Shown here: piece after piece, positions 1 through 64,000 of the stretch
Position numbering within the stretch: the first letter of the stretch is position 1
How the letters are laid out: every line of letters begins with the position of its first letter
Assembly: GCA_025093985.1 (NCBI GenBank)
Contig: JACAAK010000005.1
Span: 2,046,001-2,110,000, forward strand
Reading direction: 5' to 3'
Source of the DNA: Calvatia gigantea
Taxonomy: Eukaryota > Basidiomycota > Agaricomycetes > Agaricales > Lycoperdaceae
Length of the DNA: 64,000 bases
Position numbers and translations under genes: made by a program
Notes under the pieces: generated by a model
Database searches by the model: none
The model's input: the letters and a program-made list of their open reading frames with translations, nothing else
What the model was told of the DNA's origin: nothing

Positions 1-334
1 TATAGCTGAAATGGGTTCTTGAGTACTTCACTCTTAAAGAGAGATAACAGATTACAGACACAGTACTAGACCACACTCTAGGTTGCTGGCTACATAATCT
101 ATTAGATATATGTGTAGTATGCATTATGCTCTGTATATGCTACTGGCAGATAAGACCTCACCTGAATAGGTAGAATGGTGCACAGACCAAGGACTTTAGA
201 TATAAAGAACCTATGTAGTATATGTACATTCCTTAGACAATTAAGTCTTTCCTTCATCCTGCCTTTAAGATATCCTTTAGCAACTGTCTACAATGCACAT
301 CTCAATAATCCTAGTGAGTATGACTACCCTCCGC
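1..334. other. unassigned AT-rich sequence
   Basis: No convincing coding frame or recognisable repeat was found here. It ends in CCGC directly before an element I LTR, so it is the original target DNA, or an older repeat, into which that LTR inserted. Confidence 0.4.
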
Positions 335-1559
335 TGTAACAGCAAAGCTGTTTTCATGCATGAAAATCACTAATCTAAGGCATACAAGCCTAATCTAACA
401 ATTGCATCAAACCTTCCTATAGTAGTATGACCTAATCTAAGAGCCCAACAGTATAATAAAAGAGTACTTGATCACTGTAGAACACTATGACCATTGATGA
501 CGGATAGCGGCGGCTACAGGACAACCACTGTACTTAACAAAAAGCAATTCTAATAGTGTACCATATGACTAGTTGTGATTCTGGCTGGACCAGGTGGTAA
601 AACCATTCCAATGTATCTATACAGAGCTATAGAACCCCTCCAATGAGCCTAGACTCAGGAAATAAGTCCGATATGCTTAATCTAAAAGGATGATCAGTGT
701 GCTCACAAGGAAATGCCACTATTGTTAGATTAACGAACATCACTCAGCACTAATGATGCATATGGACATGTTCACATACAATCCACGGGAACATGTAGGA
801 GAACAGTTCACATGATGTCTGAAATCTTAGATGTTCTACATATTTAGAGAAGAATGCAGACCCAGAGAATGGGCTAAAACGTAGCCTAGAACAAACAGAT
901 ACCCAAAATCCTTCTGTATTTCCAATGTTTCACTAATCTAACAGGTTGCAGCTCTCTTGGCACGTGATCTAATCTACTGGTTTGTACCTTGCTTGATAAT
1001 ATGTTCCTAGTTGTGTAATCATTGTCTTGTCATAACGAGCACCCAAATAATATATAAACTCCCTCTAAGGTGTCGGACATGGCAAGGAACCTACTAGCCA
1101 TTGCCTAGCCTTCAGAGCACAGTGAAAAGCAATCTATTGTGTCTGAGCAAAGCAAAGTAATAAGTTCTTTCGAGATTAACTGGACTAAGTGACTTGAGCT
1201 AAGGTTGAGACCTTTGTAATCTAAGAAGAAGACCTTGGCTTACTTGCAAAGTGAGCTTAGATTAAGAGTGTATTGCATTGCTACACCCTGGTACTTGGAG
1301 TATCACAAGTGTAGGATAGTGCACTTCTGGTTGTTAACTTGATAAGGGTGAATCTTAGGGAGTACCTGAGGTTCTGTGTCTTGTTAACTTCTTAGATAAG
1401 GGATGTGAGTTGCGCTTTTTACAGTGTAACTTGGCTTTACTCTTCTTAGTGAAGATAGCTAGTTATTCTGGTGTTCTCTATGTGTCATTGTTTTGTGTTA
1501 TTTTGTGGAATTGTCCCTCATATTGTCAGATTGCCTCCCCACGAACTTGCCTTGTGCAG
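335..1559 (+). repeat. element I LTR, 3' truncated
   Basis: This matches the long terminal repeats at 15831-17137 and 28673-29979 in reverse orientation, beginning TGTAAC and running through the TATA box (TATATAAA, about 1051-1058). It stops at 1559, where an element II LTR begins, so the last roughly 85 bases of the 1307-bp LTR are missing. It is preceded by CCGC, the same 4-bp target seen at other copies. No internal element I sequence follows, so it is a solo LTR later broken by element II. Confidence 0.85.
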
Positions 1560-1867
1560 TGTTATGGTTTTTTACCAATCACATCATGCTCTGTCCTTGT
1601 CTGCATTCCTACATTACTAGTACAACTGTTTCACCTATTTCTGTTGAGCAATCTCTGGTTATGACTTGTACTAACTACTATGCCTGCCTTACTGGACGTT
1701 TCATCATAGTTACCCTATCCATTCAACTGGATGATTCCTTGTATTTAAGCATACATACACTCATTGTATTCGGTATGCTTAACCACCTCTTGTTCTCCTC
1801 CCCTTACTTGCCCTCAAGTCTTAGCCTAAGTTGTAACCTGAGGTTTACTCAGACTAAGGTCGTAACA
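1560..1867 (+). repeat. element II 5' LTR
   Basis: A 308-bp terminal repeat that starts TGTTATGG and ends CGTAACA. It contains a TATA-like TATTTAAG near 1742, followed about 33 bases later by ATGCTTAACCA (1775-1785), the probable 5' end of the transcript. Near-identical repeats lie at 12157-12463, 31180-31485, 39787-40093 and 50704-51010. Confidence 0.9.
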
Positions 1868-1869
1868 TT

Positions 1870-1880
1870 TGGTTAAGTGT
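1870..1880 (+). other. element II self-priming primer-binding site
   Basis: TGGTTAAGTGT lies two bases after the 5' LTR. Its complement ACACTTAACCA matches the R-region start of sister LTRs exactly (for example 32207-32217) and differs from ATGCTTAACCA in its own LTR only by changes expected from CpG decay of ACGCTTAACCA. An 11-nt match to the mRNA 5' end is the arrangement known for Tf1/sushi self-priming elements. Confidence 0.7.
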
Positions 1881-1946
1881 CCCCACCTCACCTTGCAAGG
1901 AGTAGGCTGAAACAGGCCTGAATAGGAGCAACCCAGGAGCTAGTAT

Positions 1947-3071
<1,125 letters not shown>

Positions 3072-5649
3072 ATGCTACCTCGAGAGTCAGAAAGCTTGTA
3101 TCTAGGATATCAGACAAATTCTACACAATTTCTCAGAGAAGAAAGTGCAAATTAAACCTGAAAGGAAAAATACAAATGGCGAGGAAAGAGATAACAGTGG
3201 ACACAATCATCGACTCAGGGTACACAACCAGCAGCATCAGCAAAAAACTGGTAGACGAAGAAAAACTTCCCACTCGAAAGCTGGAACAATAGATCTTGGT
3301 ACTAAACACGGACAGAACACTAAACCAGGGCAGAAAAGTAATGGAAATGGCCACAATTGACATAAACATTCAAGGACACAAAGAACAGATTGAAGCGTCA
3401 GTTGTGCAACTACAAGACCATGTAGAGGTCTTTCTAGAACATGACTGGCTGGTCAAACATAACCCAGAAGTAGATTGGAATAGTAGAGAAATCAAATTCA
3501 CCCAGTGTCCACAGAACTGCCAATTTCCCCACCGAAACATCCCCATCATGGAGAAGATATGGAGTATGGCCACTACAGAAGATCTATGGAAAGAAGAAGA
3601 CAAACCAGACCCAACCAAGCCAGAAGATTTACCAGACTACATACAACCATTCACACATCTGTTCAACAAAACAATGTTTGACAAACTCCCAGAATGAACC
3701 AAATGGGATCATGAAATAATCCTAACAGAGGATGCCCTGAAGGAGATAAGCACAGGAACTTACAACATGATGGTCAAAGAGCAGGACAAACTCAAAGCAT
3801 TTATCAAAGAGAACCTAGAATCAGGATGAATATGGCCATCAAAATCCCCATATGCAGCACCAACCTTCTTTATCCCCAAGAAGGACAGATCCAAGAGATT
3901 GATTCAGAACTATAGGCGATTAAACAATGTGGTAATCAAGGACAAAACACCACTGCCAAGAATTGGGGAGGTAATTGACAAACTTGGAAAGGCCAAGTAT
4001 TTCAACAAGCTCAATATCATCTGGGGATATAACAACATTAGGATCAAGGAAGGAGACGAGTGGAAAGCCACATTTCTCACCAATGAAGGGCTCTTCAAGC
4101 CAACAGTCATGTATTTTGGGCTCAGCAACTCACCAGGAACCTTCTCCAGAATAATGACAAGCATCTTCCATGACCTACTGCAAAATGGAGATATTGTGAA
4201 CTATATGGACAACTTTGCCATTCCTGGTGACACCAAGGAGCAACTAAAAGAATGGACAGTATAGTTCCTGGAGTGCACAGCACAATATAATCTATGTTTC
4301 AAACAAACCAAATGCATTTTCAATGCAGAAGAAATCTCTATGTTAGGAGTCAAAGTAGGACACAGGTAAATCAAAATAAAAGAAGAAAAGGTCAAATCAG
4401 TGCGAGACTGGCCAGAGCTGAAAAACACAAAAGGAGTAGAAAGGTTCCTCGGCTTCGCCAACTACTATTGACATTTCATAAAAAACTTCAGCAAGATCGC
4501 AGGACCACTAAACAAACTCAAGGGAGCATCTACATGGGAATGGAACCAAGAACACCAAACGGCCTTCAATCATCTCAAAAAGTGCATCACTGAAGAACCT
4601 GTGTTAACCCTGCCACAAAGACAAGGACAATTCAGAGTAGAAGTTGACGCATCAGATTATGCATTAGGAGGTGTGTTATCCCAGTTACAGGAGGGTAAGT
4701 GGCATCCAATCGCCTTCAAATCACGAACGCTATCACTGGCAGAGCATAATTATGAAATATATGACAAAGAGCTACTGGCCATCATCCATGCCCTAAAGGA
4801 ATGGAGACACTACCTGTTGGATGCAGAAGAAAAATTTGAAATCTGGACTGACCATGAAAATTTGAAATACTACCGGGAACTGCAAAAGCTGAACAGATGA
4901 CAAGCTCGATGGTACCTACGTCTACAGGACTATGACTTCACACTGCAACATGTACCTGGGAAAACAAACATGAAGGCTGACCTACTATCCCAAATCCACC
5001 TAATACCAGAGGAACAAGAAGACAAACTAGTCACCATAATCCGAGAAAGTTGGCTGTGAAAGGAGAACACAGACGATACAGTGCTCTTACGAGCAGAACT
5101 ATTCCTCGAACCAACATTTCTAGAATGAATCCGAAACAAACCCCAGTGTGAAACAACAGTTCTTACCAAATTAAGAAAACTGGAGTCCAAGCTCACCAAG
5201 GAACATGGAATCATCTACAGACAAAATAGCATATACGTCCCATCCAACCCAAAGCTACAAGAAGATATCCTAATACAGTACCATGACATGCCAGACATGG
5301 GCCACCTGGGCCAACATAGAATGATGGAACTAATCAGCCATGACTATTGGTGGCCAACAATGCGAAAGGATGTGAAAAAATATATCTGAGGGTGCCAAGC
5401 CTGCTAAAGGAATAAGGCAAGAACAACACTGCTCAAATTGCCGCTACACCCCCTCTCAGTTCCAAATGGACCTTGGGAAGAAATCAGCATCGACATGATC
5501 AGACCACTACCAGAGTCAAAAGGGAAAGATGCAATACTGGTCATCATAGACCACTTCACAAAAATGATATGGCTTATAGTGACTACCATGGATGTTTCAT
5601 GCAAGGATATCGCAAAGATATATCAAGATGAAATATGGAAGCTACACGA
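3072..5649 (+). pseudogene. element II Pol pseudogene: protease, RT, RNase H, integrase N-part
   Basis: In order this holds an aspartic protease core (an IIDSG motif near 3207), reverse transcriptase (3850-4560, catalytic box YMDN instead of YMDD near 4202), RNase H (about 4600-4900, with VDASDYALGGVLSQL) and the integrase zinc and core region. Many stops (about 3694, 3826, 4261, 4366 and 4468) and the Asp-to-Asn change in the RT box show it is dead. It is cut at 5649 by a solo element I LTR and resumes at 6946. Confidence 0.88.
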
Positions 5650-6945
5650 TGTAACGGCAAAGCTGTTTTCACGCATGAAAATCGCTAATCTAAGGCATAC
5701 AAGCCTAATCTAACAATTGCATCAAACCTTCCTGTAGTAGTATGACCTAATCTAAGAGCCCAACAGTATAATAAAAGAGTACTTGATCACTGTAGAACAC
5801 TATGGCCATTGATGACGGATAGCGGTGGCTATGGGATGACCACTGTGCTTAACAAAAAGCAATTCTAACAGTGTACCATATGACCAGTTGTGATTCTGGC
5901 CGGACCAGGTGGTAAAACCATTCCAATATGTCTATACAGAGCTACGGGACCCCTCCAATGAGCCTAGACTCAGGAAATAAGTCCGACGTGCTTAATCTAA
6001 AAGGATGATCGGCATGCTCACAAGGAAATGCCACCATTGTTAGATTAATGAACAACACTCAGCACTAATGATGTGCATGGACACATTCACGTACAATTCA
6101 CAGGGACACATAGGAGAACAGTTCACATGATGTCTGAAATCTTAGATGTTCTACATATTTAGAGAAGAATGCAGACCCAGAGAATGGGCTAAAACACAGC
6201 CCAGAACAAATGGATACCCGGAATCCTTCTGTATTTCCAATGTTTCACTAATTTAACAGGTTGTGGCTCTCTTGGCATGCGATCTAATCTACTGGTTTGT
6301 ACCTTGCTTGATAATATGTTCCTAGTCATGTAATCATTATCTTGTCATAACGAGCACCCAAATAATATATAAACCCCCTTGTGCCTGAGCGAAGCAAAGT
6401 AATAAGTTCTTTCGAGATTAACTAGACTAAGTGACTTGAGCTAAGGTTGAGACCTTTTGATCTAAGAAGAAGACCTCGGGCTTACTCATGAAGTGAGCTT
6501 AGATTAAGAGCATATTGCATTGCTACACCCTGGTACTTGGCGTATCACAAGTGTAGGACAGTGCGCTTCTGGTCGTTAACTTGATAAAGGTGAATCTTAG
6601 GGAGTACCTGAGGTTCTGTGTCTTGTTGACTTCTTGGATAAGGGATGCAAGTTGCACTTTTTTACAGTGTAACTTGGCTTTACTCTTTTTAGCGAAGGTA
6701 GTTAGCTATTCTAGTGTTCTCTATGCATCGTTGTTTCATGTTATTTTGTGGAGTTGTCCCTCATATTGTCAGATTGCCTCCCCACGAACTTGCCTTGTGC
6801 AGAAATCTTTAAAAATCTATTCTGTCAGCTTAATCTAAGCCATACATCCATATCACATTTAGTATTAATCTTTAAAATCTATTCTGTCAGCTTAATCTAA
6901 GCCATACATCCATATCACATTTAGTATTCTATTTCTGCCTCTTTA
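5650..6945 (+). repeat. solo LTR of element I
   Basis: A full-length element I LTR from TGTAAC to CTCTTTA without internal sequence, flanked by ACGA (5646-5649) and ACGG (6946-6949), which fits a 4-bp duplication of ACGG in integrase DNA. It lacks about 75 bases downstream of the TATA box (around 6371) and has an extra copy of a roughly 66-bp segment (6803-6930) near the 3' end. It arose by LTR-LTR recombination. Confidence 0.88.
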
Positions 6946-7115
6946 ACGGACTACCAAGGAAAGTACTCAGCAACCGAGGACCTCAATTCACATCAGAATT
7001 CACCAAAGAACTATTCAAGGGGCTCAGCATAGAATGCAACCTGTCAATAGTGTACCACCTGCAAATGGATGGACAAACAGAGCGCATCAACAGAGAAGTA
7101 GAAATGTACATCCGC
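6946..7115 (+). pseudogene. element II integrase fragment
   Basis: This continues the integrase frame cut at 5649. The encoded text resembles [20 protein letters not shown] and the following QMDGQTERINREVE, which is the core-domain segment around the second catalytic Asp. It stops at an element I LTR (7116). The last 115 bases are repeated at 9080-9197. Confidence 0.8.
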
Positions 7116-7722
7116 TGTAACGGCAAAGCCGTTTTCACACATGAAAATTGCTAATCTAAGGCATACAAGCCTAATCTAACAATTGCATCAAACCTTCCTG
7201 TAGTAGTATGACCTAATCTAAGAGCCCAACAGTATAATAAAAGAGTACTTGATCACTGTAGAACACTATGACCATTGATGACGGATAGCGGCGGCTATAG
7301 GATGACCACTGTACTTAACAAAAAGCAATTCTAACAGTGTATTATATGACCAGTTGTGATTCCAGCCGGACCAGGCGGTAAAACCATTCCAATGCGTCTA
7401 TACAGAGCTACGGGACCCCTCCAATGAGCCTTGACTCAGGAAATAAGTCCGACATGCTTAATCTAAAAGGATGATCGGCGTGTTCACAAGGAAATGCCAC
7501 CATCGCTAGATTAACGAACATTGCTCAGCACTAATGACGTGTATGAACGCGTTCATATACAATCCCTAGGGACACATAGGAGAACAGTTCACGCGACGTC
7601 CAAAATCTTAGATGTTCTACATATTTAGAGAAGAATGCAGACCCAGAAAACAGGCTAAAACACAGCCCGGAACAAACGGATACCCGGAATCCTTCTGTAT
7701 TTCCAATGTTTCACTAATCTAA
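7116..7722 (+). repeat. element I LTR 5' fragment
   Basis: The first about 607 bases of an element I LTR, preceded by CCGC. The first ~350 bases look identical to 9198-9540, so the two are a recent duplicate or an assembly artefact. The LTR stops at 7722 where reversed ORF3 sequence begins. Confidence 0.8.
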
Positions 7723-8230
7723 ACCAGGTATTGATGTCAGGGTCTTCATTTGACTTGTCTCTTCCAAGTAACTTCATGGCTATGTCAGCGAGCTCTAGGA
7801 ATATGTTGGCGATGTCAAGGTGATTGAAAACCTCAAGGCCCAAATTGATTCGGCTTTGGAGTCCTTGGATGTGATCTTTTTCGTTAGGGGTGAGGGTGGA
7901 CTGGTCTAGTGCTCGGAAGATGGCGGGGATGTGCTGGTTGGTGGAGGAGGAGGTGTTGGTGAATCCAGCATACATATCAGCAAAGGTGATGCATGCGGTG
8001 GCAAGGGTAATGTGCCGGTTTACTACTAATCATTTGTTCTGGGCGGTGATGTTCTCGATTTCACTGTTGGTTGCCTTGTCGACGTCTTTGAGCAAGGCTT
8101 CAAGGAGTCCTTGTGCGGGGGATGGTGTCTTAGCGAGATTGAAGCGAGTTTCCTGGGAAGCAGGTGCTCAGCTATTACCTGGCTCGGGGAATGGAAGAGA
8201 GGAGATTCTGGTGGGAATGGGATGGTCTGG
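7723..8230 (-). pseudogene. ORF3 fragment of an element III-like chromovirus
   Basis: The minus strand encodes the central part of the chromovirus third ORF (MYAGFTNTSSSTNQHIPAIF and FNHLDIANIFLELADIAMKL). It is closer to element III than to element II, and it keeps more CpGs than the surrounding chromovirus DNA. It is a detached fragment between two pieces of element I LTR. Confidence 0.75.
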
Positions 8231-8582
8231 CATGCGATCTAATCTACTGGTTTGTACCTTGCTTGATAATATGTTCCTAGTCATGTAATCATTATCTTGT
8301 CATAACGAGCACCCAAATAATATATAAACCCCCTCTGAGGTGTCGGACATGGCAAGGAACCTACTAGCCATTGCCCAGCCTTCAGAGTGCAGTGAAAAGC
8401 GATCTATTGTGCCTGAGCGAAGCAAAGTAATAAGTTCTTTCGAGATTAACTAGACTAAGTGACTTGAGCTAAGGTTGAGACCTTTTGATCTAAGAAGAAG
8501 ACCTCGGGCTTACTCATGAAGTGAGCTTAGATTAAGAGCATATTGCATTGCTACACCCTGGTACTTGGCGTATCACAAGTGT
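8231..8582 (+). repeat. element I LTR middle fragment
   Basis: LTR sequence from the upstream promoter part through the TATA box (TATATAAA near 8325) to the R/U5 region. It shares private variants with the solo LTR at 5650-6945 but retains the 75 bases lost there. It is joined at 8583 to reversed integrase DNA. Confidence 0.75.
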
Positions 8583-9079
8583 ATGGATATTGGTGCTTTT
8601 TAACCATACTTTATCTCCCGTTTGGTAAATGCTGGTGCGGGCTCTGCTGCGGTCATGTTGCTGTTTCATCTTCTCCTGACATGTCCATAGTGCTGATGAG
8701 GCATTGTCTCGGGTGTGCTGTAGTTGTTCCAGGAATACTGTGGCGACAGGGTTGTTTGTTATTGGCTCATTTTTGCCTTTTCAAGGATTTCTTCCATAGT
8801 TTAGGAAAAATGGCGTTTCCTGTGTTCCTCCGTGTCGCTTGTCATTGTACTGAAACTCTGTAATAGGGAGCCATTCCGCCCAGTCATCCTGGTCATAGTT
8901 GCAGTACAGGTGGATATAGGTCTCTATTTCTCTGTTGATGCGCTCGGTTTGACCATCTGTTTGCAGGTGATATGCAGTTGACAGATTCCGTTCAATGCTG
9001 AGTCCTTTGAACAGCTCCTTGGTGAATTCTGATGCAAATTGAGGTCCTCGGTCACTAAGCACCTTTCTTGGCAGTCCAT
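8583..9079 (-). pseudogene. element III-like integrase fragment
   Basis: The minus strand encodes an open integrase-core segment ([20 protein letters not shown], then HLQTDGQTERINREIETYIH) and the following linker. The D and E catalytic environment is recognisable. It is less decayed than the element II copies. It faces the forward integrase fragment at 9080, forming a head-to-head junction around a GAATTC. Confidence 0.75.
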
Positions 9080-9197
9080 GTAGAATTCACCAAAGAACTA
9101 TTCAAGGGGCTCAGCATAGAATGCAACCTGTCAATAGTGTACCACCTGCAAATGGATGGACAAACAGAGCGCATCAACAGAGAAGTAGAAATGTACA
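9080..9197 (+). pseudogene. duplicated element II integrase fragment
   Basis: An apparently exact repeat of about 7001-7115, again ending CCGC before an element I LTR. It is part of a duplication spanning the adjacent LTR. Confidence 0.75.
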
Positions 9198-10369
9198 TCC
9201 GCTGTAACGGCAAAGCCGTTTTCACACATGAAAATTGCTAATCTAAGGCATACAAGCCTAATCTAACAATTGCATCAAACCTTCCTGTAGTAGTATGACC
9301 TAATCTAAGAGCCCAACAGTATAATAAAAGAGTACTTGATCACTGTAGAACACTATGACCATTGATGACGGATAGCGGCGGCTATAGGATGACCACTGTA
9401 CTTAACAAAAAGCAATTCTAACAGTGTATTATATGACCAGTTGTGATTCCAGCCGGACCAGGCGGTAAAACCATTCCAATGCGTCTATACAGAGCTACGG
9501 GACCCCTCCAATGAGCCTTGACTCAGGAAATAAGTCCGACAGACGTCCAAAATCTTAGATGTTCTACATATTTAGAGAAGAATGCAGACCCAGAAAACAG
9601 GCTAAAACACAGCCCGGAACAAACGGATACCCGGAATCCTTCTGTATTTCCAATGTTTCACTAATCTAACAGGTTGCGGCTCTCTTGGCACGCGATCTAA
9701 TCTACCAGTTTGTACCTTGCTTGATAATATGTTCCTAGTTGTGTAATCATTGTCTTGTCATAACACACACCCAAATAATATATAAACCCCCTCTGAGGTG
9801 TCGGACATGGCAAGGAACCTACTAGCCATTGCCCAGCCTTCAGAGCACAGTGAAAAGCGATCTATTGTGCCTGAGCGAAGCAAAGTAATAAGTTCTTTTG
9901 AGATTAACTGGACTAAGTGACTTGAGCTAAGGTTGAGACCTTTGTAATCTAAGAAGAAGGCCTCGGCTTACTTGCGAAGTGAGCCTAGATTAAGAGCGTA
10001 TTGCATTGCTACACCCTGGTACTTGGAGTATCACAAGTGTAGGATAGTGCACTTCTGGTTGTTGACTTGATAAGGGTGAATCTTAGGGAGTACCTGAGGT
10101 TCTGTGTCTTGTTAACTTCTTAGATAAGGGATGTGAGTTGCGCTTTTTACAGTGTAACTTGGCTTTGCTCTTCTTAGTGAAGGTAGTTAGCTATTCTAGT
10201 GTTCTCTACACATCGTTGTTTCGCGTTATTTTGTGGAATTGTCCCTCATATTGTCAGATTGCCTCCCCACGAACTTGCCTTGTGCAGAAATCTTTAAAAA
10301 TCTATTCCGTCAGCTTAATCTAAGCCGTACATCCATATCACACTTAGTTATTCTATTTCTGCCTCTTTA
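9198..10369 (+). repeat. solo LTR of element I with internal deletion
   Basis: Runs from TGTAAC to CTCTTTA but lacks about 130 bases around 9540. It is flanked by CCGC on the left and CCAC (10370-10373) on the right, consistent with a CCGC target duplication in which one CpG has decayed. The interrupted integrase resumes at 10370. Confidence 0.85.
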
Positions 10370-11141
10370 CCACTTATACTGCAATTACAACCAGGATGAC
10401 TGGGCAGAATGGCTCCCCATTACAGAATTCCAGTATAATGACAAATGACATAGAGGAACTCAAGTGACGCCATTCTTCCTAAACTACAGAAGAAACCCAT
10501 GGAAAGGGAGAAACAAACTACCAACAAACAACCCAGCAGCCACAGGTTTCCTAAAGGAACTTCAGACTGCCCAAGACAACACCTCATCAGTACTATGAGC
10601 ATACCAAGAAAAGATGAAACAGCAATATGACTGTAACAAGACCCACACCAAAACATACCAAATAGGTGATACAGTGTGGCTGGAGAACACAAACATCCAT
10701 ACCAATCAAGCATCAAAGAAGCTAGGCCAAAAATGGTATGGCCCTTTCCTTATTAAGGAAAAGATAGGAGAAGTGGCATATCGGCTAATATTGCCAGATG
10801 GATGGGCCATCCATGATGTATTCAATGAACAGCTCCTGTCGCCAGCCCACAAGGCTGAGTTCCCGAGTCAGAAACAGCCATCAGCACCCAACCCAATCAT
10901 CATCAACAATGAAGAAGAGTATGAAGTAGAGGAAATCTGCAGATGGAGGAAACGTGGAAGGAGCTATCAATTCCTAGTCCACTGGAAAGAATACAGCAAT
11001 GAAGAAGATATGTGGACAGTGGAATCCAACCTGACAAATGCTCAGGATGCAATAGCAGACTACCAAAAGAGGCATCCAGAGGATACTTATAAAAAGGGGG
11101 GTAGAAGAAACAAAAAATCATTACTAAACCAAAGAAACTAG
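10370..11141 (+). pseudogene. element II integrase C-terminus and chromodomain
   Basis: This resumes integrase after the solo LTR. The long open part (10614-11141) encodes the GPF/Y-like segment (KKLGQKWYGPFLIKEKIGEV) and a chromodomain (EYEVEEICRWRKRGRSYQF, then LVHWKEYSNEEDMWTVESNL), which identifies a chromovirus. Chromodomains direct integration to heterochromatin. Stops upstream (10448 and about 10598) show decay. It ends six bases before the ORF3 start. Confidence 0.9.
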
Positions 11142-11147
11142 CCAAAC

Positions 11148-12131
11148 ATGTCTTCTTCCCAAGCCAACCATGTCACTATTTGTTCCCTCGTCCACCCCAA
11201 TCCAACCACAATCTCCTCCGTCCCCCTCCCAGAGCCAGGCAACAGCCAAGCACCTGCCCCCCAAGGCACTTGTTACAACCTCACCACCACACCATTTCCA
11301 GTACAGGAACTCCTTGAATCTCTACTAAAAGATGTTGACAAGGCCACCAACAGTGAAATGGAAGCCATCACCACTCAGAACAAGTAGCTAGTCATCAACA
11401 GGCACATCGCCCTTGCCACTGCATGCATCACCTTTGCCAACATGTATGCAGGGTTTGCCAACGCCTCCTCATCTACAAACCAGCACATCCCCACCATCTT
11501 CCAATCTCTAGAACAATCTATGCTCACACCCAGTGAACAAGAACATGTCCACAGCCTTCACAACCACATCGACCTCAGACTAGAAGTATTTAAGCACCTT
11601 GATATCACCGACATCTTTCTAGAACTTGCCAATGTAGCAATGAACTTACTCAGATGCAATAAAACCACTGAAGACCCAGAGATTGATGCCCTCGTCAACA
11701 GGATCCACAGTACCCTCTCCGAACTCCATACCATGATCAACCCCACACTACCAACCCAATCTGACATACCCATGGACAAAGAAACAACTATCTCCATAAA
11801 AGAAGAAGTCAACTCGCTCCACCATTTCATCAAAACTATCACTCCACCGCAACTTGTATTGGTTTTTCTCCCTCCCGCAAGATTCTGCACTGTGTTACCA
11901 GGGCAAGAAAAGGACCAACACTACTGGAAAACGATAGTCAAGAGCTACTGGGACAACTCCACCACAACTGACTTCCCATTCAATGGTGTCCCAGTCCCTA
12001 TCTGCCAGAATGGGTGAAGCCACTTGCCTGTCTTCTTCACACACTCAAATGACAGAAAATACCTTATTGGAGCCACCAAGAAAGCCCTCACCTCCACTGT
12101 AGTCAATGGCGACTTTAATGAAGCTTCCTAA
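11148..12131 (+). pseudogene. chromovirus third ORF (ORF3), copy A1
   Basis: A 327-codon frame begins MSSSQANHVT and ends NEAS, with premature stops at 11385 (TAG for TGG) and 12015 (TGA for CGA). No domain was recognised. It has a Pro/Ser-rich start, a helical middle (SSSTNQHIP, LELANVAMNLL) and a conserved C-terminal block (LVLVFLPPARFCTVLPGQEK and TTTDFPFNGVPVPI). No signal peptide or membrane segment is evident, so it is not an obvious envelope gene. The same ORF, the same length, follows pol in every element II and III copy here. It ends 25 bases before the 3' LTR. Confidence 0.8.
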
Positions 12132-12156
12132 GGCATGAAGCCAAATCGAGGGGTAT

Positions 12157-12463
12157 TGTTATGGTTTTTTACTGATCACATCATACTCTGTCCTTGTCTG
12201 CATTCCTACATTACTAGTACAACCATTTCACCTATTTCTGTCAAGCGATCTCCAGTTATGACTCATACTAACTACTATGCCTGCCTTACCAGACATTTCA
12301 TCGTAGTTACTCCATCCATTCAACTGGATGATTCCTTGTATTTAAGCGTACATACACTCATTGTATTTGGTATGCTTAACCACCTCTGTTCTCCTCCCCA
12401 TACTTGCCCTCAAGTCTTAGCCTAAGTTGCAACCTGAGGTTTACTCAGACTAAGGTCGTAACA
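12157..12463 (+). repeat. element II LTR shared by copies A1 and A2
   Basis: Starts TGTTATGG after the purine tract ending GAGGGGTAT and ends CGTAACA. It is followed by TTTGGTTAAGTGT, a primer-binding site, so it serves both as the 3' LTR of A1 and the 5' LTR of A2. Confidence 0.9.
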
Positions 12464-12543
12464 TTTGGTTAAGTGTCCCTACCTCACCTTGCAAGGAGTA
12501 GGCTGAAACAGGCCTAAACAAAAGACAACCCAGGAGCTAGTAT

Positions 12544-12936
12544 ATGAGCTCAAATCCAGATGAATACAGAGAACTGAATCTTGAAGTCACTGACAACAAA
12601 TCTGAAACATCAGATGAAGAAGAAACAGGGAACCCCGAAGTACCTGAAGAACCAACTGGAGAAACACATGATGAACCTGGAGTAAACCCAGCAGAAGAAA
12701 AAGTATTATCAGAACTTCTAAATGAACTTGACCTAGCAGAGGAAGAGTTAGTCCACCAGGGCGGCAAAGTGATGGAAACAGCCACAATCAACATAGACAT
12801 CCAAGGACACAAAGAACAAATTGAAGTGTCAGTTGTACAACTACAAGACCGTGCAGAAGTCTTCCTAGAACATAACTGGCTGGTCAAACACAACCCGGAG
12901 GTAGACTGGAATAGCGGAGAAATCAAGTTTACTTAG
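12544..12936 (+). pseudogene. in-frame gag-protease deletion fusion (copy A2)
   Basis: The first 71 Gag codons (MSSNPDEYRE... EELVHQ) are joined in frame to protease sequence (GGKVMETATINIDIQ, then VFLEHNWLVKHNPEVDW). Most of Gag, both zinc knuckles and the protease DSG motif are lost. A CAGG microhomology at the joint suggests a simple deletion. Confidence 0.85.
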
Positions 12937-12978
12937 TGCCCACCAAACTGTCAATTCCTCCACCGAAATATCCCTATC

Positions 12979-15826
12979 ATGGAAAAAATACAGAGCATGG
13001 CCACTACAGAAGATTTATGGAAAGAAGAAGACAAACCAGACCCAACCAAGCCAGAAGATTTACCAGACTACATACAACCATTCACACATCTGTTCAACAA
13101 AACAATGTTTGACAAACTCCCAGAACGCACCGAATGGGACCATGAAATAGTCTTAATGGAGGATGCCCCAAAGGAAATAAGTGCAGGAACATACAACATG
13201 ACAGTCAAAGAACAGGATGAACTCAAAGCATTTATCAAAGAAAACCTAGAATCAGGATGAATACGACCATCAAAATCCCCATATACAGCACCAACCTTCT
13301 TCATACCCAAGAAGGATGGATCCAAGAGATTAATTCAAGACTATAGGCAATTAAACAATGTGGTAATCAAGGACAAAACACTGCTGCCAAGAATTGGCGA
13401 GATGATCAACAAGCTTGGAAAGGCCAAGTATTTCAACAAGCTTGATATTATCTGGGGATATAACAATATTAGGATTAAGGAAGGAGATGAATGGAAAGTG
13501 GCATTCCTCACCAACAAAGGGCTCTTCAAGCCAACAGTCATGTATTTCAGACTCAACAACTCACCAGGGACCTTCTCCAGGATGATGACAAGCATCTTCC
13601 GAGACCTATTGCAAAACAGAGACATTGTAAACTATATGGACGACTTCACCATTCTCAGTGACACCAAGGAACAGCTAAAGGAATGGACAGTACAGTTCCT
13701 GGAGTGTGTAGCACAATACAATCTATGTTTCAAACGAACCAAATGCATCTTTGATGCAGAAGAAATCCCTATGTTAGAAGTCAAAGTGGGGTATAGACAA
13801 ATCGAAATGGAAGAAGAAAAAGTCAAATCGGTGCAAGACTGGCCAGAGCTGAAAAACACAAAAGGAGTAGAAAGGTTCCTAGGCTTCACCAACTACTACC
13901 AACATTTCATCAAAGACTTCAGCAAGATCACAGGACCACTAAACAAACTCAAGGGAGCATTTACATGGGAATGGAATCAAGAACACCAGACAGCCTTTGA
14001 TCACCTTAAAAAGTGCATCACCGAAGAGCCTGTGTTAACCCTACCACAAAGACAAGGACAGTTCAGGGTAGAAGTTGATGCATTAGACTACATGTTAGGA
14101 GGCATGCTATTGCAACTACAGGAGGACAAATGGCACCCAATCACCTTCACATCGCGAATGCTATCACCGGCAGAGCGAAACTACAAAATATATGACAAAG
14201 AGCTGCTGGCCATCATCCATGCCCTGAAGGAGTGGAGACATTACCTGCTAGATGCTGAAGAAAAATTTGAAATCTGGACTGACCACGAAAACTTAAAATA
14301 CTACCAAGAACTGCAAAAACTGAATGGATGACAAGCTCAATGGTACCTACGCTTACAGGACTACGACTTCACACTGTGACATGTACCTGGAAAAACAAAC
14401 ACGAAGGCTGACTTATTGTCCCAAATCCACCAAATACCAGAAGGACAAGAAGACAAGCTAGTCACCATGATCCGAGAAAGTTGGCTACAAACAAGAAATA
14501 CAGATGATATAGTACTCTTACGTGTAGAATTGTTCCTCGAGCCAACATTCCTAGAACAGATCCAGAACAAGCCCCAGCATGAGACAGCAGTTCTCACAGA
14601 GTTAAGAAAACCAAGTTCCAAGCTCACCAAGGAGCATGGAATTATCTACAGACAAAATAGTGCATATATCCCACCTGACCCGAAACTATGGAAAGAAGTT
14701 CTGGCGCAATATCATGACATTCCAGATACAGAACACCCAGGTCAGCATAGAATGATGGAACTAATCAACCACAACTACTGGTAGCCAACAATGAGAAAAG
14801 ATATAAAAAGGTACATCTGAGGATGCCAAGCCTGCCAGAAAAACAAAGCTAGAATAACACCACTCAAATTGCCACTTCACCCCCTCCCTATACCAAAAGG
14901 GCCTTGGGAAGAAATCAGCATTGACATGATCAGGCCACTACCAGAATCAGAAGGGAAAGACACAATACTAGTCATTGTCAATCGGTTTGCGAAAATGATA
15001 CGACTCACAGTGACAACAATAGATGTTTCATCCAAGGATGTCACAAGGATCTATTGAGATGAAATATGGAAGCTACATGGATTGCCAAGAAAAGTGCTAA
15101 GTGACCGAGGACCCCAATTCACATCAGAATTCACAAAAGAGCTATTCAAAGGACTTGGCATAGAATGAAACCTATCCACGGCGTACCACCCACAAACTGA
15201 TGGGTAGACAAAATGCATTAATAGGGAAGTGGAAACATACATCTGCCTGTACTGCAATTATGACCAAAACGACTGGGCAGAATGGCTCTCCATTGCAGAA
15301 TTCCAGTACAATGACAAATGACACAGAGGGACACAGGAAATGCCATTTTTCCTAAACTATGGGAAAAATCCATGGAAAGGCAAGAATGAGCCAACGACAA
15401 ACAACCTCATCACCACTAAATTCCTACAACACCTTCAGAACACCCGAGATAATGCTGCATCAGCACTATGGACATATCAAGAAAAGATGAAACAACAACA
15501 TAACCACAGTAAAACCCACACCGTGTCACATCAAGTAGGCAATGCAGTATGGCTGGAGAACACCAACATCCATACCAATCAAACATCAAAGAAGCTAGGC
15601 CAAAAACGGTATGGACCTTTCCTTATTAAGGAAAAGATAGGAGAAGTGGCATACCAGCTAACCCTACTAGGGGGATGGGCCATCCATGATATATTCAATG
15701 AACAGCTCCTGTCACCAGCCCACAAGGCTGAGTTCCCAAGTCAGAAACAGCCATCAGCGCCTGACCCAATCATCATCAACAATGAAGAAGAGTACGAAGT
15801 AGAGGAAATCTACAGATGAAGGAAAT
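12979..15826 (+). pseudogene. element II Pol (RT, RNase H, integrase), copy A2
   Basis: A long open RT-RNase H stretch (13360-14331, about 323 codons) holds YMDD near 13636 and RNase H (VDALDYMLGGMLLQLQ). Integrase follows with the zinc-binding region (about 14740-14840) and core ([20 protein letters not shown] near 15080), then the start of the chromodomain (EEYEVEEIYR). Stops at 13258, 14329, 14782, 14818, 15055 and 15166 break it. It is cut at 15830 by element I and continues at 29984. Confidence 0.88.
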
Positions 15827-15830
15827 GCGG

Positions 15831-17137
15831 TAAAGAGGCAGAAATAGAAATACTAAATGTGATATGGATGTTCGGCTTAGATTAAGCTGACGGAATAGAT
15901 TTTTAAAGATTTCTGCACAAGGCAAGTTCGTGGGGAGGCAATCTGACAATATGAGGGACAATTCCACAAAATAACGCGAATCAACGACGCGTGGAGAACA
16001 CTAGAATAGCTAACTACCTTCGCTAAGAAGAGTAAAGCCAAGTTACACTGTAAAAAGTGCGACTCGTGTCCTTTATCCAAGAAGTTAACAAGACACAGAA
16101 CCTCAGGTACTCCCTAAGCTTCACCCTTATCTAGTTAACGACCAGAAGCACACTGTCCTACACTTGTGATACGCCAAGTACCAGGGTGTAGCGATGCAAT
16201 ACGCTCTTAATCTAAGCTCACTTCACGAGTAAGCCCGAGGTCTTCTTCTTAGATCAAAAGGTCTCAATCCTAGCTCAAGTCACTTAGTCTAGTTAATCTC
16301 GAAAGAACTTATTACTTTGCTTCGCTCAGGCACAATAGATCGCTTTTCACTGCGCTCTGAAGGCTGGGCAATGGCTAGTAGGTTCCTTGCCACGTCTGAC
16401 ACCTCAGAGGGGGTTTATATATTATTTGGGTGCTCGTTATGACAAGACAATGATTACACAACTAGGAACATAGTATCAAGCAAGGTACAAACCGGTAGAT
16501 TAGATTGCGCGCCAAGAGAGCCGCAACCTGTTAGATTAGTGAAACATTGGAAATACAGAAGGATTCTGGGTATCTGTTTGTTCCGGGCTGTGTTTTAGCC
16601 CGTTCTCTGGGTCTGCATTCTTCTCTAAATATGTAGAACATCTAAGATTTCGGACGTCGCGTGAACTGTTCTCCTATGTGTCCCCGTGGATTGTACGCGA
16701 ACGCGTCCATACGTGTCATTAGTGCTGAGTGATGTTCGTTAATCTAACAACGGTGACATTTCCTTGTGAACACGCCGATCAGCCTTTTAGATTAAGCACG
16801 TCGGACTTATTTCTCGAGTCTAGACTCATTGGAGGGGTCCCGTAGCTCTGTATAGACGCATTGGAATGGTTTTACCGCCTGGTCCGGCTGGAATCACAAC
16901 TGGTCATATGGTACACTGTTAGAATTGCTTTTTGTTAAGCACAGTGGTCATCCCGTAGCCGCTGCTATCCGTCATCAATGGTCATAGTGTTCTACAGTGA
17001 TCGAGTACTCTTTTATTATACTGTTGGGCTCTTAGATTAGGTCGTACTACTACAGGAAGGTTCGATGCAATCGTTAGATTAGGCTTGTATGCCTTAGATT
17101 AGCGATTTTCATGCGTGAAAACGGCTTTGCCGTTACA
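15831..17137 (-). repeat. element I 3' LTR
   Basis: In element orientation it begins TGTAACGGC and ends GCCTCTTTA. It carries a TATA box (complement of 16414-16421). Two adjacent palindromes lie at its 5' edge, AACGGCAAAGCCGTT and TTTTCACGCATGAAAA. The octamer TAATCTAA or its complement occurs about eight times. About a dozen mostly C/T or G/A differences separate it from the other LTR. A 67-codon open frame (15877-16080) recurs in other LTR copies. Confidence 0.93.
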
Positions 17138-17149
17138 TCTCCCCCTCAC
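17138..17149 (-). other. element I polypurine tract
   Basis: The minus strand reads GTGAGGGGGAGA directly upstream of the 3' LTR, the expected position of the plus-strand primer in reverse transcription. Confidence 0.8.
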
Positions 17150-17586
17150 TATAGATGACTGCCCTCAGTCCTCCGTTAAGTCTGACATGATCATTAAGCA
17201 ACAACTTTGCTTTCTCTCTGTTTGCTGATCTTTAAGCGCGCACAGAAGCGCCGGGCTCAATCAACTAGAAGTATTTTTATGCTTCACGGTGAAGTCTTCG
17301 AGGGATGATCTGATTTCACCCTCTTCGACGTCGAGTTCTCCTTTCGGTAACCCTATCGCCGTTAGCGGCTAATGCTTCTCGCAGCTGATATCCGCTGTTG
17401 CTATCTTAAGCCTTTCATGGCTGCCTGTTATTCTAAACATTTTTATATGTTTTGTGTGTATCTTAGATACATTCCTCTCGCTAAGTACGATACCGGGTTG
17501 TAGAACCTCGCTCATCCGTTTTGGACCGTGAGATTAAGAACCCGGCCTTATCACGTTGCGTTAGCTTAACCTTCCCTCGATCGTGC

Positions 17587-17595
17587 GGTATATAA
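17587..17595 (+). promoter_or_regulatory. TATA box of antisense gene 1
   Basis: GTATATAAG lies about 50 bases upstream of the ATG at 17643, on the strand opposite to gag-pol. It suggests the cargo gene has its own promoter instead of depending on the LTR. Confidence 0.6.
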
Positions 17596-17642
17596 GAACG
17601 GCACACGTTTTTTCTTCCTAGTTTCATACATCTATCATCGTT

Positions 17643-19861
17643 ATGGCTGCCCCGCACGATTCCAACGCAAATCTGGTCACTCCGGCCTCCATTCGCAACA
17701 GTCTGGTGGCTCGTGGATTCGAAGGAGAGGAGTTGGAGAACCGAGTTGCAGAAATGGTGGACATGCTGTGTCCAGGGTGGATGGGTACGCCCCTTTTTTC
17801 TTCTCTGGTGTTCAGTGTGCTAATCTCCGCCTCTAATCTCAGGCGGACCACTACGAGCACCCATGCCACTTATCCGGCCAGCGCTCTCATTTATCGCGCC
17901 GGCCCCCACTGTTGGTCTCCAACAGAACGAAACGTTTATGTTCCCTCCCATTCAGACCTCCTTCGATGCTCCCGGGCCTTCGCTTAGGCCACAGCCCATT
18001 ATCTACCACCCAGGAACCGGTGCCCGTATTCCTCCAGGCATGCAGGCCGTGACGCTACTGCCAACACCTATTGGTACTTTTCTTTTTTTTACTCTATCTT
18101 GTTATTCCTGAGCTAACTTGTGATCTCAGCTGCAACTCAGTCATCGCCGTCTTCTTCTAAGCCAAAGAAGTCCCGGAAACGCGCCGGGAAGGCACGTCAT
18201 TCATCTACTTTTAACCGTATTTCTTGTTTGACCATTTATCTAACAGAACCTCGATGTTCCGACCCCAATTTCGGCAGGTCCGTCTGCCTCTACTGACCCT
18301 CCAATGTCTTCCATGGCGATGGGAGGATCTATTGCAACCAGCCGGCCTTCGCGCATAGCTGCTCCCAAGACTCCTGGTGCCCTTGTCGACGTAAGTCATT
18401 TGATTTATGACCGTTTTTATCTTAATCTAATTTCATTCATCTAGCCCGCGGCCGCTCGTCTTGCCTTGTTGGCCGCTCAGGCAAAGGCACAGGCTCGGAC
18501 TCGTCAACGAGCTACAAACGCATCACCGGATGACGCCCCACCCAAGAAACGTGCTCGCGAGGCCGTCACGTCGGCCAGGAAGACTCTCACCGCTCCTGCC
18601 CTCTCCGCGTCGTCGTCTATCTCTACGACGAATTCCTCCAAACCGAAACCTCGCCGGGTGATCCTGAAGATCCCCATCAGGGAAGAGACAGTAACCGCCC
18701 TCCCCGAGGCCCTTCCAGAGACAATCTGTCCCGCTTCTTCGCCGGTGGGAGAGATTGACGTCGAGGAGGTTGAAGAACCCCCCAGGAACGTTCCGGAGCC
18801 TGCAGAGCCCCGAACCCGTCGTCTCCGTAAGTCTCTTTTCGTCAAATCTTGTCTTTCTTTGCTAATCTAACAGGTGCTGCTCGTCGTACGGACGAGGACC
18901 TCGTTGAGGAGTGCGGCTTGAAGGCGGCCGCCTCCTTCTTTTCTGACGTTGGGCCAGCATTCTCGCTGCTCAACGCTGAGCCTTATGTGAGTGTTTTTCA
19001 TACAAGGTACACCTTAATCTAACACTTTTCTAGGGCAGCGCCGGACAGCTTCAGTGCCTAAACTGCATGAAGCTGTTCTCACCTGACTGCACTCCCGGTG
19101 GCAAGGACCAGGACGGCAAAACTCGCAAGTGCAAGCAATGCCTTGCCCAGAATGCCGCCCACTGTTCGGATACCAAGCCGGCACCTCTCCTTCAGTACCA
19201 GGCTGAAGGTGCTCGACTTCGCTCCCTGACCAGCGACCACTGTAAGTCATTTTTATTCTCTTATCTAAGTGGTTATGTTGGCTGACCAACACTATTTCTT
19301 GTTAATCTAGACCTCGCCGACCGATTCCGGAACCTGACGGCGGCCCACGCTCAAGTTTTCGGGCTCGAAACTTTCCTGGACATGGCTTACGCGAACTACC
19401 ACGCCCTCGTCTACTCGTTTGCGAAGGACATCCAGATCACGCGTCAACTTCACGGTCGCGAGTCCTCCTTCTGGGTTGAGTCCGGGCTCTGCAAGACCCA
19501 AAGCGACGCCTCCGACCTGTTCGCCTTCGTCGACGGATTCCTTGACGAAGTCCATGCTTCGGAAGATCCCGATCTCGCTCGCTGGTCTTACTTCGCTCAC
19601 AGCCGTTTCCTCAACGTGCTGTCTGGTTTGCGTGGGGAGGCACCCAGGACATGGCCTGGCATGCCTCCTACCCCGTCCTTCGCTTCGAAACACGCCGACT
19701 TCACTGATCCCCCCGTCCCTCGTGTCAAGAAGGCCCGCTCCGCCAAATCTAAGGGGAAACAGCGAGCAGCATCGCCCCCTCCTTCCTCGAGCCTGCCTAT
19801 CAGCGAGGAGGAGTTCAATTCCGGGGACGACGCGGCGGCGTCTTCTGATTACGAATCCTGA
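17643..19861 (+). CDS. antisense cargo gene 1: Zn2Cys6-like nuclear protein
   Basis: The 610-residue protein is read by joining eight exons: 17643-17784, 17843-18073, 18130-18191, 18247-18390, 18445-18826, 18874-18986, 19034-19241 and 19311-19861. All seven introns are 47-69 nt and keep the frame; the third is GC-AG. Basic patches (KPKKSRKRAGK near residue 140, PPKKRAR near 227) suggest nuclear import. Six cysteines at about residues 366-404 are spaced C-x2-C-x7-C-x13-C-x2-C-x7-C, close to but outside the classical Zn2Cys6 spacing. The C-terminus is helical and then acidic (SEEEFNSGDD). It lies inside element I, opposite to gag-pol, about 500 bp from the 3' LTR. No family was recognised; a DNA-binding regulator is an inference. 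Confidence 0.8.
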
Positions 19862-20173
19862 GGTTCGTGCGGCGTTTTTTCTTGTCATATCTCGAGAGTC
19901 TTCGGAGTAGATACATTACCGTAGTAGTGTATTCCGCTCCCCCAACATCTTGCTAGGTATCTAGGTACATCCTACTTAGATATATGTTTTTTCTTTAGTC
20001 TTTCTGCATCTTTGGGTGATACCCTGGATGCTCAATTCAATCTGCTTGTGCGTGTTTTTGTGTGAATCCATAAATCTTAAATTTTTCCAGAAGTAAGTGT
20101 GTGGATTCGCCAAAATTTTGTACCATTGCACGTATATTGCACGTCTAGTCAAATCTAAGTCTCTGCAGTACAC

Positions 20174-20185
20174 ACTCCCCCCCAC
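20174..20185 (-). other. internal polypurine-like tract
   Basis: The minus strand reads GTGGGGGGGAGT. The tract and the following GGGTGCCCTCACCC resemble the sequence beside the 3' LTR (polypurine tract, then GACTGCCCTCAGTCC). It lies between the two cargo genes and could be a relic of an earlier 3' end or a second plus-strand primer. Confidence 0.4.
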
Positions 20186-20519
20186 TAAAACGGACGGGTG
20201 CCCTCACCCTTATGCTATCCATTTCAGAGACGTGTGAGAGGTGTCGCTATGGTATGACCTATTTCAAATCTCGGCGACTTTTTGCAATTTCAAAACGTCG
20301 TGGCTCTCATCGTTCAAAATTCGCCAAAAGCAGCCGAATTTTTCATTCTTATCTTACACAGGTTTTTCCGCTAATCTCAAGGTCTTTTTCACCAGCAGTT
20401 TGTGCCGTATTTCTAGATAGACCCTTTTTTGATGTAGCTACATATAATCTAAACGCAGGGAACTTGTACCTCAGTTCTCCTTGCTGTATATCTCGCTAGG
20501 ATCTCTTGTCATTCTCTTC

Positions 20520-21858
20520 ATGTCTGCTGATACTGTTAATGCTCGTATTGAGCTAGACGATGCGATTAGTACCTTCCAGCACCGATTGCAACGTTTTCAG
20601 CGTCAGGAGAGCACACAGGCTTCCGTATTTAATGCTTTGAACGACGCTACTGCCCCAGCCGTAAGTCTTAGATTAGCACCTTCGACCATTGTTGTCGACA
20701 GCTAACGTGTCTATCCTTTCAGTCTCAGTTCCTTCGTCAACTTTCAGGCGATGCTGCTGGTTTAGAAGACGAGAAGAATGTTAATCTCGTTTTCCGCGCT
20801 CGCAAGATCTTTGAGACCTGGCAGAACGAACATGACAAGGCTTTCAAGATGCCAGAAGTCTACAAGAAACTTCAAGACTTCTGTGCTCAGTACCAGCGCT
20901 CCAAAGCTAAAGCTAAGTCAAGTTCATCTGGACCAGCAAGCCCTGCCGCAACTCCCACGTCTACGACGACTACTACTGGCTCAGGTCCTCCAACCAAAAA
21001 AGTGCGCAAAATCTTTAATCTAAGTCGATCCGTTGTTATCTCAATAATGTCCGCTAGTGTCGTCGCAGTAAGCAAGTCATTTCGCCCGAGACCGTTGACG
21101 ACTCTGACAAAGAGGAGACATCGAGGACCGTAAGTTATTCTGATATCTCCTATTGCCTTAATCTAACGTTGTTTTCGCCACAGGAGACCATGCAAGTTGA
21201 TGATTCTGGCCCTCCAGGAACAGCTGTATCCCCTGATGACGACCGAACCAGTAGCGCCATGGTGCTCGAGCCTCAAATCGTCACTACCGCTGTTAACCAG
21301 GTGAATCATTCTTTCTCCCGTCGCCGCAGCACATCGTTCTCAGCTGTGGTTCGTCTTGCTTTCTTCATTAATCTTGGTTAGCTATTGCTAAGACTCATTA
21401 ATCTATGCTTGCAGGAGACAGCTGTGGCTGATACTCGTGCTGAGACGGTGTGTATACCTTATGCCTTTGTGCCTGGCTTAGATATCAGCAGTAGCGCTTA
21501 TAAGCGAGCCATACAGCTTACTACCGGTGTGAAGCATGTTCATTTTTCGCCTTCCACTCCGGAACAAGGTCAGCTTTTCAGAACACCTTAGTGCGTCCTA
21601 GCTGATAACCAAATTCCATAAGTTGTGGCTCTAGCAAAGGTCATTGAGCCGTTGACTCTCAAGAATCGCGAGCTCTATGCTCACTATGTCACTCGTTGCG
21701 AGAGCGCCGTGCTTCAGACTAGTCTCCTTGGTACCAGCTCCGAGTTAATCTCAGCAGCCCAGGCATTGGAAGCCGCTGCTCGCCGCTATGAAGTCTTAGC
21801 TAAACAGCAGGAACATCTCTTTGTTCAGTTAGAGAAGTTATCCGGCCATTCTGCTTAG
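20520..21858 (+). CDS. antisense cargo gene 2: coiled-coil protein of unknown function
   Basis: The 327-residue protein is read from six exons: 20520-20660, 20723-21001, 21073-21129, 21184-21300, 21415-21568 and 21623-21858, all joining in frame. The 21002-21072 intron has a poor donor and its acceptor is uncertain. The protein starts MSADTVNARI, has a Ser/Thr/Pro-rich linker near residues 115-140, an acidic stretch (VDDSDKEE) and a C-terminal Ala/Glu-rich helix (LISAAQALEAAARRYEVLAK) likely to form a coiled coil. No domain was recognised. It lies inside element I on the strand opposite to pol, converging with integrase about 115 bp downstream. Introns again contain TAATCTA motifs. Confidence 0.7.
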
Positions 21859-21974
21859 ATTACCTCTAGCATTCTTCAATCACCCGTTTTTACTTAGATA
21901 GTTTTTACCCTCAGTTTGTACGCGTTCACGCAAACAGAGTTTTCTATTTTATGATGAAATTCGGTGTGATCGCG

Positions 21975-23340
21975 TCAGTTCTCGATGTCTGAGTCTGTTA
22001 GCTTTGCCTCTGACTCATCTTCCATGATTAATCTATCCAAACCGTCCTTAGATAGATCAATTAAATGTTCGATTTTCTCGTCCAGCGTTAGCTTAGACCG
22101 TGCTAAGTAAGGTATTACTCTAAAAGCTGCGACCTTATTTTGCCACACGGATCCGTCCAGTTCTGCTAAGATATACGCGCCACCTTTAAGTCGCTGAATC
22201 ACTACCATAGGTCCTAGATACCTTGGCTTCATTTTGCGATCTGCTGACATTTGTATGGCTGAATTCTTAACTAAGACTAACGATCCCGGCTTTAGGTCAA
22301 AGTCTTTTATCTTATATTTCATTTCTTCTTCTAGTTTTAAAGCCCTATTTAACTTTTCGTTAGATAGATGTTTTCGCATTTCATCTATGTATGTGGTCTA
22401 CGTGTTTAGCTAAGGCCAGTGCTCGTAGACCGATAAGTTCTTCTGTAGATAGGAAACGTTCTGGGTATTTAACTAACCAGGTTGCTTCTATTATATCTAA
22501 TGGTAACGTTGGGTGCACTCCCGTTGCCATGAAGTAAGGCGAACATCCCGTACCCTTTCTTATTGTTATTCTATCAGCCCACATTACATGGTGGAGATAC
22601 CAGTACCATTTTCTGACATCGCCATTTGTGGCCTTATACAGCATTTGTCTAACATCCCAGTGGGGTCTTTCTATTGTCCCGTTAGCTTGTGAGTTGTAGG
22701 GAGAGATAGTGACTCCTTTAATCCCATACTTCTCAGCTAACCAGCCAACTGCTTTCTTAAATGGCGAGCCATTATCCGTGACAATCTTCACAAGACTTCC
22801 CCATCTGCAGACGATATCTTCGAAAAGCCATTGTCCGATAGACTTGGCGTTCTCTTTTCTTAAGGCTCTGGCTTCCATCCAGGATGAAAGTCCACATCGG
22901 CCGTGGACAATATAACTACAACCGTTTGACGGCGGAGTCATATGTATTGTATCTGCATGTAAGATTTGGAAAAGCGATGGAGTATGCGTCACTACCGGTG
23001 GCAATTCTAATGCCATCTTCTGTCTAACCTGACACAGGTGACATGTCTTCACATACCATGCTATGTCGCCCTCCATTTCTGGCCACCAGAACCTCTGAGC
23101 TATGAGCTTTGTGGTCACGTACGCTCCTCTGTGCCCTAGCTTATCATGACAAGTTTTCATAATTCTCATCCAATGTTCTTTAGCTAAGACGAGCGCAGGG
23201 TTTCCACCACTCGCAGACTTCCTGTATAAGCGACCGTCGTCGTCTAGCCAAAAGTGTGAGGCAGCCCTCACAAATTTAGCTTGATCGGCATCCATTTTAC
23301 TGATGTCAAATCCTTTCGGGTCGTTAGCTAACCATTCCCG
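21975..23340 (-). pseudogene. element I integrase
   Basis: The zinc-binding domain is intact (H-x4-H in HDKLGHRGAY, CHLCQVRQ), and the core holds the DDE triad: LHADTIHM, VKIVTDNGSPF and NSQANGTIERPHW. A C-terminal segment ([15 protein letters not shown], then [10 protein letters not shown]) follows in another frame. A small indel near 22380-22383 shifts the frame between core and C-terminus, and a TGA at 23344-23346 separates the reading from RNase H. The enzyme would insert element DNA into the host genome. No chromodomain was seen after it. The two lesions make this copy probably inactive. Confidence 0.87.
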
Positions 23341-23343
23341 GAT

Positions 23344-25743
23344 TCAACTGAGTCGTTTATCTTGCATTTTTGCTGTCTCCAGCCTCCGGTCTTCATTATA
23401 GGGTGCCAGTTCTTCGTCGTCAGGTTCTTTATCTAAGTTTTCTGACTCTAAGGTAGCGACCCTATCTAAGAAAGCGCGGAGCAACTCAGGATATTTTTCC
23501 TGGTTAGCTATCATGCGTCTGGTCTTTATGTCTTGTTGGGTAGATTCCTTAGCGTTATCTAAGTCGTTTTGGAAGTCTACCAACAGGCTCATTACTTGCT
23601 GCGTGTAGCCTGTTCGATTATCTATTTCTTCGTAGAATTCTTCTAAATCTAATGGGTCTTCGTCTTCCGGGTTAGCCTTAGATAGAATAAAGTCATCCCC
23701 GTTGTCCTCAGATCCATCGTCAAAGGCACGTTCTACTGGGTCCCCTGGGTACCAAGGTCTTCTCGAGAGTCCGTCAGGCCCAAAGGCCTTACCTTTCTTA
23801 TGTACAAGTTCAAAATGAAAGTTTGTCCGTATATAATCTACCCAGCGATTTATCGTCGCATTAGGCAGTCTTCCGGGGTTGTTCAACATTCCAAACAAAT
23901 ACTTAGCATCTGTCTCAATGATTAGATTTCGACAACCAGTCAATAGATAAGTCTCTTCTTCTAAGACCATTCTTAGACCGCACAATTCTCGCTTAGGTTG
24001 TGAATATCTCTGTTGTCGTTCGTCCATAAGCAAAGAGTTAAACTTCACATAATGGATTATCTTATGATCTTCCTCGTCTCTTTGATAGAGATAATATCCT
24101 ACTGCTCTCCAGGACGAGTCAACCGATAGGACTATGGGCTGAGTGCTTGGAAACTTCGGATTTCTAGTATGAAAGCAGTTTTTAATTGCTTCCTTTAGAT
24201 TATCTTGGGCTGTCTGCTGTTCAGGTCCCCATTCGAATGCTATATGCATCTTGCACACATTATATAACGGTGCAGCGATTATCACAAAGTTCGGAATGTG
24301 ATTCCTACATCTAACGGCTGTCCCCAAGAAAGATCTGGTCTCTGAAGCGTCCTTACAAGCGCCCCATCGTAATATAACACCGATGGCGTCTGCTGTCGGT
24401 TTTCTTCCTTTATATGAGCAGTCAAATCCTACAATAGTTATATGATCTGCACATATTGTTGTCTTTGGCCCGGAAAAGGTGCCTCCCGCATATTTCATTC
24501 GTTGTAATATGTGGTTCACCGTGTTCATATGTTCCCATATGAATCGCCTAATGCCCGGGTTCCCTTCTATAACCTCGTAATCACTGTTAGATAACTCGTA
24601 ACGCGTAGGTGGTCCCCGTATAGGCACGTCGTCAATATAGGGGACTGTATGTTCCGGAATTTCATCTGACAATATATAGGTAACGTCGTCATGAAAGATA
24701 GGTACTGAATTAGTCCATCCCATAGGCAACGTTACTAATCTAAGGGCTCCGAATGGTGTTTGGAAAGTCGTTAGATCTCTAGACGACTCAGCCAACTGCC
24801 TTTCGTCATACCCTACATATAAATCTAATATGCCGCTACAAGCCCTTCCTGAGAAGTGCATAGCTAATTCTTCTGTTGCGGGCGGCAGACCCGAATGCGC
24901 GATTGTCACTCTATTTAGAGGCTCTAAGCTATGTACTAGTCTGAGACTCTTTCCGTCTTTCTTAAGTACGCAAAACCATTTAGATCTATAAGACGAATTC
25001 GAGGGCTCATATACCCCTGCGTCTATTTTTCTTTTGATGATTCTACACACTTCGTCATATATCGCTGGGGGAATCCTGAAATGTCTTTCTACCCATGGTA
25101 TATGGGCAATAGTGGGGATCTCTATCGGAGGGAAAAACTCCTCCTTAAATTTGCCCCTTTCAGTATCATCCCAAGCGAACGCTTTATTGTGTTCTGCAAT
25201 TAACCAATGCATTAGCTTTCGCTCCTCGTAAGTCAAGAAGTCCCCAATATGAGCCGCATCCATCTTGTTTTTCCGTTCTTCGGTATACCTGCCTTTAGAT
25301 TTGAAAGTTGGCGGGTTAACCGGCAGGATTGGCAGCTCAGTCAAGGGATCTCCAATTATCTCTCGTTTTATTCTGTATTTGTCTGGTAGTTCTCCCAGTA
25401 CGGGTCTCACTTTCAATGCGACTGGTTTATATTTCTTAGCTAAACAAAGAATATGTTCCTCCTCTGTAGGTGGTCCATAGATTTCGTCTAACGCTGTCAC
25501 TCTTTGAATAACTCTGCTAGGACTTACAATCTGAGATAAGAACGTAGTAAGTAGTTCTTTATCGCGAGACCGCTGCGTCGCTAAACTCTTCTGTAAGTAT
25601 ATTAGATTAACTTCGTCGGAGGTCATAGATTTTACCTCAACTGCCAACGTTTCACTAATATATGGTTTATTCTCGTTATCTAAGCTAATTATAAGAGCAA
25701 CCTCTCCTTCAATGCCTTTTTCGAAGTCATTGAGGCTACTCAA
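23344..25743 (-). CDS. element I reverse transcriptase and RNase H
   Basis: About 799 codons. The RT domain includes LDLYVGYDERQ, TLPMGWTNSVPIFHDDV and the catalytic PYIDDVPI (near 24630). RNase H follows (VLSVDSSWRAVGYYLYQ, ETDAKYLFGMLNN). It has no ATG at its start: the frame opens with TTG overlapping the TGA of the protease frame, so it should be made by -1 frameshifting at AAATTTT (25743-25749). It ends at a TGA, after which the same frame continues into integrase, so the stop is likely a decayed CGA. Confidence 0.88.
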   Translation of the reverse strand: MSSLNDFEKGIEGEVALIISLDNENKPYISETLAVEVKSMTSDEVNLIYLQKSLATQRSRDKELLTTFLSQIVSPSRVIQRVTALDEIYGPPTEEEHILCLAKKYKPVALKVRPVLGELPDKYRIKREIIGDPLTELPILPVNPPTFKSKGRYTEERKNKMDAAHIGDFLTYEERKLMHWLIAEHNKAFAWDDTERGKFKEEFFPPIEIPTIAHIPWVERHFRIPPAIYDEVCRIIKRKIDAGVYEPSNSSYRSKWFCVLKKDGKSLRLVHSLEPLNRVTIAHSGLPPATEELAMHFSGRACSGILDLYVGYDERQLAESSRDLTTFQTPFGALRLVTLPMGWTNSVPIFHDDVTYILSDEIPEHTVPYIDDVPIRGPPTRYELSNSDYEVIEGNPGIRRFIWEHMNTVNHILQRMKYAGGTFSGPKTTICADHITIVGFDCSYKGRKPTADAIGVILRWGACKDASETRSFLGTAVRCRNHIPNFVIIAAPLYNVCKMHIAFEWGPEQQTAQDNLKEAIKNCFHTRNPKFPSTQPIVLSVDSSWRAVGYYLYQRDEEDHKIIHYVKFNSLLMDERQQRYSQPKRELCGLRMVLEEETYLLTGCRNLIIETDAKYLFGMLNNPGRLPNATINRWVDYIRTNFHFELVHKKGKAFGPDGLSRRPWYPGDPVERAFDDGSEDNGDDFILSKANPEDEDPLDLEEFYEEIDNRTGYTQQVMSLLVDFQNDLDNAKESTQQDIKTRRMIANQEKYPELLRAFLDRVATLESENLDKEPDDEELAPYNEDRRLETAKMQDKRLS

Positions 25744-26819
25744 AAATTTTGCTCTTTAATTCGCAGTAATTGGCCTTTAGCGTAAGTAGGCAACGTTGCT
25801 CTATTCTTTGTATTGGGATCGGTAATGACTATCATTTGTGCTCCTTCAGCAGAATTCACCACTCGACTTTCTGTTAGGACGTCGAAAGGTCTGCCTAATA
25901 ATATTGAGTATGGTGGACTGTCGACTACATGGACCTGTAGATAGACCGTCACGTCTCCGAAGCTGAACGGCACATTCTTAGCTAGACCACAAGTCTGGCT
26001 TATCTGGCCATTCGCACTCTGCATGTTGATAGTCGTATCTGGATCCCATGTAATTCTACAATCTATCGCCATATTTCTGGACATGGATACAATTTGTGAA
26101 CCACTATCCAACAAAGCCTCTTCTTCTCTAAGATCGTTTACTAAGGTCGGAATGACTCTTAGCGAAGCCATATCTTTGGCCGTTATAGTCCCATTATTAT
26201 CTAAGGAGAATATATGCTTGCCTCTATCTTCCCGAGGTACCGCTTCCAAGTACTGTAGAATAGGATCGGTAATTCTCCAAGTTAGATAGGGACGTCCTTC
26301 AGTGTCCAAAACTTTCTCTGCGACTTTCTCTGGTTTCGCGAGCGTTGAGACCTGTACTAAATTAATGACAGGCTCCGCATTTTCCGAATCAGATTCGTCG
26401 TCTTCGATATGCAATGCGTTGTTAGATTTAATTGCTACGCGTCTTTTAGCAATTTGGTCTTTGTACTTTTCTCGGAGTTTGGGGGAAATAGCCAATAATT
26501 CTTTGTGAGATAGAGAGACGTCTCCTTTGAGAATTCTCTCTAATATTTTATCTAATTCAACCCCATCCTCAATTTCTGTTTTGTGTTTATATGACGGCTG
26601 CTTTTGTTCGCGCAAGTACTTTGCAGGTACAGGCGGTACTTCTACAACTGGCCTAAGAGATCTAACGTTTTTATAGGGAAAATCGTTGACCTGCTTAGAT
26701 TTCGTTGGTTCTGTGTTTTCTTTGTCTTTGGCACTTAGATTAGGATCATCTTCTTTATCGCTCTCCGATTCTGTCTGTTTCCTGGCGGGGACCTTCCGTC
26801 CAGGGGACAGTTTCTTCAT
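25740..26819 (-). CDS. element I aspartic protease ORF
   Basis: About 359 codons starting MKKLSPGRKV. The N-terminal half is charged and disordered. The C-terminal half has the retropepsin signature (ALLDSGSQIVSMS, then YSILLGRPFDVL). The protease would mature the Gag and Pol polyproteins. The ATG lies 8 nt after the Gag stop and in the -1 frame relative to Gag, so either reinitiation or slippage on the T5 run at the Gag stop could express it. Confidence 0.85.
   Translation of the reverse strand: MKKLSPGRKVPARKQTESESDKEDDPNLSAKDKENTEPTKSKQVNDFPYKNVRSLRPVVEVPPVPAKYLREQKQPSYKHKTEIEDGVELDKILERILKGDVSLSHKELLAISPKLREKYKDQIAKRRVAIKSNNALHIEDDESDSENAEPVINLVQVSTLAKPEKVAEKVLDTEGRPYLTWRITDPILQYLEAVPREDRGKHIFSLDNNGTITAKDMASLRVIPTLVNDLREEEALLDSGSQIVSMSRNMAIDCRITWDPDTTINMQSANGQISQTCGLAKNVPFSFGDVTVYLQVHVVDSPPYSILLGRPFDVLTESRVVNSAEGAQMIVITDPNTKNRATLPTYAKGQLLRIKEQNF
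25743..25749 (-). promoter_or_regulatory. candidate -1 frameshift site, protease to RT
   Basis: The minus strand reads CAA AAT TTT TGA. The heptamer A-AAT-TTT fits the X-XXY-YYZ rule, sits directly before the protease stop, and slipping back one base enters the RT frame. Confidence 0.6.
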
Positions 26820-26827
26820 CGAACCGC

Positions 26828-28600
26828 TTAAAAACCTGACTGATTCTTTTTAGAGCTGTCCTTCTTCTGAGCCAAAGCCAAAATCTTTGCAAGCTGACTG
26901 GCCAGGTCGTCAGAATCGTCTTCTTCATCGGACGCTGGTTCAGGATCTTTAGCTTTGCGTGATTTCACAGGCTTAGTGCCAGATAGCAATGTTTCAATTG
27001 TGTTAAGGCAGCCTTTTAGATTTTCTAGTTCTAAGCCGCGTCTATCTAACACTTGCTTGCTCTCTTCAATTATACTATCTCTAGTATCTTTAAGTTGGTT
27101 TGTGTAGATGGAAATCTCAGGTGCGCGACCATAAGATTGGTAGGGACCTAGATCAGGTACTTCCTCTTCTTGAGGCAATTCGGGTTGCATGCCTAGGCAT
27201 ACCAATAGCGTGTTTGGTAAGTACTTCGCTACGATAGCCTTAATAGACATCCCTTCAATTCTAGGTATGGGTGAGCCGTCCGCAAATCTAAGTTGATTTC
27301 CGTCGACTTTAATTTTTCCATCTTTCACGTCCTGGTCTTTTTCTGGACATGCGAGCCAATGATGCTTTGGATCGAAACAATAGTAGCATCCTCTGCCTAT
27401 CCCGGCCACGGCCTCGTTATTCTGTCTCGGCTGTCCCTGACCATAGTTTACAGGGTTTGCAGGACGCGTAAATTTTGTCTGCATTGTAGCTTTCATGGAG
27501 TCCATAAAACTCTGCATATTTTTCTGATTAACAGCCAGAGTATCTTTTAGATTAGCGATTTCTTCACGTAAGTCCGACTGCTGCTCAACAGGTTCGCGTT
27601 TTACTTGCGGTGGTATAGCTCGAGACATAGTCTCCGGATTGTTATCGTATTTTAACGCTTTAGCTATGGTCTTTCCACTGACCAGCTCTACTGCTTTAGC
27701 AACGACTTCAGTCCAATCATATGGATCTTCGCCTCGGGCCACGCCTCCTGCGCGAGCGCGACCGTTGATACTTAATCTAGTATTCAAGTTCTCTTGGAAG
27801 TGTTTATCTAGACTTCCAACAAACATTTCTACCAGTTCACGGTTCGTTACGAGTGGCGGATTTGTTAGACATTTTTCTGCTTGTAACGAGAACTTCCTCT
27901 TGAAAGCTAAGAGGTGTTCTTCGTCAAACATACTAATGTGTTTGTATTCTTGTCCTAATGCTCGTAATCTAGCCACTGAACCTTGTTCTTCTGCTACGAG
28001 CTCCGGATACTCCTGCTTCAAACGATCTTTAAAACCGTTCCAGTCTGGAGTTATATATTCCGGGAAGCTTGTCCATTCATCTCGTACGCTAGGCTCTACA
28101 TAGCTAACGGCCCATTTTACTTTATCTTCCATGTCTGTGATACTAGAGACATCGAATAAGCGTTCTAGACGCCATAGGAAGTCTCGGAGTGTAGCTCCTC
28201 GACCATCCCATACTGGGGCTCCTGTAGCCATAGGGTTTGGCATAGCAGGGCTAGGCATAGTGTTTGGCTGATTTGAGTTCGTTTGAGAGGTAGTTTGGGT
28301 CTGTGGTTGTGCCGGTATTGGCAAGTTTCACGCTAGATTAGGCGAAGGGTCCACGGAAACAGCAGGATTTACTGTTCGTGAAGTGCGTTTGCGAGCTGAA
28401 CTTTCGCCAAGAGTGTCTGAGCGTTGAGAACGGCGGGCGTTTCTAAGCAACTGCTCTGGATTATCTAGCTTCGGTAACGGCTCTGTTCTTCTAGAATTTT
28501 GAGTCTCTCGACCTTTGGGTTTTGTTTTGTTCTGTTCTGGTACAGGATGCGAAGTAGCAATCTGTTTTTTATATGCTCCGGGTGGAGGCCCGAAGCTCAT
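26828..28600 (-). pseudogene. element I Gag with one in-frame stop
   Basis: The likely start is MSFGPPPGAY (28600), continuing through one TGA (28328-28330; GCG TGA AAC, plausibly a decayed CGA) to the end at 26828, about 590 codons. The core has WRLERLFDVS and WTSFPEYITPDW, typical of retrotransposon Gag. A single zinc knuckle-like motif is CYYCFDPKHHWLAC. The acidic and basic C-terminus ends NQSGF. An upstream in-frame ATG at 28642 is also possible. Without readthrough the first ATG after the stop gives a slightly shortened Gag. Confidence 0.85.
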
Positions 28601-28652
28601 TTTGAGAACGGTAAAAGGATGTGGAAATAAAGTGGCTCTCACACTGAAACTC

Positions 28653-28670
28653 CCCTCGCGGTGGGCTCCA
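28653..28670 (-). other. element I primer-binding site
   Basis: The minus strand reads TGGAGCCCACCGCGAGGG, two bases after the 5' LTR. Beginning TGG, it fits pairing to a tRNA 3' end (CCA) with U as discriminator. The tRNA was not identified. This differs from the self-priming arrangement of elements II and III. Confidence 0.65.
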
Positions 28671-28672
28671 GA

Positions 28673-29979
28673 TAAAGAGGCAGAAATAGAAATACTAAAT
28701 GTGATATGGATGTTCGGCTTAGATTAAGCTGACGGAATAGATTTTTAAAGATTTCTGCACAAGGCAAGTTCGTAGGGAGGCAATCTGACAATATGAGGGA
28801 CAATTCCACAAAATAACGCGAATCAACGACGCGTGGAGAACACTAGAATAGCTAACTACCTTCGCTAAGAAGAGTAAAGCCAAGTTACACTGTAAAAAGT
28901 GCGACTCGTGTCCTTTATCCAAGAAGTTAACAAGACACAGAACCTCAGGTACTCCCTAAGCTTCACCCTTATCTAGTTAACGACCAGAAGCGCACTGTCC
29001 TACACTTGTGATACGCCAAGTACCAGGGTGTAGCGATGCAATATGCTCTTAATCTAAGCTCACTCCACGAGTAAGCCCGAGGTCTTCTTCTTAGATCAAA
29101 AGGTCTCAATCCTAGCTCAAGTCACTTAGTCTAGTTAATCTCGAAAGAACTTATTACTTTGCTTCGCTCAGGCACAATAGATCGCTTTTCACTGTGCTCT
29201 GAAGGCTGGGCAATGGCTAGTAGGTTCCTTGCCACGTCCGACACCTCAGAGGGGGTTTATATATTATTTGGGTGCTCGTTATGACAAGACAATGATTACA
29301 CAACTAGGAACATATTATCAAGCAAGGTACAAACTGGTAGATTAGATCGCGCGCCAAGAGAGCCGCAACCTGTTAGATTAGTGAAACATTGGAAATACAG
29401 AAGGATTCTGGGTATCTGTTTGTTCCGGGCTGTGTTTTAGCCCGTTCTCTGGGTCTGCATTCTTCTCTAAATATGTAGAACATCTAAGATTTCGGACGTC
29501 GCGTGAACTGTTCTCCTATGTGTCCCCGTGGATTGTACGCGAACGCGTCCATACGTGTCATTAGTGCTGAGTGATGTTCGTTAATCTAACAACGGTGACA
29601 TTTCCTTGTGAACACGCCGATCAGCCTTTTAGATTAAGCACGTTGGACTTATTTCTCGAGTCTAGACTCATTGGAGGGGTCCCGTAGCTCTGTATAGACG
29701 CATTGGAATGGTTTTACCGCCTGGTCCGGCCAGAATCACGACTGGTCATATGGTACACTGTTAGAATTGCTTTTTGTTAAGCACAGTGGTCATCCCGTAG
29801 CCGCTGCTATCCGTCATCAATGGTCATAGTGTTCTACAGTGATCGAGTACTCTTTTATTATACTGTTGGGCTCTTAGATTAGGTCGTACTACTACAGGAA
29901 GGTTCGATGCAATCGTTAGATTAGGCTTGTATGCCTTAGATTAGCGATTTTCATGTGTGAAAACGGCTTTGCCGTTACA
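28673..29979 (-). repeat. element I 5' LTR
   Basis: It has the same 1307-bp length and ends as the LTR at 15831-17137, with about a dozen substitutions and no indel. It carries the TATA box, the edge palindromes and the TAATCTAA motifs. It is followed on the plus strand by GCGG, the right half of the target duplication. Confidence 0.93.
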
Positions 29980-29983
29980 GCGG

Positions 29984-30170
29984 AAGGGGCTATCAATTCC
30001 TAGTCCACTGGAAAGGATACAGCAATGAAGAAGATATGTGGACAGTGGAATCCAACCTGACAAATGCTCAAGACACAATAGCAGACTACCAAAAGAGGCA
30101 TCCAGAGGATACCCATAAAAAGGGGGGTAGAAACAAAAAATCATCACCAAACCAAAGAAACTAGCCAGAC
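29984..30170 (+). pseudogene. element II chromodomain remainder (copy A2)
   Basis: Continues the chromodomain cut at 15830, with YQFLVHWKGYSNEEDMWTVE and then ADYQKRHPED. It ends just before ORF3. Confidence 0.85.
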
Positions 30171-31154
30171 ATGCCTTCCTCCCAAGCCAACTATATCACT
30201 ATTTGTTCCCTCGTCCACCCTAATCCAACCACAATCTCCTCCGTCCCCCTCCCAGAGCCAGGCAACAGTCAAGCACCTGCTCCTCAAGGCACTTGTTACA
30301 ACCTCGCCACCATGCCATCCCCAGCACAGGAACTCCTTGAATCCCTACTAAAAGACATTGACAAGGCCACCAACAATGAAATAGAAACCATTACTGCCCA
30401 AAATAAATGGCTAGTTGTCAACAGGCACATTGCCCTCGCTACTACATACATCACTTTCACCAACATGTATGTAGGGTTCACCAATGCATCCTCATCCACC
30501 AATCAACACATTCCCACCATCTTCTGAGCCCTAGAACAATCCATGCTCACACCTAGCAAACAAGACTGCATCCACAGTCTCCACAACTGTGTTGACCTTG
30601 GATTAAAAGTATTCAAACACCTCAACATCGCCAACATCTTCCTGGAACTTGCCAATGTGGCCATGAACCTACTTAGGCACAATAAGACCACTGAAGATCC
30701 AGAAATCAATGCCCTCATTGACAGGATCCACAGCACCCTCTCCGAGCTCCACACCATGATCAACCCCATACCACCAACCCAATCTGACATGCCCATGGAC
30801 GAAGAAACAACCATCTCCATGAAGGAAGAAGTCAACTCACTCTGCCACTTCATAAAAACAATCACTTTGCCACAACTTGTATTGGTTTTTCTCCCTCCTG
30901 CAAGATTCTACACTGTGTTACCAGGACAAGAGAAGGACCAACACTACTGGAAATCAATAGTCAAGAACTATTGGGACAACTCCACCACAACTGACTTTCC
31001 ATTCAATGGTGTCCCAGTCCCTATCCGTCAGGATGGTCGAAGCCACTTGCCCGTCTTCTTTATGCATTTAAACAATGGAAAGTACCTCATCAGAGCCACC
31101 AAGAAAGCCCTCACCTCCACCATAGTCAATGGTGACTTTAATGAAGCTTCTTGA
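30171..31154 (+). pseudogene. chromovirus ORF3, copy A2
   Basis: Again 327 codons from MPSSQANYIT to NEAS, with one premature TGA (30525-30527; RAL in other copies, so CGA to TGA). Otherwise open, and close to copies A1 and B. The ending is followed by the purine tract and LTR. Confidence 0.82.
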
Positions 31155-31179
31155 GGCATGAAGCCAAATCGGGGGGTAT

Positions 31180-31485
31180 TGTTATGGATTTCCACTAATC
31201 ATATCATGCTCCATGCTTGTCTGCATTTCTATACCACTAGTACATCTGTTTCACCTATTTCTGTTGAGTGATCTCCATTATGACTCAAACTAACTACTAC
31301 ACCTACCTTACCGGATGTTTCATGTAGTTACCCCATCCATTCAACTGGATGACTCTCAGTATTTAAGTGTACATACACCCACTGTATTCGGTACACTTAA
31401 CCACCTCTTGTTCCTCTCCCCATACTCGCCCTCAAGTCTTAGCCTAAGTTGCAACCTGAGGTTTACTCAGACTAAGGTCGTAACA
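31180..31485 (+). repeat. element II 3' LTR (end of the A chain)
   Basis: A 306-bp LTR from TGTTATGG to CGTAACA after a GGGGGGTAT tract. It retains ACACTTAACCA, an exact partner of the A1 and A2 primer-binding sites. It is followed by unrelated Q-rich DNA. Confidence 0.9.
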
Positions 31486-31868
31486 ACTTATGTATCAAAC
31501 CAGACCACCCATGCGCAATGTGCACACTTTACTCCACATCAAGGAGATGGGCAGCAGCAGTAGCAGTGCAACTAGCAGTAGAGTGGACAGTGGCCACAAG
31601 GCCAGCAGCAACCCTCAGGGTCTAAAAAGCCCTAGCAGCAACAGCAGCAGCAGTAGCAAAAGCCCTTTGGGGGTGATGGCAAGGACAAGAAGTGCAGATG
31701 GCTCCCTCATGGCAATGGTAAGGGAAAGGGAAAGAAGGGTGCATAGACTAATGCCACCACCTCCAGATACATTCAGGATGTAGACTTTGCTTCACAGGCG
31801 AGAGATCAGCTGCAGCAAACCACTCATTCTCTCATGGAGGAAGTGTGTTGAGCCAAGACATCTCCTGC
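31486..31868 (+). pseudogene. decayed Gln-rich ORF remnant, left part
   Basis: A reading frame rich in CAG codons (now partly TAG) encodes Gln-rich text with GKDKKCRWLPHGNGKGKGKK, then SRYIQDVDFASQARDQLQ. The right part is at 39524-39786, beyond an inserted element I LTR. It may come from a Gag-like or host Q-rich gene. I cannot assign it. Confidence 0.45.
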
Positions 31869-31989
31869 TAATGAGGCAGAAATAGAATACTAAATGTGAT
31901 ATGGATGTATGGCTTAGATTAAGCTGACAGAATAGACTTTTAAAGGTTTCTGCACAAGGCAAGTTTGTGGGGAGGCAATCTGACAATAT
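31869..31989 (-). repeat. old element I solo LTR, left part
   Basis: The end of an element I LTR in minus orientation, interrupted by element III and continued at 38339-39523. It is preceded by CTGC; the right flank is CCAC, so the duplicated target was probably CCGC. Confidence 0.82.
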
Positions 31990-32297
31990 TGTTGTGAACT
32001 CTAGTCTATTCTCATATCAGCTCCATACTTGTCTGCATTCCCTCTTAACCGTGTACCTGTTTCAGTTATTCCTGTCTGCGTGATCCCCGAGCTCTGACTC
32101 ATAACTACTATACCATAGTCATTGGACGTTTCATGTAGTTATCTTCATCCATTCAACTGGATGTTCCTTCTGTACTTAAGCATACATACATACTCCTGTA
32201 TTCGGTACACTTAACCATCTAGTTCTTCTACCCTTACTCGCCCTCAAGACTTAGCCTAAGCTGCAACCTGAGGTCTTATCAGACTAAGATCATAACA
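31990..32297 (+). repeat. element III 5' LTR
   Basis: Starts TGTTGTGAAC and ends CATAACA. A TATA-like TACTTAAG near 32173 precedes the presumed transcript start at 32207. Its 3' half resembles element II LTRs, showing common origin. Confidence 0.9.
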
Positions 32298-32376
32298 TTT
32301 GGTTAAGCATCCCCACCTCACCTTGCAAGGAGTAGGCTGAAACAGGCCTGAACAGAAGCAACCCAGGAGCTAGTAT

Positions 32377-33490
32377 ATGAGCTCAAACCCAGACAAATAC
32401 AGAGAACCAAATCTCGAAGTCACTGATGACAAATCCGAAACATTAGACGAAGAAGAAACAGGGAACCCCAAAGTACCTGAAGAAACACATGACGAACCCA
32501 GAGTAAACCCAGCAGAAGAAGAAGTGTTATCAGAACTTCTAAACAAACTTGACCTAGTAGAGGAAGAGATAGCCTATCAGGAGAAATCAGACAAATCAAG
32601 CTTGGATGAAACAGAATCAGAAACCGACTCCAATATGACTGAGAACACAGTAGTGCCCACAACAATGTCCAGTGGGAAAGGCCTAGTGCCAGACCCAGGA
32701 TTTTTCAACAGCACCCGTACCAAGTTCGACGACTGGTGGAGAGCAATGATGCTCTTCATGAAATTCAACAAGATAGTTTCGGCAGACAATAAAGCCATAG
32801 CAGTCCTAGCCAGACTGTGAGGAGGAACTGTAGGAGCATATGCAGCTATGAGAGCACCAGCCATCCTGGAATCTGAGGATTCAGTGGACTGGAAGGTTTT
32901 CTCTGAGGAATTTAGAAGAACCTTCTCAGATGATGCCTCAAACAGCAAAGCAGAATGGCAGATCGAAAAATTCAAACAAGGAAACTGAAACACTGCCAAC
33001 TACCTAATTGAATTTGAGATGCTGAAAAACAAGGCCAAGACCGATAGCAAGCATGCTATATTCCTACTTAGGAAGAATGTCTGACAAGATATCATACATA
33101 CGATCACAGGCTATCCACCTTCAGCCAGGCCGGACACATATGCAGAATGGAAAGAAGCCATATTGTCCATCGGGAGGATACGAGGCATCTGAATACCGAG
33201 GAGACAGGAAAACGAACACTGGCACCACCTACAGAGGAATGGGTGAGCCCATGGAGATAGGAAGCAGGCATCACGTCTTTAATGACAAAGGAGAACCAAA
33301 GTGCTACAACTGTGGCATTTTTGGCCACATTGCCAAGGATTGCAAAAAGCCCAAGGAGTTAATATGCTACAACTGTGGAAAAAAGGGGCACATAGCCAAA
33401 GCCTGCACCGCACCCAAGAAGATCCAAGTCCAAGGAGTAGAAGAGGCTACTGACGAAGAAGGGAAGGATTTTTCCAAAGACTCTGAGTAG
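32377..33490 (+). pseudogene. element III Gag (copy 1)
   Basis: Homologous to the element II Gag (MSSNPDKYREPN start, WWRAMMLFMKF core). It has two intact zinc knuckles, [14 protein letters not shown] and CYNCGKKGHIAKAC. A TGA at 32818-32820, another near 32986, and a small deletion near 33173 that shifts the frame disable it. Confidence 0.88.
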
Positions 33491-36400
33491 GTGCTACCTC
33501 GAGAGTCAAAAAGCTTGTATCTAGGATATCAGACAAATTCTACATGATTCCTCAGAGAAGAAAGCATGAACTAAATCTAAAAGGAAAAATACAAACAGCC
33601 AGAAAGGAGATAATGGTCAACACCATTGTAGACTCAGGATGCACAACCAGCAGCATCAGTAAAAAATTAGTAGACAAAGAAAGGCTCCTGACCTGGAAAT
33701 TGGAACAGCAAATTTTGGTACTCAACGCAGATGGAACACCTAACCAAGGCGGAAGGGTAACAGAGACCACCACAATCAACATTGACATCCAGGGACATAA
33801 AGAACAAATCGAGGCCTCAGTTGTACAGCTACAAGACAGAGCAGAAGTCTTCCTAGGACATGATTGGCTAGTCAAACACAACCCAGAGGTAGACTGGAAT
33901 AATGGAGAAATCAAGTTCACCTGATGCCCTCCAGACTGCCAATTCCCCCATCAGAACATTCCTATCACTGAAAAATTATGAAGCATAACTACTACAGAAG
34001 ACCTATGGGAGGAAGAAGATGAACCAGACCCCACCAAACTGGAAGATCTACCAGACTATGTACAACTGTTCATGCACTTATTCAACAAAACGACATTTGA
34101 CAAACTCCCAGAGTGAACCGAATGGGACCACGAGATAGTCTTGATGGAAGATGCCCCAAAAGAAATAAGTGCAGGGACATATAACATAACAGTTAAAGAA
34201 CAGGACAAACTCAAGTCATTCATCAAGGAAAACCTAGAATCAGGATGAATATGGCCATTGAAATCCCCATATGCAGCACCGACATTCTTCATCCCAAAGA
34301 AAGATGGATCCAAAAGGCTAATCCAAGACTACAGGCAACTAAACAACGTAGTAATCAAAGACAAAACACCATTACCAAGAATCGGCAAAGTAATTGACAA
34401 GCTTGGAAAAGTGAAATACTTCAATAAGTTGGACATCATTTGGGGATACAACAATGTCAGGATCAAAGAAGGAGATGAGTGGAAGGCCGCATTCCTCACC
34501 AATGAAGGACTCTTCAAACCAATGGTCATGTATTTTGGCTTAAGCAACTCACCAGGAACATTCACCAGGATGATGACAAGCATTTTCCGTGACCTCTTAC
34601 AAAACGGAGACATCGTAAACTATATGGATGACTTTGCCATCCCAGGAGACACCAAAGAGCAACTAAAAGAGTGGACAATACGATTCCTAGAGCGAGTGGC
34701 CCAGTACAACTTATGCTTCAAGCGGACCAAGTGCATCTTCGATGCAGAAGAAATCCCAATGCTAGGAGTTCAGGTAGGACATGGATGAATTGAAATGGAG
34801 GAAGACAAAGTAAAGATGGTACAGGAATGGCCCAAACCCAAGAACACCAAAGGGGTGGAAAGGTTCCTGGGTTTCACAAACTACTATCAATGCTTTATCA
34901 AAAACTTCAGTACCATTGCGGGGCCCTTGAACAAACTCAAAGGAGCAGCAACATGGGAATGGACACAAGAGCACCAAGACTCATTCAACCGACTCAAGAA
35001 ATGTATCACCGAAGAACCTGTCCTAACATTACCACAAAGACATGGCCAATTCAGAGTAGAAGTTGACGCATCGGACTATGCGTTAGGAGGAGTCCTTTCA
35101 CAATTACAAGGAGACAAATGGCATCCAATCGCTTTCATATCATGGACATTGTCACTGGCAGAACGAAACTATGAAATATACGACAAGGAATTACTAGCCA
35201 TTGTCCACGCCCTGAAGGAATGGAGACACTACCTCCTGGATGCCAAAGAACAATTTGAAATCTGGACTGACCATGAAAACCTCAAGTACTATCAGGAACC
35301 ACAGAAACTAAACAGATGACAAGCACGGTGGTACCTACGGCTGCAAGACTATGACTTCACGCTACGACATGTACTGGGAAAAACAAACACAAAAGCCGAT
35401 CTGTTATCCTGAATCCACCAAATGCCAGAAGGACAAGAAGATAAACTAGTCACTATGATTTGAGAAAGCTGGCTACAGACAGAAGGCACAGACAGCACAG
35501 TACTCTTACGGGCAGAGTTGTTCATCAAACCTAACTTCCTAGAACAAATCTGAGGCCAAACCTGATGAGAAACAACGGTCCTAACTGAGCTACAGAAACA
35601 AGGATCCCAACTCACTGAGAATGGTGGAGTGATCTACAAACAGAATAGTGTATATGTCCCGCCCAACCAGAAACTACGAGAAGAAATCCTAATACAGTAC
35701 CATGACACCCTAAACACAGGACATCCGGGACAACACAGGATGACAGAACTGATCAGCTGAGACTACTGGTGGCCATCGATATAAAAGGATATAAAAAGAT
35801 ATATCTGAGGATGCCAAGCCTGCCAAAAAAACAAGTCAAGAACAAAGCTGCTCAAATCGCCACTACATCCCCTCCCAATACCAAATGGACCTTGGGAAGA
35901 AATCAGTGTCGACATGATCAGACCACTGCCGGAGTCTAATGGAAAAGATGCAATACTAGTCATCGTGGACCACTTCACAAAAATAATATGGCTCTCAGTG
36001 ACAACCATGGATGCGTCATCCAAAGACGTCACAAGGATATATCAAGACGAAATATGGAAGCTACATGGATTACCAAGGAAAGTACTTAGTGACCAAGGAC
36101 CTCAATTCACATCAGAATTCACCAAAGAGTTATTTAAAGGACTGGGCATTGAACAAAATCTATCAATGGCGTACCACCCACAAACAGATGGACAAACCAA
36201 ATGCATCAACAGGGAAGTAGAAACCTACATCCGCCTGTACTGCAACTATGACCAGAATGACTGGGCGGAATGGCTCCCCATCGCAGAATTTCAGTACAAT
36301 GACAAGCAATATAGAGGAACACAGGAGACACCATTCTTCCTAAACTATGGAAGAAATCCATGGAAAGGCAAGAACAAGCCAACAACGAACAATCCCACTG

Positions 36401-36993
36401 CTACAGCATTTCTGGAACAGCTACAGGCCACCCGAGACAATGCCTCATCAGCACTATGGACATACTAAGAAAAGATGAAACAGCAACATGACTGCAGTAG
36501 AACCCACATCAGTGCATATCAAACAGGAGATAAAGTATGGTTAGAGAACACCAATATCCATACCAATCAATCATCAAAGAAGCTAGGCCAAAAACAGTAT
36601 GGACCTTTCCTTATTAAGGAAAAAATAGGAGAAGCAGCATATCGGCTGACACTACCAGATGGATGGGCTATCCATGATGTATTCAATGAACAGCTCCTGA
36701 CACCAGTACACCAGGTGGAGTTCCTGAGTCAAAAACAACCATCAGTGCCCAACCCAGTGATCATCAACAATGAGGAAGAACATGAAGTAGAGGAGATCCA
36801 CGGACGACGAAAATAAGGAAGGGGATATCAATTCCTGGTCCACTGGAAGGGGTATGGCAATGAAGAAGATACATGGACAGTGGAGTCTAACTTGACAAAT
36901 GCAAAGGACGCCATAACAGACTACCTAAAAAGGCATCTGGAGGATACCCATAAAAGAGGGGGCAGAAAACACAAAAAAGCATCAAACAAGTAA
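33491..36993 (+). pseudogene. element III Pol (copy 1)
   Basis: Protease (IVDSGCTTSSISKKL, 33544-33924), RT (34258-34788, YMDD near 34621), RNase H (VDASDYALGGVLSQLQ, to 35319), integrase (core 35914-36468 with [20 protein letters not shown]) and chromodomain (about 36770-36950). Stops between the blocks (33922, 34114, 34246, 34786, 35317 and 36466) make it a pseudogene, but each domain is largely open. Confidence 0.88.
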
Positions 36994-37017
36994 CCCAGAC
37001 AAAGAAACTAAACAGAC

Positions 37018-38001
37018 ATGCCTGCCTCCCAACCTAACCACATCGCTATTGACTCCCTCGTTCACCCCACTCCTACCAGAATCTCCTCCCTCCCATTCCC
37101 TGAGCCAGGCAACAGCTGAGTGCCTGCTCCCCAAGGAATCTGCTACAACCTTGCAAAGACACCGTCCCCAGCACAAGGCCTCCTTGAAGCCCTGCTCAAG
37201 GATGTTGATAAAGCAACCAACAGCGAAATTGAGAACATCTCTGCCCAAAACCGACAATTAGTTGTAAACCAACACATCACCCTTGCTACCGCATGCATCA
37301 CCTTCACCGACATGTATGCAGGGTTCACCAACGCATCTTCCTCCACCAACCAGCACATCCCCGCCATCTTCCGAGCCCTAGACCAGTCTACCCTCACCCC
37401 CAGCAAATGGAATCGGGTCCAAGGACTTCAAAGCCAAATCGACTTAGGCCTCGAGGTCTTCAATCACCTCGACATCGCCAACATCTTCCTTGAACTTGCA
37501 GACATAGCTATGAAACTGCTCGGAAGAGATAAAACAAATGAAGACCCTGACATCAACACCCTAGTGGACAGAATTCACATCACCCTCTCTGAGCTGCATG
37601 ACACAGTTAATCCCTCCCCACCACCTCGTGCCAATACCCCCATGGACGAAGAAGTCATGGTCTTTATGAAGGAAGAAGTCAATGCCCTCCAATGCTTCAT
37701 AAAAACCATCACCCCACTGCAACTTGCATTGGTTTTTCTTCCTCCTGCAAGGTTCCACACTGTACTACCAGGACAAGAGAAGGACCAATGCTACTGGAAA
37801 TCGATAGTCAAGAACTACTGGGAGAACTCCACCACTACTGAGTTCCCCTTCAATGGCATCCCAGTCCCTATCCATCAAGACAGTCGCAGCCATTTGCCAG
37901 TCTTCTTTGCAAAATCAAACAGTGGAGAATTTCTCACCACATCCACCAAGAAGGCACTTGCCACTGCTGTGGTAAATGGAGATTTTGATGAAGCTTCCTG
38001 A
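37018..38001 (+). pseudogene. element III ORF3 (copy 1)
   Basis: 327 codons from MPASQPNHIA to DEAS, with a single premature TGA at 37117-37119 (GNS-stop-VPAPQG). From 37120 it is open for 293 codons, the best-preserved ORF3 in the window. It shares the layout of the element II ORF3 but differs at many residues (QGLQSQIDLGLEVFNHLDIA against HSLHNCVDLGLKVFKHLNIA), so the protein was conserved between diverged families. No domain was recognised. Confidence 0.82.
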
Positions 38002-38026
38002 GGCATGAAGCCTAACCGGGGGGTAT

Positions 38027-38333
38027 TGTTGTGAACTCTAGTCTATTCTCATATCAGCGCCGTACTTGTCTGTATTCCCTCCTAGCCATGTACCTGTTTC
38101 AGTTATCCTGTCTGCACAATCTCCGAGCTCTGACTCATAACTACTATACCATAGTCATTGGACATTTCATGTAGTTATCTCCATCCATTCAACTGGATGT
38201 TCCTTCTGTACTTAAGTGTACATATATACTCCTGTATTTGGTATGCTTAACCATTTAGTTCTTCTACCCTTACTTGCCCTCAAGACTTAGCCTAAGCTGC
38301 AACCTGAGGTCTTATCAGACTAAGGTCGTAACA
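38027..38333 (+). repeat. element III 3' LTR
   Basis: A 307-bp LTR after the CCGGGGGGTAT purine tract, ending CGTAACA and followed by the AATAT target duplication. Confidence 0.92.
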
Positions 38334-38338
38334 AATAT

Positions 38339-39523
38339 GAGGGACAATTCCACAAAATAACACAAAACAATGACACATAGAGAACACCAGAATAACTAGC
38401 TATCTTTGCTAAGAAGAGTAAAGCCAAGTTATACTGTAAAAAGCACAACTCGCGTCCCTTATCTAAGAAGTTAACAAGACACAGAACCTCAGGTACTCCC
38501 TAAGATTCACCCTTATCAAGTCAACGACCAGAAGCGCACTATCCTACACTTGTGATACTCCAAGTACCAGGGTGTAGTGATGCAATATGCTCTTAATCTA
38601 AGCTTACTTTGCAAGTAAGCCAAGGTCTTCTTCTTAGATTACAAAGGTCTCAACCTTAGCTCAAGTCACTTAGTCCAGTTAATCTCAAAAGAACTTATTA
38701 CTTTGCTTCACTCAGACACAATAGATTGCTTTTTACTGTGCTCTGAAGGCTGGGCAATGGCTAGTAGGTTTCTTGCCATGTCCGACACCTCAGAGGAAGT
38801 TTATATATTATTTGGGTGCTCGTTATGACAAGACAATGATTACACAACTAGGAACATATTATCAAGCAAGGTACAAACCAGTAGATTAGATCATGTGCCA
38901 AGAGAGCTACAACCTGTTAGATTAGTGAAACATTGGAAATACAGAAGGATTCTGGATATCTGTTTATTCCAGGCTGTGTTTTAGCCCATTCTCTGGGTCT
39001 GCATTCTTCTCTAAATATGTAGAACATCTAAGATTTCAGACATCATGTGAACTGTTCTCCTATGTGTCCCCGTGGATTGTATGTGAACATGTCCATACAC
39101 ATCACTAGTGCTGAGTGACATTCATTAATCTAACAATAGTGGCATTTCCTTGTGAGCACACTGATCATCCTTTTAGATTAAGTGTGTTGGACTTATTTCC
39201 CGAGTCTAGGCTCATTGGAGGGGTTCTATAGCTCTGTATAGATGCATTGGAATGGTTTTACTGCCTGGTCTGGCTGGAATCACGACTGGTCATATGGTAC
39301 ACTGTTAGAATTGCTTTTTGTTCAGCACAGTAGTCATCCTGTAGCTGCCACTATCCATTATCAATGGTCATAGTGTTCTACAGTGATCAAGTACTCTTTT
39401 ATTATACTGTTGGGCTCTTAGATTAGGTCATACTACTACAGGAAGGTTCAATGCAATCATTAGATTAGGCTTGTATGCCTTAGATTAGTGATTTTCATGT
39501 GTGAAAATGGCTTTGCCATTACA
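38339..39523 (-). repeat. old element I solo LTR, right part
   Basis: The remainder of the LTR begun at 31869. With the left part it totals 1306 bp, nearly the full LTR length. Almost every CpG of the younger LTRs is TpG or CpA here, making it the most decayed element I LTR in the window. It ends TTACA, followed by CCAC. Confidence 0.88.
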
Positions 39524-39786
39524 CCACTTCTTCCAGATTAGTAGCCACTGGCAGTAATGCCACTCTACTCACATCGCACATTACTGTGCCCAAGCCTGAA
39601 CACTATTGCTGACCTTCAGTGAAAGCTAAGGTCACCACACTGAAAAAGTGGGATGAATGTCTCAATACAACTTCTTCATTGAGCAAGAGTTTGGAGGAGA
39701 TATAGAAGTGATTCAACTTGATGGAGGTCAATGCCCCAATAGGCCCCTCCATTGTTATAAGAGAGAAAGATACAATTGCATGGCTG
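39524..39786 (+). pseudogene. decayed ORF remnant, right part
   Basis: Follows on from 31486-31868 if the LTR is removed. It encodes fragments such as LVATGSNATLLTSHITVPKP and KVTTLKKWDECLN between stops. Unassigned. It ends at the element II LTR of copy B. Confidence 0.35.
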
Positions 39787-40093
39787 TGTTATGGATTTCT
39801 ACTGATCATATCATGTTCCATGCTTGTCTGCATTTCTATACTGCCAGTACATCGGTTTCACTTATTCCTGTTGAGTGATCTCCAGTTATAACTCAAACTA
39901 ACTACTATGCCTACCTTGCTGGATGTTTCATGTAGTTACCCCATCCATTCAACTGGATAACTCTCAGTATTTAAGTGTACATATACCTACTGTATTCGGT
40001 ATGCTTAACCATCTCTTGTTCTCCTCCCCATACTCACCCTCAAGTCTTAGCCTAAGTTGCAACCTAAGGTTTACTCAGACTAAGGTTGTAACA
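39787..40093 (+). repeat. element II 5' LTR, copy B
   Basis: 307-bp LTR from TGTTATGG to TGTAACA. It is followed by a TGGTTAAGCAT primer-binding site. Confidence 0.9.
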
Positions 40094-40173
40094 TTTGGTT
40101 AAGCATCCCCACCTCACCTTGCAAGGAGTAGGCTGAAACAGGCCTAAACAAAAGATAGCCCAGGAGCTAGTAT

Positions 40174-41298
40174 ATGAGCTCAAACCCAGACAAATACAGA
40201 GAACTGAATCTCAAAGTCACTGACAACAAATCTGAAACATCAGACAAAGAAGAAACAGGGAACCCCAAAGTACCTGAAGAACCAACTGGAGAAACACATG
40301 ATGAACCCAGAGTAAATCCAGCAGAAGAAGAAGTATTATCAGAACTTCTAAATAAGCTTGACCTAGCAGAGGAAGAGTTAGTCCATCAGGAGAAATCAGA
40401 CGAATTAAGCTCAGAGGAAACAGAATTAGAAACCGACTCCGATATGACCGACAATGCAGTAGTACCCACAACAGTGCCCAGTGGGAAAAGCTTAGTGCCA
40501 GACCTGGGTTTTTTCAATAGAACCCACACCAAATTTGACGACTGGTAGAGAGCAATGACGCTCTTCATGAAGTTCAACAAAATAGTCTCAGTGGATGACA
40601 AAGCCATAGCAGTCTTAGCCAGACTGAGAGGAGGAACAGCAGGAGCCTACACGGCAATGAAGGCCCCACAAATCTTAGATGGAGAGGACTCAGTGGACTA
40701 GAAAGCATTTTCCGAAGACTTTAGGAAAACCTTCTCTGACAACACCTCGAATAGCAAAGCAGAGTGGCAAGTCGAGAAGTTCAAACAGGGAAACAAAAAT
40801 ACAGCAGACTTCCTAATCAAATTCCAAGTCCTAAAAAGCAAGGCAAAAATAGATAATAAACATGCAATATTCCTACTTAAGAAAAATGCCAGACAAGACA
40901 TCATCCACACTATCACAGGCTACCCACCTAGTGCCAGGCCAGACACCTATGTAGAATGGACAGAAGCCATCCTTGCCGTAGGACAGGGATATAAAGCATC
41001 AGAATACTGAGAAGATAAGAAAACCAATACTGGAACAACCTACAGAGAAATGGGAGAACCAATGGAGATAGGAAGCTGATGCCACATTTTCAATGCTGAA
41101 GGAAAACCTAAATGTTATAATTGCGGCATATTCGGACATATGGCCAAAGATTGCAAGAAACCCAAGGGGTTGACTTGCTACAACTATGGGAAAACAGGCC
41201 ACATAGCAAAGGCCTGCACTGCACCAAAGAAGATACAGGTCTGAGGAGTAGAAGAAGTTGATGAAGAAAAGAAGGTTTTTTCTGAAGACTCCGAGTAG
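40174..41298 (+). pseudogene. element II Gag, copy B
   Basis: The same 374-codon frame as copy A1, with stops at 40546 (TAG for TGG), 40699, 41008, 41077 and 41242. The second zinc knuckle is damaged ([14 protein letters not shown], Cys to Tyr). The end reads GACTCCGAGTAG, which keeps the -1 pol frame open where other copies have an extra TGA. Confidence 0.87.
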
Positions 41299-43366
41299 GT
41301 GCTACCTCAAGAGTCAGAAAGCTTGTATCTAGGATATCAGACAAATTCTACACAATTCCTCAGAGAAGAAAGTGTGAACTAAACCTAAAAGGGAAAATAC
41401 AAATGATGAAAAAAGAGATAACAGTGGACACAATCATCGACTCAGGATGCATAACCAGCAGCATCAGCAAAAGACTAGTAGACAAGGAAAAACTTCCAAC
41501 TCAAAAATTGGAACAACAAATCTTGGTATTAAACACAGACAGAACACCAAACTAGGGTGGAAAAGTAATGGAAACAGCCACAATCGACATAGATATCCAC
41601 AGACACAAAGAACGAATTGAAGCATCAGTTGTACAGCTACAAGACCATGCAGAAGTCTTCCTGGGACATGACTGGTTGGTCAAACATAACCTGGAAATAG
41701 ATTGGAATAATAGAGAAATCAAGTTCATCTGGTGTCCACCAAACTGTCAATTCCCCCACTGAAACATCTCCATCACAGAAAAAATATGGAGTATGGCCAC
41801 TACAGAAGATTTATGGGAAGAAGAAGATAAACCAGACCCAACTAAACTGGAAGACTTACCAGACTATGTACAACTGTTCACATACCTGTTCAACAAAACA
41901 ACATTTGACAAACTCCCAGAACGAACTGAATGGGATCATGAAATAATCCTAATGGAGGATGCCCTGAAGGAAATAAGCACAGGAACATACAACATGACAG
42001 TCAAAGAACAGGATGAACTCAAAACATTCATCAAAGAAAACCTAGAATCAGGATGAATACAACCATCAAAATCCCCATATGCAGTGCCAACCTCCTTTAT
42101 CCCTAAGAAGGATGGATCTAAGAGATTGATCCAAGACTATAGATGATTAAACAACATAGTAATCAAGGACAAGACACCACTGCCAAGAATCGGTGAGGTA
42201 ATTGACAAGCTTGGAAAGGCCAAATATTTCAATAAACTCAACATCATCTGGGGATATAACAACGTCAGGATCAAGGAAGGAGACGAATGGAAAGTGGCAT
42301 TCCTCACCAACAAAGGGCTTTTCGAGCCAACAGTCATGTATTTTGGACTCAGCAACTCACCAGGGACCTTCTCCAGAATGATGACAAGCATCTTCCATGA
42401 CCTATTGCAAAATGGAGATATTGTGAACTATATGGATGACTTTGCCATTCCCGGTGACTCCAAGGAACAACTAAGAGAACAGACAGTATGGTTCCTGGAA
42501 CACGCAGCACAATACAACCTATGTTTCAAACGAACCAAATACATTTTCAATGTAGAAGAAATCCCTATGCTAGGAGTCAAAGTAGGACATGGGCGAATTG
42601 AAATGGAGGAAGAGAAAGTCAAATCAGTACGAGACTGGCCAGAGCCAAAAAATACAAAAGGGGTAGAAAGGTTCCTGGGTTTTGCCAACTATTATTAATG
42701 TTTCATCAAAAACTTCAGCAAAATCACAGGACCACTAAACAAACTCAAGGGAGCATCCACATGGGAATGGAATCAAGAGCACCAGGCAGCCTTTGATTGC
42801 CTTAAAAGGTGCATCACTGAAGAACCCATGTTAACCCTACCACAAAGACAAGGACAGTTCAGGGTAGAAGTCAATGTATCAGACTATGTATTAGGAGGCA
42901 TGTTATCATAATTACAGGAGGACAAATGGCACCCAATCGCCTTCACATCATGAATGCTATTACTGGCAGAGCGAAACTATGAAATATATGACAAAGAGCT
43001 GCTGGCCATCATCCATGCCCTGAAGGAGTGGAGACATTACCTGCTAGATACTGAAGAAAAATTTGAAATCTGGACCGACCACAAAAATTTAAAATACTAC
43101 TGAAAACCACAAAAACTGAATAGATGACAAGCTCGATGGTACCTATGCTTACAGGACTACGACTTCACACTGTGACATGTACCCAGAAAAACAAACACAA
43201 AGGCCGACCTATTGTCCTGAATCTACCAAATACTAGAAGGACAAGAAGACAAACTAGTTACCATGATCCAAGAAAGTTGGCTGCAAACAGGAAACACAGA
43301 CAATACAGTACTCTTACAAGCAGAATTGTTCCTCAAGCCAATATTCCTAGAATGGATCTGGAACAA
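41299..43366 (+). pseudogene. element II Pol, copy B, C-terminally deleted
   Basis: Protease, RT (YMDD near 42430; 42294-42698 open) and RNase H are recognisable. Integrase is cut in its N-terminal part and joined to ORF3, removing the core, GPF/Y and chromodomain. Stops occur throughout. Confidence 0.85.
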
Positions 43367-44335
43367 GCCAACTGTATCACTATTCGTTCCCTTGTCCACC
43401 CCAACCCAACCACAATCTCCTCTGTCCCCCTTCCAGAGCTAGGCAACAGCCAAGTACCTACCCCTCAAGGCATTCGTTACAACCTCGCCACCACACCATC
43501 CCCAGCACAGGGACTTCTTGAATCCCTACTAAAAGACATTGACAAGGCCACTAACAACGAAATAGAAACCATCACCACCCAAAATAAATGGCTAGTTGTC
43601 AATAGGCACATTGTCCTCACCACCGCATGCATCACCTTCACTGACATGTATGCAGGGTTCACCAACGCATCCTCATCCACCAATCAATACATTCCTGCCA
43701 TCTTCTGAGCCCTAGAACAATCCATGCTCACACCTAGCAAACAAGACTGCATCCACAGTCTCCACAACTGTGTTGACCTTGGATTAAAAGTATTCAAACA
43801 CCTCAACATCGCCAACATCTTCCTGGAACTTGCCAATGTGGCCATGAACCTACTTAGGCACAATAAGACCACTGAAGATCCAGAAATTGATGCCCTCATT
43901 GACAAGATCCACAGCACCCTTTCCGAGCTCCACACCATGATTAACCCCACACCACCAACCCAATCTGACACACCCATGGACAAAGAAACAACCATCTCCA
44001 TGAAGGAAGAAGTCAACTCACTCTGCCACTTCATAAAAACAATCACTCTGCCACAACTTGTATTGGTTTTTCTCCCTCCTGCAAGATTCTGCACTGTGTT
44101 ACCAGGACAAGAAAAAGACCAACACTACTGGAAATCAATAGTCAAGAACTATTGGGACAACTCCACCACAACTGACTTCCCATTCAACGGTGTCCCAGTC
44201 CCTATCTGTCAGGACGGTCAAAGCCACTTGCCCATCTTCTTCACACATTTAAACAATGGAAAGTACCTCATCAGAGCCACCAAGAAAGCCCTTACCTCTG
44301 CTGTAGTCAATGGCGACTTTGACAAAGCTTCCTGA
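43367..44335 (+). pseudogene. chromovirus ORF3, copy B, N-terminally fused
   Basis: Lacks only the first few codons, since the deletion joint falls near SQANCITIRS. One premature TGA (43706-43708; CGA in the intact form). The rest is open and nearly identical to copy A2, ending DKAS-stop. Confidence 0.82.
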
Positions 44336-44352
44336 GGCATGAAGCCAAATTG

Positions 44353-44658
44353 TGTTACGACCTTAGTCTGATAAGACCTCAGGTTGCAGCTTAGGCTAAG
44401 TCTTGAGGACAAGTAAGGGGAGAAAAACTAGGTGGTTAAGTGTACCAAATACAGGAGTGTGTATGTACACTTAAATACAGCAAGCATCCAGTTGAATGGA
44501 TAGAGGTACTACATGAAATGTCTGATGATAATGGCGTGGTAATACTATGAGTCAATACTCAGAGATTGCTGGGCCAGAATAGATGGAACAGGCATGATGC
44601 ACAAAGAGGGAATGTAGACAAGTACAGATCAGACAGGAATAGTTGAAAGTTCACAACA
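44353..44658 (-). repeat. element III 3' LTR, copy 2
   Basis: 306-bp LTR, reading TGTTGTGAACTTTCAACTAT on the minus strand and ending CGTAACA at 44353. Confidence 0.9.
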
Positions 44659-44679
44659 TTACCCTCCACTCAGGCTTCA

Positions 44680-45665
44680 TGCCTCAGGAAGCTTGTCAAA
44701 GTCTCCATTTACTACGGCGGCAGTGAGTGCTTTCTTGGTGGATGTGATGAGGAATTCCCCATTGTTTGATTTTGCAAAGAAAACTGGCAAATGACTGTGA
44801 CCGTCTTGACAGATAGGGACTGGGATGCCATTGAAGGGGAACTCGGTGGTGGTGGAGCTTTTCCAGTAATTCTTGACTATCAATTTCCAGTAACATTGGT
44901 CTTTCTCTTGTCCTGGTAGTATGGTGTGGAACCTTGTGGGTGGAAGAAAAACCAATGCAAGTTGCAGTGGGGTGATGGTTTTTATGAAGCGTCAGAGGGC
45001 ATTGACTTCTTCCTTCATGGAGACTGTGACTTCTTCATCCATGGGGGTATTGGCACGAGATGGCAGGGAAGGATTAACTGTGTCATGCAGTTCGGAGAGT
45101 GTGATGTGAATTCTGTCAACCAAGGTGTTGATGTCAGATCTTTGTTTGTTTTGTCTCTTCTGAGCAACTTCATGGCTACATCTGCAAGTTTGAGGAAGAT
45201 GTTGGCAATGTCAAGGTGATTGAAGACTTCAAGGCCCAAGTCAATTTGGCTTTGAAGTCCTTGGACCCAATTCCGTTCGCTGGGGGTAAGGGTAGACTGG
45301 TCTAGGGCTCAGAAGATGGCGGGGATGTGCTGGTTGGTGGAGGAAGATGCGTTGGTGAACCCTGCATACATGTCGGTGAAGGTGATGCATGCGGTAGCAA
45401 GGGTGATGTGTTGGTTTACAACTAATTGTCGGTTTTGGGCAGAGATGTTCTCGATTTCACTGTTGGTTGCTTTATCAACATTCTTGAGCAGGGCTTCAAG
45501 GAGGCCTTGTGCTGGGGATGGTGTTTTTGCAAGGTTATAGCGGATTCCTTGGGGAGCAGGTGCTTAGCTGTTGCCTGGTTTGGGGAATGGGAGGGAGGAG
45601 ATTCTGGTAGGAGTGGGGTGGACGAGGGAGTCAATAGCGATGCGGTTAGGCTGGGAGGCAGGCAT
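44680..45665 (-). pseudogene. element III ORF3, copy 2
   Basis: Starts MPASQPNRIA (45665). It carries stops near 45566 and 45308, a frameshift near 45110 and a one-base loss at the last codons (GDFDKLPE instead of GDFDEAS). The conserved C-terminal block (MVFLPPTRFHTILPGQEKDQ) is open. Confidence 0.8.
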
Positions 45666-45679
45666 GTCTGTTCAGTTTC

Positions 45680-48600
45680 TTTGTCTGGGTTGCTGTTTGA
45701 TGCTTTTTTGTGTTTTCTGCCCCCTCTTTTATGGGTATCCTCTGGATGCCTTTTTAGGTAGTCTCTTATGGCGTCTTTCACATTTTCCAAGTTAGACTCT
45801 GCTGTCCATGTATCTTCTTCATTGCTATATCCCTTCCAGTGGACCAGGAATTGATAACCCCTTCCTCGTTTTCATCGTCCGTGGATCTCTTCTACTTCAT
45901 ACTCTTCCTCATTGTTGATGATCACCGGATTGGGTGCTGATGGTTGTTTTTGACTCAGGAACTCTGCCTGGTGTGCTGGTGTCAGGAGCTGTTCATTGAA
46001 TACATCATGGATGGCCCATCCATCTGGTAGTGTCAGCTGATATGCTGCTTCCCCTATCTTTTCCTTAATAAGGAAAGGGCCATACCATTTTTGGCCTAGC
46101 TTCTTTGATGATTGATTGGTATGGATATTGGTGTTCTCCAGCCATACTTTATCTCCTATTTGGTATGTGTTGGCATGGGTTCTACTGCAGTTGTATTGCT
46201 GTTTCATCTTTTCTTGGTATGTCCATAGTGCTGATGAGGCGTTGTCTCAGGTGGCCTGTAATTGTCCTAGAAATGTCATGGCAATGGGGTTGTCTGTTGT
46301 CGGCTTGTTCTTGCCTTTCCATGGATTCCTTCCATAGTTTAGGAAGAATGGTGTTTCCTGTGTTCCTCCATATTACTTGTCATTGTATTGGAATTCTGCA
46401 ATGGGGAGCCATTCTGCCCAGTCATCCTGATCGTAGTTGCAGTACAGGTGGATATAGGTTTTCACTTCTCTGTTGATGCATTCAGTTTGTCCATCTGTTT
46501 GTGGATGGTACACCATTGATAGGTTCCATTCAATGCCGAGCCCCTTGAACAGCTCCTTGGTGAATTTTGATGTAAACTGAGGTCCTCGGTCACTGAGTAC
46601 CTTCCTCAGTAATCCGTGTAGCTTCCATATTTCATCTCGATATATCTTTGTGACATCTTTAGATGAGGCATCCATGGTTGTCGCTGAGAGTTGTATCATT
46701 TTTGTGAAATGGTCCACAATGACTAGTATTGTGTCCTTTCCTTTAGATTCTGGCAGTGGTCTGATCATGTCAACACTGATTTCTTTCCAAGGTCCATTTA
46801 GTATTGGAAGGAGGTGTAGTGGTGATTTGAGTGGCATCATTCTTGATTTGTTCCTTTGACAGGCTTGGCATCCTTGGATATATCTTTTTACGTCCTTTTG
46901 TATTGATGGCCACCAGTAGTCCTGGCTGATTAGTTCCATCATCCTGTGTTGTCCTGGGTGTCCTGTGTCTGGGATGTCATGGTACTGTATTAGGATTTCC
47001 TCTCATAGTTTCTAGTCAGGTAGAATGTATGCGCTATTCTGTTTGTAGATTACTCCGCCATCTTTGGTGAGTTGGGATCCTTGCTTCTTTAGTTCAGTTA
47101 GGACTATTGTTTCTCATTGGGTTCAGCTTCGAATTCATTCTAGAAGGTTTGGTTCAATGAACAATTCTGCTCGTAAGAGTACTATGCTGTCTGTGCCTTC
47201 CGTCTGTAGCCAGCTTTCTCAAATCATGGTGACTAGTTTATCTTCTTGCTCTTCTGGTATTTGGTGGATTCGGGATAGTAGGTCGGCTTTTGTGTTTGTC
47301 TTTCCTGGTATGTGTCATAGTGTGAAGTTGTAGTCTTGCAGCCGCAGATACCACTGTGCTTGTCGTCCATTTAGTTTCTGTGGCTCTCAGTAATACTTCA
47401 GGTTTTTGTGATCAGTCCAGATTTCAAATTGTTCTTCAGCATCTAAGAGGTAGTGTCTCCATTCCTTCAGGGCATGGACAATGGCTAGCAACTCTTTGTC
47501 ATATATTTCATAGTTCCATTCTGCTGGTGACAGGTTTCGTGATGTGAAAGCAATGGGGTGCCATTTTTCTTCTTGTAGCTGTGAAAGTACCCCCCCTAAT
47601 GCATAGTCTGATGCATCGACTTCTACTCTGAATTGGCCATGTCTTTGCGGTAATGTCAGAACAGGTTCTTCGGTGATACGTTTCTTGAGTTGGTTGAATG
47701 AGTCTTGGTGCTCTTGTGTCCATTCCCATGTGGCTGCTCCTTTGAGTTTGTTTAGGGGTCCCGCAATCATGCTAAAGTTTTTGATGAAACACCAATAGTA
47801 GTTTGCAAAACCCAAGAACCTTTCTACCCCTTTGGTGTTTTTGGGTTCAGGCCATTCCCATACCAATTTTACTTTATCCTCTTCCATTTCGATTTGTCCA
47901 TGTCCTACCCGAACTCCTAACATTGGGATCTCTTCTGCATCGAAGATACACTTGGTTCGTTTGAAGCATAAATTGTACTGGGCTGCTCATTCCAGAAATC
48001 ATACTGTGCGTTCCTTTAGTTGTTCTTTAGTGTCTCCTGGAATGGCAAAGTCATCCATGTAGTTTACAATGTCTCCATCTTGCAAAAGGTCATGGAAGAT
48101 GCTTGTCATCATTCTGGAGAATGTTCCTGGAGAGTTGCTTAGGCCAAAATACATGACTGTTGGTTCAAAGAGTCCTTTGTTGGTGAGGAAGGTGGCTTTC
48201 CATTCATCTCCTTCTTTGATCCTGACATTGTTGTATCCCCAGATGATGTCCAATTTATTGAAGTATTTTGCTTTTCCAAGCTTGTCAATTACTTTGCCAA
48301 TTCTTGGCAATGGTGTCTTGTCTTTGATTACCACATTGTTTAGTCGTCTGTAGTCTTGGATTAGCCTTTTGGATCTGTCTTTCTTTGGGATAAAGAAAGT
48401 TGGTGCTGTATATGGGGATTTTGATGGTCGTATTTGTCCTGATTCTAGGTTTTCCTTGATGAATGATTTGAGTTTGTCCTGTTCTTTGACTATCATGTTG
48501 TATGTTCCTGCACTTATTTCTTTTGGAGCATCTTTGGTTAGGACTATCTCGTGGTCCCATTCAGTTCGTTCTGGGAGCTTGTTGAATGTTGTTTTGTTGA

Positions 48601-49190
48601 ACAAGTGCGTGAATGGCTGTACATAGTCTGGTAGGTCTTCTGGCTTGGTCGGGTCTGGCTCGTCTTCTTTCTCCCATAGGTCTTCTGTAGTGGCTATGCT
48701 TTGTATTTTTTCTGTGATAGGAATGTTCTGATGGGGGAATTCGCAGCTTGGTGGGCATCAGGTGAACTTGATTTCTCTGTTGTTCCAATCTACTTCCAGA
48801 TTATGTTTGACTAGCCAATCATGTCCTAGGAAGACTTCTGCTCTGTCTTGTAGTTGTACAACTGAGGCCTCAATTTGTTCCTTATGTCCCTGGATATTGA
48901 TGTTGATTGTGGTGGTCTCCGTTATTCTTCCGCCTTGGTTAGGTGTTCCATCCGTGTTTAATACCAAAATTTGTTGTTCCAATTTCCGGGTAGGGAGTCT
49001 TTCTTCATCTACTAGTTTTTTGCTGATGCTGCTGGTTGTACACCCTGAGTTTATGATGGTGTTGACTGTTATCTCCTTCCCTGCTGTTTGTATTTTTCCT
49101 TTTAGATTTAGTTCATGCTTTCTTCTCTGAGGAATCATGTAGAATTTGTCTGATATCCTAGATACAAGCTTTTTGACTCTTGAGGTAGCA
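45680..49190 (-). pseudogene. element III Pol, copy 2
   Basis: From right to left: protease (48758-49138; the site reads INSGCTTSSISKKL, so the catalytic Asp is Asn), RT (47999-48604, YMDD near 48060), RNase H (47387-47923), integrase (46373-46942, CQACQRNKSR and [20 protein letters not shown]), chromodomain and its tail (45690-45910). Stops and shifts separate the blocks. Confidence 0.87.
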
Positions 49191-49191
49191 C

Positions 49192-50306
49192 CTACTCGGA
49201 GTCTTTGGAAAAATCCTTCCCTTCTTCGTCGGTAGCCTCTTCTACTCCTTGGACTTGGATCTTCTTGGGTGCAATGCAGGCTTTGGCTATGTGTCCCTTT
49301 TTTCCACAGTTATAGCATATTAACCCCTTGGGTTTTTTGCAATTCTTGGCAATGTGGCCAAAAATGCCACAGTTATAGCACTTTGGCTCTCCTTTGTCAT
49401 TAAAGATGTGACACCTGCTTCCTATCTCCATGGGTTCACACATTCCTCCATAGGTGGTGCTAGTGTTCGTTTTCCTGTCTCCTTGGTATTCGGATGCTTC
49501 ATATCCTTGTCCGACAGACAATATGGCTTCTTTCCATTCTGCATATGTGTCCAGTCTGGCTGAAGGTGGATAGCCTGTGATCGTATGTATGATATCTTGT
49601 CAGGTGTTCTTCCTAAGTAGAAATATGGCATGCTTGCTATTGGTCTTGGCTTTGCTTTTTAACACTTTGAATTCGATTAGGTAGTTGGCAGTGTTTCAGT
49701 TTCCTTGTTTGAATTTTTCAATCTGCCATTCTGCTTTGCTGTTTGAGGTGTCATCTGAGAAGGTTCTTCTAAATTCCTCGGAGAAAACCTTCCAGTCTAC
49801 TGAATCTTCAGATTCCAGAATAGCTGGTGCTCTCATAGCTGCATATGCTCCTGCAGTTCCTCCTCGCAGTCTGGCTAGAACTGCTATGGCTTTATCGTCT
49901 GCCAAGACTATCTTGTTGAATTTCATGAAGAGTGTCATTGCTCTCCACCAGTCATCGAACTTGGTGTGGGTGCCATTGAAAATCCCAGGTCTGGTACTAG
50001 GCCTTTCCCACTGGGCATTGTTGCGGGCACTACTGCATTGTTGGTCATGTTTGAGTCAGTTTCTGATTCTGTTTCATCCGAGCTTGATTTGTCTGATTTC
50101 TCCTGATGGGCTATCTCTTCCTCTGCTAGGTCGAGTTCATTTAGAAGTTCTGATAATACTTCTTCTTCTACTGGGTTTACTCCGGGTTCATTGTGTGTTT
50201 CTTCAGGTACTTTGGGGTTCCCTGTTTCTTCTTTGTCTGATGTTTTGGATTCGTCATCAGTGACTTTGAGATTTGGTTCTCTGTATTCATCCAGGTTCGA
50301 GCTCAT
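49192..50306 (-). pseudogene. element III Gag, copy 2
   Basis: Starts MSSNLDEYRE (50306). A frameshift near 49985 (T-run shortened) moves the core to another frame (MTLFMKFNKIVLADDKAIAV), and a TGA follows near 49696. Both zinc knuckles are intact ([28 protein letters not shown]). Confidence 0.86.
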
Positions 50307-50386
50307 ATACTGGCTCCTGGGTTGCTCCTGTTCAGGCCTATTTCCAGCCTACTCCTTGCAAGGTGAGGTGGGGACGCTTAACCAAA

Positions 50387-50690
50387 TGTTACAACCTTAG
50401 TCTGATAAGACCTCAGGTTGCAGCTTAGGCTAAGTCTTGAGGGCAAGTAAGGGGAGAAGAACTAGGTGGTTAAGTGTACCAAATACAGGAGTGTATGTAC
50501 ACTTAAATACAGCGAGCATCCAGTTGAATGGATGGAGGTACTACATGAAATGTCTGATGATAATGGCGCGGTAATACTATGAGTCAATACTCAGAGATTG
50601 CTGGGCCAGAATAGATGGAACAGGCACGATGCACAAAGAGGGAATGTAGACAAGTATGGATCAGACAGGAATAGTCAAAAGTTCACAACA
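50387..50690 (-). repeat. element III 5' LTR, copy 2
   Basis: 304-bp LTR. The minus strand carries ACACTTAACCA (complement of 50467-50477) as the presumed mRNA 5' end. Confidence 0.9.
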
Positions 50691-50703
50691 AATTGGGGGG
50701 TAT

Positions 50704-51010
50704 TGTTATGGATTTCCACCAATCATATTGTGCTCCGTGCTTGTCTGCATTTCTATACCACCAGTACATCAGTTTCACTTATTCCTGTCGAGCAATCTCT
50801 GGTTATGACTCAAACTAACTACTACACCTACCTTGCTGGATGTTTCATGTAGTTACCCCATCCATTCAACTGGATGACTCTCAGTATTTAAGCATACATA
50901 CACCTACTGTATTTGGTACACTTAACCATCTCTTGTTCTCCTCCCCTTACTCACCCTCAAGTCTTAGCCTAAGTTGCAACCTGAGGTTTACTCAGACTAA
51001 GGTCGTAACA
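50704..51010 (+). repeat. element II 3' LTR, copy B
   Basis: 307-bp LTR from TGTTATGG to CGTAACA after the GGGGGGTAT tract. It forms the boundary between the transposon block and host DNA. Confidence 0.9.
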
Positions 51011-51256
51011 TGTATTATAACTTACTTGACCAAAGTATAGGATGTCATACCAGGATACTTTCTTTAATATTTTTAACATAATTTCATCTGGAAAGTTGTA
51101 TATGTTCATTCTGGATATATGGGGAGTTTGGCCAATCTTTTTGGGGAAGAGCTTGGAGGAATGTTGTTCAGGTAGATTGATGTGATTTTTAAGATGTAGT
51201 GGGGATTCGAGAAAATCCATCTGGGTTATATAGCATCTCTGAGACATTTGAGACAT
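51011..51256 (-). pseudogene. F-box gene, first exon only
   Basis: The minus strand encodes about 77 residues from MSQMSQRCYI, ending in an F-box (YNFPDEIMLKILKKVSWYDI, then LYFGQ). F-box proteins recruit substrates to SCF ubiquitin ligases. A GTAAGT donor follows immediately, and the element II LTR begins about a dozen bases into that intron. An internal start at MNIYNFPDE is also possible. The downstream exons are not found in the window, so the gene appears truncated. The shortness of the match limits certainty. Confidence 0.55.
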
Positions 51257-51541
51257 TTGACTGCTACTTTATATATCCATGACTCAATGTAAAACAGAAG
51301 AATTTTTGAAGATAGAAACATTGTTTGAAACATGACTGAAACATAGTGTGATGCAACTTTATACAGTGAAGGCAGTTCTAAAGATGTTTTAATAGGTTGT
51401 AACCATCAAGAAATGCTGACCTAAATAGGGTTAACATTCTCAGAGACTCGAAGTAATTACATGAATCTAAGCTAGTCAAAGGGAAAAACAATAAGGCAGA
51501 CAAAGAATGTAAAGGTATCATCTATTTGCAGAACCTATAGT
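51257..51541. other. intergenic
   Basis: AT-rich sequence between the F-box fragment and the catalase 3' end. No gene seen; it probably holds the catalase 3' UTR. Confidence 0.5.
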
Positions 51542-54026
51542 CTAGTTCAGTTTAACCTTCACACCATCAGCAATCCTCCGACCGAGGGTAGCATTGACGT
51601 GGGCGAAAATTTTGACCTGCTTCTCACGAATAGCCTGGTTAGTAGCTTGGCCCAAATGTCCGATAACGTTGGAGATGAGATTTTCCTGGTCCTTGTGGGA
51701 GAGGCGGTTCCACTGCCAGACGTTTAGCGAAGGTGTTCATGAAGAAGGCAGAAAAACCTACGACGATGCGAGGCTGTTCGAAGTCGATTTCAGTGGGGGT
51801 GCTAAGGTACTTGACGGCTCCTCCAGTCCAGATAGTGTGGTTATCATCGTTGTAGGGGCGGGGAACCAGTTTCAAAGAATCTTGGGTTGAAGCGAACTCG
51901 GGGCGGCTTCCTTGGTTATCAAATGACATAGCGCCATCACGAGTGAAGGTGGCTTGGGGGGAATCAGAGGAAGATAAAGTGATGGAACTGAAAACACTCA
52001 CCAACAGGATTCAAAGGGCAGTTGATCGGCAGTTGTTTATGATTGACACCAATACGAGCACGGGCGGCATCTAGATACATCAGACTAAGAACCCGAGGGT
52101 TGGCAAGGAACAATAACCTACCTCCATAAGCAAAAAGGCGAGCTTGGAGAACAGGATCTTCGCTGGGCTCGAGGCCAGGGGGCTATACGTATACGGGATT
52201 AAAAAGGGCACTAGAAATTACAAATGTAATGGCCACACCATTTGGGCGGGATCAAAACTAATCTGTTCAACTTCTTGATGGTAGTTGCGGCTATGATCCT
52301 GGTCAAGAGAGGCAAATCAGGTGGTGGAAGAAAAGTACGTACACGTTCTGGTTCAAGGTAATGCGCCCAATCTCCTGAAGGGGAACATCTTCGGGAAACC
52401 ATTCCTTAGTTAGATCAAAGATGTTATCTACCAAATGTAAGAGAGATCAACAGAACTAAGACTGGATTGACGTTAAACCTACACCTGAATTTTTCGGCTT
52501 GGGTGACATTCAAGGCTTGGAAAAAGACGGTCCAACTTGGGAAGTCGCCAGCCTCGATAGCATTCCACAAATCGGTAACACCGAAGTCAGGGTTTTCACC
52601 AGCCATTTTTGTCGCTTCCTCTTGGGTGTTGTTCCTGATACCTTGGTCGGAGATGAAAGAAATCCTTATGGCAACTTGGTTACTGATGAAAATTCTGCAC
52701 GCATCCTTGTACACGTACTTGATATAATGCCAGGAACCATCTGCAGCTACTGCTCGGAAGGTGTTACCAGCATGGCCGTTCATGTGCCTAGTGCGGGTGA
52801 ACCACCAAAATGGAAAAGATTGCGAAGAATTAATACCTGAAGCCAAATGGAGTGCCTGGTTCGGAATTATGAGTTGCGAGCTTGACGATCGAAAGGGCAG
52901 GATCTTACCAAGGTCTGTGAAGACCCTCATTACTTGATTAATAGATTCGGGGTTGGAAGAAAGGATATCTGGATAACGGTGTGAGTGGTATTAAGGATTG
53001 GTTATGACAATTTTACTTGCCCCAGAAATCCTGTGATATTGGCCAGCAAGGGTCAAAAGTGAGTTATAGGTGTTTGAGAGACCAACATACGTTATTGTCC
53101 ACAACATGTTTCTACACAAGGAGTGTAAGTCTAATTAGGACCGCTGAATATAAGACACCTACAGCCGGATGACGCTTCTGGGAGTGAACAAAATGTGGGA
53201 ACTTGGCGGGGTCACGGAACCAGAAAATTGGATGATTGAGGGTTGCCTATCGGACGTCCCCCAATCAGTCATTGCTTTTTTGGCGACTTGTCAAGCGAGT
53301 CAATCAACACCACATACCCAGTCGAGAATACCTTGCTCCGTCCTTAACCTAATGCGCCAGAAAGTTAGACCATATCACCGAATCAGACCTAAAGACAATT
53401 CCTTACTTGAAAGCGAGGCCGCGCAGGTCTCGAATAGAGTCGGGGTTACCGAGATTTCCCGTAACAGTAGAAAGCCGAGCAGTTACTGGGGTGCGCTTTC
53501 CAACCTGGGAGAAAACCGATGCCATGCTGAGCTTGGCACCATTCTTTGTGGTGACCTCGAAAAAGCCGTGAGCACCGGCACCTTTGGCGTGAACTGGACG
53601 TTCCGGCTTCAAGAAGTTTTCAATTGCTGAACTTGATAATATGTACATATCGGGCTTACCACGCGCTCGCGAACGAAATGCGCGAGTTGTTCAATCTTTA
53701 ATGCAAAATCAGTCATCTGGACGTGGTACTTGCTTAAGGCGCCGTACCAGGTTGACATTCTGAAGGAGAAGAGGTCCAGTGGTGCCCAGACGGTCCGAAA
53801 CGAACGGGTTGAAGAATCTATGAACAACGATCAACACGTTGGACCAAAGCGGTCAAGGTCACACATACGGTTGGCCTCCCGTGAGCGTGAATGCAAGATC
53901 ATGAGCGGGGTCAATGGCATGTTTTGCTTGGGTAATGGGACCCTGGTATATATCGAAGTTGCCCTGGGGCTTCCCAGCGAAAACCAGCTCTGCGAGCAGA
54001 AGAGCAAATGTAGGGGTAAGCAACAT
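51542..54026 (-). CDS. catalase, signal-peptide-like N-terminus, 17 introns
   Basis: Catalase breaks hydrogen peroxide into water and oxygen. About 18 short exons can be joined from ATG (54026) to TAG (51542). Family blocks are clear: [28 protein letters not shown] (active-site His), [17 protein letters not shown] (active-site Asn), [34 protein letters not shown], and the heme-ligand Tyr block [15 protein letters not shown]. The N-terminus [17 protein letters not shown] is hydrophobic and could direct secretion. Introns are about 45-70 nt, except one of about 115 nt after LAFK; one, before ILSSNPES, is GC-AG. The length fits small-subunit catalases. It is divergent from PHF5A. Exact splice sites are inferred by eye. 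Confidence 0.9.
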
Positions 54027-54106
54027 CTTTCAGAATATGGTAGGAGGAATTAGAAGGAGGAATTGGAAGGAAGAGACTGATGAATGACACTGAAATTGGC
54101 CTCCAA

Positions 54107-54112
54107 TATATA
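54107..54112 (-). promoter_or_regulatory. catalase TATA box
   Basis: TATATA lies about 80 bases upstream of the catalase ATG, with a pyrimidine-rich leader (on the minus strand) between. A run of eleven C (54130-54140 on plus) lies just upstream. Confidence 0.55.
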
Positions 54113-54140
54113 GTTTTTGGGACATCGCACCCCCCCCCCC

Positions 54141-55283
54141 TGCAAACTGCAAGGGACTACGATGGCGTGATTCCGGTCCAGAAAGGGTTTTGTGGCCCGA
54201 CGGGTAGCTGCAAGTTCAAACTGCCCTGGTTGCCAGCGGACAAGCAGTTCATGGTAGGAGAAATACTTAATGGAGCATGATATTGCAGTCATGTTGATGC
54301 GATTCTACATTTGATACACGATTGAGGAGGCCCTGAGCGGCGAGCCCGAAAGGACTGGAACACTGAGAACGGGCGCTACATTCCATCTCATGTGCTGAGG
54401 TATTGCCACAAGAAGGATTGCGGATTTATCGTGTGGGCCGGTCTCCGTGCGCTTCTGACTGGCTTGTTTTATTCGTTTTCATCGATAATCTTGACCTTCT
54501 TTTTCTCGGTTTGGTTTAAAGATCAATAGAAGAGGTAAGACTTTCAGACAATGTAAAAGGGCGGCCCGTCACTGTAATCGTGCGCATCAAAAGTTTTTTG
54601 ACGGTGGCACCTTGGGTTAAGACTTAACGCCGGTCCCAGGGGGGTTTCAGGCTGGACGTGATTGTCGGTCGGCCGGCAAAGGTGACTGGCGCTGAAAAAA
54701 ATGAGAAAATGCGCAAATCAACGAAAACATACCGAACTCGAAACACCCTACATTGATTCATGCCCTGGGTAACATCAGTGATTTGGGACGCCTCACTCTG
54801 ATAGACAGCAAAGTGGACTTACTTGCTTTATGAAACGGGTCTTAAGACGTATAAATCTATATTAAAGTCAGTTTATTTCGAAAGCGTTCAAACACACCAG
54901 GAATGATGACCCTGTCAATAGAGTAAGATGCAGTGGTGGAAGTATTGGGACATAGTTGTGCGGCGACGGCGGGTTGACTTAGTGACAAACGCGGGTCTGT
55001 TTTAACAGCACTCAGTTATGGCTAATCACAGCGTTTGCCCGAGGAGCGGATTCGGGCTGCGAAATGAGTGATCTGGCGAGACAATGGTCCCAATGACGAT
55101 CAACGGTAGCCAAGAGCATGAAGCTTGAACTTTGTTGGAGCGGAACGTGCACTTTGCCTTTTCCGTAGGACTCTTGCACTAGTCCCAATAAAGGACCCTT
55201 ATGATTAGTCAGCATACAAAATAACCTCGAACCTTTTTTTTGTCGGGCGTCCTGAACTTAACACGTGCTTGACTCAGTCCACG
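54141..55283. other. divergent intergenic region, catalase / PHF5A
   Basis: About 1.1 kb with no supported gene or RNA. It should hold the promoters of both divergent genes. No TATA box was identified for PHF5A. Confidence 0.5.
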
Positions 55284-55901
55284 ATGTCGAAGCACCATCC
55301 GGGTGCGTATCTCTTGAGCAGCATCCAGAAACCATATTTAATGCTTTTACATAGATTTAATTATGTGCAGACGCCAACCTGGCATTGGTACGTGTCACTC
55401 CGCAAAGTTGATTTCTTCTGACTGATGAACTTCCCCCACCCAGCCATTGGTCGTTTATGTGAGAAATGCGACGGTAAATGGTGGGCTTGGGTCTGAAGGA
55501 TTCAGCAATAAGTTGTGCTCACGTGTGTTATTCGTCTAGCCCAGTCTGTGACTCATATGTACGACCAGAGACGCTGGTCAGAATTTGTGATGAATGCAAC
55601 TTTGGCACTTACGGCGGGCGGTGCATTATCTGCGGTGCTCCTGGTGCGTAAAGTGTACCTCCTATTATCAGGCTTCAATTGATAAAACAATGCATTCCTT
55701 TAGGTATCTCAGATGCGTACTATTGCGCAGAATGTACGCGTCTGGAGAAAGACAGAGATGGCTGTCCTAAGATTGTCAATCTTGGAGCGAGTAGAACGGA
55801 CTTATTCTATGAGAGAAGGCGGTTGGGTACGTGCTCACTTGTTGATGTTGCTAGGCCGCTTCTCATGTCAGTGACTACGTTCAGGCTTCAAGAAAGGCTA
55901 G
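55284..55901 (+). CDS. PHF5A: PHF5A / Rds3 splicing factor (SF3b subunit)
   Basis: Six exons (55284-55302, 55355-55387, 55444-55480, 55540-55643, 55704-55826, 55885-55901) give a 110-residue protein, the usual size of this highly conserved family. Recognisable blocks: [78 protein letters not shown], and the end [13 protein letters not shown]. The cysteine pairs form its zinc knot. In the U2 snRNP SF3b complex it helps hold the branch-point adenosine. It converges with the PB1-ZZ gene about 100 bp downstream. Confidence 0.95.
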
Positions 55902-56002
55902 GCAGATTTCTTTACGTTCGACCATATATAATATTATGCGAGAAATACACAAGAGCTGTCACTATGGGCTCACAAAAATACACTCCGACAACCCGCCAAG
56001 GA

Positions 56003-59000
56003 TCAAGACCTTTGGTACACCGGGTACGGAAGAATGGGAGATTGTCGTGAATCAGATACGTCCAAGTTCACGAAGTTTCTACCACATGAGGGTTGAAAAC
56101 CAGGCGCGTAAAATCATGGGATACTACACTCACTTGAACACAGTCATGTCAATATTTGACTTGAAGACCACGAAGAAATGTGTGTCATTGTGGGTGTCAA
56201 GAGCTTCACAGCTCTCGCATAGATCCTTAGGACAATAGACGCAATGGAACCATTCCCCTTGTATTCTATCCATACACCGGTCGCAGATAGCACTATCGTG
56301 CTTCAGGTGTCCGAGATATGCTAGGGGCAGATGAGAGAGAAAACACTCCAGTCGGCAACTACGCACCTTTGGGATCGTTTTGGCGAATGAGATGCGTCTG
56401 CGCTCCGGCAGGGATTCGATACCTAATAAGCGTCAAAATCAGGCGTGGTGAATGATCTCGGAGTTGTCTTACAATTGGGGAAGTAGAGGATAGGTAGACT
56501 CGATTGGTCGATGGACGGGTCGAGGGAGTTTGAAGAAGATGTGCATTGGATCATGGATAACATGAGAGCGAGCCTCGCAATTGGTGCACTGGGAGCAAGC
56601 GTCAACCAACCGTCATCGTAGATGGTGGACAAAGGAGCTTACGAGATTGAAGGCCATAGGGATCGAAGGACAGTGGGCGCATTGATAACGAATCCCAACG
56701 ATAGGCTATGGGAGCACATATGAGCGGATGAAGAACCAAGAGCACGTCGGCGTATATTTACCAACCGGCAGCTACTGCACGATATGTGATGGTTGTCCGG
56801 GGAGTCAAGTAGTGTAGCACTCGATGACCTAGCATCAACGACCGTTCTTGCGTAACTCGACATATCTTGGTCAGTTTGAGGTCCAATCGGGGGATGCCTG
56901 ACATTTGCAGCATCTCCGCCTTCCCAAAGAACCCTAGCACGTCTACTGGCAACTTGTACCTAGGGGTGTGAGTTAATTATATTCCATGCCAAGTCGCAAA
57001 GGTGTCGGTTGACATGCCTGGGTTGCGTCCAAAGGGAGCGGAATCTGCAGCGTAGCAACCGGTTAGACAGTAATCTACCATATCGGTAAATAAGACGGAC
57101 CTTGAGCATGATATGTGAAGAGTCGTGGCCACCTTCCGACGAATGCAAATTCCCCGGAAGACCGGCTGACTCGCAGTTGGAGCATATATCGACATCCGGA
57201 CAAACTGTGCAGTGAAAACGTGCACCAAAGATATCTCTCATGCAGCTGTAGGGAAAAGCTGTGGAAACAGTCCAGTTGGAGGATGTATAGAATCGTCTCA
57301 CTGGATACATTGAACTCCCATGTGTTTCATGGCTGCGTGCCAGGGTCGGTGATTTATGCATTCGATGATATGCGAGATGACTTACACTGTTCCTCTCCTG
57401 GATCGAAATGCTGGCTCGCCATGAAATCAGGTTCGCTGATTGCTCTTTTCGGTTTATCCGGTACAATAATGAAAGGGTGTGAAGGGTGGATGTCGTGCAC
57501 CTGACTATTAAAGCATATTAGGATGTGGGTCCCCGAAACAAGGGACAAGACCAACCTATAACATGCACGACATAAATGGATATTTGAACATACGGCACAT
57601 TTATATCTTTGGGCAAATGTCACAGCAGAACATGTCGAACATTTTGACACGGCACTCTCCTCCTGGACTGCGGCGCAGCAATTCAGCATCAGTCCAAACA
57701 TCAACACAAACATGAGGCAAGCCAAGGCACGCACCAACATTTTCCCAACCACGCTGACCCCATAGTTTCTCGTGATATGCATGTCGAAAGTGACCTTTCT
57801 TCGGCGGCGCCTTACGCCATTGAAGTGCCTGTTGTGGATCCCCAGGTGACGAGGGTACGATTGGGCTAGGCGCCACGGCTAAGATGGCGTGGTCGACACC
57901 GGCAGAATCAATACAGTTTGGACATAATTCGAATCCCACAATAACAGGAGATTGAGGAACCGGGGCTAGTTGATTTGGCGAAGACCTGCCTGAGGGTCTC
58001 CGCAAGCCGAGGAATGAGGATAATGATGGAAGGGAGTGCAAAGGCCCATGGAGCTGTTGCGCATATGGTAAGGGCTCGGGGCTCCCCGTTATCGTCGGAG
58101 GGGGGCTGAACCCGGAATGATTCGAGGGAAAACCTCGAGACGGCGGGGAGTGAGGAGATCTTGGTTGCTGCTGCTGTTGAAATTGCGATAAGGATTCCGA
58201 GCTCCCCACTATTGTTGGAGAGGAGCCGAACCCGAGATAGTCCATCGGAATATATCTGTTGCCTTGTGAATCCAAAGTCTCCCTCCTTTTCCCTTTACTC
58301 GCTGTTATCTTTTGTTTCGGTTCTTTCTCTCCACAGGTAGAACATACATAACGAATTGTGGCCAGTAAAACGCCGCAACCTGAGCAGTCGGTGAGAATGT
58401 CGTTTGGTGGTTCCGAGAGAGGTAGGAACGGAAGGTCCTTGGTTTCATACGCGAATGGATCGTCAATGAGTTGATTTGTGCGCATAGGTAAAGGATCAGA
58501 GTGGTGGGTACCCAGAGATGGGACAGAAGTCGATGGTCCCGGTTCGCGCTTCGTACTTTGTTGTTGAGACGCGAGCCAACTGAGCTGCATAGAAGATGGC
58601 CTTGGTTGAACTAACCCATTCGGAACACCATTCTCGCTCGCTCCAGTATCGTAGATTGTATACGGACCGTCGTCGTGGCCTTGAGAACTGGCGGTGTAGG
58701 TATAGTAATACGATCCCCGGCTGTTGCGTTCCAACGCAAGGTCACCACCTAAACCTTCGTTGAGCGAGAAGGAGGACGCGTCGTCCGCTTCGGATGGTTG
58801 TGGAAGCGTGCCCAACTTGGAGCGAATCACGCGCTCTTCCTGATCCCTTAGCCAAGCTTGGCCACGGGAATTCCCTCCTATATCCCTGTGGACGCTCGAG
58901 GAATCGCTTAAGGCATCCTGGAGCCTTAACTGTTCAAAAACAGCGGACGGATCTTCTGGATAACGATCGGCGGCACCAGAGACTAAACTTCCTTCAGAAA

Positions 59001-59715
59001 ACGTGAAGGTACCCGAAGTATGATCCAGCCTGTCCTCTGAGTCTTGGAAGTTCTCAAAATCTTGCCTGAGTTTGGAGGGAGGGACGGCGGAGGTGACAGA
59101 CTCGGGACTCGAGGAGTCGTTGTCCCCGTCGAATGGATTCCTGCCACGGGAAGCGGGCGACTTGTGCCGTGAGTTGGAACCGAAATCTTTTGAGCTAACA
59201 GTAACTGAATCATCTTCTGGTTCTGCCTGAGGGGTAACGATGGAGAAGGAGTGTTGGCTTGTATTGCGCCCTCTAAAGTCATCGAAACTGGCGAGGGAGG
59301 ACGTGTCTGATAGGCTGGGACCCTCGTACTCCATGTTCACATCAACACGGATCGTGATCTTGCGACTAGTAAAGCTTCTTCCAGAGAGGATCGAAGCTGC
59401 AGAGGACACAGGGGCGTCATCACCAGTATGGAAGTAGAGAATCGCCTCGACCAGGTCGTCGTCAGTGGAGATGTTCGTTATTTCCCCATCGTCATCCCTC
59501 CACGTAATGACATATGATGTACTGTAGAGTGAAAAGCACTGGTCGACCTGATGAAGCAAATTCGAAATCAATGATATTTCGACGCAGCGCGCGAGTCATA
59601 CCTTGTGCCGCAGCAGCTCATAGTTGCAATTGCGAGCCGATTGAAAGGTGATGCGTTTATGTCTCCCGTTGAATGAGCATTTTACAACCAAAGGTCTGTC
59701 GGGGCACCTGGTCAT
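56003..59715 (-). CDS. PB1 domain and four ZZ zinc fingers, NBR1-like
   Basis: Exon 1 (59602-59715) and the next exon (from 59547) encode a PB1 domain: basic [14 protein letters not shown], then the acidic OPCA-like [21 protein letters not shown] long Ser/Pro-rich linker follows. Four ZZ fingers come after: [18 protein letters not shown] (57.6 kb), [18 protein letters not shown] (57.2 kb), [18 protein letters not shown] (56.7 kb) and [18 protein letters not shown] (56.2 kb). PB1 with ZZ is the layout of selective-autophagy receptors such as p62/NBR1. No NBR1 FW domain was seen. One intron (donor CAG-GCATGT near 57020) is GC-AG. The end at 56003 assumes a last intron; otherwise it stops at 56130. 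Confidence 0.82.
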
Positions 59716-60247
59716 TGGCGCAACAAGACTTCAAGATTGAAGGAGATATAAGCAGACGAGAAGAACTGAGGACATGGAAAGACAGCATTTCCGATCTGGC
59801 TTTCCGCAGCATCATTGGCGCTCCTTCCTGAATCCGATGATTTCCATATATGGAATCTAACTTCGCCCTCGGCACTTCAAAGCTTTCAAACCCCCTCTAC
59901 AACCCCAACCACACATACCCCCAAATTTATTGCGTGGTACTGACAAACCTCAGAGCCTAGCCACATGGCTATCTCCATGAGCAATCAAGAATTGTCTCTC
60001 TTAAACTTCTTTCCGCACACTGAATTTTATTGATCTATGAAGCTTAGCCTAATTTATGCGCACGCTGCATGGCGGGCATATGCTCATGCCCCTTCGGTGG
60101 TAAAGCTGAAGCACGGCAGTGGTGAAAAAAAAGGAAGCGATGTCATATGCGAAACTGGAATCTGGAGTACAACAAAGACAAAAGTTGGGGTATCAGCTAT
60201 CGTGGGACGTACAAACACAGAGGGTATAGAATAGCTTCGCCGCCTTG
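59716..60247. other. intergenic, PB1-ZZ promoter and RBR 3' end
   Basis: About 530 bases between two genes on the minus strand. No further gene seen. Confidence 0.5.
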
Positions 60248-62799
60248 TTAATTGTAGTCGAATAGCTTACATTTTGCATAGTGGGCCGCCATCGCGCGTT
60301 GAAGCTCGTCTCGGGTTCCCCCTTTAATAATCAACCCCCCTTCGATATAGCAGAAGTGCCTGTAACGTCTCCATCAGCCTCCGCCCATTCGTTTCAGCAG
60401 AAATGCTTACGAATTGCAAGCCGGAGTGATACACTTGATGTACGAAAGAAGATCAATCCACTGCGGCTAATACCGGGGAGATGTACGAACCGTCATATGG
60501 TTACAGCCCTCGGACTTTTGAACGGGTGTCTGACAACCTACAACATATCACCGTGAGCACACCTTTCGCTCCGGAGAAAAACTCGGATAATCACCGGGGC
60601 AGGGTTTCCACCCCTGCTGCTGCATAAGATGCCGAAGCTCATTCGATCCATCACAAGAATGCTCTGGTCCATCGACTTCGATCGGTTGCTGGCAGGCCTT
60701 ACACCAGACGTACTGGCATCCCGGCCATGGGCAGACGATATTTTTAGCCTCCTGGTGTTCTCCGCGATCGACAAACATTGTTTGCTGGCAACTTGAATAT
60801 CGCGCTTAGGTGAACAACAATTATTGGCGTAAGTTGAAACATGAGCTCACCGGCGACAATGAACAGGTATGCAGAAGGAGGCGATTTGCAGCTCCTCAAA
60901 AATTCGGTAGTTTTCGTTTGATATACCGATTTGCTGAATGACGTTTTCGTCGATGACTAGGGAGAGACAACTGAGAACTCAGAGAAAGGAGGGCAGGGGG
61001 AGGGGAAAGGAAGAGAGAAGCTCAACGGACTCACATCCGGGCTCGACCCTTTCTTTTTCTGTCGAGCATATAGGACAGATAATAGGAAAACGCCGTTCAC
61101 TTATTTTGAAGGTAGTGTATTCCCGAAGACAGCTTCGACAAAACGCATGTTGGCACTTTTCAATGCGAGCAACCCAGTCCTCAGGCTTGTCCTCCATGCA
61201 GATCCAGCACTTGAAAAAGACCGGTGCCATTCTTTCGAGCATCCGTTTCTGTGCCCTGAGCTGCCGATCCTCATTTTCAAACTGTTGCTGGAGTTCCATC
61301 GCGATGGCAGCATCTTGATCAAGTTCGGACGTCGTTGCGGGATTTGGGAAACCACCAGGCAAGGGTGTACTCTCTGGTGGCTCCCAGCGTTGGTCAATGG
61401 GGGGAGGCGGCCTGTCTCGACGAGAGTTTGTAGAAGAGCCCTGGCCCCACATGCCCGACAGCCCTAATCCAAAGCTGAGGACCTGGTCGATCCGGCCCTT
61501 GTCCTTTTTGCCTGACCGATTGACAGTCTGCCAACCGGTCGTGTCATCGTCTCCGGTCGACCGATGGTAGGTAGACTGGGTGTGCCTTGAGGAAGATGAG
61601 GGAGGTGGGTTGTAACGGGATTCTGAGGGTGTCGTTTTACCACGGTTTTCATTGCGTTCCGTCCGCTGCCCCTTTGATCGGTTAGTTTCTCGGTAGCGCT
61701 CATAATCTTCACGTCGACGTTGCTCAAGGTGACGAACTCTGTCCTCCATAAAACGCTGCTGTTTCTCGAGTTCTTCGACCTTCTGTCGCAGCTCGGTCGA
61801 GCGAGACTTCTCACGGGCGACATCTGCGTATGCGGACAGAAGCGTCAAACTCGACTCAAGAAGCATCTCGGTCGTGGATGGCTCTTCTTCCAATGGCAAC
61901 AAGATGTGCCCGGCGAAATGTCCCAATAGCTGCGCTTGCCATTGCAACGAGGGATCGTCGAGTATGTTCTCATCAAACGCGAGGAGGTCGCTCAAGTATG
62001 TGGCTGCAGCTTTGACACTGGGGTTGATAATGAAGCCCAGGCCGTCAGGATGGGTCGGCCGAGGATGGGAGTCAAATATGACAAAAACGTCCTTATCAGC
62101 GATACGGAGTTTCAAGCAAGCCACAATTTCCGGAGGCCTTGTGATGAACAGCGACCATAGGACGATCTGGTGAGGTGCCCAACGGATCCACCATATCCCT
62201 GTATTCAATAGTGGTTTGTGTTGAGTTCGCTTGCCCCATGAATTCGAAGAGCTTACTGTAAAAGATCATGAAAGCGCTGTTCTGAGGCATCGCTGTACGT
62301 GCAAGTTTGCAAGGCCAAGGAATTCCTGAAGATGGGGACCTTCAAGAGTTCTTCGATCTCGAGGTGCGAATCGCTCTTCCAATAATCACAAATTGAGGTG
62401 ATTTCCTGTGAACTAATTCACTAGAAAACTCCCAGATTGATGGCCATTGCGCACCTCATTTGCTTTATGGGACAAGAGTTCGGTCAACAGTTCGAGTCCC
62501 TGCATACCTTCTTCCTTTTCAAGTTTGAATGCAATACGTGCAAAATTCAAGGCTGCGAGGCCACAGGTCGACGCACTGATACGGGCACCGAGCCTGTCAC
62601 CGTACTGGCTCGAACCCTTGGACGAAATGATCTTCTGTTTGCCATCATAGATGTCTCCTAGGATCTCGTCGGCGTCGAATTCGGACGGGACGCTGGTAGG
62701 GAGTTTGGCAACTTCTTTATGGCGGATAATCACATTTACTCCTTTCCCTTCACCACGTTTCGCTACTTTGGAAGTGGAGGCCTCGCTCGGACGACTCAT
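60248..62799 (-). CDS. RBR-type E3 ubiquitin ligase
   Basis: Starts MSRPSEASTSKVAKRG (62799) and ends KCKLFDYN (60248). The N-terminal region has ITRPPEIVACLKLRIADK and FVIFDSHPRPTHPDGLGFII, followed by a Glu/Arg coiled coil (LRQKVEELEKQQRFMEDRV) and a disordered linker. RING1 is CWICMEDKPEDW, then CQHAFCRSCLREY and CPIC (about 61080-61220). The IBR includes CPWPGCQYVWCKACQQP. RING2 is CPGCQTPVQKSEGCNHMTC, with the putative catalytic Cys before NHM. RBR ligases pass ubiquitin through that Cys. The final RING2 Cys is Glu here (HFCYIEGG). Splicing at 62100-62440 is uncertain: one reading needs a frame change near 62145. Confidence 0.78.
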
Positions 62800-64000
62800 A
62801 TTGGAGGGGTTTGTAGAGTGCGGCAGCTAGAGGCAGTCGTGTAGGCTGTGTCTGCTTTCAGCACCAAGCCACCGTTATGACTGACGCGGATGAATGAAAC
62901 TGCCTGATGTTGCGATAAGAAGCCACATGTTGACTCACACGTATTCTCCGCGTTGGGTAAGGTTCATGAAGACATGCACTATGTAAATCTATTGCACTTC
63001 TCAGCACGTTGCAAAGGTTCTTGCTGCGGAATTTAAGTTAGCGATTTATCGGTACCTTGGGAGTTTTGGGCGAACGCGCGAAAGCCTTGGAAGACTTTGG
63101 AAGACCTTGGATTACCTTGGATTGTTCCTCGGTCGTTGATCATCGCTTCGGCGGTTACCTTCCTTTCCTAGTTTGGGATCGGGCGGGCCACGTGCCTTTC
63201 AACAGTGACGCTTGTCACTTACCATCGATGCATACATCCACCCCCTTCCTTCCTTTGTTGGGGTGACGGCGGATACGAACATGATCTATAAGGATCCACG
63301 ACTTCCATTATTCATCTGCTATGTTCTTAATTTAAATAACCTTAGCTCACCGTCCCATACAGACGCGACAATTAAAATGGAGCCCTGGGGGAAGGTCGGA
63401 GAAGATCACCACACAGCGGTGTCCTCTGAACTATTTATAGGTCCAGGATTCATATCAGGGTACTTACCTTAAGGGTGTGATAATGAATTGTATGATACGT
63501 CGCCTGATGATTGATCGCAAAGAGCGCGCCTTAACGGGCAACACGCCTTTGAGCTTGAGAAATTGCTCAAGAGGCTCTTACTCTCTGCCACTCCCGGATC
63601 TCGTGGAAAAGTAGTACAGGTTTGTTGCTTCAGTAATGTCATGAACGTAACTTATCCCATTTTTCCCAGAGGTTGATCAGATTATCTGAACCGTTCCTTT
63701 TGGATGTGCAAGACAAGATAGTGACAAGTCATTGATGCCCCAGTGTTCTAGGCCCAACACATCATCTCCTTTCTTGGCCCTTGATTCAATTATAACTTTC
63801 CTCCTGCGAAGCATGCGCCTCAAATGAGATTAACGAAACACCATCGTAAGCTTTGCCGATGATCCTCCCGGGGGCAAAGTTCTATAAGCCTCTAGAAGTT
63901 AGAACAATTTGTTATTTCTTTGCCTTCCCCAGCCTTCCTCCCCTTCCTGTCGGCATTTCGAATAGGAACAATCTATGGGATATTCAGGGCCGCAGCTGGT
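62800..64000. other. no gene seen
   Basis: About 1.2 kb upstream of the RBR gene. Short frames only, none with recognisable content. A run of imperfect CTTGGA-type repeats lies near 63080-63125. Confidence 0.45.

Follow-up and report, generated by a model that had tools for sequence, protein, structure and literature searches.

The window analysed here is a 64,000-nucleotide stretch of the Calvatia gigantea genome. It contains a 14.1-kb Ty3/gypsy element with gag-pol on the minus strand and two multi-exon genes, G1 and G2, on the plus strand in the interval between integrase and the 3' LTR. The features and the basis on which the parts of the element were assigned are as follows (window coordinates):

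15827..15830 (left) and 29980-29983 (right), no strand: target-site duplication GCGG (direct reading, LTR comparison)
15831..17137, minus: 3' LTR (comparison with the other LTR)
17138..17150, minus: polypurine tract AGTGAGGGGGAGA, adjoining the 3' LTR (direct reading)
17589..17596, plus: TATA box TATATAAG, before G1 and within the internal region of the element
17643..19861, plus: G1, 8 exons and 7 introns, 610 aa
17643-17784, 17843-18073, 18130-18191, 18247-18390, plus: G1 exons 1-4
18445-18826, 18874-18986, 19034-19241, 19311-19861, plus: G1 exons 5-8
20520..21858, plus: G2, 6 exons and 5 introns, 332 (or 327) aa
20520-20660, 20723-21001, 21058 (or 21073)-21129, plus: G2 exons 1-3
21184-21300, 21415-21568, 21623-21858, plus: G2 exons 4-6
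21975..22379, minus: C-terminal part of integrase (SH3_Tf2-1 match, below cut-off)
22381..23295, minus: integrase (Integrase_H2C2, above cut-off)
23344..25743, minus: reverse transcriptase and RNase H (open frame, 799 aa)
25740..26819, minus: aspartic protease region with DUF4100 (ORF and Pfam scan)
26828..28642, minus: gag region, split by a stop in the window copy (position alone)
28653..28670, minus: primer binding site (match to a tRNA-Arg(UCU) gene)
28673..29979, minus: 5' LTR (LTR comparison)

The LTRs, the target duplication, a primer binding site to a host tRNA, the polypurine tract and the domain order (gag, protease, reverse transcriptase, RNase H, integrase) are those of a Ty3/gypsy element. 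The LTRs are 1307 bp each and differ at 14 of 1306 compared bases, with 9 of the differences being CpG transitions. The target-site duplication, read from the single copy in the window, is 4 bp. The primer binding site pairs along its 18 nt with the 3' end of tRNA-Arg(UCU), CCA included, and the 13-base polypurine tract has one change among the 12 pieces displayed. A similar tract upstream of G2 (~20175) was weighed as a possible second primer for the plus strand and dropped, since its similarity score to the true polypurine tract (25) falls inside the range of base shuffles (mean 19.9, sd 2.3, maximum 29).

In the Pfam scan the protease, RNase H and Integrase_H2C2 scored above their cut-offs and RVT_1 below its own; no gag family was matched in the gag region, which is named by position. 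No chromodomain, the mark of a chromovirus, was matched at E<=1 in the two integrase pieces scanned. The closest named relative of pol, among the best 120 of 1773 matches in a protein database, is a protein of Agaricus bisporus var. burnettii (68%), and no relatives were found among bacterial/archaeal contigs or viral contigs. As the earlier note had read it, the window copy is interrupted in gag, by the stop noted above, and in pol, the reading of which is broken before integrase and inside the integrase C-terminal part.

The same note's proposal of two multi-exon genes antisense to gag-pol and ahead of the 3' LTR is borne out. All seven G1 junctions join in frame into a stop-free protein; six of the introns are GT-AG and one is GC-AG (18192-18246). 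The G1 TATA box is identical in 13/13 pieces displayed, window included. The six exons of G2 also join in frame, but the length of 327 aa first given for the protein is one of two: an exon start at 21058 gives 332 aa and one at 21073 gives 327 aa, both AGs are retained in every covering piece, and both lengths are compatible with the data. The G2 stop codon at 21856-21858 (direct reading) lies 116 bp from that of pol, with the two genes converging tail to tail.

Family-wide presence and intron retention

Matches to the gene region lie at 36 places in the genome, and nine of these span it in full at 90-100%. All matches that reach a pol 3' end (19/19) adjoin G2 DNA. Older pieces of 82-87% DNA identity also contain the G1/G2 region. 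G1 and G2 are therefore genes of the element family rather than of one copy, and other copies carry both, a point that the earlier note had proposed to check. Among the five copies of 98-100% identity, G1 and G2 are stop-free with all splice sites retained in three; G2 alone is stop-free with its splice sites kept in all five. In genome searches no G1/G2 match was found near three copies of other pol lineages (reverse transcriptase 46-49%; loci L069-L071), which were inspected as ORF lists.

Every aligned piece that covers an intron retains it, in keeping with the suggestion that introns antisense to the copied RNA survive. When intron cells with both ends covered were examined (n=186), 160 were found to retain GT/AG (GC/AG for one intron). 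The other 26 are altered, 24 of them by a donor change from GT to AT, and in 22 of those the donor follows a C and is a CpG site. The non-CpG splice-dinucleotide sites (n=44) have 0 transversions and 4 transitions. The donor of G2 intron 1 is AT in 7/18 pieces and that of intron 3 in 8/16, so normal splicing of G2 is impossible in most old copies.

Searches with both proteins found no homologue beyond the element family in this genome (best E 0.38 for G1 and 0.15 for G2). Neither protein reaches the cut-off of any Pfam family, no match was found in a large protein database for G1 (among the 7996 candidates sharing most words) or for G2, and sequence searches of solved structures gave nothing credible. 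Models predicted for parts of G1 exon 8 and for exon 7 are of low confidence (mean pLDDT 57 and 65) and have no structural match at E<=0.001; the modelled parts appear helical.

Purifying selection on G1 and G2

Changes were counted over 22 aligned pieces including the window, with each (site, base) taken once against the window and left unpolarised. Most of the decay of the copies is through CpG transitions, and these behave as neutral (N/S 0.90 and 1.07). Among non-CpG transversions, G1 has 27 synonymous (S), 35 nonsynonymous (N) and 0 stop changes of 445, 2009 and 92 possible (N/S 0.29, p 3e-6) and G2 has 8, 5 and 0 of 223, 1234 and 80 possible (N/S 0.11, p 2e-4). The integrase gives 8, 6 and 0 of 197, 1176 and 107 possible (N/S 0.13, p 2e-4); the G2 and integrase tests comprise just 13 and 14 changes, respectively. 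None of the 75 non-CpG transversions in the two genes (62 in G1 and 13 in G2) is a nonsense change. When the exons of both genes were tested in the same way in ten alternative frames, N/S ranged from 0.40 to infinite and the lowest p was 0.1. Non-CpG transitions in the proposed frames gave 0.53 for G1 (p 5e-8) and 0.75 for G2 (p 0.05). These results show that purifying selection preserves both proteins in a manner that is frame-specific and beyond chance, with the ratio below neutral that the earlier note had looked to.

Several controls are not clean. For transversions, a pseudo-frame laid over the upstream region has an N/S of 0.32 (p 0.05). For non-CpG transitions, a wrong G1 frame (minus strand, shift 1) has 0.55 (p 8e-7), and for CpG transitions two wrong G2 frames have 0.68 (p 0.03) and 0.73 (p 0.05). 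The third positions of that wrong G1 frame coincide with those of G1. Within G1, residues 61-130 have 16 N and 1 S transversions, a point against the accessory-gene reading given below. Plain divergence in one copy (C5_710483) is 13.1% in the G1 exons vs 6.5% in the introns; a reading of this as no selection or positive selection on G1 was rejected once changes were split by CpG, because most of the excess in the exons is caused by CpG transitions, which are common there.

Candidate roles and alternative explanations

We consider it probable (roughly 0.6) that G1 and G2 are genuine accessory genes of this Ty3/gypsy family that encode nuclear, trans-acting proteins from spliced antisense mRNAs. 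What the sequences show is gene structure, family-wide presence, intron retention, purifying selection and the lack of a homologue elsewhere in the genome; promoter use, splicing, nuclear location and a regulatory role are inferred. Both genes would be read by RNA polymerase II, in the direction opposite to gag-pol, from promoters that lie within the internal region, and their mRNAs would be spliced. The genomic RNA is the complement of G1 and G2, so that their introns would stay in place and be copied at every retrotransposition, and spliced mRNAs could be obtained only from an integrated DNA copy. The proteins would then act in trans in the nucleus, most likely to tune element transcription, nuclear entry or integration, in parallel with the roles proposed for antisense ORFs of plants and reported for HBZ of HTLV-1.

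G1 would act through a cluster of six cysteines (residues 366, 369, 377, 391, 394 and 402), probably zinc-binding, and through basic patches, with G2 perhaps as its partner. Of the 16 pieces spanning this cluster, 13 retain all six cysteines. As there is no Pfam or database match, the regulatory role suggested for one of the proteins in the earlier note is argued from this cysteine pattern, the basic patches and analogy, which are consistent with it.

More tentatively, the antisense strand may serve as an intron-safe compartment in which a two-gene module reports and controls the integrated state, as a DNA-stage circuit apart from the RNA stage. Such a module would be built from two protein families unrecognised in the libraries searched, and its mRNAs could be spliced only when transcribed from integrated DNA.

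The proteins could instead have a structural role or help integration (through nuclear import or targeting), like other retroviral accessory proteins, and not be regulators. No result here separates a helper from a transcriptional role, and the low-confidence models of parts of G1 are helical; however, the cysteine cluster and basic patches are no less suited to binding of DNA or chromatin, and no domain for import or targeting was matched in the Pfam scans, and we regard this as unlikely. A little less likely still is that two neighbouring fungal genes were captured in antisense orientation and are merely carried, perhaps to the benefit of the host, as in the "cargo" system of the earlier note. 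With several introns each, they look like ordinary fungal genes, and a TATA box of its own precedes G1, but the genes stand at every pol 3' end found and in the older pieces, no homologue outside the family falls below E 0.15 in this genome, and their constraint resembles that of integrase. As no source gene was found in the host genome and the constraint is element-like, "accessory gene" fits better than "cargo". An ancient capture, from a lost gene or from another species, is a possible variant of this explanation; the homologue search covered this genome. A single copy with a host orthologue and no selection, the outcome that the earlier note had set against its own proposal, is not what was found; its observation is confirmed and its interpretation partly supported. 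That the antisense RNA itself is the function, pairing with genomic RNA to feed RNA silencing or block translation while the frames are incidental, is very improbable, since full complementarity to the genomic RNA, the convergence of G2 on pol and the regulation through antisense transcripts discussed in PMC7264820 would suit it but a frame-neutral RNA predicts N/S near 1 and the constraint observed is frame-specific (0.29 and 0.11) with no nonsense change; an RNA role alongside the G1 and G2 proteins is possible.

Loss of introns is expected of an element that transposes via RNA, and here 12 persist in two genes through antisense placement. The literature treats the function of antisense accessory genes in LTR elements as open (PMC7264820, PMC11963269). 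This fungal family, in which selection is clearly seen and both genes are open in several young copies, would make that question testable if the host can be cultured.

Comparison with known systems

Zn2Cys6 regulators (Zn_clus, PF00172) follow the rule C-x2-C-x6-C-x5,12-C-x2-C-x6,8-C. G1 likewise has six cysteines in two C-x2-C groups, but its pattern, C-x2-C-x7-C-x13-C-x2-C-x7-C, exceeds that spacing by one residue at each of two positions; with the spacing off and no Zn_clus match, membership was rejected.

Plant Ty3/gypsy elements such as Grande (gene23), RIRE2 and Retand have additional antisense ORFs (aORF-3R) that, as described, also lie antisense to gag-pol between pol and the 3' LTR and occur in most copies (PMC7264820, PMC11963269). 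For Grande gene23, a promoter of its own and a protein located in the nucleus are described (PMC7264820). The plant elements belong to another kingdom, and the fungal element has two antisense genes, G1 with 7 introns and G2 with 5; the main text of PMC11963269 does not use the word "intron". The TRP28 domain of Retand proteins (PF04195) was not matched at E<=1 in G1 or G2. Passages of PMC5408684 on bdelloid LTR elements with additional ORFs make no mention of introns.

HTLV-1 HBZ and HTLV-2 APH-2 are spliced antisense genes near the 3' LTR, and the HBZ protein is reported to tune sense transcription (PMC3736048). They resemble G1 and G2 as antisense multi-exon genes by the 3' LTR, with the splicing of G1 and G2 predicted. 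HBZ is a bZIP protein encoded by a transcript of two joined exons that begins in the 3' LTR (PMC3736048), whereas G1 has no bZIP match and its TATA box is within the internal region.

In fungi, the LTR element Boty of Botrytis cinerea carries the antisense gene brtn in the interval between pol and the 3' LTR (PMC7264820, PMC8365987); one antisense gene is described there, and the comparison is by description rather than by sequence or introns. Antisense accessory ORFs as such have thus been described before, in plant elements and in Boty, and to that extent the system is not undescribed as the earlier note had suggested. Among the titles and abstract openings listed in literature searches, none points to a fungal element that carries two antisense genes with introns, and the combination of two antisense genes with 12 introns together, under measured selection, may be what is new.

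Structure of the element and its copies

G1 and G2 are two predicted multi-exon genes that lie between integrase and the 3' LTR of a Ty3/gypsy element, on the strand opposite to gag-pol.

15831-29979, gag-pol on the - strand: the 14.1-kb element
15831-17137 and 28673-29979: LTRs
17643-19861, + strand: G1
20520-21858, + strand: G2

Comparison of the two LTRs over 1306 positions gives 14 differences, of which 9 are CpG transitions. GCGG is found on both flanks, and the primer binding site (PBS) is 18 nt complementary to the 3' end of a tRNA-Arg(UCU) gene, CCA included. The core of this PBS also occurs no more than a few kb from the pol matches of two other pol lineages (G000 C4:1136895 and C6:1063685). 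On the - strand a gag-like frame is followed by protease, RT-RNase H, and integrase. Where the protease frame overlaps that of RT there is a T run (about 25735-25750), which may mark frameshifting or reinitiation. Among the best 120 of 1773 matches, the closest named relative of the RT comes from Agaricus bisporus var. burnettii (a hypothetical protein, 68% identity), and proteins without names reach 85%.

The element is surrounded by an older gypsy copy whose sequence is present at 15340-15819 and resumes from 29980. Further stretches that resemble LTRs of this family or a closely related one are found inverted at 335-1524, 5647-6379, 7111-7722, and 9198-10252, and in the same orientation at 38334-39523. 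With both strands counted, the LTR at 15832-17137 contains 8 occurrences of the octamer TTAGATTA, vs 0.065 in base shuffles; 17643-21861 contains 7 (vs 0.125) and the final 34 kb of the window 9 (vs 1.6).

Other copies carry the genes, a point that the earlier note had put forward for checking: a search of the 46-Mb genome with the 4763-bp gene region gave 36 matching places. Five full-length copies, the window's included, are 98-100% identical and four more are at 90-94%; partial pieces are at 74-95%, plus one 67-bp piece at 100%. A gag-pol search with 40 of 46 candidates scored gave 51 matches. Those that extend to the 3' end of pol (19, with query starts of 1-3) all adjoin a gene-region match, two of which end after 66-67 bp, one at a contig end. 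The alignments comprise 22 pieces, including the window's own, with small places (e.g. C12:2288031 and C77:1602119) left out.

Gene models and intron retention

The seven junctions proposed earlier for G1 yield 610 residues with no stops, and the proposed G2 acceptor likewise gives 327 residues (332 with an alternative acceptor). Intron length ranges from 47 to 69 nt in G1 and from 54 to 114 nt in G2. The third G1 intron (18192-18246) is GC-AG, and its GC donor is kept in all 13 covering pieces. Every covering piece retains the introns, which fits the earlier argument that introns antisense to the copied RNA survive.

Both ends are covered in 186 intron cells, and a splice dinucleotide is altered in 26 of them: the donor GT has become AT in 24, and AG has become AA in one and GG in another. 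The donors of G2 introns 1 (7/18 pieces) and 3 (8/16) are affected most often. The donor changes fit CpG decay since 22 of the 24 are at donors preceded by C. The 44 non-CpG splice sites show four transitions and no transversions.

Selection on the coding frames

Divergence between copies is mainly due to CpG transitions. Among the four copies nearest to that of the window, transitions in G1 affect 6.6-10.5% of CpG sites vs 0.2-0.5% elsewhere, an excess that would be expected of methylated silent copies. The ratio of amino-acid-changing to silent changes, relative to those possible (N/S), for CpG transitions is 0.90 in G1, 1.07 in G2, and 0.71 in integrase (p 0.08). CpG transitions thus look neutral, and therefore changes less tied to decay were used for the selection test, with each site and base counted once against the window and polarity ignored.

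The expectation of dN/dS below 1 across copies holds for non-CpG transversions, with N/S of 0.29 in G1 (27 S, 35 N) and 0.11 in G2 (8 S, 5 N); integrase gives 0.13 (8 S, 6 N) and its C-terminal part 0.11 (4 S, 3 N, p 0.007). The rate of transversions per non-CpG site is 4.1% in the exons of G1 against 5.4% in its introns, and 1.6% against 4.5% in G2; it is 1.8% in integrase, 8.1% between the genes (the intergenic region), and 2.9% in the region upstream of G1. From these ratios and rates, constraint on G2 is similar to that on integrase, and that on G1 is weaker and uneven. Along G1, transversion N/S is 0.03 at residues 1-60 (9 S, 1 N), 0.15 at 131-330 (13 S, 8 N), 0.10 at 331-440 (only 2 S, 1 N), and 0.55 at 441-540 (2 S, 6 N), with 0 S and 3 N at 541-610. 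Residues 61-130 (17881-18146) are without constraint (1 S, 16 N) and are either relaxed or diversifying. N/S for non-CpG transitions, read in the proposed frames, is 0.53 in G1 (p 5e-8) and 0.75 in G2 (p 0.05).

As a control, the same exons were read in the two other + frames and in the three on the - strand, where transversion N/S ranges from 0.40 to infinite (lowest p 0.1); it is 0.98-1.38 in three intergenic frames, and 0.32 (p 0.05), 1.02, and 1.12 in three upstream frames. Some controls are not clean: the - strand shift 1 frame of G1, which has its third positions in common with the G1 frame itself, gives 0.55 for non-CpG transitions (p 8e-7), and for CpG transitions two wrong G2 frames reach p values of 0.03 and 0.05.

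Origin and likely role of the products

Recent capture of host genes is unlikely; protein searches of the host genome (E<=1) returned, outside the family, one weak match per protein (E 0.38 and 0.15). Neither protein had a match in the protein database, which is weak evidence of absence because the method requires shared 5-residue words. Titles and abstract openings from a literature search yielded no example of a fungal element that carries two antisense genes with multiple introns.

A TATA box upstream of G1 is unaltered in 13 of 13 pieces. Direct reading of the G1 protein reveals basic patches and six cysteines (366, 369, 377, 391, 394, and 402), all intact in 13 of 16 covering pieces. Their pattern is similar to a Zn2Cys6 cluster but the spacing differs from that of the Zn2Cys6 motif, and profile scans returned no Zn_clus match for G1 and no recognised domain for G2. 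By analogy with HBZ (PMC3736048) and with what has been proposed for antisense ORFs in plants (PMC7264820 and PMC11963269), G1 and G2 are most likely accessory proteins that act in the nucleus as regulators.
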